Assembly: GCA_015233235.1 (NCBI GenBank)
Contig: JADFYD010000002.1
Span: forward strand, 1-40,742
Origin: Candidatus Omnitrophota bacterium
GTDB taxonomy: Bacteria > Omnitrophota > Gorgyraeia > Tantalellales > Tantalellaceae
DNA length: 40,742 nucleotides
Direction: 5' to 3'
Below the pieces are notes generated by a model. It was given only the letters and a program-made list of their open reading frames with translations, was not told where the DNA came from and ran no database searches. Of the stretch, positions 1 to 40,742 are shown piece after piece (the first letter of the stretch is position 1; each line of letters begins with the position of its first letter). The position numbers were made by a program, and so were the translations under genes.

Positions 1-1
1 G

Positions 2-187
2 CCAGGAGTGACTATCATACAAAATGCAGATGGTAGCAGAACTGTGCGATTTACGGCAATTACTATTTCGCATTTAAATTCGGATGGCTCTTCTACTAAT
101 CTTGGATTAGATGACTATCTTTTGCCCGGTGAAAATTATCAGGCATGGAGCACAGTTGGTGCGTATACAATTTATCTTCCTCTATAG
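2..187 (+). CDS. C-terminal fragment of hypothetical protein (5' end outside window)
   Basis: Open frame from base 2: PGVTIIQNADGSRTVRFTAITISHLNSDGSSTNLGLDDYLLPGENYQAWSTVGAYTIYLPL*, TAG at 185-187. Confidence 0.6.
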   Translation, partial: PGVTIIQNADGSRTVRFTAITISHLNSDGSSTNLGLDDYLLPGENYQAWSTVGAYTIYLPL

Positions 188-279
188 ACGTTGAGGGCGA
201 TCCATTCTATATTTTTACTTGCCCGCAATATCCCGATAGTATATCATAGGAGCGCTTTTAAAAATTAAACAGGAGTCCT

Positions 280-1593
280 ATGGTATTGGGTTTTGATCTG
301 CTTGTTGTCGTTATAATGTTGACGTTGAGCGCCATTTTCGCGGCTTACGAGATGGCTCTGGCGTCAATATCGCAGAACCGCATCGCGTTCCTCGTGGCTG
401 AAAAGAAAAAAGGCGCTAGCGACGCGGCCTTTATGAAAAACCGCATTGTGGCAAGCCTTACCGTCATACAGCTCGGATTTACTCTTGTCAGTTTCATCGC
501 GGCGGCAACAGGTGGAGCGGGTGTGGAGAAAGCTCTTTCGCCGTACTTGCACCGTCTGGGTTTATCCGATTTTGTCGCCGACATTATTTCGCTGTTAGTC
601 CTGGTGTTGCCACTGACGCTGATCACCATAATTTTCGCCGAGCTTGTTCCTAAGATGATAGCACTCAATAACAAGGAATGGATGGTGCTTGCTCTTTCCC
701 CGGCGTTCAAGGTCATGTCCTCAATTTTCTACCCGATCGTTTCGGTGATCGAGGTGCTAGTGAAAAAAATTGTGACTATCCTTATGAGGGACCGAAAAGG
801 GATAGTGATCGATGAAAAACTGCAGGGGTTATATGAACTGAAATCCGCCGTCTCGGGCGCGCGAGCTTCTAAGCTTTTCGGCGCCAGGGAAGAAAAAATA
901 GTCTTATCGGCGGCGCAATTATCTTCGCGTCCCGTGAAAGACATAATTATACCGGTAGCTGACATATTTATGATATACGCCGGAAGTTCGCTTATGGACG
1001 CATTTTTAAAAGCGCATCTGGATATGCATACACGTTTTCCGGTCTGTGAGAAAGAAGATGACCCGCAGACTATTCAAGGTTACATTAATTTTAAAGACAT
1101 TGTCTCGGCGCTCAAAGTCGGGCCAGGCGACGGCACGCTTAAGACGATCATGCGACCGCTAACTAAGATCGATGAAAATACTTCGATTTCCCAGGTGCTT
1201 GAAAAAATGATGCAGGAAAAGGCCCATATTATGCTTGTCTCGGCAAGGGAAAGTACCATAATCGGCATGGTCACCCTAGAAGATATAATAGAGGAACTGG
1301 TGGGTGATATTGAGGACGAATTTGACAGGTCTCTTACGCACATAAAGCCTTATGGCACGGCATGGCTTATAGGCGGGGGAGCCTTAATGACCAAGGTCGC
1401 CTCGACACTTGGTATGGACTGGTCAGAGAAATATCACGCAGGACGCGTTCCTACGCTTGCAGAGTGGTGCCAGCAATCCGTTGGCAAAACCCTTGTCGGC
1501 GGCGAGTTGATAGAAAATGACGGTATCCGCGTAAATCCCCGAAAATTCCGCCGTAGAAAAATGTCAGAAGCCATTGTTAGTAATTTAACATAA
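280..1593 (+). CDS. Hemolysin-like/CNNM family membrane protein (DUF21 + CBS pair + CorC_HlyC C-terminal domain)
   Basis: N-terminal DUF21-like TM region (AAYEMALASISQNRI, FAELVPKMIAL), CBS motifs (MIYAGSSLMDAFLKAHLDMHTRFPV; IIGMVTLEDIIEELVGDIEDEFD), CorC-like C-terminus; RBS aggag upstream. Confidence 0.9.
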   Translation: MVLGFDLLVVVIMLTLSAIFAAYEMALASISQNRIAFLVAEKKKGASDAAFMKNRIVASLTVIQLGFTLVSFIAAATGGAGVEKALSPYLHRLGLSDFVADIISLLVLVLPLTLITIIFAELVPKMIALNNKEWMVLALSPAFKVMSSIFYPIVSVIEVLVKKIVTILMRDRKGIVIDEKLQGLYELKSAVSGARASKLFGAREEKIVLSAAQLSSRPVKDIIIPVADIFMIYAGSSLMDAFLKAHLDMHTRFPVCEKEDDPQTIQGYINFKDIVSALKVGPGDGTLKTIMRPLTKIDENTSISQVLEKMMQEKAHIMLVSARESTIIGMVTLEDIIEELVGDIEDEFDRSLTHIKPYGTAWLIGGGALMTKVASTLGMDWSEKYHAGRVPTLAEWCQQSVGKTLVGGELIENDGIRVNPRKFRRRKMSEAIVSNLT

Positions 1594-1600
1594 TAAAAAG

Positions 1601-1629
1601 TTGAATATCTGGGTTTGTTAGGTTATAAT
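1601..1629 (+). promoter_or_regulatory. Candidate sigma70-type promoter for the giant ORF
   Basis: TTGAAT (1601-1606) - 17 nt - TATAAT (1624-1629), about 40 nt upstream of the start codon. Confidence 0.6.
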
Positions 1630-1667
1630 GTGCTTAACTATATGCCATAACAAAGGTAATCACAAGG

Positions 1668-4600
1668 ATGTCTATGAAAAAGATCATTTCATGTTTTACT
1701 GCCATTATTTTTCTTTGCACTAATTTTTCCTATGCCAATGTTGTAACTATCAAACCTGACAAGTTAGCGCCGCCCCTCATAAGCCAGGAATATCCTATCA
1801 CCCGTACACAGGACACGTTTCGAAACAGTGTGCGAGACAATGTTAAACTTATGACGTTGTCTTTGTACATCGCCGAGTACTATTTTAAGAATACCGATAA
1901 AAGCACCGATCTATTCAATTATCTCACTAAAACTTTGGGTTTTGATTCTACATTTTTACATTCCAGCGGTATCAATTTTGACGATGTAAAATTTGATACT
2001 GACAGGATTGTGCGTGTTTATTTTTCCGACGCGGTGACAGGAGAGCGAGGCGTGATCGGTGTGGCCGATGTCGACGTCGCGGCCTCTTATGCTTTACGTG
2101 ATAAGAGATGGGAGACACTTAGCGCTGATTCTAAATACGTGTTTTTTATCGCGCAATGCCCGGCTCCGGATAGGTCTAAAACCGGTGCTCAAGATCAGCG
2201 TGACCTGAAGGGCACTAACGCCGCAGAGACAAATCCTGAAATCATAGAATTGATAAAAAATAGAGAGTTGGTCGAGCTTTATCTGGATAATGGAACCGGA
2301 GAACTTAAGGCCAGCAGGCTTAATTTTGTTCCCGGATATGTACCCATGAGAACGCCGGTCGATGTATATCGCGGTTTAGAAATGGATGTTTTACAGCTCT
2401 TTACGCCTGATATACAAAAAAACATAATTGAATGGTTAAAAACACATAAGGTACGGGGTGCGCCGGTCAAATTCAGGATAGCATTGGGAAGGATCGGTTT
2501 GAAATGGTCGAATAGCCCTGAATATTCGAACATTATGCATGCCGGCGTGACCGACGGAGTGATCTATACGGGCAGCGCGTTATTGAGGTATCTGTTCACG
2601 GATGGCGATGAGAATCAAAAATTGCAGCGTATGATCCTTGACGAAGACGAGTACCAGCACCTCATCGGTTTACCGCACGGCTCACAGAGTGACGTGAACG
2701 AGCGCATCGAACATGTTAAATTTCTGGAAGCCACTCGAGGTCTGGAACAGATACGCGCGGCGATGCTTCACAACGACGTATATTTCCTGCAAAGCGAACT
2801 GGAATGTTGTCTTGTCCCCGGGGGCACCAGCACAAAACACCTTTTTGAGATACTCGCGGTCTGTAATGATGTCTCGATGAGCTTGCCCTTGTATGCGGTT
2901 GAAAGCAGATATTCCATAAATCATGCCGTATCTCTTCTCGATGCCGACAGACAGGAAATGCTAGTCAAGATATTGAATTCTGATACGGACCTTGTACGGG
3001 CGAATAGAAGTAACGTTGTGATCGAGGATATACTGTTGCTTCTTGCCCAGGAAAAACTTGATTACGATTGGGTGAAAAAATTCGCTCCTGAATTGGAAAA
3101 AAGGACAGTTTGGCAAATATCGCCTGAAATATGGCATGAGGCCGGCGGACTCGCAAGAGTTATGCAGTATCATGGCGCCGGCATGCTTGAACTATTAAAA
3201 AATTCCGATACGAAATTACGTCACATTGAACCCCATTATCAGTACCGCATCGATCCCATCACAAAAGAACCGATACCGTTCGATTACCGGACCGACATTA
3301 CGCACCCGATCGCGAACCTTAAAGATACCGGTATCAGATTTCAGGTCACTGTAGGCGGAAGGCCGGTGAATGTCGCGGTTTCGAGCGGCAAGAACGATCT
3401 TGGTATAGAGGTGTGGCTGATAAGGGATGTGCAGGATAACGGCAAAAGTTTCTACACGCATTCGCTCTACAATTACAGAAGAGAGCCGTTCGAGCATAAT
3501 CCGACAACTCCTACATGGGAAGAGTTCTCGGCTTTTTATTCAAAGGCGTCGCTTGAACTTGTGAGAATAGTTGAGAACCGCGAAAAGAAAGAAAAAGAGG
3601 AACTTAGAGAGGAGTGGAGAGCTCCCGTTCTGCATCTCAATGATTCACAAACCGCGCTTGTTTCGGTATATCGCAAGATCCTACTGGACCAGGAAATGGA
3701 GAAAAAAAGACATAGCGAAAAATATACCATTGACCCGGTATTGGAGGAGGCGATCATATTTTTTACTACTCACACATACAATAATCGCAGGGATTATTCA
3801 CTCGAAGGGCATAGAAGACAATCTGCCATAGATACGCTGAAATTTCTGGATATTCCCGATAAGTACATGGAACTATTCAGGAATTACAAAGAATTTTCTC
3901 CAGGAAATATAGAATTCCGTTATGATATCGCCTCTGGCGGTCTGAGGTCCGCGGATGGGCAAAGCGCCGTTGCCAAGGCCCACCGCGACGATGTAGCTAT
4001 GTTGGACGAATGGTTGAACGACCCGACAAACACTACGGCCCGGCGCTTGTATGAAGACCTTGACGACCCATTTCTAAATGTTGAGATCGCGGCTATCGCT
4101 AATGGCGATCACCGTGAAGCCAGCGCCGAATATTTTAGGAAATACCTGAAAAGAGTGAACCCTATGGCTGATGTTGAACATCCGGTGCCGGCGGAACTAT
4201 TTGCCGCGAAGAGCGAGGCCAAAAAAAATCTGGCCCTTAAACCAACCATTGATATGTCAGGTAATAGGCGTAAGCGGCTTGTCTATTCCTCTGTCGATGG
4301 GGTCATCGATGATGGAAGGGCTTTTCTTGATCAGGAACGCGCCCTTCCGGTAGTTTCATATTCCGGCCGTCTCGTACGTGAAAAGGTCGGAAGGGGCAGC
4401 AACCTTGACAATGGTACCGGAATAGACGGAAGAGGAGCGTTTGACAACACCAATATCAGGGAACTTGTAAAACGAGGGGTGCAGGTCGTTATATTTGGTA
4501 ACGTTCAATCCAATAATCCTGACAGTGATAGATTGAGCCAGGACCTCATTAATTTGGTGGACGAACTTAAACGTGAATCCGAACGGGAACATTATAAGGG

Positions 4601-7274
4601 AAGGTTGATCTTTGTTCCAAGGTTCATGTTGGATGACCAAAGGGCGCTTCTTGCCGCGTCCGATATACAGGTGCAGGATTCTTATCCAAAAACTGAAGCG
4701 GCAGGGTTTACCGAAGCGGACATCGCTGTCAACGGCGGTTTGGAAGTGGCTACTTTACGTACCGGTAAAGACTATAATGAAGGTGTTGGGGAAGGATTAT
4801 TCCAGGCGCAGGGGTGGCCATTCGATTTTGAGAAACTTGGACGCGGTAACACGCTTGTGCCTGAAACTCTCGACTCAAAAGGTTACTTGAAAGTTATGCT
4901 TGCTGCTTTGAGTATGGGGCTGGAAACTCCCGAACACGCCGTTACGCCCGACGAGCTTGTAACCGTGCTGAAGGAAAAACTATGTCATCATCAGGCGACA
5001 TCTGTAAAACTTAGCAGGGTGCTGGAGGCGCGCATAACCGCAGCGGCGTATTTACGTCTGTTCAGTACCACCATTGCGAAGAAAAAAGCCAAGATACTGG
5101 CTCGTAAAAAATATGATGAAGCGCAGAAAGCCGAAAAAGAATACGGCGAGATCTTGCGGAGATTAGCCAAAGATGTTCCGGATGATTATCTGGTTTATAC
5201 GATATGCCGTTTTGTCCTTGAAAACAGGATTGAAAAAGCCGCGAACGCTTTATTTACGAGCGAGCTATTTCAGCGTGATAAGAAGAATTATGAGCCGATG
5301 GCGCAGGTATTTAATAATTTGATCGTTTTTATTAATGAAGGCAAGGTCACTTCAGCCGATGCCAGGAGATTTATCGGTTTACTGATACAGCGGATCAGTC
5401 TTCTGTCGGAACCGGATTCAAATACTAATCCCGGATCGGCGGAGTTTGCCGGAGCTGTTCAACTTATGGCGGCGCAGTCGCTGATGATCATTTCATGGTT
5501 AGAAACAAGGGTGCCCGGCGCCGATAGGATACGGATAACGTCAAACCGCGAAAAGATGGCGCCAAACGTCGACCACGGCGCTTCGTACATAGACGCTTCG
5601 TCACTTCCGGGAAATTTGAAGAACGCAGATTATGTTCATTTAGGGCTAACCGAATCCGCGCCAAAATATGAGAGCAGGATTTATAAGCCGGCTGTCTTTG
5701 ATATGGGGCTTCTATTGTCTGCGATGGGGTCGCCAGTTTACGGTACATATTTGGTTAATAGCGGGTTTTGCGCGATCCCGGAGACCATACAAAATGCTGT
5801 TGACGGCATTCAAATGAAGCCTCTCTTTGAAACAGCGTTTATCCATAATGTTTTCCCCGGATCTTTGCAAACCGTATCACGCGAAACGGGTCATTTTCAG
5901 GGCAGGAACCTAATACTTAAACAGGCCCTAAGCGGCTATGGTGTACAACTTAATGTGGAATACTCGTCAGATGGGATGAAGGCGGGGAAAATATTTGCGC
6001 AATTTATCTACCCCGGCAGTTATTTCGCGGCGCTTCCCGGGCATGTAAGCTATGTAATCAATTTAGGTGATCTGCGATACCGCGGTGTGCAGTGTGAGTT
6101 GCCGATCGATGTGGCCTCGCGTTTTCGGCCGGATTTTAACTTTAGTAACGAGAATTTAACACGTTTTAAAGAAGTGTTTTTAGGCGTTAAATCTCCCTAT
6201 GCCGGCATTTTGACAAATGACAGGATGGGGATGATTAAGACCGGAGATGATGTCCCCGCGCCTGTGTGGGTGGAATCGCTGGATCACCAGATCCGTGAAA
6301 TGTTCGGGATCGACGGTAAAACTAAAAATTTGACCGATTTTTATCTTCTATCCAGACATGGGCAGCAGGAGAATTTCATAAAAAGTTTGGCGACTTTTGT
6401 GCGGTTGCTTATCGCTTCTGGAGGGGACCAGGCAATGACTGTACCGGAGGGTACCGTAAAACCGCAAATATTTACGTCAAGTGAGTTGGCGGAGGTAGTA
6501 GCGCAGCTGAAACAAAAACCCGCTACTCCAGTGTCGTTGGGATTGACCGATGCGTTGAAGACCTATGTTGATGACAATAGGGACAACCTGAGGTACATAC
6601 TTGATAACAAAGACTCGGAAGACAGGCTTATAAGGATACCTCTCGAGTTGATCGAAAGCGTAGGCGTGGAGAATATACGCGGATACTTAGAAGCGATACA
6701 AGCCACTAAACATGGATATCTCGAGATATTTTCTGTTCAAAATCCGCTTAGTATCGGTAACCCGCACAATCTGGTCGTGAAAGATATACCTGAGCATCTC
6801 AAAAAAGAAAAAAGAACGCGTCAAAACACGATAACTATTTTCCCGGTATTTAAAGGTGACAATCTTCCCAAAAGCCAGGTAAATAGGGTTTGGCAGGAGA
6901 GGCTGGGCGGAGAAGACCCAATGAAAACTATTTTGTCTCCGGCCGGGTATAACTATGACAAAGCCGGGATGATACGCAGTATTATTATGGGCCTTCGTTT
7001 GTCAGAAGTCAGCCATATGGCTAATGGCGAAAGCGGTATAGTGCTATCCGATATACTGGCCGATTTCAAAAAACTATATTCAATGCAAAGTGAGGTCAAC
7101 GGCGAATTTAATATTACCGTTGATGATATCCGCAGCCTTTGCGGCGACGTAAATTTTGATACAATGCTGGCCTCTCTTGATAAAATTATAAAACTGCTTC
7201 CTATCTTACCGCTTTCCACTGAAGAGATACGAGAAATTTACGCTTTTGCCCGGCAATCTCTGGTAAGCGCGTAA
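1668..7274 (+). CDS. Giant predicted secreted protein (1868 aa) with GT-B / glycogen-synthase-like region and unassigned C-terminal half
   Basis: Sec-like signal peptide MSMKKIISCFTAIIFLCTNFSYA|N; GT5-like motifs ISPEIWHEAGGLARVM, APVLHLNDSQTALVSVY, PVVSYSGRLVREKVG, QDSYPKTEAAGFTEADIAVNGGLEVATL; long uninterrupted frame. Confidence 0.75.
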   Translation: MSMKKIISCFTAIIFLCTNFSYANVVTIKPDKLAPPLISQEYPITRTQDTFRNSVRDNVKLMTLSLYIAEYYFKNTDKSTDLFNYLTKTLGFDSTFLHSSGINFDDVKFDTDRIVRVYFSDAVTGERGVIGVADVDVAASYALRDKRWETLSADSKYVFFIAQCPAPDRSKTGAQDQRDLKGTNAAETNPEIIELIKNRELVELYLDNGTGELKASRLNFVPGYVPMRTPVDVYRGLEMDVLQLFTPDIQKNIIEWLKTHKVRGAPVKFRIALGRIGLKWSNSPEYSNIMHAGVTDGVIYTGSALLRYLFTDGDENQKLQRMILDEDEYQHLIGLPHGSQSDVNERIEHVKFLEATRGLEQIRAAMLHNDVYFLQSELECCLVPGGTSTKHLFEILAVCNDVSMSLPLYAVESRYSINHAVSLLDADRQEMLVKILNSDTDLVRANRSNVVIEDILLLLAQEKLDYDWVKKFAPELEKRTVWQISPEIWHEAGGLARVMQYHGAGMLELLKNSDTKLRHIEPHYQYRIDPITKEPIPFDYRTDITHPIANLKDTGIRFQVTVGGRPVNVAVSSGKNDLGIEVWLIRDVQDNGKSFYTHSLYNYRREPFEHNPTTPTWEEFSAFYSKASLELVRIVENREKKEKEELREEWRAPVLHLNDSQTALVSVYRKILLDQEMEKKRHSEKYTIDPVLEEAIIFFTTHTYNNRRDYSLEGHRRQSAIDTLKFLDIPDKYMELFRNYKEFSPGNIEFRYDIASGGLRSADGQSAVAKAHRDDVAMLDEWLNDPTNTTARRLYEDLDDPFLNVEIAAIANGDHREASAEYFRKYLKRVNPMADVEHPVPAELFAAKSEAKKNLALKPTIDMSGNRRKRLVYSSVDGVIDDGRAFLDQERALPVVSYSGRLVREKVGRGSNLDNGTGIDGRGAFDNTNIRELVKRGVQVVIFGNVQSNNPDSDRLSQDLINLVDELKRESEREHYKGRLIFVPRFMLDDQRALLAASDIQVQDSYPKTEAAGFTEADIAVNGGLEVATLRTGKDYNEGVGEGLFQAQGWPFDFEKLGRGNTLVPETLDSKGYLKVMLAALSMGLETPEHAVTPDELVTVLKEKLCHHQATSVKLSRVLEARITAAAYLRLFSTTIAKKKAKILARKKYDEAQKAEKEYGEILRRLAKDVPDDYLVYTICRFVLENRIEKAANALFTSELFQRDKKNYEPMAQVFNNLIVFINEGKVTSADARRFIGLLIQRISLLSEPDSNTNPGSAEFAGAVQLMAAQSLMIISWLETRVPGADRIRITSNREKMAPNVDHGASYIDASSLPGNLKNADYVHLGLTESAPKYESRIYKPAVFDMGLLLSAMGSPVYGTYLVNSGFCAIPETIQNAVDGIQMKPLFETAFIHNVFPGSLQTVSRETGHFQGRNLILKQALSGYGVQLNVEYSSDGMKAGKIFAQFIYPGSYFAALPGHVSYVINLGDLRYRGVQCELPIDVASRFRPDFNFSNENLTRFKEVFLGVKSPYAGILTNDRMGMIKTGDDVPAPVWVESLDHQIREMFGIDGKTKNLTDFYLLSRHGQQENFIKSLATFVRLLIASGGDQAMTVPEGTVKPQIFTSSELAEVVAQLKQKPATPVSLGLTDALKTYVDDNRDNLRYILDNKDSEDRLIRIPLELIESVGVENIRGYLEAIQATKHGYLEIFSVQNPLSIGNPHNLVVKDIPEHLKKEKRTRQNTITIFPVFKGDNLPKSQVNRVWQERLGGEDPMKTILSPAGYNYDKAGMIRSIIMGLRLSEVSHMANGESGIVLSDILADFKKLYSMQSEVNGEFNITVDDIRSLCGDVNFDTMLASLDKIIKLLPILPLSTEEIREIYAFARQSLVSA

Positions 7275-7376
7275 GTTTGTGTTATGGCGATAGCGAAAAA
7301 AGTCAATGAATCGCATAGATAACTTTTAATTATTATGTTAGAATTGCTACGTCTTTAAACATAAAAAAGTTATCAC

Positions 7377-8918
7377 ATGAAAAAAACTGCATACAAATTC
7401 GGCCCGGTAGTATTTATTACACTCATTTCGTTTTTTGCAGTAGTATCTGTCTCTGCCGCAACGCCTGTTCCGCCTTCTAGTCTGGCTACCGAAGCGCGCT
7501 CTACGGAAGAACTCCAGGGAATGAAAGGACTTGACGAAAGAGATAACGGCGCGACTTTTTCCGCTTCAGCAGAGAAGCCCGGCAAAAAAAAATTATTCTC
7601 CGCGAATAAGCCGGAAATGTCGGGTGACCCTGTTTGGGACTCTATAAAACAGAAAAATATCGACGCGGAGGGGAAGCTCGCGTTGGCTGGTTTAATCGAT
7701 ATAGCGCTTAAGAACGCGCCTGCGACAAGTGAAGCATGGAATAATATTAATGTGGCGGCGGCCCAAAAACAGCAGGCGGAAAGCGCATTTTACCCTCAGG
7801 TGGCACTGTCCGGCAGGATTCAAGGCGAAGACACCGTCTCGAACGTTGCTGCCAATAAGTTGAGGAACAATTTTGTCAGTCCCAGCGCTAAAATAACGTA
7901 CCTACTTTTTGATTTCGGCGGCACAGCCGCCCAGGTAGATAATACTTTGCATAAACTTGCCGCCGCGGACGCGCAGTATAACCAGGCTCTGCAGGATCTT
8001 GTGCTGAACGTGGAAGTTGCGTATTACACCTTATACGGCGCGCAGGCGGCGTATGAAGCCGCGAAGGCCGATGTAGCGAATAATAAAGCTAATTATGATG
8101 CGGCCAAGGAAAAATTTGATGCGGGTCTAGCCGTTGAACTCGATGTGTTCCAGGCGAAGACCAATTATGAAAACGCGCTTTATGAGCAGGAGAATGCCAA
8201 ATATAACGTAAAGAGCGGCAAAGCGAATCTTGCAAAAACCATCGGTGTTTCGGCCGATGCCGCCTTTGATATCGCAGCGCCGCTGGAAGAAATATCCGTG
8301 AAGGTGCTCGAGGAAGAAGTGAGCTCTGCTATTGAGGAAGCGATAAAAGCGCGGCCCGATGTGGTCTCGTTCAGAGAAAATTTGAAAGCTGCGGAAGCCC
8401 TGAAAAGAGCCGCTTTTGCCGGGTTTTTCCCGACGATCAATCTGACCGGCACTGGTGGCAAAACGTGGGCTCAATATTATACTCCTTACAAAAGACATGT
8501 TGGTGATACCGATCTTACCGGATATGTCAGCGTGGACTGGAATATCTTTAGCGGCTTCAACGATGTGGCCGTGTCTAAACAGGCTGACGCCGAGGCGAAG
8601 ATAGCCATGGACCAGCTGATAGACGCCGAACTTGGCGCGAGCGCGGATGTATGGATTAAATATTTCAGTTTTAATGCCGCCGTGCAGAAGTTCGCATTGG
8701 GCAAATCGCAATATGAAACGGCTTCGGTGTCATATAATTTGGCCAAAGAGAGCTATGACGCAGGGTTGAAAACTATTCTGGACCTTTTGCAGGCCCAAAG
8801 CGGGCTCAGTACCGCGCGTAAGCAATTTATACAGTCCCGGCAGGACGTGTTTACGTCACTAGCGGGACTCGCGCATTCTATAGGTTCACCGAACGCCAGA
8901 ATAGCTGTAGCAAAATAA
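7377..8918 (+). CDS. TolC family outer membrane efflux protein
   Basis: Signal peptide; OEP repeats (LALAGLIDIALKNAPATSEAWNNINVAAAQKQQAESAFYPQVALSGR; SYDAGLKTILDLLQAQSGLSTARKQFIQSRQDVFTSLAGLAHSIG). Confidence 0.93.
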   Translation: MKKTAYKFGPVVFITLISFFAVVSVSAATPVPPSSLATEARSTEELQGMKGLDERDNGATFSASAEKPGKKKLFSANKPEMSGDPVWDSIKQKNIDAEGKLALAGLIDIALKNAPATSEAWNNINVAAAQKQQAESAFYPQVALSGRIQGEDTVSNVAANKLRNNFVSPSAKITYLLFDFGGTAAQVDNTLHKLAAADAQYNQALQDLVLNVEVAYYTLYGAQAAYEAAKADVANNKANYDAAKEKFDAGLAVELDVFQAKTNYENALYEQENAKYNVKSGKANLAKTIGVSADAAFDIAAPLEEISVKVLEEEVSSAIEEAIKARPDVVSFRENLKAAEALKRAAFAGFFPTINLTGTGGKTWAQYYTPYKRHVGDTDLTGYVSVDWNIFSGFNDVAVSKQADAEAKIAMDQLIDAELGASADVWIKYFSFNAAVQKFALGKSQYETASVSYNLAKESYDAGLKTILDLLQAQSGLSTARKQFIQSRQDVFTSLAGLAHSIGSPNARIAVAK

Positions 8919-8964
8919 ATTGGTACGATTCTTTGATCTTTAGATTCATTTATACGTCCAGGAC

Positions 8965-9074
8965 CGTCATTGCGAGGGAGCGATAGCGACCGAAGCAATC
9001 TCATGAGATCGCCACGGTTGCCTTCGGCAACCTCGCGACGCTTCGCGGATTGCTTCGCTTCGCTCGCAATGACG
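8965..9074. repeat. Palindromic intergenic repeat (CGTCATTGCGAG...CTCGCAATGACG type, REP/MITE-like)
   Basis: Terminal inverted 12-mers CGTCATTGCGAG (8965-8976) and CTCGCAATGACG (9063-9074); internal hairpin GGTTGCC-TTC-GGCAACC (9016-9032) and palindrome ATCTCATGAGAT (8998-9009). Confidence 0.8.
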
Positions 9075-9130
9075 ACGTTAATTAGAAGTTGTTTCACTTG
9101 AGGTGAGCTGTTAAAGGGAATGGGGGTGTT

Positions 9131-10357
9131 ATGGCAGGAAGGACCGAATTTGTGATCCCGAAAATAGAACGTCCGAAAAAACCGGGCGGGAATTTTACCA
9201 AGCAAATAATGATCGGATGTGCCCTGGTAGCGATTTTCATATTGCTCAAGGGGTGTTTCGCGCATAAGGCGCATCCGGCCATGCCGCCGAAACCTGTTGC
9301 TATCGCGACCGCCGTCGAAGGCGACGCACCGATATTTATTGATTCTTTCGGTACCCTGACACCGCCGAACAACGTTGATATTAAATCTCAGGTTACCGGC
9401 GCGATAAAAGAAGTCAATTTCTGTGAAGGTTGTGATGTTAAAGCCGGTGAACTTATAGTTACAATAGATCCCGAGTCATTTAAAGCGGATTTAGCGCGTG
9501 ATGAGGCATCGCTTGCCGCAGACACGGCGACCCTTAAGCTCAAAGAAAGCACGCTCGAACGCAATAAAAAACTTTACGATAAACAGCTTATTTCACAGCA
9601 GGATTTCGATACGTATTCCGCTGACTATGCATCCGCGAAAGCGAAAACCGAGCTAGACGCCGCGAACGTCAAATTGTCGAAAATAAACCTTGAGTATTGC
9701 TATATCAAGTCGCCGATAGATGGGGTGACCGGTAAAAGGCAGGTAGACCCGGGTAATATCGTTCAGGCGAATAACGGCCCCGTCTTAGTAAATATCAAGA
9801 CTATAGATACGCTCTATGTGGATTTTACCGTGACCGAAGCGTATTTGTCGAAAGTGCGCACTGCCATGCAGGCGGGAAAACTTAAAGTTGAGATACACCC
9901 CGCGGATAATGAAAGTGCGGTGTATAGCGGTGAGCTTGTACTATTGGATAACGGAGTAGATAATACCACGGGTACGTTTATGTTGAGAGCGGTAGTTCCG
10001 AATGCTGGCCGAAAATTATGGGCGGGCCAATTCGTGGATGTGAGGCTTATTCTGGGGGTAGCGCAAAAGGCGGTACTGGTTCCGTATGACGCTGTTCAAC
10101 TGGGTTTGAAGGGGCCGTATATGTTCGCTGTAACGCCGGAAGGCAAAGCGGACCTCAGGCAGGTTAAGACCGGACAGCATATAGATGGCTCAATTGTTAT
10201 CGAAGAAGGTGTAAAAGCGGGAGAAAAAGTCGTGACGTCAGGGCAGTTGGGGTTGGCAAGTGGTATGGCTGTCATGGATGTTGAGATATTGAGAGCGCAA
10301 AAAACGGCTGAGGCAGGAAAAGGCGCAAAGAACGCTAAAAACGTTAACGGGAAATAG
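9131..10357 (+). CDS. RND efflux periplasmic adaptor subunit (MdtA/AcrA-like)
   Basis: N-terminal TM, lipoyl/hairpin motifs (GTLTPPNNVDIKSQVTGAIKEVNFCEGCDVKAGELIVTIDP; YCYIKSPIDGVTGKRQVDPGNIV). Confidence 0.93.
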   Translation: MAGRTEFVIPKIERPKKPGGNFTKQIMIGCALVAIFILLKGCFAHKAHPAMPPKPVAIATAVEGDAPIFIDSFGTLTPPNNVDIKSQVTGAIKEVNFCEGCDVKAGELIVTIDPESFKADLARDEASLAADTATLKLKESTLERNKKLYDKQLISQQDFDTYSADYASAKAKTELDAANVKLSKINLEYCYIKSPIDGVTGKRQVDPGNIVQANNGPVLVNIKTIDTLYVDFTVTEAYLSKVRTAMQAGKLKVEIHPADNESAVYSGELVLLDNGVDNTTGTFMLRAVVPNAGRKLWAGQFVDVRLILGVAQKAVLVPYDAVQLGLKGPYMFAVTPEGKADLRQVKTGQHIDGSIVIEEGVKAGEKVVTSGQLGLASGMAVMDVEILRAQKTAEAGKGAKNAKNVNGK

Positions 10358-10372
10358 GGCGAGAGGTACACA

Positions 10373-13300
10373 GTGAGTTTTTCGGAAACATTTATCAGAA
10401 AACCGGTAATGACCACGCTTGTCATGGTAGTCGTGCTCATATTCGGCATAGCGGCGTATTTTAAGATGCCAATAAGTGATCTCCCGGTCGTGGATTACCC
10501 TGTAATAACCGTGACTGTCGCTTACCCGGGGGCCAGCCCGAACATTATGGCCGATACCGTTGCTTCGCCCCTTGAAAATCAATTTACACAGATCCCGGGA
10601 CTCACGACAATAATTTCTGACAACACTGAAGGTCAGTCTAAGATCACACTGACATTTGAGCTTGACCGCAACGTGGACCTGGCGGCGCCAGACGTACAGG
10701 CGGCGATTTCCAGGGCCGCGGGGTACCTGCCGACGGACCTTCCGGCACCGCCGACATATACTAAAACAAATCCGAGTGATACACCGATCATGTACCTCAC
10801 TTTGAACTCTGACACTCTTACGCCCGGACAGCTTTATGATTTCGGTAACAAAACTATCGGTCAACGCATCGGCATGGTGGAGGGGGTTTCGCAGGTCCAG
10901 GTATGGGGAGCTAAGACCGCGGTGCGTATACAGGTTGACCCTGATAGACTTGCGGCATACAAAATAGGAATAAACGAGGTAGCGGCCGCTCTTAATGCCG
11001 GGACTGTAACTATTCCCGGTGGCAGTCTTAACGGTAAAGTGCGCACTTTTTCAATAGAACCGCAGGGTCAACTAATGAAGGCTAAGGATTATGAAGGCCT
11101 TATTGTGGCCTACCGTAATAACGCGCCTGTAAGGCTTTCCGATGTGGCGAAATGCGTTGAGAGCACGGATAATGACGTTGTAAGCGTGATTTACGCCAAT
11201 GCCGACGATAAGGCCATCCACACCGGTACCGTCGTTATAGCCGTCTCACGTGTGAGCGGCAGTAATACTGTGGAACTGGCCCAGCGCATCAGAGATACGG
11301 TTCAAGCGTTACGGAAGGAAATACCGTCGTCGGCGGACCTGAGGATATTTTACGACAAATCACTTTCCATCGTGGAATCCGTTGATGATGTGAAAATGAC
11401 GATCCTGATAGCGCTTGTCCTGGTAATAATGATCATTTTCGTGTTCCTTGGGAGCCTTTCGGATACCGTGATACCCAGTATAACATTGCCGATGTCCATT
11501 ATCGCCACGTTTGTACTAATGTATGTTTTGGGCTTTAGCCTTGACCACTTGTCACTTATGGGGCTCACGCTTTCGGTAGGGTTTGTCGTGGACGACGCTA
11601 TCGTTGTGCTTGAGAATACAGTGCGCCTGGTCGAGGAGGGGCGAAAACCGCTTGCCGCGGCCATAGAAAGCGCCCGTGATATCACTTTCACGATCATATC
11701 TATGACACTTTCACTAGCCATAATTTTTGTTCCGCTTATATTTATGGGCGGCGTTGTAGGCAGAGTATTCAGGGAATTCGCCATCACCGTTGTTATGGCG
11801 ATCCTGTGTTCCGGTGTAATATCGCTGACTTTGACGCCAATGATGTGCGCGCGGATGCTATCCGGAAGCGACAAGCCGAAAACCCGCATGCAGAATTTCA
11901 TGAATAAGTTTATGGGGGACGTAATAGCCAAATATGGTGTTCTATTGAAATGGACGCTCGCGCGGCCGTTTACCACTATACTCATGTGGATCGTATGCTT
12001 TGCGGGAACAATAGCGCTTTTTATGGTTCTACCGCAAACTTTTCTTCCAGAAGGTGATAGTGGATCGATAAGTGGAGCGATAATGGTTCCCTTGGGCACT
12101 TCAACCAAAAAAGTGCAGGTATATCAGGACCAGGTCCTGAAAATGTTCCTGGCGCATCCGGATGTTGAAAAAGTTATTACCGTGACGGGTTTGCAACCGG
12201 GCGCCGATCAGAGTATGGGTTTTTTATTCGCCGACCTGCATGACCTGGGAAAAAGAAAGAAAAGTATCCAAAATGTGGTGAAAGATATGCGTGCCAAACT
12301 TTGGACTTTGACGCATGGTTTTGTTTTTATGGAAGCTATTCCGGAGTTGAAAATAAGTACTGGAGGCGAAAGTACCGCTTCCGGCAGCAAATATTCATAT
12401 GTTTTGACAGGCCCCAACCAGGAACAATTGTATGCCGCCGCGATGCAGTTTGAACAGGAAGTAAAGCAACTGAAGGGCTTTGTCGACGTGCAAAACAGTA
12501 TAAAGCTGAATATGCCCCAGCTCAATGTTAATATTCTGAGAGACCGCGCCTCGACACTGGGTATCAGCGCGGCTGATATTGAAAACGTGCTTGGCCTTTC
12601 ATATGCCGGTGGCAAGGTGACTACGTATAAAACGGATATAGATCAATACGATGTTATTGTGGAGCTTGATAAAAAATATCAGGATAATCCCGAGAACCTT
12701 ACGCACATATATCTCCATTCCCAGACAACGCAGGGATTAATTCCTTTAAATACCCTGTCTGCCTGGACGGAAGGCGTCGGGCCTCAGGATGTGCCGCATT
12801 ACAATCAGCTTAACAGCGCCACGATTTCTTTTAATTTGTTGCCCGGGATACCGCTTGGAGACGCCACTAAAATTATACAAAAAACTGCTGACGAGACGCT
12901 TCCTCAGGGCGTGACGGGGTTCTTGCAGGGAGAAGCTCAGCAATTTCAGGACGCCGTCGCCAGCCTTGGAATTCTCATACTGATTGCTATTTTCATTAAG
13001 TATATTGTTCTTGGTATCTTGTACGAGAACTACATGCACCCGCTGACCATTTTAACGACGTTGCCTGTGGCTACGTTTGGCGGGCTTTTAACGCTTTTGG
13101 TTTTCAGGTCCGAACTTTCGCTTTATGGATACGTTGGTCTTTTTATGCTGTTGGGAATTGTAGCCAAGAACGGTATCATGATGGTAGACTTCGCCAGCGC
13201 GAACCTTCAAAAGGGCAATGTATCCAACCTGGACGCGATTTATGACGCCTGTATAGTGCGTTTCAGGCCCATTTTGATGACTGGTCTAGCTGCTATCATG

Positions 13301-13519
13301 GGGGCCGTCCCGATAGCTCTCGGGTTCGGCGCCGACGGCGCTTCCAGGAGGCCCCTAGGCCTCATTGTGGTAGGGGGGCTTATATTTTCACAGGTTATAA
13401 CACTCTTCGTAACCCCCGGGCTGTTTCTGTATATGCAGGGCTTTCAGGATAAATACCTCGATAAATTTGAACTTACCCGTTCCGAATCCGCTCGAAAACG
13501 CATGGAAACCGCGGAATAA
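10373..13519 (+). CDS. RND efflux inner-membrane transporter (AcrB/MdtB/MdtC-like); GTG start
   Basis: Typical HAE1 RND sequence: FIRKPVMTTLVMVVVLIFGIAAYFKMPISDLPVVDYPVITVTVAYPGASP; LSLMGLTLSVGFVVDDAIVVLEN; GIVAKNGIMMVDFA. Confidence 0.96.
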   Translation: MSFSETFIRKPVMTTLVMVVVLIFGIAAYFKMPISDLPVVDYPVITVTVAYPGASPNIMADTVASPLENQFTQIPGLTTIISDNTEGQSKITLTFELDRNVDLAAPDVQAAISRAAGYLPTDLPAPPTYTKTNPSDTPIMYLTLNSDTLTPGQLYDFGNKTIGQRIGMVEGVSQVQVWGAKTAVRIQVDPDRLAAYKIGINEVAAALNAGTVTIPGGSLNGKVRTFSIEPQGQLMKAKDYEGLIVAYRNNAPVRLSDVAKCVESTDNDVVSVIYANADDKAIHTGTVVIAVSRVSGSNTVELAQRIRDTVQALRKEIPSSADLRIFYDKSLSIVESVDDVKMTILIALVLVIMIIFVFLGSLSDTVIPSITLPMSIIATFVLMYVLGFSLDHLSLMGLTLSVGFVVDDAIVVLENTVRLVEEGRKPLAAAIESARDITFTIISMTLSLAIIFVPLIFMGGVVGRVFREFAITVVMAILCSGVISLTLTPMMCARMLSGSDKPKTRMQNFMNKFMGDVIAKYGVLLKWTLARPFTTILMWIVCFAGTIALFMVLPQTFLPEGDSGSISGAIMVPLGTSTKKVQVYQDQVLKMFLAHPDVEKVITVTGLQPGADQSMGFLFADLHDLGKRKKSIQNVVKDMRAKLWTLTHGFVFMEAIPELKISTGGESTASGSKYSYVLTGPNQEQLYAAAMQFEQEVKQLKGFVDVQNSIKLNMPQLNVNILRDRASTLGISAADIENVLGLSYAGGKVTTYKTDIDQYDVIVELDKKYQDNPENLTHIYLHSQTTQGLIPLNTLSAWTEGVGPQDVPHYNQLNSATISFNLLPGIPLGDATKIIQKTADETLPQGVTGFLQGEAQQFQDAVASLGILILIAIFIKYIVLGILYENYMHPLTILTTLPVATFGGLLTLLVFRSELSLYGYVGLFMLLGIVAKNGIMMVDFASANLQKGNVSNLDAIYDACIVRFRPILMTGLAAIMGAVPIALGFGADGASRRPLGLIVVGGLIFSQVITLFVTPGLFLYMQGFQDKYLDKFELTRSESARKRMETAE

Positions 13520-13608
13520 TACACCATGTTAAATATAAAAAAGCAAGACTATAATGCTCGGGAAAAACTGGACCACTTTTTGGCTGTAGTTAAGGTGTAA
13601 AAACGCGG

Positions 13609-13614
13609 TATAAT
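13609..13614 (+). promoter_or_regulatory. Candidate -10 box of the IS transposase promoter
   Basis: TATAAT just inside the left TIR, 24 nt before orfA; no convincing -35. Confidence 0.35.
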
Positions 13615-13637
13615 TTAAGCCAAAAGGAGGCACGGTT

Positions 13638-13922
13638 ATGATGCGTAAAAAGTTCGAGGCAGGATTCAAGGCAAGGGTCGCGATCGAGGCGCTCAAGGGT
13701 GAAAAAACCATAAATCAGCTGAGTTCTGAATACGGAGTTCACCCCAACCAGGTAAGCAAATGGAAGCTTGAGTTGCAAAAAGGAGCGGCAGGTATATTTT
13801 CGGGCAAAAAGGACATGGAAGACGCCGGGCACAGGGAACTGGCGGACAAACTCTATAAAAGTGTCGGCGAACTTAAGGTCGAGAACGATTGGCTTAAAAA
13901 AAAATTGAGCATTTTGGGATAG
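13638..13922 (+). CDS. IS3-family transposase OrfA (HTH)
   Basis: KFEAGFKARVAIEALKGEKTINQLSSEYGVHPNQVSKWK...LKVENDWLKKKLSILG; AGGAGG RBS. Confidence 0.92.
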   Translation: MMRKKFEAGFKARVAIEALKGEKTINQLSSEYGVHPNQVSKWKLELQKGAAGIFSGKKDMEDAGHRELADKLYKSVGELKVENDWLKKKLSILG

Positions 13923-14887
13923 AAGCCCTAATTCCGCTCATTGACAGTGATGATAGTGATTTCAGCGTACGGCAACAATGCCGGCTATTGGGTATAAATC
14001 GATCGACTTTATACTATGAGGAAGTAGCGTTGTCCGAAAGAGACATACTTTTAATGAAAAATCTGGACGAACAGCATACGAAGATGCCGTTTTACGGTGT
14101 GATTAAAATGACCAAGGCCATGAGGGATCGCGGTTTCGCGGTAGGCAAAGACCACATACGAACACTTTTGCGCAAAATGGGCATTGTGGCCATATTTGCC
14201 AAGCCGTACACAAGCAAGGCTCATCCTGAGAATAAGATATTTCCGTATTTATTGAAAGACCTTGAGGTGACGCGGCCGAATCAGGTATGGAGCGCCGATA
14301 TCACGTACATACGGCTAGAATACGGCTTTGTGTATCTCGTGGCTATAATCGACTGGTACAGCCGGTACATAATAAGTTGGAGATTGTCTAACACGTTGAC
14401 GGTTGATTTTTGCGCGGAAGCTCTGGATGAAGCCTTAATGCTGGCAACGCCGGAATTTTTCAATACGGATCAGGGCAGCCAGTTTACCAGTCAGGAATTT
14501 ATCGGCAGGCTGGTCGACAAAAAGATAAATATTAGCATGGACGGCCGTGGCCGGGTATTTGATAATATTTTTATTGAGCGGTTCTGGCGTTCAATGAAAT
14601 ATGAGAACGTTTATCCGAACAACTATCGGAACATAGCCGAGGCAAAAGAAGGACTAAAAAAATATTTTACATTGTACAATGTCGAAAGATACCATGAATC
14701 GCTAGATTACAAAACACCATGGGAAGTATATTCCGGGATTCAGATAAACAAAGAAGTGATCATACCCAAAATCGTACCATGTTCTGACCTGGGTGCGGCG
14801 ATAAAAACGCCGTGTAGCGTAAATGCTGAAGAATTTTTTAGTGACATATTGCTAGAATCTAGAAAAATCGGAGAAAATGAGTTATGA
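13904..14887 (+). CDS. IS3-family transposase OrfB (DDE integrase), probably made as OrfAB fusion by -1 frameshift
   Basis: SADITYI / NTDQGSQFTS / FIERFWRSMKYENVY DDE motifs; frame is open upstream of the predicted TTG start (13988): ...EALIPLIDSDDSDFSVRQQCRLLGINRSTLYY, overlapping orfA at A9 run 13896-13904. Confidence 0.88.
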   Translation: MEHFGIEALIPLIDSDDSDFSVRQQCRLLGINRSTLYYEEVALSERDILLMKNLDEQHTKMPFYGVIKMTKAMRDRGFAVGKDHIRTLLRKMGIVAIFAKPYTSKAHPENKIFPYLLKDLEVTRPNQVWSADITYIRLEYGFVYLVAIIDWYSRYIISWRLSNTLTVDFCAEALDEALMLATPEFFNTDQGSQFTSQEFIGRLVDKKINISMDGRGRVFDNIFIERFWRSMKYENVYPNNYRNIAEAKEGLKKYFTLYNVERYHESLDYKTPWEVYSGIQINKEVIIPKIVPCSDLGAAIKTPCSVNAEEFFSDILLESRKIGENEL

Positions 14888-14987
14888 ACAGTTTAGACAG
14901 TGTGAACAAAGAAGAAAAAAGTAGCAAAAAAGAAGAAAGGACTGCTACTACTAAAATACACCTTAAGTAAACCAAAAAATGGTCTAG

Positions 14988-15590
14988 ACAAACCCGACTA
15001 CTTTATACATGTGCTACAGTGTTAATGACAACAGTGCCGGTTCATTTACCGCCTGGCTGCCCGTGACTACAAGTTTTAAAGTTCCCTTAAAGCCCGTAAT
15101 CGGCGATGAGCAGATTTATATCAAGTTAAAGGATTTTGCAGGTAACGAATCGATGATCACAAAAACAGTAACGCTAAATAGGCCGGCCGTGCCGGCAATC
15201 CCAGCCGTGAACGGTAAAAGCACTTTTAGCATCGCGAGTACCGCGCAGATAATGGATACAATCGCGGTCAACTTGTCGGCTGTTGATCCGAAAATCGTAA
15301 GTGAATACAAGATCGAATATTCTGTAGATGTAACATATAATCCTTACAGATACCAGGGGAGCTACATAGACCCCGGGTACAAACCAACACATTCCGTAAG
15401 CACTATCAGTACGTCATATGGGGAAAACCCCGGCAGGATATGCTCAGACAGTTTATTGATGTATTATTCGAACTCGACTTATGCGGTGACTGTCGTAACA
15501 TTAAAAGTTCGTATATTTGACACGTTTTTAAATACTTATTCCGATTGGTCAAGTCCCGTTAACGCGACATTCGTCGCTACGCACAACTAA
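14988..15590 (+). pseudogene. 3' remnant of a surface/Ig-like domain protein, truncated at the IS right end
   Basis: Frame open from 14988 (immediately after an in-frame TAG at the IS edge): TNPTTLYMCYSVNDNSAGSFTAWLPVTTSFKVPLKPVIGDEQIYIKLKDFAGNESMITKTVTLNRP...; no signal peptide or RBS; Ig-like domain pattern. Confidence 0.6.
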
Positions 15591-15626
15591 TCCGTGGTAA
15601 GCCAGATCAATAAGTTAACATAAGAT

Positions 15627-15683
15627 ATATTATCGGACGTTGCCAAAAAGGCTATTTGGCGAGTCAGCAACGTCCGATAATAT
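15627..15683. repeat. Palindromic hairpin unit 1
   Basis: Perfect 17-bp inverted repeat ATATTATCGGACGTTGC (15627-15643) / GCAACGTCCGATAATAT (15667-15683). Confidence 0.85.
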
Positions 15684-15684
15684 G

Positions 15685-15759
15685 GCGTGGATTATCCGAC
15701 GTTGTGAATTGTTAGCACGGTTATCGCGCAAGCAATTCACAACATCCGATAATCCACGC
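15685..15759. repeat. Palindromic hairpin unit 2, related core
   Basis: 27-nt inverted repeat with 2 mismatches: GCGTGGATTATCCGACGTTGTGAATTG (15685-15711) / CAATTCACAACATCCGATAATCCACGC (15733-15759). Confidence 0.85.
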
Positions 15760-15841
15760 TTACGTTTGCTGAAATGGCTATGGTAAGTTAGCAATGTCCA
15801 ATAATATTGCGCAGTTTTGTGAAATATCTATTGTGCGGTCA

Positions 15842-15876
15842 ACTAACGACTAACGACCAGCGACTAACGACTGGCA
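15842..15876. repeat. Degenerate heptanucleotide tandem repeat (5 x 7 nt)
   Basis: ACTAACG ACTAACG ACCAGCG ACTAACG ACTGGCA. Confidence 0.75.
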
Positions 15877-15878
15877 GG

Positions 15879-16268
15879 CTATTTTTCCCCTCGGATATTG
15901 AGGATGAGTTTAATAATGTCGTGCCGTGAGACAATGCCTTTGAGTTTGCCTTCTGCGACTATCGGCACGCGCCGTATGGGGTTTTCGATCAAATATTCAC
16001 ATATATCAACTACGCTGTCGTCCAATGTGAAGGATTTCACGTTGCTGGTCATGTAGCAGTCTACCGTTTGCTTGTCTATGGTCGGTTCGTCGATTAAAAG
16101 CTTCATTATGTCACGTTCACTGATTATACCTATCAGATTATTGGTGTCGTCAACCACCGGAAGTCCGCTTATGTTGTGATCGATGAGCATTTTAGCGGCG
16201 TCATACACTTTAGCTTTGGCTTTGATCGAGAGCACGTTTTTTGTCATCACATCTTCTATCTTGTACAT
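15879..16268 (-). CDS. CBS domain-pair protein
   Basis: MYKIEDVMTKNVLSIKAKAKVYDAAKMLIDHNISGLPVVDDTNNLIGIISERDIMKLL...ENPIRRVPIVAEGKLKGIVSRHDIIKLIL. Confidence 0.93.
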   Translation of the reverse strand: MYKIEDVMTKNVLSIKAKAKVYDAAKMLIDHNISGLPVVDDTNNLIGIISERDIMKLLIDEPTIDKQTVDCYMTSNVKSFTLDDSVVDICEYLIENPIRRVPIVAEGKLKGIVSRHDIIKLILNIRGEK

Positions 16269-16318
16269 GAGTTCCCCTTTTTTACGTTTTTAATAATGAC
16301 TATTATACCTGCTTTTTA

Positions 16319-19123
16319 TTACTTATGTAAGGGCGACAGCAGATTTTTTAAATATTCACCCGTGTAAGACGATGTGTTCTCGGCGACTTCTTCGGGTGTG
16401 CCGGCGGCTACCAGTTGGCCACCCTCTTCGCCGCCTTCCGGTCCCAGGTCGATGATATAGTCCGCGGATTTAATAACGTCAAGGTTGTGTTCTATCACAA
16501 GCATGGTATTTCCCGCATTGACCAGGGCCTGCAGAACGTCCAATAATTTGTCTATGTCGGCGAAATGCAGGCCGGTCGTAGGTTCATCCAGTATATAAAA
16601 TGTTTTTCCCGTGGCTTTTCTTGAAAGTTCTGACGCGAGTTTTATTCTTTGCGCTTCTCCGCCCGACAGAGTCGTTGCCTGCTGACCCAGTCTTATGTAA
16701 CCGAGTCCTACTTCGTGTAAAGTTTTCAATTTATTTTCGATCGGCGTGATGTTTTTAAATACATTCAGCGCTTCCTCCACGCTAAGGTTGAGCGCCTCGG
16801 AAATATTCAACCCCTTATAGCGCACTTCTAGAGTTTGGTCGTTGAATCGTTTCCCGCCACAGACCTGGCATTCTACGTAGACATCAGGCAGGAAATGCAT
16901 TTCTATTTTTTTCATGCCGTCTCCGGTGCAGGCCTCGCACCGGCCGCCTTTTACATTAAAACTGAACCGTCCGGGCCTGTAACCGCGCAATTTTGATTCT
17001 GGGAGCATGCTATAAAGCGTTCTAATGTGATCAAACGCTCCGGTATAGGTCGCCGGATTGGACCGAGGCGTACGCCCTATCGGCGACTGGTCGATGACGA
17101 TCACCTTATCGATATGCTTGATCCCATTGATCTTGGTGTGTTTACCCTGCGTCAGTTTCGAGTGATGCAGCTTGTTTGAAAGCGTGTTAAAAAGTATTTC
17201 ATGCACCAGAGTGCTTTTTCCTGATCCGGAAACGCCCGTAACACATGTAAACACATTAAGAGGTATCCTGATGTCTATATTCTTGAGGTTGTGTTCACGG
17301 GCTCCTAATATATCTATGGTTTTAGACATATCCGCGGGGCGTCTTGATTTCGGTGTTTCGATCTTGAGGTCCCCTTTCAGGTAACGTCCGGTAAGCGAGT
17401 TTGGGTTTTTTATAATATCTCCAAGTGTGCCTTCCGCGACTATTTTGCCTCCGTGTTCGCCCGCGCCAGGCCCAAGGTCCACTATGTGGTCGGCTTTGCG
17501 TATAGTCGCTTCGTCGTGCTCGACCACGATCAGTGTATTGCCGAGATCTCTTAGAGCGACCAATGTATTCAGGAGTTTGGAGTTGTCCTTCTGGTGTAAT
17601 CCGATGCTTGGCTCATCCAGCACATACAATACTCCGACAAGTCCGGCCCCGATCTGTGTAGCTAAACGTATACGTTGGTCTTCGCCGCCGGACAATGTGC
17701 TTGTTTTTCGGTTGAGGGTCAGGTAGTCCAACCCTACATTATGCAGGAAGTCCAGGCGGGCGCTTATTTCCTTGATAGAATCGGCGGCTATTTTTTTATC
17801 CGTTTCATCCAATTTTAAATCCCTGAAGAATTCCCTGGCTTCGCGTATCGAAAATTCCGAAACATCATAAATGTTCTTTCCCGATATATACACGGAAAGC
17901 GATTCCGCTTTTAGCCTGCGCCCGGCGCACGCGGGACAAGGCTGAAACGACATGACACCGCTGATCATTTCTTTAATGTAATCGCTTTCTGTCTGGTAAA
18001 ACCTGCGCTCAAGGTTCTGTATCACGCCTTCAAAATCGTGTTCGGGATCGCCGTAAAGAAGGACATTTTTTTGTTCGGCGGATAAAGTGTTGAACGGTGC
18101 CTCGAAATCTATGTCATGATAACGGGAGACTCGGCGAATTTCACGACGGTAGTAAAGCCACAAGCCTTTGCCGCCTTTACGCCAGGGTACGATCGCCTTT
18201 ATTACGGGTTCTGTCTTGTCCGGGACTACCAGGTCAGGGTCTATTTCCTGCTTATTTCCGAGTCCGTTGCATGCCTGGCAAGCCCCGTATGGGCTATTAA
18301 ACGAAAAATTTCGTGGATCAAGTTTTTCAAAACTTACGCCGCACGGTATACACGCGTTGTGTTCCGAGAACAAGAGTTCGGATAAAGGCTTATTTTGGTC
18401 GTTAAGAACAGCGACCTTTAAAATACCGGCGCCTATCCTCAAGGCCGTTTCCACGGAGTCGGACAAGCGCTGCCGAACGTCTTTTTTTATTGTGAGCCGG
18501 TCCACGACAGCCTCGATGGTGTGTTTGATCTTTTTATTGATGTCGGGTATCTTATCGCCGATATCTATGAGCTCTCCGTCCAAACGCACCCTGATGATTC
18601 CATCTTTACGGATATTTTTCATGATATCAACGTGTTCGCCTTTGCGTCCGGAAACGATAGGCGCCAGCAGCATTGTTTTGGTGTTTTCCGGCATTTCCAG
18701 CAGTCTGTCTACGATCTGCTGAGATGATTGTCTTGAGATGTTTTTGCCGCACTTGGGGCACTTTTGGCGGCCGATCCTGGCGAAAAGTACACGGAAATAG
18801 TCATATATCTCGGTCTGTGTGCCTACAATCGAGCGCGGGTTCTTCCCTCCCCTGCGCTGCTCTATGCTGATAGCCGGAGAAAGCCCGTCTATGGAGTCTA
18901 CATGCGGTTTTTGAAGCTGTTCCAGGAACTGTCTGGCGTAGCTTGAAAGCGACTCAACATAACGCCTTTGTCCCTCAGCGTAAATAGTATCAAAAGCTAA
19001 TGAGGACTTTCCTGATCCTGATAATCCGGTGATTATGCAAAGTGTATCGCGCGGTATTTTTAAGTCGATGTTTTTAAGGTTATGTTCTTTCGCGCCTTTT
19101 ATGATTATAAATTCTTTTGCCAT
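16319..19123 (-). CDS. uvrA: Excinuclease ABC subunit UvrA (start probably MAKEFIII, downstream of the track start at 19177)
   Basis: Two ABC ATPase modules, zinc-finger cysteines; [69 protein letters not shown]. Confidence 0.98.
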
Positions 19124-19202
19124 TCGTGAATTGTAGCACATTTTCGTGTCGGTGTCATACCACAATTTGTAACGCACATGTTCGCGTTTAATGAAAATTA
19201 AT

Positions 19203-19230
19203 TTGATAACCGCTAAATCTAGCGTATAAT
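19203..19230 (+). promoter_or_regulatory. Candidate sigma70-type promoter for XRE-cupin gene
   Basis: TTGATA (19203-19208) - 16 nt - TATAAT (19225-19230), 28 nt before the ATG. Confidence 0.6.
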
Positions 19231-19258
19231 ATGTTAATTAAAATTACCGGAGGGAGCC

Positions 19259-19801
19259 ATGAAAATCGGGAATAAGATCAAGGCGATACGCAAAGAAAAA
19301 CACATCACTCTTTTGGAGCTTTCAAAAGAAAGCGGCGTCGCGCTGGCCACTCTTTCCCGCATTGAGAATAACAAAATGCTTGGCACCATTAAGGCGCATG
19401 ACAGCATATGCAAGGCGTTAGGCGTAAATCTCGCGGATATTTACAAGGAAGTTGAAAATGAGTCAAAAATGGTCGAAAATGTCCCAAAAATGAACCGCGC
19501 GGAACATTTTGTGCAGGCTAAAAAAGCGAAATACGAGCTCCTTGTGGCGAACACCAAAGGCAAAAAAATGTTTCCGATCATGGTGACTGTTGAGCGCGGC
19601 GGTGAAACTCATGAAAAACAAAGTGATCCGGGCACCGAAAAATTTCTCTATATTTTTTCCGGATCGTTGCACGTAACTGTTGGAAAGGAAGAATATACGT
19701 TAAAAAAAGGTGACAGCCTATACTTCGACGCCTCCCTCCCCCACACCCTGAAAAACCCTTCCCCGTCAAAAGCCGAAGCGATCTATATCATTTCGAGTTA
19801 A
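19259..19801 (+). CDS. XRE-family HTH regulator with C-terminal cupin domain
   Basis: HTH: IGNKIKAIRKEKHITLLELSKESGVALATLSRIENNK; cupin: FLYIFSGSLHVTVGKEEYTLKKGDSLYFDASLPHTLKNP. Confidence 0.92.
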   Translation: MKIGNKIKAIRKEKHITLLELSKESGVALATLSRIENNKMLGTIKAHDSICKALGVNLADIYKEVENESKMVENVPKMNRAEHFVQAKKAKYELLVANTKGKKMFPIMVTVERGGETHEKQSDPGTEKFLYIFSGSLHVTVGKEEYTLKKGDSLYFDASLPHTLKNPSPSKAEAIYIISS

Positions 19802-19845
19802 TTGTTATGCAGAAGTGACGGAATGTTTGAGCACCGCAGAGTCGG

Positions 19846-20002
19846 CGCCACGGCGGGTGGCAAACGCGAAGTCTGAGCGACGAAAAAATCGATGCGAGCG
19901 CTTAAATAACGAGACTTCTCTGAAGTTCTTCGCCTGCAGAGTAATTAGCGAGTCCGATTTTTGAGGAGCGATGACGAGCGGTTGACAGGACCCGCCGCGG
20001 CG
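19846..20002. repeat. GC-rich imperfect long hairpin element in convergent intergenic region
   Basis: CGCCACGGCGGGT (19846-19858) / ACCCGCCGCGGCG (19990-20002), 12/13 paired; inner AAAAATCG (19884-19891) / CGATTTTT (19955-19962); alternative stem GAAGTCT (19868-19874) / AGACTTC (19912-19918). Confidence 0.6.
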
Positions 20003-20020
20003 ATAACTTTTGGTATGTAA

Positions 20021-21370
20021 TTATAGTTTCCCTTTGCGGTATGCTAGTAGGAATGCGCTGACGATGATGGGGTCGAATTGTGTGCCCGAGTTATCACTCA
20101 CGATCTGGACGGCCACCTCTTTCAACTGGGCCTGTCTGTAGGGTCGGTCGCTGGTTATAGCGTCGAAAGTATCGGCGACGGCTATTATGCGGGAGATAAA
20201 TGGTATGTCATCCCCTTTTAGCCCGTCCGGATATCCTTTTCCATCGAATCTTTCATGGTGTGCCCTGATCTCGCGGGCTATTTCCCCGAGTTCGCGTATC
20301 GGGGCAAGTATGATAGCGCCGACTATCGTGTGTTCTTTAACTTTCTCATATTCCTGTTTTGTAAGTGCGGCGGTCTTTTTGAGTATACTGTCGGGCACGC
20401 CGATTTTTCCGACATCATGCAAAAGCGAAGCTACATGTAAAGTTTCCTTGAAATTCGAGTATTGTTTAGCTTCCGGCAAAGATTCCAGTTCCTCAGAAAT
20501 GATCTGGGCATAGCGTGTGACCCGTTCGGTGTGGCCGTGTGTATAAGCGTCACGCGCGTCTATTGCCGCAGCTAGTGAAATTGCGGTATGCAGAAAAAGA
20601 CTGTGTTCCCGAGCGTACAGCAGTTGTACTTCCTCGATGCGTCGGTTCAATTCCTGTATAAGCTGCGCGTTCGAAAGCGCCATACCGACGTCGTTCGCGA
20701 GTGTAGTAAAAAAACTTATCTCTTGCCGTGAAAACTTTTTATTGGAGATCTTTCTGCCAAGGAGAAGGACACCTAAGATCCTTTTTTTGTGATATACGGG
20801 CACACAGAGAACAGACTTTAAAAGCTCCATCTGTTTTATGACTTCGGGTATAAGTACCATTAGCTCATTATCGTCTTTAATGCTGGGGTCGTTCGATAGA
20901 TTAAGCTTGAGTTCCTTTAGCGTCAGGGCTCCCGATGAATTGATCTTGAAGTTGTGTCGCTCGTTGAAAACGCGTATAAGTGGATTATCTTCCATAATGC
21001 GTATAAAACCGACAGGGATCTTATTGCCCGTAAGCCCCTTGCTGTCAACCAGGGAAAAATAATTCTTAGTATCGGAGTAAACCAGCATCGCAGTGTGAGA
21101 AGTGCGGACTTGTTCGTCGATAGTGCGGACTATCATTCTGATCAGGTGCTCTGGCCTTTTGAACCTTATCATGTTCTTCGAGGCTTCTTCGAGCATGTAC
21201 TGATAATCAAGTTCCGGTTCTGGCCGTACGGCTGGCTGTTTTTCCGGGAATGAAGGCAGGCCGTTCGGGCCTTTCTTCATGTTCTTTACCAGCCAATCCT
21301 CGATCTTTTGCCACTCGTTCTTATTTATCATAGATTGTCCCGCATATCCATTATATATAAGAGAAGACAA
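20021..21370 (-). CDS. GAF + HD-GYP domain phosphodiesterase
   Basis: HDVGKIGVPDSILKK, HHERFDGKGYPDGLKGDDIP, ADTFDAITSDRPYR; N-terminal GAF-like (LLKSVLCVPVYHKKRILGVLLLGRK). Confidence 0.93.
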   Translation of the reverse strand: MSSLIYNGYAGQSMINKNEWQKIEDWLVKNMKKGPNGLPSFPEKQPAVRPEPELDYQYMLEEASKNMIRFKRPEHLIRMIVRTIDEQVRTSHTAMLVYSDTKNYFSLVDSKGLTGNKIPVGFIRIMEDNPLIRVFNERHNFKINSSGALTLKELKLNLSNDPSIKDDNELMVLIPEVIKQMELLKSVLCVPVYHKKRILGVLLLGRKISNKKFSRQEISFFTTLANDVGMALSNAQLIQELNRRIEEVQLLYAREHSLFLHTAISLAAAIDARDAYTHGHTERVTRYAQIISEELESLPEAKQYSNFKETLHVASLLHDVGKIGVPDSILKKTAALTKQEYEKVKEHTIVGAIILAPIRELGEIAREIRAHHERFDGKGYPDGLKGDDIPFISRIIAVADTFDAITSDRPYRQAQLKEVAVQIVSDNSGTQFDPIIVSAFLLAYRKGKL

Positions 21371-21384
21371 AAATCTACTTCAAT

Positions 21385-21765
21385 CTACTTCTTTTTAGTT
21401 TCATCCAGCATTTGGGCGGCGAGCAAGACCGCTCTTTCAAGGTTTTCGAGAAGAAGAGGTTTTGTTATGTAATCTCTGGCCCCGTTCGAGCGTGCTTCTT
21501 TGATCTTAGCGGTATCGTCTATGGCAGTCACCATGATCACCCTGCTTCTGATCTTTCGTCTGGTCAACTCTTTGAGGGTTTGCATACCATCCATAACAGG
21601 CATCAGCATATCCAAAAGAATTACGTCGGGACTCGACGACTGAGCGAGGCCCAAAGCTTCACTGCCGTTATACGCGCAGCAAACGTCAAAATTTCTTTCC
21701 TCGAAAAAACTTTTCACAAAATCACAGATCTCAACTTCGTCGTCGACGACCATTAGTTTGTACAT
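21385..21765 (-). CDS. Stand-alone response regulator receiver (REC) protein
   Basis: MYKLMVVDDEVEICDFVKSFFEERNFDVCCAYNGSEALGLAQSSSPDVILLDMLMPVMDGMQTLK...VMVTA...DYITKPL. Confidence 0.95.
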   Translation of the reverse strand: MYKLMVVDDEVEICDFVKSFFEERNFDVCCAYNGSEALGLAQSSSPDVILLDMLMPVMDGMQTLKELTRRKIRSRVIMVTAIDDTAKIKEARSNGARDYITKPLLLENLERAVLLAAQMLDETKKK

Positions 21766-21782
21766 AAACCTTCCTTTCTTTT

Positions 21783-22160
21783 TTACGACTTCAGACAGTC
21801 ATTTATTATAGTCTCAAGGTGTTTGATACTTACTATGGGTTTTTCCACATAGGCACAGGCGCCTTTTTTCAAGAGATTAAGCGAATTTACGGCGGAGTCA
21901 TTAAAGGCTGTGATAATAATAACTTTCACCGTGGGGTCTATTTTAAGCATTTTTTCCATAAGTTCATCCCCATGCATGCCGGGTATCTTAAAATCCAGCA
22001 AGACAACCGAATATTTGTTTTTTTCGAATTTAGATAACGCGTCCATTGGAGTTTGAGCTGTGTCGATAGGATATCCCCTGGCACTGAAATACTCGAAAAT
22101 AAAATCCGCGAAATTAACTTCGTCGTCTACTGCCAGTATCTTGATTTCGTTCGGTGTCAT
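21783..22160 (-). CDS. Stand-alone response regulator receiver (REC) protein (start likely MTPNEIKILAVDDE)
   Basis: ILAVDDEVNFADFIFEYFSARGYPIDTAQTPMDALSKFEKNKYSVVLLDFKIPGMHGDELMEKM...IIITA...YVEKPI; track start at 22226 overlaps the kinase gene. Confidence 0.92.
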   Translation of the reverse strand: MTPNEIKILAVDDEVNFADFIFEYFSARGYPIDTAQTPMDALSKFEKNKYSVVLLDFKIPGMHGDELMEKMLKIDPTVKVIIITAFNDSAVNSLNLLKKGACAYVEKPIVSIKHLETIINDCLKS

Positions 22161-22173
22161 TTTTCCCCTGTAT

Positions 22174-24336
22174 TCAATTATGCCCGTTTGGTGACGAGCG
22201 GAACATAAGATGTACCGTTGTGCCATTTCCCGGCTCGCTATCTACCGAAATAGTGCCATTATTTCTTTCCACAACCTGTTTTACAATGAATAGTCCAAGG
22301 CCCGTACCTTTTCCCGGGTCTTTCGTCGTGTAAAATGGGTCAAATATGCGCGACAATACTTTTTTTTCAATGCCGCTTCCGGTATCTGATATGTCTATAT
22401 AAACCCTTTCGAACCGCCGTTCTGCCGTGATGGTGATACGTCCTTCGCTCTGCATGGCCTGCGCGGCGTTCCGTAAAATATTAAAAAATATCTCCTGAAG
22501 TTGTTTTCTGTCGGCCGATATCATTTTTGCGTCGTCCGCGATCCGTTTTTCGATATTAATTTTGTCCATGCGGAGATCGTATTGTAAAAGAGAAAGCACT
22601 TCGTCGACCTCTTTTTCGACCTCGACGTTGTTCTCGATCTCGCCTTTGGGAGGTTTTGAGAAAGCTGAAAGTTTTTTGGTGATCGCTGTCGCCCTGTCAG
22701 TCTCTTTTATTACCTTATCCATGATAACAGCCGCTTTTTCAAGGATCTCCTCGCGTGTTTTTGCGGCGTAGATACCGTCTTTCGCGTTCAGGATAAAAAG
22801 TTCGCATTGGCCACGGATGATCCCGAGCGGGTTACAGATCTCATGATTAATACCAGCGGACAACGTACCTATAACAGCCATTTTCTCCCGTTGGGCCGCC
22901 TGCGCCTGCGACCGGCTGAGGTCGTTTACAAGACGAGCGTTAGCGATAGCGATGGAGATCGTCTTTGAGAGTGGTACCAGGATATCTATGTCATCGTTAT
23001 TGAAATTATCATCAGATTTCTTTTTGCCCAGCAAAAGCAAGCCAAGTACCTCATTTTGATGTATTAGCGGAAAAATTATGTCCGTACGCGATTCTGCCAT
23101 GAATTCCTGTATGCCGCCAGGGATCGATATGGGCTTACCGTTTTTCTCTTTATATATGAAAGGTTGATCTTCGCTGAGAATGCTATTCCAGAAAAGGGAA
23201 TTATCCTTCATTTCCCATTGCGTTTTTCCAGTAAAATTCGATCCCGCAGCTACGGAGAAAATATTCTCGCCCTTGTCATACAAAAGGATGGCAGCATTTT
23301 CTAGCCGCAATACTTCGGCAAGTTTGTTTACTGTAAGTTCGACTAACTCCTTAAGCTCCAGTACACTCAGCACTTCGCCCGTGAATGTTTTGAGTAGGTG
23401 CCGGTAATCATACTTTTTTTGAAAAAGAAATTTGTCGGTGATATTGACAAGTAACTTTTCCAGGGGTTTATATAGAAAAACCAACAGGATCACAGGCGGA
23501 ACAAATGAAATGAATTTGTTATTGAAGATATTCTCAAAATAAGCTGAGCACAATGAAACGATGGAGGCGAATACAAAATAAAAACAGACAAGCAGTCCTG
23601 CAAAAACGATTGTTTTTTTGATGATGATAGAAATATCCATAACGCGATGTCTTATGATGGCATAAGCCACTACCAGCGGATACAATGCAACTAAAAAATT
23701 CGTATATGGATACATGTCTAAATGAAAAGCGGATAAAAAAAGCGGGTTAGTACCGAGCCAGCCAAAGCCGACGCCAATTATCAGGTATCTAAGTTTATTG
23801 CGGTATTCACCGCTGGAGTTTTTTAAGGCATTCAGCAACAAAAAGAAGCCGTACCCAAGTGTTATCCAAAAAAATCCGATATAAAACACGAAAAAAAGCG
23901 GGTTTTTGTATTTAAGGGCGTCTATCCAATAGAATTTGCCAAAAACAAGCCTGATATCACCCAAAAAATACCTTGATGACTTATACCAGTTAAAAAAGCT
24001 GAAAACTAACGCTGCGAAATATACCAGAAAAATTAACGCCTTGCGATTGATCTTAAGGTAGGAAACTATGAAATGTGAAAAAAATGCGATCGCGAAAAAA
24101 GCCCCCATATACGCGATCTTCCACCAGAAAAAACCTTGCGCATATGAATCTTTTGGGTATGCGCTGAACATGAACGCGCCCAGTTGCCAAACAGTACTGC
24201 TGAGGGTGAACCCGGCAAATGTGAGTATAGACACCTGCTTTCTGCCTTTCGATACGAGGAGAAAAACCGTAATGGCAAAACTGCTTATGATGCCGAGTAA
24301 ACATGAAAAGCGGAAGGTGTCAATTGGATTCAGCAT
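22174..24336 (-). CDS. Sensor histidine kinase: 7TM-type N-terminus, GAF, HisKA, HATPase_c
   Basis: Multiple N-terminal TM helices; LSAGINHEICNPLGIIRGQCELF (H box); IFFNILRNAAQAM; DTGSGIEKKVLSRIFDPFYTTKDPGKGTGLGLFIVKQVVERNNGTI. Confidence 0.94.
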   Translation of the reverse strand: MLNPIDTFRFSCLLGIISSFAITVFLLVSKGRKQVSILTFAGFTLSSTVWQLGAFMFSAYPKDSYAQGFFWWKIAYMGAFFAIAFFSHFIVSYLKINRKALIFLVYFAALVFSFFNWYKSSRYFLGDIRLVFGKFYWIDALKYKNPLFFVFYIGFFWITLGYGFFLLLNALKNSSGEYRNKLRYLIIGVGFGWLGTNPLFLSAFHLDMYPYTNFLVALYPLVVAYAIIRHRVMDISIIIKKTIVFAGLLVCFYFVFASIVSLCSAYFENIFNNKFISFVPPVILLVFLYKPLEKLLVNITDKFLFQKKYDYRHLLKTFTGEVLSVLELKELVELTVNKLAEVLRLENAAILLYDKGENIFSVAAGSNFTGKTQWEMKDNSLFWNSILSEDQPFIYKEKNGKPISIPGGIQEFMAESRTDIIFPLIHQNEVLGLLLLGKKKSDDNFNNDDIDILVPLSKTISIAIANARLVNDLSRSQAQAAQREKMAVIGTLSAGINHEICNPLGIIRGQCELFILNAKDGIYAAKTREEILEKAAVIMDKVIKETDRATAITKKLSAFSKPPKGEIENNVEVEKEVDEVLSLLQYDLRMDKINIEKRIADDAKMISADRKQLQEIFFNILRNAAQAMQSEGRITITAERRFERVYIDISDTGSGIEKKVLSRIFDPFYTTKDPGKGTGLGLFIVKQVVERNNGTISVDSEPGNGTTVHLMFRSSPNGHN

Positions 24337-24337
24337 T

Positions 24338-25630
24338 TTACCGGGTCTTCTCCAAACTTTTAGCGAGCCTTTTTGCCAGTGCGACTATCGTTACGATAGG
24401 CGGAGCGCCGGGTGATTCAGGAAGCACACTGGCATCGCATACATATAAATTCTTGATCTCTGTCTCCAAGTTGTTGTCTACCACCCTACCGATTGCCGCC
24501 GTTCCGCCCGGATGAGCCGATCTTGTCCCGGTAAAAATGATATCGCCGTCCCGTACCCCTGCTTTTAGCAATATTTCTCTGGAAACGGTCGCTCCCTTGT
24601 GAAGTTTATCGTTGTCACGGGCTGTGGGTTTTTTGCTGAACGTTTCATTTGAATTAACGACCCCGGTTTCATCATCTTTGATCTTCACCATTATGCCCAA
24701 CAGGTCCTTATACCGGAATGCTTTAAGTTGTTTTCTTTTCGATAACACCCACCTGGCAACAAGCGGCACGTCGATGTAAGGCGCCATAATAAAGCCGTCA
24801 CTTTGTTGAAATTTGGTGCTCAAACATGCCATTGACGGTTCTTTCCATAAGTTTATGTTTTCATCTTTCATGATGCCGTATGTGACCGTGAATAAGTCGG
24901 AAAAAAAATGCGTCCCGGCATTTTTAATTCCGCTTCGTTGCAGTATCACCGGACTTGAGATCCCCCCCGCCGCTAAGACGACGGTATCGGCAAAGATCTT
25001 TAATCGACCGTCGGTTGTCTCGGCCACTACACCAACGGCCTTTTTTTTATGGATGGCGACAGATTTAACATTTGCGCCGGTGATTAAACGCGTTCCATGC
25101 TTACGTGCTTCGGCGACGAAAAAAAGCGAGGACCACTTCGCTCCGGTCTTGCATCCGAGAACACATACGCCGCATGAGGTGCATTTATCTGGATTTATGA
25201 ACTTAGGCATAGGGCCCATTTCGTACCCCAGTTTATTGGATGAATCCATTATGAGGCGGGAACCCGATCCTATAAGTTTGTTCGAGAGTTTCTGTACATT
25301 AAGGTCCTTTTCGGCGGATTCAAATTCGCGCGATAGGTCGATGCCTTTGTCCCGGAACACTTTTTCGAGTGTCCTGACACCATTTCCGCAGCTTACTACG
25401 GTTGTCCCGCCGACCATGAGTGTCCTATAGACGATCGTGCCTTCTTTGCTTGTTCTTAGGGCGCATTTATCGTAGTGGCTCAACACGGCATCTCGTATCG
25501 AACCAAGATCCTTAGGGGGCATCCCCCTTTCTAAAAGAATTACCTTTCTGCCTTTTTTGGAGAGTTCCTTAGCGACAGTCGCACCGCCGGCCCCGCTGCC
25601 CACAACCACTACGTCAGTTTTTATTTTCAT
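24338..25630 (-). CDS. GMC-family FAD-dependent oxidoreductase with ferredoxin-like Cys motif
   Basis: VVVVGSGAGGATVAKELSKKGRKVILLERG; CTSCGVCVLGCKTGAKW (CxxCxxCxxxC); HPGGTAAIGRVVDNNLETEIKNLYVCDASVLPESPGAPP. Confidence 0.88.
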   Translation of the reverse strand: MKIKTDVVVVGSGAGGATVAKELSKKGRKVILLERGMPPKDLGSIRDAVLSHYDKCALRTSKEGTIVYRTLMVGGTTVVSCGNGVRTLEKVFRDKGIDLSREFESAEKDLNVQKLSNKLIGSGSRLIMDSSNKLGYEMGPMPKFINPDKCTSCGVCVLGCKTGAKWSSLFFVAEARKHGTRLITGANVKSVAIHKKKAVGVVAETTDGRLKIFADTVVLAAGGISSPVILQRSGIKNAGTHFFSDLFTVTYGIMKDENINLWKEPSMACLSTKFQQSDGFIMAPYIDVPLVARWVLSKRKQLKAFRYKDLLGIMVKIKDDETGVVNSNETFSKKPTARDNDKLHKGATVSREILLKAGVRDGDIIFTGTRSAHPGGTAAIGRVVDNNLETEIKNLYVCDASVLPESPGAPPIVTIVALAKRLAKSLEKTR

Positions 25631-25661
25631 TGGCCCACCTATTTGTGAAATGTCTGATCAT

Positions 25662-26936
25662 TTAATCCCTTTTTGTCGCCAAGGGCTCTGACTGATTTTT
25701 CTTTGTAAAACTATGGCGGTCCTGAAATACTTTTTTAATATCTATTCCGAATTTCTTTTCCTTCGCGTAACTCATAAGTGAGGGGAAAGTTTTTTCATCC
25801 ACCGGGGGACAGACCAACCCGACGTTTTTCAGGATCGGACCCAAATTTGTTGTATCAAAAATAATGGGAGCCGAGTTTATATATGGCGTAAAAACCTGAC
25901 CGGCGGTCTTATAATATAACTTTTCGAGGTTGTTCTTATCGTTTGGGATCTCATCAATGTGCCGTACTCCAAGTACGTTAATCGCCTTCAACATCTCGCT
26001 TATATAATACGTGTGAGGGGTCTCGCGTTCTTGGACGATGTGATAACTCTCCCCTGCGTCATTCTGAATAAAAACTTGATAGATCAACTTCGCCGTATAA
26101 TCTGCCGGGACTATATTCAATCCGCTATTTAATGAGTATTTTACTCTGGCATTAAGCGTGATGGGTGTTTCGTAAACGGCATCATTTTCCGTAAGGTGCT
26201 GTGTTTTCATAAGTAGAAAAAATGCCGCCCATCCATAAAAAACATCAAACTTGCTCATGGCGCCATGTGGCTTTTCGATAAGTCTGCCGCATGTGACGGA
26301 GGGTCTAAAAAATCTGAATTTAATTTTCGATCTTTTTGCGAAATTTCGCACTATGGTTTCGGCTTCGATCTTAGTCCTTTCATAAGAATTCCTGAAAGGC
26401 TGATCGAAGTTCACGTAATCAGGCTTGACTACACCTGCGCTTTCGCCGCATGCATAGGCCGTCCCGACATACGAGAACTCTTTTACATTGAGGGACGAGA
26501 GCAGATCAAGTATTTTTTTAGTGCCTTCAACATTGTACAGTTTGAGTAGGTCAAAGATTTTTTGAGAGTTCCTTAGATCTGTCAGCGCCGCAAAATGAAA
26601 AAAACCGTCGAATTTAACAGATTTTAATATGGTAAGGTCCAGGTTGCCGATAGAAAGCGCGCTATCTCCAAGATCCATATTGATGCCTATAAGCCCGTGT
26701 TCGCAGAATGATCTTATGCTATTTTTCTCGTGTGCGTTGGCATTAATGTACTCCATTCCGTCATCGAATATTAATTCACGAATTCTTTGGTAAATAGTTT
26801 TATCACCGGAACCTTTCCCTAAGACATAAATCTTCAGCGCGTCTAGATGTCCGAGATTCTGCTTAATCGCCTCGAACAAAAAGTTTTTACCAAGAAGACC
26901 AGTAGCGCCTGTAATCGCTATATTCATTGATTCCAC
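25662..26936 (-). CDS. NAD(P)-dependent SDR, fatty acyl reductase / thioester-reductase-like (NAD_binding_4 type)
   Basis: MNIAITGATGLLGKNFLFEAI; FSYVGTAYACG; FRFFRPSVTCG; NIVPADYTAKLIYQVFIQNDAGESYHIV. Confidence 0.75.
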   Translation of the reverse strand: MESMNIAITGATGLLGKNFLFEAIKQNLGHLDALKIYVLGKGSGDKTIYQRIRELIFDDGMEYINANAHEKNSIRSFCEHGLIGINMDLGDSALSIGNLDLTILKSVKFDGFFHFAALTDLRNSQKIFDLLKLYNVEGTKKILDLLSSLNVKEFSYVGTAYACGESAGVVKPDYVNFDQPFRNSYERTKIEAETIVRNFAKRSKIKFRFFRPSVTCGRLIEKPHGAMSKFDVFYGWAAFFLLMKTQHLTENDAVYETPITLNARVKYSLNSGLNIVPADYTAKLIYQVFIQNDAGESYHIVQERETPHTYYISEMLKAINVLGVRHIDEIPNDKNNLEKLYYKTAGQVFTPYINSAPIIFDTTNLGPILKNVGLVCPPVDEKTFPSLMSYAKEKKFGIDIKKVFQDRHSFTKKNQSEPLATKRD

Positions 26937-26959
26937 CTCTTCTTAAGTATTTCTATGCT

Positions 26960-27181
26960 TCAGTTTGTGTTGATCGGCATTGAAGCCCCGGGCTGTTTCG
27001 CATTGCTTTTTTCCTGACCTTTAATCCAATCGTCGATCGAGCTTTTTTTGAATCTCCATGCCGAACCTATTTTAAAACACGGGATCTGCCCATGCTGGGC
27101 GTGTTTGTATATTGTGGATGTTTTAATTTGCAGATAATCTGCAAGTTCCTCGACTGTCAACACTTCCTGTGTAGTAGGCAT
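26960..27181 (-). CDS. Excisionase/AlpA-type helix-turn-helix DNA-binding protein
   Basis: EVLTVEELADYLQIKTSTIYKHAQHGQIPCFKIGSAWRFKKSSIDDWIKGQ. Confidence 0.9.
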   Translation of the reverse strand: MPTTQEVLTVEELADYLQIKTSTIYKHAQHGQIPCFKIGSAWRFKKSSIDDWIKGQEKSNAKQPGASMPINTN

Positions 27182-27496
27182 TGCCCCACCCCCACTCTTG
27201 TAATGTCTGCGAGTTTGTGCGCAAATAATGCGTTATTTTGGCTCGTTATGGATTGTATTGATACGCATTAACACGTGTTGTATCGGCAAATCAAGTATAA
27301 TGAAAATAGTAAAAAATGCAAATTAGCGTGTAATTGCTTACATTTAAAGGTGATGCAAAAATTTTAAATTGTACGCTACATTCGTATGTGTGTAAAATCG
27401 TTGCAAAGACCCCTCATTTTATGGTAAATTTTAACTGTATAAGAACGCATGATACAGTAGATTCAATGTAAACGTTGCAACTGTTGGAGAACACAA

Positions 27497-27808
27497 ATGG
27501 AGCAAAATTACGGTGAACCGGTATATACGATCGGGATCGCGGCAAATAAAGTAGGTGTATGTATTTCAACTCTCAGAATTTGGGAGAGAAAGAAGCTTAT
27601 CAAACCGAAAAGGATCGGCAGGAACAGGTTTTATTCAGGCTATGATCTCGATCGGCTAGAAAAGATCAAAGAGATGCTGCAGACACAGCACATTAATATC
27701 GAAGGAGTCAGAAATATCCTGGATACCACCCGGTGCTGGGATGTCAAGAATTGCCCGCCTAAGGAACGAAAAGCATGTTCCGTATACATTAAATACGGTC
27801 GTTCATAG
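27497..27808 (+). CDS. MerR-family regulator with C-terminal CW..C..C motif
   Basis: YTIGIAANKVGVCISTLRIWERKKLIKPKRIGRNRFYSGYDLDRLEKIKEML; C-terminus CWDVKNCPPKERKACSVY. Confidence 0.87.
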   Translation: MEQNYGEPVYTIGIAANKVGVCISTLRIWERKKLIKPKRIGRNRFYSGYDLDRLEKIKEMLQTQHINIEGVRNILDTTRCWDVKNCPPKERKACSVYIKYGRS

Positions 27809-27863
27809 CTTCTCTGCTCCCCTTTTCGTAGGTATAAAAATCATTTCAACTTAACCGATATGT

Positions 27864-27885
27864 ATTTGCATGGATATCTGCAAAT
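27864..27885. promoter_or_regulatory. Candidate operator: inverted repeat upstream of second GMC oxidoreductase
   Basis: ATTTGCA (27864-27870) - tggatatc - TGCAAAT (27879-27885), perfect 7-bp arms, 28 nt upstream of the putative -35. Confidence 0.4.
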
Positions 27886-27913
27886 CACATTAACATATAA
27901 CCTGTAAACTCTA

Positions 27914-27941
27914 TTGACATATTCACAGTTTATGCTAAACT
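27914..27941 (+). promoter_or_regulatory. Candidate promoter for second GMC oxidoreductase
   Basis: TTGACA (27914-27919) - 16 nt - TAAACT (27936-27941), then AGGAGG RBS before ATG 27973. Confidence 0.55.
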
Positions 27942-27972
27942 TCACGATACGGAAACTAAAAGGAGGGTTGTT

Positions 27973-29373
27973 ATGAATAATGAGTTCGAATACATTATCG
28001 TTGGCGGCGGATTGTGCGGGCTCGTTCTGGCAAAAGAATTAGCCGGACGCGGACAGGATGTTCTGGTGTTGGAAAAAGGTAATTACGTGAATAAAATGGG
28101 TACATTGGAAAGAACCCTTTCCTTTTACGATAAGTTTGCTTTAGCAAAAAGTGTTCAGGGTATTCCCATTTACAGGGCTTTTGGAATTGGCGGGACCAGC
28201 CTTATCAGCTGCGGTAACGCTGTTGAGTTCACCCGTGAAGAATATAACAGGATCGGTATAGACATTTTGAGTGAACTCCCGGCGGCAAAACTCGAAGGAC
28301 ATGTCAAAACCGACGGTCTTAATATAGGTAAAGCATCGGCTAAGATCATGGAAGAAGCCAACGCTTTAGGGTATACCATGGGGCCAATGCCTAAGTTCAG
28401 TATGACCGAAAAGTGTGCCTCATGCGGCAATTGCTACTTAGGATGCCGGTTCGGAACAAAGTGGACATCTGTAAATTGCATAAAAGAAGTCCATGCTGAT
28501 CATCTAACGATAGTGACAGGATTTGATGTGGATAAAGTCATTATCTCGCACGGAAAAACAATCGGCATTTCGGGTCAATACGGCAAATCCCGTTCCAAAC
28601 GTAAGTATTTTGCCAATACTGTAATTTTGTCGGCAGGTGGCATAGGAACACCGATCATTTTACAAAAGTCGGGAATAAAATCCGGGGAGAACCTGTTTAT
28701 CGATATTTTTAACGTTACTTACGGCGAATCGAAAGAGTATAAACAAAGAAATGAGCTGTCAATGTCGGTCGTTTGTGATAAATTTCATGTGTCCGACGGA
28801 TTTGTTCTGGCTCCATTTGTCGATAACTGGTATGGATTTTTAGGTTGTGCTGAACCAAAAGACATTGCAAAGGCAGCAAAGATGAAAGGCGTCGTGGGCA
28901 TAATGACCAAAATAGCGGATGATAACATTGGTAGAGTTCATTCTGACAACAAAATAGATAAAAAAATGACGCAAAACGACACTGATAAATTAAAAAAAGG
29001 GACTACAATCGCTACTGAAATACTAACTAAGTGTGGAGTTGAACCAAGAACTATTTTTGTTACTAAGCCTCGTGGTGCCCACCCCGGTGGAACGGCCGCT
29101 ATCGGTAAAGTTGTTAACGGAAATCTTGAGACCGAAATAAAAAATTTATTTGTATGCGATGCGAGCGTTCTGCCGTTCGCCCCAGGCCTCCCGCCAATGT
29201 TATCATTGGTGGCTATGACAAAATGGTTCTGTAAGAATTCTCTTTTAAGAACGAATCGGATCCATGCTGCCTATGAACCGGTATTTACAATTAGTCACCA
29301 AACGATCGATAAGTATGAAGAAGTATCCGCTGGACTAAAAAATAGAACGCGAGCTAAAAAAACGCAGTATTAG
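27973..29373 (+). CDS. GMC-family FAD-dependent oxidoreductase with ferredoxin-like Cys motif (paralog of 24338..25630)
   Basis: YIIVGGGLCGLVLAKELAGRGQDVLVLEKG; CASCGNCYLGCRFGTKW; HPGGTAAIGKVVNGNLETEIKNLFVCDASVLPFAPGLPP. Confidence 0.88.
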   Translation: MNNEFEYIIVGGGLCGLVLAKELAGRGQDVLVLEKGNYVNKMGTLERTLSFYDKFALAKSVQGIPIYRAFGIGGTSLISCGNAVEFTREEYNRIGIDILSELPAAKLEGHVKTDGLNIGKASAKIMEEANALGYTMGPMPKFSMTEKCASCGNCYLGCRFGTKWTSVNCIKEVHADHLTIVTGFDVDKVIISHGKTIGISGQYGKSRSKRKYFANTVILSAGGIGTPIILQKSGIKSGENLFIDIFNVTYGESKEYKQRNELSMSVVCDKFHVSDGFVLAPFVDNWYGFLGCAEPKDIAKAAKMKGVVGIMTKIADDNIGRVHSDNKIDKKMTQNDTDKLKKGTTIATEILTKCGVEPRTIFVTKPRGAHPGGTAAIGKVVNGNLETEIKNLFVCDASVLPFAPGLPPMLSLVAMTKWFCKNSLLRTNRIHAAYEPVFTISHQTIDKYEEVSAGLKNRTRAKKTQY

Positions 29374-29796
29374 CGCGGTGTATACCGCGACCATGAGGTC
29401 GTCGAGCATTATACCCCATCCGCCATGAAGTTTTTCGAGCCGTTTGGCCGGAGGGGGTTTTAGGGTATCAAGCAGACGGTAGACAAAAAAACCGATGATA
29501 TAATATTTGAGTTTGAAAGGTACTCCCGCAAAGGCGAGGAAAATGCAGGCGAATTCATCGATAACGACGAATGACGGGTCTTTTATGCCGGATTCTTTTG
29601 AAACTGTATCTGCTGCATAGACCCCAAGGATAAATGTAACGATAAAAGCGGCGATACACATATATAGGTTATTACGGAAAACGACACAGCATACTAGACC
29701 CGCGAGGCTCCCCCACGTACCCGGAACATAGGGCAAATACCCTGCACCGAAGACGGTGGCGATGGTGTACGCAAGCTTATCAGACATAACTCTCAT
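29335..29796 (-). CDS. pgpA: Phosphatidylglycerophosphatase A
   Basis: GAGYLPYVPGTWGSLAGL; IKDPSFVVIDEFACIFLAF; RLLDTLKPPPAKRLEKLHGGWGIMLDDLMVAVY. Confidence 0.93.
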   Translation of the reverse strand: MRVMSDKLAYTIATVFGAGYLPYVPGTWGSLAGLVCCVVFRNNLYMCIAAFIVTFILGVYAADTVSKESGIKDPSFVVIDEFACIFLAFAGVPFKLKYYIIGFFVYRLLDTLKPPPAKRLEKLHGGWGIMLDDLMVAVYTALILRFFSSRSIF

Positions 29797-29816
29797 TTCA
29801 CATCCTTATCCTTAGT

Positions 29817-29958
29817 GGGCTTTAACGGCGTATTCTGCGCGCGTCGGAAGTTCCGCCGAGTCCATTATTATCAAGCAGGAGTAGTGTAACGCTGTAGAGT
29901 ATGTTAATCAAGGCCTCGGCGGACTGTCCTTCCGTGCTCGAACACGCCGTTAAAGCCC
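29817..29958. repeat. Long palindromic element between pgsA and pgpA (possible structured RNA or palindromic repeat)
   Basis: Perfect 15-bp terminal inverted repeat GGGCTTTAACGGCGT (29817-29831) / ACGCCGTTAAAGCCC (29944-29958); inner TCCGCCGAG (29852-29860) / CTCGGCGGA (29915-29923). Confidence 0.8.
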
Positions 29959-30534
29959 CTAACGCAAATACTTTCTATACTTTGTCAGGTACAATACCCC
30001 GCTGTGTAAAGTAAAAACAAGTGTTATCAGCATCAGCAAGAAAATGGTCATGCAGAAAACATCGTCAGTGTGCATGCCCCAACACCCGCACTTGGTGATT
30101 TCCGGCCCCCTGACAAGGATAAAAATCAAAATAACGAAGATCGTGAACATTTGAGAGACCGTTTTCTGTTTTCCGCCCTTTTCAGCGGCCAGCACTTCGT
30201 TTTTAAGAAGAGCTTTTATCCTGAGAGTGGTGATAATGACGTCGCGTAAAGCGATGAGTACCACCATCCAGAGCGGAATGATCCCGAGTATAGCGAAGCT
30301 GAAAAAAGCAGTTAGCACCAGGAATTTATCGGCGACGGGGTCCATGATCATGCCGAAATTAGTCTTCTGATCATATTTTTTTGCGAAATATCCGTCGAAA
30401 TAATCGCTTATTGTGGCCGCAAGATACGTCAAAAGCGCGGCGATCTTGCAGTATAGGCCATCCTGAAACAACAGAATTATGAACACGCACGTAAGCAGTA
30501 TACGTCCGATAGTGATCTTATTTGGCAAGTTCAT
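29959..30534 (-). CDS. pgsA: CDP-diacylglycerol--glycerol-3-phosphate 3-phosphatidyltransferase
   Basis: MNLPNKITIGRILLTCVFIILL; ISDYFDGYFAKKYDQKTNFGMIMDPVADKFLV (CDP-alcohol phosphotransferase motif). Confidence 0.95.
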   Translation of the reverse strand: MNLPNKITIGRILLTCVFIILLFQDGLYCKIAALLTYLAATISDYFDGYFAKKYDQKTNFGMIMDPVADKFLVLTAFFSFAILGIIPLWMVVLIALRDVIITTLRIKALLKNEVLAAEKGGKQKTVSQMFTIFVILIFILVRGPEITKCGCWGMHTDDVFCMTIFLLMLITLVFTLHSGVLYLTKYRKYLR

Positions 30535-31862
30535 TTCGGTATCCCTTCCAGGTCGTATTCCATTGTGCCGGTGATCTTAATGTTGTGAAATTCCCCGACT
30601 TTTAAACCTGCGCCTTTGATATTGACCACTCCGTCGACTTCCGGGGCGTCCATGTATGAACGGCCCAAATAAAAGCCTTCTTCCGGAGAGGATTCGTCGA
30701 TAAGCACCTTGAAAGTTTTGTTGAAATATTTTATGTTATTATCGGCGGAGATCTCCTGTTGTAATTCCATTACACGGTTAAACCTCTCCTGTTTGACGCT
30801 GTCAGGAACGTGGCGCGGCAAAGAATAAGCGGGAGTTCCTTCTTCACGGGAAAACATGAACGTCCCCAGCCTCTCGAATTTTATCTCAGCCATAAAATCC
30901 AGGAGCTCCTTGATCTCTTCTTCCGTCTCACCCGGAAAACCTACGATAATGGAGGTACGTATTACCGCCTCGGGAATATTCTTTCTGATCCTGGCTATAA
31001 GGTTTATTATTTCTTTTTTCGTCACACCGCGGTTCATGGCACCGAGTATACGGTCATTTATATGCTGGATAGGCAGGTCTATATATTTCAAGACGTTTGG
31101 CAGTGAGGAAATCGAATCAATGAGCGCGTCCGTAAAATGCGCGGGGTGACAATATAAAAGTCGCAGCCACTTGTTTTCGCCGGCGATCGGGCTTAATTTT
31201 GTAAGAAGTTCCGGTAATTGACCTATTCCATTTCGATCATAACCGAAAACAGTGAGGTCCTGCGCCACCAGAATGAGTTCTTTTACGTTGTTTTTATTCA
31301 GCAATCCATCCGCTTCCCTTAAGATAGAGTCGATACTCTTTGAGGTTAACGGCCCGCGTAGCGACGGTATAACACAATAACTGCATAAATTGGAACAGCC
31401 TTCCTGTGTTTTTAAATATGCGTAATGAGAAGGTGTTAACATATCCCTGCCCGACTCTTCGTCAAACAGGAATTTTGGATTTTTAGAGATCTTCACTACC
31501 TTTTGTCCCAGAAGAAGCTTTTCAAGTTTTTCGGGTATGTCTTTAAAATCGCTGGTGCCGAAGACACCGTCGATCTCGGGTATTTCTTTGTTCAGTTCGA
31601 ATGGATATCGCTGTGAGAGGCATCCGGTAACGATCAGAATTTTAATTTTTTTAGATCTTTTCAACTCTGCCAACCGCAGTATCATTTCGATCGATTCGTC
31701 TTTGGCATCACGGATGAAACCGCATGTGTTAACTATGGCGATATCTGCGTTGTCGGGCGAGTCGACCGGGAGAAACCCTTTTTTTTTGAGCAGGCTTGAA
31801 AGTGTCTCGCTATCGATCAAGTTGCGCGGGCAGCCCAGCGTAAGTAGGTAGATTTTTTTCAT
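30531..31862 (-). CDS. rimO: Ribosomal protein S12 methylthiotransferase RimO
   Basis: MKKIYLLTLGCPRNLIDSETL; TQEGCSNLCSYCVIPSLRGPLTSKS radical-SAM motif; TRAM C-terminus. Confidence 0.94.
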   Translation of the reverse strand: MKKIYLLTLGCPRNLIDSETLSSLLKKKGFLPVDSPDNADIAIVNTCGFIRDAKDESIEMILRLAELKRSKKIKILIVTGCLSQRYPFELNKEIPEIDGVFGTSDFKDIPEKLEKLLLGQKVVKISKNPKFLFDEESGRDMLTPSHYAYLKTQEGCSNLCSYCVIPSLRGPLTSKSIDSILREADGLLNKNNVKELILVAQDLTVFGYDRNGIGQLPELLTKLSPIAGENKWLRLLYCHPAHFTDALIDSISSLPNVLKYIDLPIQHINDRILGAMNRGVTKKEIINLIARIRKNIPEAVIRTSIIVGFPGETEEEIKELLDFMAEIKFERLGTFMFSREEGTPAYSLPRHVPDSVKQERFNRVMELQQEISADNNIKYFNKTFKVLIDESSPEEGFYLGRSYMDAPEVDGVVNIKGAGLKVGEFHNIKITGTMEYDLEGIPK

Positions 31863-32770
31863 TCGATGCGTTTTATCCACTTACTGCCGAGTTTTATGCC
31901 TTCTTTTGTGGCAGTGATATTTTTAGCGACGCCGTTCACGACTTTGCCTATATTGTTCCCGTCAACAATGAAGTCAAGATTCTCGCCTTTACCTGTCCAT
32001 ATAGTCAGAGATTTCGCAGCGTTGATCGACTTTTCTTCGCCGTTATCAAGAATACCGACAAAAACGGTTTTACCGTTCTCTATCACCTGTACCCAAACAT
32101 TGCCGCCTTTCGCGCGGAGGCCCAGCGTAAAAGATCCGGGAGCGGAAGAAGTTTCCGCGACGGGCTTTGAGTTTTTTCGTTTACTCAATATCTTGCTGAG
32201 TTTCGAGTTTTCCTGCGTAGCGGCTGACGTTGACTCGGCTTCGACAGTTTTGACATACATTGCCTGTCTGGTCTTTGAGATATTTCCGAAAGTTATTTTT
32301 ATGCCGGCAATAAAAAGTATTACAAGCGTAACTACGCCTAGTAAGATCGCGATTGAATTGAGCGCCGAGCTTCCAAGCAGCGCCGGACGTTCACCGGAAA
32401 ATTGTTTGCTTTGATCCGTTTTTTGGGACTTGAGATCATTTTTAACCTCGTCAAACCTCGCACCTTTACTTTTGATCTCGGCTCCGGCGCCCGGCACGTG
32501 TACCGGCGCGGGAGTCCCGTCTTCAACAAAAGGTTTCGCCGCTTCTTCGAACTTCTGAAGGATATCCTTCGTATCAAGCCCGAGAAAATCAGAATATTTT
32601 TTCACGAAACTTTTAATGTATATTACGCCGATTCTTTTGTAATTGCCGGCTTCAATGTCCCGGATAACGCTCGAATTGATTTTGGATTTTAAATTAGCGT
32701 CATAAATGCTCATGTCTTTCAATTCGCGGGCATCTTTAAACAACTTTCCTACTTCTACTGGAGTGATCAT
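31859..32770 (-). CDS. RodZ-like protein (HTH_25, single TM, DUF4115)
   Basis: VGKLFKDARELKDMSIYDANLKSKINSSVIRDIEAGNYKRIGVIYIKSFVKKYSDFLGLD; TM; C-terminal LGLRAKGGNVWVQVIENGKTVFVGILDNGEEKSI. Confidence 0.88.
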   Translation of the reverse strand: MITPVEVGKLFKDARELKDMSIYDANLKSKINSSVIRDIEAGNYKRIGVIYIKSFVKKYSDFLGLDTKDILQKFEEAAKPFVEDGTPAPVHVPGAGAEIKSKGARFDEVKNDLKSQKTDQSKQFSGERPALLGSSALNSIAILLGVVTLVILFIAGIKITFGNISKTRQAMYVKTVEAESTSAATQENSKLSKILSKRKNSKPVAETSSAPGSFTLGLRAKGGNVWVQVIENGKTVFVGILDNGEEKSINAAKSLTIWTGKGENLDFIVDGNNIGKVVNGVAKNITATKEGIKLGSKWIKRIE

Positions 32771-32828
32771 GTTTCATCTTCCTTTGAGTTAATACGGCTT
32801 TTGATTGGCCGTTCAGCTCATTATTATG

Positions 32829-35231
32829 TCACGGCGCCGGGTCTTCCGCAAGGTCATTGACAATATCTTTACGCGGGACGGGCGTCATGCTCTTTATTTT
32901 AGCGGTGTTATTTTCTTTGGGTTTGAGCTCATCGACGCTGTTAATTAAGATCTCTCTCGCCTTGGAACCGTTGTATGGGCCGATGACATTTTCCGCTTCC
33001 ATAATATCTATCATGCGGGCCGCTCGTGTATACCCAACCCTGAGCCTTCTTTGGATCATCGACGCGGAGGCCTGCTTGGTTTGCAATACTATTTTGACGG
33101 CTTCTTCGTAAAGATCATCTTTTTCCTGCTCAACTCCAAGCGTTTTCTGCTCCTGTCTATCTACGGCTTCCTGCATATATTGGGCCTCTCCCTGCGCCTT
33201 AATGTAATTTACAAGCGAGCGGATCTCCGAATCTTCGACTAGAGCGCATTGGCCCCTGACAAGGTCGCTGCGACCCGGTTGCATAATAAGCATGTCGCCG
33301 CGCCCGAGGAGCTTTTCCGCTCCGTTAGCGTCAAGCACTGTCCGGGAGTCCACTTTTGAGGCGACTTTAAAGGATATACGCGCAGGGAAATTCGCTTTTA
33401 TGACGCCGGTGATCACATCCACGGACGGCCGTTGTGTCGCGAGAATCATGTGTATCCCGGCAGCGCGTGAAAGCTGCGCCAGCCGCATTATGGAACCTTC
33501 TATATCCTGCTGAGAGACAGCCATTAAATCCGCGAGCTCATCGATAATAAGAACAATGTATGGCATGTTCTCCCAATCGTCTTTTTTACGCTGTTTGTAC
33601 GTGGTGATGTTCCTGACTCCTTTCGCGGCAAAAACGTCATAACGCCGTTCCATTTCTCCTATCAGCCACGCCAGGCTCGCCGCTACCTTCTTTGGACTGG
33701 TGACTATGGGTGATACCAGATGAGGTATCCCCTCAAACATCATGAGTTCGACGCGTTTAGGGTCTACCATGAGGAGCTTCAGGTCCGACGGGGTTTGGTT
33801 CAAAAGAAGACTTGAAATAATGCAGTTTATGCACACGGTCTTGCCGGAACCGGTTGTGCCTGCCATTAAAAGATGCGGCATCCCCGCGAGATCCAGTACT
33901 ACCGGATTGCCTGATATGTCTTTACCCAGGGCCAGCTTTAGCTGAGATTTTTCTTCGTTATAGACCGATGACTGCATTATGTCCTTGAGCCGGACAAGTT
34001 CACTTTTATCATTTGGGATCTCTATCCCGATAGTTCCTTTTCCGGGAAGAGGAGCAACTATCCTTATGTTCGACGATTTCATCGCCAGCGAGATGTTGTC
34101 GCTCAATGAGGTGATCTTGTTTACCCTTGTTCCGACCAACGGTTCAAGCTCGAACATGGTGATCACCGGTCCAATGCTGATTTTAACTACTTTGGCGCTG
34201 ACGTCGAATTCGAGAAGCGTCCTTTCAAGAAGCGCGGCTTTATCCTTTACGACATCTTCTCGTTCTTTCGCTTCCCCTCCGGGAGCGCTTTTAAGAAGTT
34301 CCAGCGTCGGCATAGTGTAACCCGGAGCTGCGGCATTTTGTACCACAGGAGCCATGGGTGACTGAGGCTTATTTGAAAGCACCGCCGGTTTTGTGACAAC
34401 GGGACGCTGGAGCCTCTTGAACACCTCGCGGTTCTGCGGTTGCTCGATCTCCTGTTTCTTTTGTTCCGCATTCCCGACTATCTCGGGCCCGGTTACGGGT
34501 AATGTCCTGCTTGGCGAACCCTGCCGAACGGCACCTTGCGTCAGCGTCTTTGACCTTTCGAGATGTTTACGCATTGTATCAAGTTTACGGTCGACGTCGG
34601 ATCTGGCTGACGTCGAGGTGACTGTGCCTTTTTGATACTTTTCGGCGAATGTTCTGATATATGCCAGGATCTTTGGGAGATACGTGCGTACTAGTTCCGC
34701 GATCTTAGCGGAAAGCTTCCCAATGTTTATAATTATGGGCCAAACGAGAAAATCGGTCGCTATGAGAAGTGATAAAAGTATGGTCACCGATATAAATATC
34801 AGTGCTCCCATTGTACCCAAATACTTCATAAGGAAAGCTGACGAAATATTCCCTATGAACCCGCCTTCCTGAAAAGCGGCGCTATTAGTGTCGCTGTTGA
34901 AAAGCCCGAATATCGAGCTTACAGCCGCCATGAGAAAGATCGTACCGAAAAATTTAAAATAGATCTTCTTGTGAGGATACTGCGCGAGAATTGTAAGGCT
35001 CCAGACGATAATGAGAAGCGGAAGCACGAAGCTTGCCCACCCTACCGTGAAGAACAGTATGCCTCCGATATGTGAACCTAAAATGCCCGTAAGGTTTTGA
35101 TATTCCGGGTTCGCCTGGCTGGTATAGAAAGAGAGGTCTTCCTGGTTGAACGTGATAAGACTGAGGAATAAAAAAACCCCGAGCGCGAAAAGCAGTATGG
35201 CGATGATCTCATTCTTTCTTGTGGATTCCAT
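32829..35231 (-). CDS. ftsK: DNA translocase FtsK/SpoIIIE (start likely MESTRKNE)
   Basis: N-terminal 4TM; PHLLMAGTTGSGKTVCINCIISSLLLNQTPSDLKLLMVDPKRVEL; C-terminal gamma (winged helix) domain. Confidence 0.96.
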   Translation of the reverse strand: MESTRKNEIIAILLFALGVFLFLSLITFNQEDLSFYTSQANPEYQNLTGILGSHIGGILFFTVGWASFVLPLLIIVWSLTILAQYPHKKIYFKFFGTIFLMAAVSSIFGLFNSDTNSAAFQEGGFIGNISSAFLMKYLGTMGALIFISVTILLSLLIATDFLVWPIIINIGKLSAKIAELVRTYLPKILAYIRTFAEKYQKGTVTSTSARSDVDRKLDTMRKHLERSKTLTQGAVRQGSPSRTLPVTGPEIVGNAEQKKQEIEQPQNREVFKRLQRPVVTKPAVLSNKPQSPMAPVVQNAAAPGYTMPTLELLKSAPGGEAKEREDVVKDKAALLERTLLEFDVSAKVVKISIGPVITMFELEPLVGTRVNKITSLSDNISLAMKSSNIRIVAPLPGKGTIGIEIPNDKSELVRLKDIMQSSVYNEEKSQLKLALGKDISGNPVVLDLAGMPHLLMAGTTGSGKTVCINCIISSLLLNQTPSDLKLLMVDPKRVELMMFEGIPHLVSPIVTSPKKVAASLAWLIGEMERRYDVFAAKGVRNITTYKQRKKDDWENMPYIVLIIDELADLMAVSQQDIEGSIMRLAQLSRAAGIHMILATQRPSVDVITGVIKANFPARISFKVASKVDSRTVLDANGAEKLLGRGDMLIMQPGRSDLVRGQCALVEDSEIRSLVNYIKAQGEAQYMQEAVDRQEQKTLGVEQEKDDLYEEAVKIVLQTKQASASMIQRRLRVGYTRAARMIDIMEAENVIGPYNGSKAREILINSVDELKPKENNTAKIKSMTPVPRKDIVNDLAEDPAP

Positions 35232-35242
35232 AATAGGGTATT

Positions 35243-36007
35243 TTACAGTAAAATTATCGCCAGCGCCAAACAAAAACAGTATATTCCGAAAAGCACAAGT
35301 CTTTTGCTGTTTAATACTTTGATCAATATCGCGATCCCCGCCAGCCCTACCAGAAAAGAGGCTGCAACGCCGGCTGAATAGTTTAACAAATTCCCTTTTA
35401 ACGCCGTGAAATTCTCAATGTGCAACATCTCGAAAAGCGCCGCTCCAAATATGATCGGGATAGACAGGATGAATGAAAATTTGTAAACGTCTTCTTCCTT
35501 AAGTCCCGCGAATATTCCGGCGGAAACGGTCATTCCGCTTCTGGAAATTCCAGGAAAAAGCGCAAGCGCCTGAGCGACCCCGACAAAGACGGCTTTCCAA
35601 ACGCTCATTGCCCTTGGCGCCGCGGCGCGTGTTTTTTGCGCGAAGTGCGCAGCGATGAGAACTGCTCCGGTAATCAGGTACATCCAACCCAGCTTTTTAA
35701 AGTCCAGAAAAACGTTCTCTATCGAATGTTTGAACAATACCCCGGCGGCTACCCCGGGAATAGTCGCGACTACAATACAGACCATCCAGAGGAAGTTCTT
35801 TTTTGCGAAAATTTGTATGATATCTTTTCTGAAGTAGACGAGTACAGCTAAAAGCGTTCCAAGGTGCAGGCAAACGTCAAAAAATAGTTCGCTTTCTTTG
35901 ATGCCGAACAGGTGCTGCAGGATGGCCAGATGCCCTGAACTCGAGACCGGCAGGAATTCGGTCAGACCCTGCACGACGCCGGAAAGGATCGCGTAAAATA
36001 ATGTCAT
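35243..36007 (-). CDS. uppP: Undecaprenyl-diphosphatase UppP/BacA
   Basis: AILSGVVQGLTEFLPVSSSGHLAIL; ALFPGISRSGMTVSAGI. Confidence 0.97.
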   Translation of the reverse strand: MTLFYAILSGVVQGLTEFLPVSSSGHLAILQHLFGIKESELFFDVCLHLGTLLAVLVYFRKDIIQIFAKKNFLWMVCIVVATIPGVAAGVLFKHSIENVFLDFKKLGWMYLITGAVLIAAHFAQKTRAAAPRAMSVWKAVFVGVAQALALFPGISRSGMTVSAGIFAGLKEEDVYKFSFILSIPIIFGAALFEMLHIENFTALKGNLLNYSAGVAASFLVGLAGIAILIKVLNSKRLVLFGIYCFCLALAIILL

Positions 36008-36016
36008 GATAACCCG

Positions 36017-36469
36017 CTATTTTATGCCGGAATGTCCGAATCCGCCGCTCGAACGCTTAGTGTCGTCGAGTGAGGAGACTTCCTCAAAATCGGCTTTGAC
36101 CACTTCCTGTATGACCATTTGCGCTAACCGGAATCCGCGTTTTATTAAAAACGCTTCTTTACCCAGGTTTGTCACTATCAGGCTGATAAGACCTCTGTAA
36201 TCGCTGTCGATAGTGCCGGGAGTGTTGACCATAGTAATGCCGTGTTTAAGAGCGAGTCCGCTTCTCGGGCGGATCTGGGCCTCATAACCTTCGGGGATGG
36301 CCATGTATATGCCGCAAGACACGAGTTTAATGTCGCCGGGGGATAAAACTACGTCATCGTCGACGTCGGCATATAGATCGATGCCGCTTGAACCCGGAGT
36401 AGCGTATCCGGGAAGCGGCAGATCGAGAGCGGTTTCCTTACGCAATATTTGTATTTTTATTTTCTTCAA
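36017..36469 (-). CDS. dut: dUTP diphosphatase
   Basis: LPLPGYATPGSSGIDLYAD; IRPRSGLALKHGITMVNTPGTIDSDYRGLI; RGFRLAQMVI; SSGGFGHSG. Confidence 0.97.
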   Translation of the reverse strand: MKKIKIQILRKETALDLPLPGYATPGSSGIDLYADVDDDVVLSPGDIKLVSCGIYMAIPEGYEAQIRPRSGLALKHGITMVNTPGTIDSDYRGLISLIVTNLGKEAFLIKRGFRLAQMVIQEVVKADFEEVSSLDDTKRSSGGFGHSGIK

Positions 36470-38542
36470 CAGCGCCTTTCAGCCTCTTTATGCTGAGATT
36501 GGTCCTGTTCTGTTTGTCGATCTCGTAAAGTATCACTTTTACTTTGTCGCCTTCCTTGAAAACTTCATTGGCATCTTTCACGTATTTGTCGGCGATCTCG
36601 GAAACATGTATAAGACCTTCTTTACCGGGCAGGAATTCGCAGAAGGCGCCGAAATTCATGACTTTCGTAATCGTGCCATCGTATATCATGCCGACTTCCG
36701 GCTTAGCCAGTATACCTCTTATGATGGCCACGGCTTTGTCTAGGGATTCTTTGTTGGCTGAGGAGATCTGACACAGACCGTTGTCGTCGATGTTAATTTC
36801 CGCGCCTGAATCGGCTGTTATCTTGCGTATCACTTTTCCGCCGGAACCGATAACATCCCTGATCTTGTCCGACTCGAGCTGTATGCTGACAATGCGCGGC
36901 GCGAATTTCGATATGTCGCCGAGCGGTTTTCCTATAGTACCTTCCATGTGGTCGAGTATCTTAAGCCGGGCTTTTTTCGCTTTCAGAAAACAGTCGCCGA
37001 GTATGTTAAAAGAGATGCCTTTTATTTTAAGGTCCATCTGTAGGGCCGTTAATCCGGCGCGGGTACCCGCGGCTTTAAAATCCATATCGCCGCAATGATC
37101 TTCCATTCCTGCGATATCGGTGAATATCACATGATTCGCTCCCTCTTTCAGTAGCCCCATCGCTATCCCGCTTACAGCTGATTTTATCGGAACTCCGCCG
37201 GCCATCAAAGACAGAGATCCCGCGCATACGGTCGCCATGGAACTTGACCCGTTCGATTCAAGTATCTCTGAAACGAGGCGTATAGTGTACGGGAATTCAT
37301 TTTCTGAGGGTAATACGGCTTCCAGCGCCTTGGCGGCGAGCGCCCCGTGGCCTATCTCACGTCGCCCCGGGCCTCTAAGCATACGCACCTCACCGACGCT
37401 GAATGGCGGGAAATTATAATGCAGCATAAAGCGTCTTTTGCTTTCACCCTCAAGCGCGTCTATTACCTGTTCGTCATCGCTTGTTCCGAGCGTGACAACC
37501 GAAAGAGCCTGTGTCTGTCCCCGTGTAAAAAGCGCCGAGCCGTGTGTACATGGCAATAAATTGATCTCAGAAGACAAATTCCTAATATCGTCGAACCCGC
37601 GTCCGTCGACGCGCTTTTTCTCGGTTACAACGAATTCACGGAAAACTTTCTTTTTTACTTCTTCGAATGCCATCATGATCTCTTTCTCGGAATCATCTTC
37701 GCTCAAAAATGCCTCAATTACTTTTTTCTTGAGCTCGCAGGAATTCTTGCGGTTCTTCTCTTTGTCGACGATCTGTAAACCCGTGCGTATCTCTCCGCCG
37801 AATTTGTCTTTTATCTTTTTCGCGAGAGCTTCCTTGGCGACAGGTCTTACGGCGTCTTCCCGTTTAATTTTACCGGCTTTTTTAACCAGTTCCTTTTGAC
37901 ATGCGACAATGGGTTTAATAGCCTCAAAACCAAAACGTATGGCTTCCATCATTTGGTCTTCGCTAAGCTCGTTCGCGCCGGCTTCAAGCATGACAATGTC
38001 GGTCTCGTTAGCTACGACCGTCATATCCAGCAGGCTTGTTTTCATTTCAAGAAACGTGGGATTTATAACTAAGTTTCCGTCAATAAGACCGACTCTTACG
38101 GCGCCGATAGGGCCGTTGAACGGAATGTCCGATATCATGAGAGCGGCCGAAGCGCCTATGATGGCGGGTATGTCGGAGTCGTTGTTGCCGTCCGCCGAGA
38201 GAACTGAAACTATCACCTGAACTTCGTTGGAAAGTCCCGCCGGGAACAGCGGTCTTATCGGCCGGTCGATCATACGCGACGTGAGTACGGCTTTTTCCGA
38301 AGGTTTGCCTTCGCGTTTAAAAAAACCGCCCGGGATCTTTCCTGCAGCAAAAGTTTTTTCCTGATATTCGACCGTGAGAGGAACAAAGTCTATGTCTTCA
38401 CGCACTTTGTCATCGCATGACGCCGCCGCGAGGACCAGCGTTCCTCCATATTGTACTGTACGGATCCACCGGCTTGTTTAGCCAGTTTTCCGGTCTCTAT
38501 GATAATCTCTTCCCTGCCGCATTTTACGGATACTCGTTCCAT
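36438..38542 (-). CDS. pnp: Polyribonucleotide nucleotidyltransferase, apparently frameshifted near 5' end (track ORF starts at 38405)
   Basis: PNPase core, KH (IRDVIGSGGKVIRKITADSGAEINI) and S1 domains; upstream frame MERVSVKCGREEIIIETGKLAKQAGGSV then, one nt short, QYGGTLVLAAASCDDKVREDIDFVPLTVEY. Confidence 0.93.
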
Positions 38543-38589
38543 TTAAATACCTTGCCTTTTGATGTGTTGTAACGCTGTTTTTATAAAGG

Positions 38590-38607
38590 AATACGCCGTC
38601 GCGTATT
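38590..38607 (-). promoter_or_regulatory. Stem-loop in rpsO-pnp intergenic region
   Basis: AATACGC (38590-38596) - CGTC - GCGTATT (38601-38607), right at the rpsO stop codon. Confidence 0.5.
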
Positions 38608-38876
38608 TACTTTCTCAATCCCAACTTAGTAATGAGTTCGTGGTACTTTTCGTTGTTGGTGGCCTTTACGTAACTGAGGAGCGTTCGCCTCTTGTTCACC
38701 AACATTAAAAGTCCGACCCTGGAATGGTAGTCTTTTTTGTGCTTTTTGAAATGTTCAGAAAGGTTTTCAATGCGGGTCGTGAGCAGCGCTATTTGTACCT
38801 CCGGCGATCCCGTATCTGAGGCATGTTTTTTAAAACCGGATATGACTTCAAGTTTCTTCTCTTTTGCGATTGGCAC
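38607..38876 (-). CDS. rpsO: 30S ribosomal protein S15 (GTG start, M/VPIAKEKK)
   Basis: [70 protein letters not shown] just upstream of the GTG at 38876. Confidence 0.97.
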
Positions 38877-38901
38877 CGTGTTACCTCCTGATTTAGTTAA
38901 A

Positions 38902-38929
38902 AGTTCAAAGTTCATAGTTCAAAGTTCGT
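38902..38929. repeat. Heptanucleotide tandem repeat (4 x 7 nt) upstream of rpsO
   Basis: AGTTCAA AGTTCAT AGTTCAA AGTTCGT. Confidence 0.8.
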
Positions 38930-38967
38930 AAACGTAATGTATCATAACACAGAAACGTTGCTTTGTA

Positions 38968-39008
38968 AATCAAAAGGACAGGCGCTGGAAAAGCCTGTCC
39001 TTTTGATT
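38968..39008 (-). terminator. Intrinsic-terminator-like hairpin downstream of rpsA
   Basis: Perfect 16-bp stem AATCAAAAGGACAGGC (38968-38983) / GCCTGTCCTTTTGATT (38993-39008), 9-nt loop, U-containing 3' side on the minus strand. Confidence 0.8.
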
Positions 39009-39024
39009 ATGGCGGATTTAAGTA

Positions 39025-40665
39025 CTAATTTGCGCCTTCCGTCGGCAGCAGAGGAGCGTTTGTCGGAATTTCTTTATCCGTGCCGACATTTTTCAGGCTC
39101 AGCGCGATCTTTTTCTGTATGCCGTCGATGTGAATAACTTTGACTTTGACGGCGTCGCCGACCTTGAAGGTATCTTCGAGTTTTTTGCCCGGATCGATGT
39201 CGATTTCCGACACATGCAAAAGTCCCTCAAGATCTTTTTCAAGTTCAACGAATACGCCGAAATTGGTGATATTCGTAACCTTTCCGTCAGAGATCGTCCC
39301 GGAGGCGTACTTTTTTGAAATATCGTCCCAAGGATTAGTTAAAAGCTGTTTCATCCCGAGCGCGAGCCTTCGGTTCTGCTCGTCAACGTTCAGAATGACC
39401 GCCTCGATGTCATCACCCTTCTTGAGCACCTCTTTAGGATGATTTATTCTTTTCGTCCAGGAAAGATCTGAAACGTGTACCAACCCTTCTATGCCGGGTT
39501 CTATCTCTATGAACGCGCCGTAATCGGTGAGAGTGTTGACCTTGCCAGTTACCTTATCGCTTACATGGTAACGGCCTTCGAGGCCCACCCACGGGTCGGC
39601 CTGAAGTTGTTTCAGCCCGAGCGAAAGTTTCTGATTGTCTTTGTCGAGTTTCAGCACCATTGCCTGTATCTTTTCCCCGATTTTGAATTTCTCGCTTGGG
39701 TGTGTGACCTTTTTCGACCATGAGAATTCCGAAATATGGATAAGCCCTTCGATCCCTTCCTCAAGTTCCAGGAAAATACCGTAAGGCATGATGTTCACGA
39801 CTTTGCCTTCGACAACAGCGCCTTCGGGATATTTATCGCTGATCTTTTCCCACGGGTTGGTCGTTTTCTGTTTGTAGCCAAGCGATACTTTTGTATTTTC
39901 CTTGTCAAAATCCAGTATCACTACTTCGACTTCATCGCCAACGTTCATTATGTCGGTGGGTTTCGCGATCCTGCCCCAGCTCATATCCGTTATATGCAGC
40001 AGCCCGGTAATGCCGCCGCCGATATCCACGAACGCGCCGAAATCGGTTATGTTGCGTACGATACCTTTAACGACATCGCCTTTATTGAGAGTTTCAAGTA
40101 TGTTCTGTTTCTCTTCTTTCCTTTTTTCGTCGACGATCTCTTTACGCGAAAGGACGATGTTCTTTCGCGGTATATTGATTTTTACGATGCGGAAATCGTA
40201 GATCTTTCCTTCAAGATTGTCGCTGCCGCCGGCATCCTGCATCGCCGAAAGACTGGCCGGTAAAAATGCTTCAAGCCCTATATCGACCATAAACCCGCCG
40301 CGTACTTTGCGTGCTACTTTACCGCGTATAGGGTCGCCTTCCTTATAGTTATCGATTATATTCTGCCACCCTTTGAGTTTTCTGGCTTTTTCGTGAGAAA
40401 GGATGACCATACCGGCGTCGTTCTCTTTTGTTTCAAGAAGAACATCTATTTTGTCGCCGATTTTTATGTTATCCGGGTCCATGAATTCCGATCTATGTAC
40501 GACGCCTTCGGACTTATATCCGATATCGACCAAAACGTCTTTGCCGTCGATCTGGACGACAAAACCGGGGAGTATATCACCTTCCTTCACATTGCTGATG
40601 CTCTTTTCATAAAGAGCAGCAAGGTCGAACACTTCGTTTGTTTGTTTGTCTTCTGTTTTCATCAC
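39025..40665 (-). CDS. rpsA: 30S ribosomal protein S1 (six S1 repeats)
   Basis: Repeated S1 motifs: GDILPGFVVQIDGKDVLVDIGYKSEGVV, VRGGFMVDIGLEAFLPAS, ITDFGAFVDIGGGITGLLHITDMSW, PYGIFLELEEGIEGLIHISEFSW, DYGAFIEIEPGIEGLVHVSDLSW, NFGVFVELEKDLEGLLHVSEI. Confidence 0.96.
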   Translation of the reverse strand: MMKTEDKQTNEVFDLAALYEKSISNVKEGDILPGFVVQIDGKDVLVDIGYKSEGVVHRSEFMDPDNIKIGDKIDVLLETKENDAGMVILSHEKARKLKGWQNIIDNYKEGDPIRGKVARKVRGGFMVDIGLEAFLPASLSAMQDAGGSDNLEGKIYDFRIVKINIPRKNIVLSRKEIVDEKRKEEKQNILETLNKGDVVKGIVRNITDFGAFVDIGGGITGLLHITDMSWGRIAKPTDIMNVGDEVEVVILDFDKENTKVSLGYKQKTTNPWEKISDKYPEGAVVEGKVVNIMPYGIFLELEEGIEGLIHISEFSWSKKVTHPSEKFKIGEKIQAMVLKLDKDNQKLSLGLKQLQADPWVGLEGRYHVSDKVTGKVNTLTDYGAFIEIEPGIEGLVHVSDLSWTKRINHPKEVLKKGDDIEAVILNVDEQNRRLALGMKQLLTNPWDDISKKYASGTISDGKVTNITNFGVFVELEKDLEGLLHVSEIDIDPGKKLEDTFKVGDAVKVKVIHIDGIQKKIALSLKNVGTDKEIPTNAPLLPTEGAN

Positions 40666-40742
40666 GATATATCAGCTCCTTTTGTAGATTATTTGGCCAG
40701 TTATTGTACCTTTAATTAATTGTTAATGCAATAAAAAATTGC

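Follow-up and report, generated by a model that had tools for sequence, protein, structure and literature searches.

A constant kinase-to-HD-GYP frame with exchangeable enzyme genes: a candidate chemical signalling locus in Omnitrophota

The Phc system of Ralstonia (phcB-phcS-phcR-phcQ) comprises a methyltransferase synthase, PhcB, a sensor kinase and receiver (REC) proteins that lack DNA-binding domains (PMC8578825), and the Rpf/DSF system (RpfF-RpfC-RpfG) joins a lipid-type signal synthase to a membrane kinase and an HD-GYP cyclic-di-GMP output (PMC5391125). In comQXPA of Bacillus, the variable block consists of the signal-making genes together with the 5′ half of the kinase gene, and the 3′ half and flank are conserved (PMC6334282). 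Ladderane-type clusters have been called by antiSMASH in Omnitrophota themselves (PMC9902471).

The locus described here resembles Phc and Rpf quorum sensing but belongs to neither. The likeness to Phc is one of gene arrangement, with some Omnitrophota cassettes consisting of a single methyltransferase followed by a histidine kinase and two RECs. In contrast, our locus carries an SDR and a GMC oxidoreductase with no methyltransferase upstream of the kinase, combines a 7TM-GAF kinase with an HD-GYP protein in the operon, and has no counterpart in either REC of the kinase domain borne by PhcR. A plasmid tblastn comparison of the cassette methyltransferase with PhcB returned generic class I methyltransferases alone (for example, YnbC). 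With Rpf/DSF it shares a (predicted) lipid-type synthase, a membrane kinase and HD-GYP output, but no RpfF-type crotonase domain was found in the window genes or the Pfam-scanned cassette genes, the 7TM-GAF-HisKA-HATPase kinase lacks the REC/HPt of RpfC, and REC and GAF-HD-GYP are separate genes rather than a REC-HD-GYP fusion like RpfG. As in comQXPA, the predicted signal-enzyme genes co-vary with the sensor half of the kinase and the remainder is conserved; however, comQXPA alleles are homologous peptide-signal genes with ComA as output, whereas here non-homologous enzyme sets are swapped and the output is HD-GYP. KAS, ACP, FabG, FabZ and CrtI-like genes, reminiscent of ladderane and type II FAS-like clusters, occur in many related cassettes, but in this setting single-enzyme cassettes can take their place, they come linked to a 7TM sensor, and the window itself has none of them.

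Layout and gene content of the locus

The window, the whole 40,742-nucleotide stretch that we analysed, belongs to an Omnitrophota-class MAG. ORF checks and Pfam searches recovered 9/9 genes of a preliminary description, each in its place and of the type proposed (Table 1). The minus strand carries, in order, an AlpA-HTH protein, an SDR, an Fe-S GMC (GMC1), a 7TM-GAF histidine kinase, two RECs and a GAF-HD-GYP protein, and a MerR gene and a second GMC (GMC2) lie divergently on the plus strand. Minus-strand gaps had been put at about 1–32 nt, which holds for five of them (14, 17, 1, 31 and 23 nt) but not for the −53 nt between kinase and REC1, a value that reflects a REC1 start listed too far upstream; translation probably begins at an internal ATG (MTPNE, near 22160), and this would leave a short positive gap. 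The divergent spacer is AT-rich as described (64.8% versus 54.2% in the window), contains no excess of promoter-like matches over shuffled sequence, and an Rfam search for RNA elements was without match. Housekeeping genes flank the locus, with UvrA on one side and PgpA-PgsA-RimO-RodZ-FtsK on the other.

Table 1. Features of the locus, in window coordinates
Feature	Position	Strand	Basis
AlpA/excisionase-like HTH_17 protein, 73 aa	26960..27181	−	HTH_17 E 1.3e-16
Extended SDR, NAD_binding_4/thioester-reductase-like, cassette enzyme 1	25662..26936	−	NAD_binding_4 E 1.2e-25
GMC1, FAD GMC oxidoreductase, cassette enzyme 2	24338..25630	−	GMC_oxred_N/C + Fer4 motif
Histidine kinase, entire gene (HisKA_7TM-GAF-HATPase)	22174..24336	−	Pfam; start at 24336
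Kinase sensor half, aa 1–235, HisKA_7TM	23632..24336	−	PF16927; domain-wise identities, trees, AU tests
Kinase linker/TM-GAF-HisKA-HATPase half	22174..23631	−	Pfam; trees, AU tests
REC1, stand-alone receiver	21783..22226	−	Response_reg E 9.1e-20
REC2, stand-alone receiver	21385..21765	−	Response_reg E 2.4e-27
GAF-HD-GYP, predicted cyclic-di-GMP phosphodiesterase	20021..21370	−	HD_5 E 1.3e-37, GAF
Divergent control region, 315 bp	27182..27496		Base composition
MerR/HspR-like regulator of GMC2	27497..27808	+	MerR_1 E 4.9e-17
GMC2, second Fe-S GMC	27973..29373	+	GMC_oxred_N/C

The SDR has both the nucleotide motif (TGATGLLG) and the YxxxK motif (YERTK) and is a predicted acyl-thioester reductase, with 53.7 bits, under the curated cut-off, against the NCBIfam thioester-reductase domain. 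All nine evaluable homologues in the class with at least about 42% identity (9/9) immediately precede a sensor kinase of the 7TM type. GMC1 combines the FAD motif, GMC_N/C domains, four clustered cysteines and catalytic histidine by which Fe-S GMCs were recognized, and both its CxxCGxCxxxC cluster and its HPGG histidine are invariant. Its AlphaFold model (pLDDT 91.8) has fructose dehydrogenase (8jej/9jqa) and FAD-glucose dehydrogenase (8grj) as nearest folds (TM about 0.8), and this predicted structure places it closest to Fe-S-bearing FAD dehydrogenases, not long-chain alcohol oxidases. Fructose and FAD-glucose dehydrogenases likewise have an Fe-S cluster in the GMC subunit. Although their large subunits are the best fold matches, identity is only 17–19%, GMC1 (430 aa) differs from them in having proline at the second catalytic position, and the operon lacks their cytochrome and small subunit. 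A literature search on Fe-S GMC oxidoreductases gave no match.

GMC2 clades with the GMCs of two loci, L057 and L081 (support 100/99), in the clade found in KAS-type cassettes. Since the 7TM sensors of these two loci are also, among those of other families, the closest to that of the window, GMC2 is a probable third enzyme of the system, in agreement with the earlier assignment of the divergent pair to the unit. The MerR orthologue (71%) adjoins a GMC in another genome, G233, where the MerR-GMC pair recurs and which also carries SDR-GMC (L051, L052). Several known families were considered and rejected: HspR for the MerR-like gene (58.8 bits, below the cut-off of 105), the mycofactocin GMC MftG (72 and 69 bits versus 400, with no mft genes in the window) and anti-phage MAD1 (AlpA at 73.7 bits, below 80, sharing only the HTH). 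For the glycerol ester reductase of bacterial ether lipids, a literature search gave no link to this gene set, and this candidate too was set aside.

The catalytic histidine of the kinase, in an INHEICNP motif, is invariant in 29 homologues. Foldseek searches with the 7TM domain gave weak GPCR/rhodopsin-like matches alone (E > 0.003, TM about 0.5), to which we give no weight. The best full-length NCBIfam match, the XrtA/PEP-CTERM kinase PrsK, has the same architecture, but identity with it was rejected at 175.5 bits versus a family cut-off of 300, and the annotated genes of the window include no exosortase. By Pfam, both RECs lack a DNA-binding output. The GAF-HD-GYP protein retains intact HD and GYP motifs, metal ligands included (HDVGKIG, HHERFDGKGYP), and its orthologues are 50–69% identical through the class.

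A constant frame with variable cassettes

In related genomes the frame (AlpA ... kinase-REC-REC-HD-GYP) is conserved, with AlpA at the same place in most loci, and what lies between AlpA and the kinase varies among genomes. These cassettes include SDR-GMC, type II fatty-acid-synthase-like sets (among them KAS-FabG-ACP-FabZ-CrtI), acyl-ACP reductase, aldehyde dehydrogenase (ALDH), PilZ-methyltransferase and HMG-CoA reductase. Six loci (L181, L189, L197, L204, L210 and L211) have a methyltransferase gene upstream of the kinase, in L204 a PilZ-methyltransferase ORF; several cassette methyltransferases carry a PilZ domain and adjoin HD-GYP. L188 contains a gap-interrupted CrtI-like gene.

A second GTDB family has the complete order AlpA-SDR-GMC-HK-REC-REC-HDGYP (L051, with the kinase split into two ORFs and HD-GYP cut by the contig end), and SDR-GMC-HK recurs in genome G007 (L050), beside the same housekeeping genes. 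These recurrences indicate that the gene arrangement reflects more than chance. An enzyme gene lies upstream of 31/31 full-length kinases, whereas enzymes are absent from 8/9 loci in which the kinase or its 7TM domain has been lost (L183 lost the 7TM and L205 both 7TM and GAF). Without correction for phylogeny, this concordance has a Fisher p of 1e-7, or of 7e-6 when loci with only a DFP gene are counted as enzyme-bearing. Counter-cases are L190, which has enzymes without a kinase, and L206, L207, L209 and L222, where a DFP gene is present but the kinase is missing. REC1 is present or absent together with the kinase across loci, and REC2 stays beside HD-GYP even where the kinase was lost.

The preliminary description had proposed a regulated redox switch for fatty aldehydes/alcohols (or similar lipids), linked to phosphorelay and cyclic-dinucleotide signalling. 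Read as a housekeeping device that signals the redox state of lipids to cyclic-di-GMP, this would fit the SDR and Fe-S GMC family assignments and the HD-GYP output. However, the majority of genomes in the class that share the frame have neither SDR nor GMC and carry unrelated enzymes instead. The constancy of the frame and variability of the enzymes in relatives change that interpretation: SDR and GMC make up just one among many enzyme sets that can be exchanged, and a dedicated redox switch is improbable. The broader proposal, of one functional unit coupling acyl/alcohol redox enzymes to a phosphorelay and HD-GYP, is supported. Redox and signalling genes in unrelated contexts had been named as evidence against a single system, and such contexts were found in part: other enzymes are also seen on the frame, and beyond Omnitrophota the Fe-S GMCs lack such a kinase, but within the class enzyme and sensor occur together. 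Named loci outside Omnitrophota yielded no convincing GMC-kinase linkage, and in L086 (Spirochaetes) and L088 (Aminicenantes) GMC is followed by a class V aminotransferase gene, not a kinase.

A mosaic kinase whose sensor travels with the cassette

The kinase is a mosaic with a breakpoint near residue 240: residues 1 to about 240 (7TM) track the cassette across families, whereas the GAF-kinase half tracks species families. Between the window and L057, identity is 47% for the 7TM but 26% for the kinase part; L051 and L196 show the reverse (22% and 81%). Similarly, the window 7TM is 65% identical to that of L050, which has the same cassette, and 28% to that of L175, which has another, with RimO identities of 54% and 57%, respectively. 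The GAF-kinase tree groups families f30 (support 99) and f1 (99.9), both rejected by the 7TM data (p-AU 2e-4 and 6e-3), and the 7TMs that accompany methyltransferase cassettes in f1, f15 and f7 form a clade (support 99.9) that the GAF-kinase data reject (AU 1e-6); thus each half's tree is rejected by the other half, with several of the tested groups having been named after the 7TM tree was seen. The conflicting identities and AU rejections indicate that cassette and sensor were exchanged as one block. As judged from these comparisons, the cassette and sensor domain, from AlpA to about kinase residue 240, are shown to be replaced as a unit and GAF-kinase-REC2-HD-GYP to be inherited vertically; AlpA, which bounds the variable block at its 5′ end, goes with the species frame.

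Once kinase identity was regressed out, pairs that share a cassette had 7TMs of greater similarity (0/5,000 permutations), with no effect for GAF (p 0.42); within f30 alone the p values are 0.0012 for 7TM versus 0.20 for GAF, all in permutation tests that ignore tree structure. The nearest 7TM in another family belongs to the same cassette class in 29/48 cases (shuffled mean, 7.7), compared with 15/47 for the nearest kinase and 19/47, that is, some agreement, for the nearest GAF, using cassette labels assigned after inspection of the loci rather than blind. Matching between distant families reaches enzyme subtype. As a counter-case, the 7TM of L051 (SDR-GMC) is only 31% identical to the window's, its relatives being AAR-GMC loci (47%).

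Could chance neighbourhood or common descent alone produce these patterns, with compact operons and matching that mirrors genome relatedness? A compact genome packs genes closely, and the permutations are blind to tree structure. Yet the 7TM and GAF-kinase trees conflict with AU support both ways, sensor-cassette matches cross families while kinase cores differ, and the GAF half serves as an internal negative control, so this explanation is already largely refuted and has very little left to recommend it.

Proposed function

We propose, with a probability of roughly 0.6, that the locus encodes a chemical signalling system which senses its own product and in which the block that sets specificity can be exchanged. 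Going by family assignments, the SDR would reduce acyl-ACP/CoA to an aldehyde that the Fe-S flavoenzymes would oxidize or reduce further, such that SDR, GMC1 and probably GMC2 would convert an acyl thioester into a small lipid-like product. Co-exchange, co-loss and co-relatedness suggest that the 7TM domain of the adjacent kinase senses this product; the kinase would then phosphorylate REC1 and/or REC2, and the relay would act on GAF-HD-GYP, whose intact motifs and constant linkage point to hydrolysis of cyclic-di-GMP. The most likely role of the product is in signalling between cells, as in a quorum-sensing pherotype, although it may be an internal metabolite or the sensor a feedback sensor.

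The co-exchange itself could reflect hitch-hiking, in which the neighbouring 5′ part of the kinase gene is simply carried along, as adjacency alone can give rise to co-transfer. This would suit a biosynthetic cluster with a resident regulator, in which the enzymes' product is a membrane lipid, a polyene or a protective metabolite and the 7TM kinase controls synthesis by sensing membrane state or another cue. The KAS-type cassettes resemble lipid/polyene synthesis sets, and ladderane-type clusters were called in Omnitrophota MAGs (PMC9902471). We nevertheless consider such a cluster unlikely: neither REC has a DNA-binding output, one-enzyme cassettes (methyltransferase, HMG-CoA reductase, ALDH) would hardly yield a structural lipid, cassette loss accompanies sensor-domain loss with REC2-HD-GYP kept, and enzyme subtypes match between distant families.

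Extending the signalling proposal to Omnitrophota in general, we see an even chance that the locus is a chemical-language locus, in which non-homologous cassettes and their cognate 7TM receptors plug horizontally onto a constant kinase-to-cyclic-di-GMP chassis, giving a quorum-sensing pherotype that changes the whole signal chemistry and not just an allele. The pattern is what one would expect of related chemical languages in which speaker and listener are exchanged jointly. If so, it would be a candidate cell–cell signalling system for a whole uncultured phylum and would supply many natural pairs of synthase and 7TM sensor, making testable how a receptor changes along with its signal when one chemistry gives way to another. 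The rule that the nearest 7TM domain predicts the cassette is usable for pairing signals with receptors, and the sharp breakpoint near residue 240 marks a junction for kinase chimeras.

Gene content and a variable cassette

All nine genes named in the preliminary description were found in the window, with tight spacing and a 315-bp divergent spacer. The minus-strand operon encodes, in transcription order, an AlpA-like HTH protein, a NAD_binding_4 (thioester-reductase-like) SDR, a GMC oxidoreductase with a Fer4-type motif (GMC1), a HisKA_7TM-GAF-histidine kinase, REC1, REC2 and a GAF-HD-GYP protein; a MerR/HspR-like gene and a second Fe-S GMC (GMC2) diverge from it. Intergenic gaps are 1–31 nt, the single overlap reflecting a REC1 start called too far upstream. 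Housekeeping genes lie on both flanks, the catalytic motifs of the kinase, REC1, REC2 and HD-GYP are all intact, and the kinase is the sole HisKA_7TM protein found in this 1.59-Mb, 78%-complete MAG.

The proposal that these genes form one system, to be checked by synteny, held in part: the entire order recurs in a genome from a different GTDB family (G233, locus L051, where the kinase is two ORFs and a contig end cuts HD-GYP), and SDR-GMC-kinase occupies the same chromosomal site, adjoining PgpA-PgsA-RimO, in G007 (L050), but most frames carry other enzymes. Because close HD-GYP orthologues are widespread across the class but the Fe-S GMC and the SDR are rare (13 of 292 and 10 of 384 genomes, respectively), we compared the AlpA-kinase interval elsewhere, naming its enzyme families by Pfam and NCBIfam matches. 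Cassettes in the window's own family are tabulated below. In other families, KAS/FabG/ACP/FabZ/CrtI sets predominate, accompanied by a thioester reductase, a second synthase or an acyl-ACP-reductase-like gene; these families also have methyltransferase cassettes, radical SAM paired with an acyl-CoA ligase, and PlsC with DUF362.

An enzyme gene immediately precedes each of the 31 full-length kinases among the loci examined. Of nine loci with no kinase or with one lacking its 7TM domain, eight have no enzymes (exception, L190), and these losses are spread over at least three families; the 7TM domain is lost both from L183, which retains the GAF-kinase, and from L205, which retains the kinase core only. 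Four more kinase-less loci carry a DFP-family gene alone. Uncorrected for descent, the Fisher P value for co-occurrence of enzymes and full-length kinase is 1e-7, or 7e-6 with these four loci set against the pattern. Toxin-antitoxin-like pairs inside some cassettes could perhaps help retention or exchange.

Cassettes and other features of the window and compared loci
Feature	Locus	Coordinates	Setting
SDR-GMC cassette	Window, L050		Window's family, same site
KAS-SDR-FabG-ACP-KAS-nitroreductase-CrtI-like cassette	L063		Window's family, same site
HMG-CoA-reductase-family protein as cassette	L175		Window's family, same site
Acyl-ACP-reductase-like genes as cassette	L177		Window's family, same site
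Aldehyde dehydrogenase as cassette	L179		Window's family, same site
PilZ-methyltransferase as cassette	L181	12286-13716	Window's family, same site
Empty interval	L174, L178, L182, L183		Window's family, same site
PilZ on cassette methyltransferase	L211	12505-13911
PilZ on cassette methyltransferase	L055	7867-9315
PilZ on adjacent REC protein	L054	6060-7937
DFP-domain gene (phosphopantothenate-metabolism flavoprotein domain)	L206, L207, L209, L222		Kinase-less loci, directly upstream of REC2-HD-GYP or HD-GYP
Toxin-antitoxin-like pair (nucleotidyltransferase/HepT-like or HTH)	L195	9843-11465	Within cassette
Toxin-antitoxin-like pair (same types)	L196	16412-16969	Within cassette
Toxin-antitoxin-like pair (same types), by eye only	L057	7807-8964	Within cassette
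PKS-like protein (DH, KR, ACP, terminal NAD_binding_4 reductase domain), then Fe-S GMC	L079	1-5386	Pseudomonadota MAG
GMC2-type gene, then class V aminotransferase and CMD-family gene (another conserved GMC pairing)	L086	9989-13891	Spirochaetes MAG
Same pairing	L088	2370-6195	Aminicenantes MAG
7TM-GAF domains fused straight to HD-GYP (two in tandem)	L062	10614-14789	Downstream of SDR or GMC gene
Same fusion	L058	10874-15154	Downstream of SDR or GMC gene
Transposase pair, IS3-type (HTH_Tnp_1 + rve)	Window	13638-14887	Between AcrB efflux operon and CBS/UvrA genes
1868-aa ORF; sole match, partial Glyco_transf_5, leaves most of its length unassigned	Window	1668-7274

Mosaic kinases

Mean identity across the 31 kinases is 0.32 in the 7TM region, 0.49 in GAF and 0.67 in the kinase domain. 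The GAF-kinase tree recovers taxonomic families (support 99 for f30 and 99.9 for f1). The 7TM tree groups by cassette, uniting methyltransferase cassettes of f1, f15 and f7 (99.9), KAS-acyl-ACP reductase (AAR) cassettes with CrtI (f30, f15) and those without it (f21, f30). In AU tests, 7TM data reject the independently set family clades (2e-4, 6e-3), and GAF-kinase data reject the cassette clades (1e-6, 3e-3), the latter values being indicative because those clades were picked after the 7TM tree had been seen.

By permutation, which ignores the tree that the tree-based tests take into account, 7TM domains are more alike in pairs sharing a cassette once kinase identity has been regressed out (0/5000 permutations; P = 0.0012 in f30 alone), and the GAF domain shows no cassette effect in the same test (P = 0.42; f30 alone, 0.20). 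All these loci come from unevenly sampled MAGs and were given their cassette labels after they had been seen. With GMC-bearing loci included, 29 of 48 nearest other-family 7TM relatives share the cassette class, versus 7.7 expected by shuffling; the kinase domain matches in 15/47. Identity breaks sharply near kinase residue 240, dropping from 31–60% to 5–42% between the window and L057 and climbing from 5–28% to 66–97% between L051 and L196. Since sensors are usually less conserved than kinase cores, the window-L057 pattern requires sensor transfer. The reading frames run unbroken through the breakpoint, which speaks against assembly chimeras.

The window's own sensor is 65% identical to that of L050, which has the same cassette (RimO, 54%), and 28% identical to that of L175, from the same family with a different cassette (RimO, 57%). 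Outside the family, its nearest 7TMs are in L057 and L081, and GMC2 forms one clade with the GMCs of exactly these two loci (100/99), which ties the divergent MerR-GMC2 pair to the operon, as originally proposed. L051 is an exception, having SDR-GMC genes as in the window and a sensor grouped with AAR-GMC loci; as AAR is another acyl-thioester reductase, its product could possibly resemble theirs.

The SDR and Fe-S GMC enzymes

Within the class, each of the nine evaluable SDR homologues (~42% identity or more) is followed immediately by the gene for a GAF-histidine kinase, with REC genes; the L050 contig stops within the kinase downstream of its homologue. Eight of these nine kinases match HisKA_7TM or share homology with the 7TM region of the window's kinase; as called, the ninth (L245) is truncated at its N terminus. 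No such kinase adjoins the same-clade Fe-S GMCs of Chloroflexota, Methanobrevibacter, Desulfobacterota, Bacillota and others, which makes the GMC-kinase coupling an Omnitrophota feature. GMC1 has four invariant cysteines plus the GMC histidine, and its AlphaFold model (pLDDT 91.8) is closest to fructose dehydrogenase and FAD-glucose dehydrogenase, which suggests a dehydrogenase handing electrons to a partner. In L079, a gene of this Fe-S GMC family comes after that for a PKS-like protein, an order that supports a putative chemistry in which a reductase and a GMC both act on an acyl or polyketide chain.

Known systems and a proposed circuit

The logic of this locus is that of Phc (PMC8578825), in which a synthase works with a kinase and with REC proteins lacking DNA-binding domains, and that of Rpf (PMC5391125), in which a lipid signal, a membrane kinase and HD-GYP are combined, but we file it under neither because defining parts of both are missing. 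Its geometry of variation is that of comQXP, where the 5' part of comP co-varies with comQ and comX (PMC6334282). KAS-type clusters of Omnitrophota were noted earlier as 'ladderane' BGCs (PMC9902471). We found no report in the open-access collection searched tying these clusters to this kinase or describing cassette-sensor exchange. To our knowledge, no earlier description exists of whole non-homologous enzyme sets being swapped together with one kinase's sensor half.

A constant frame carries variable enzymes and intact signalling motifs, and enzymes and sensor are exchanged and lost together. We estimate a probability of about 0.6–0.7 that the 7TM domain senses the product of the cassette enzymes. 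In the window, the SDR and GMCs would convert an acyl substrate into an aldehyde, alcohol or further product, which the 7TM domain would bind; the kinase would then pass phosphate to REC1 and REC2, and HD-GYP would lower cyclic-di-GMP. The chances are roughly even that the product signals between cells. PilZ domains, likely a cyclic-di-GMP input beside the HD-GYP output or GMC-kinase pair, would on cassette methyltransferases let cyclic-di-GMP feed back on synthesis. The 7TM-GAF-HD-GYP fusion of L062 and L058 is a one-protein form of the kinase-REC-HD-GYP relay.
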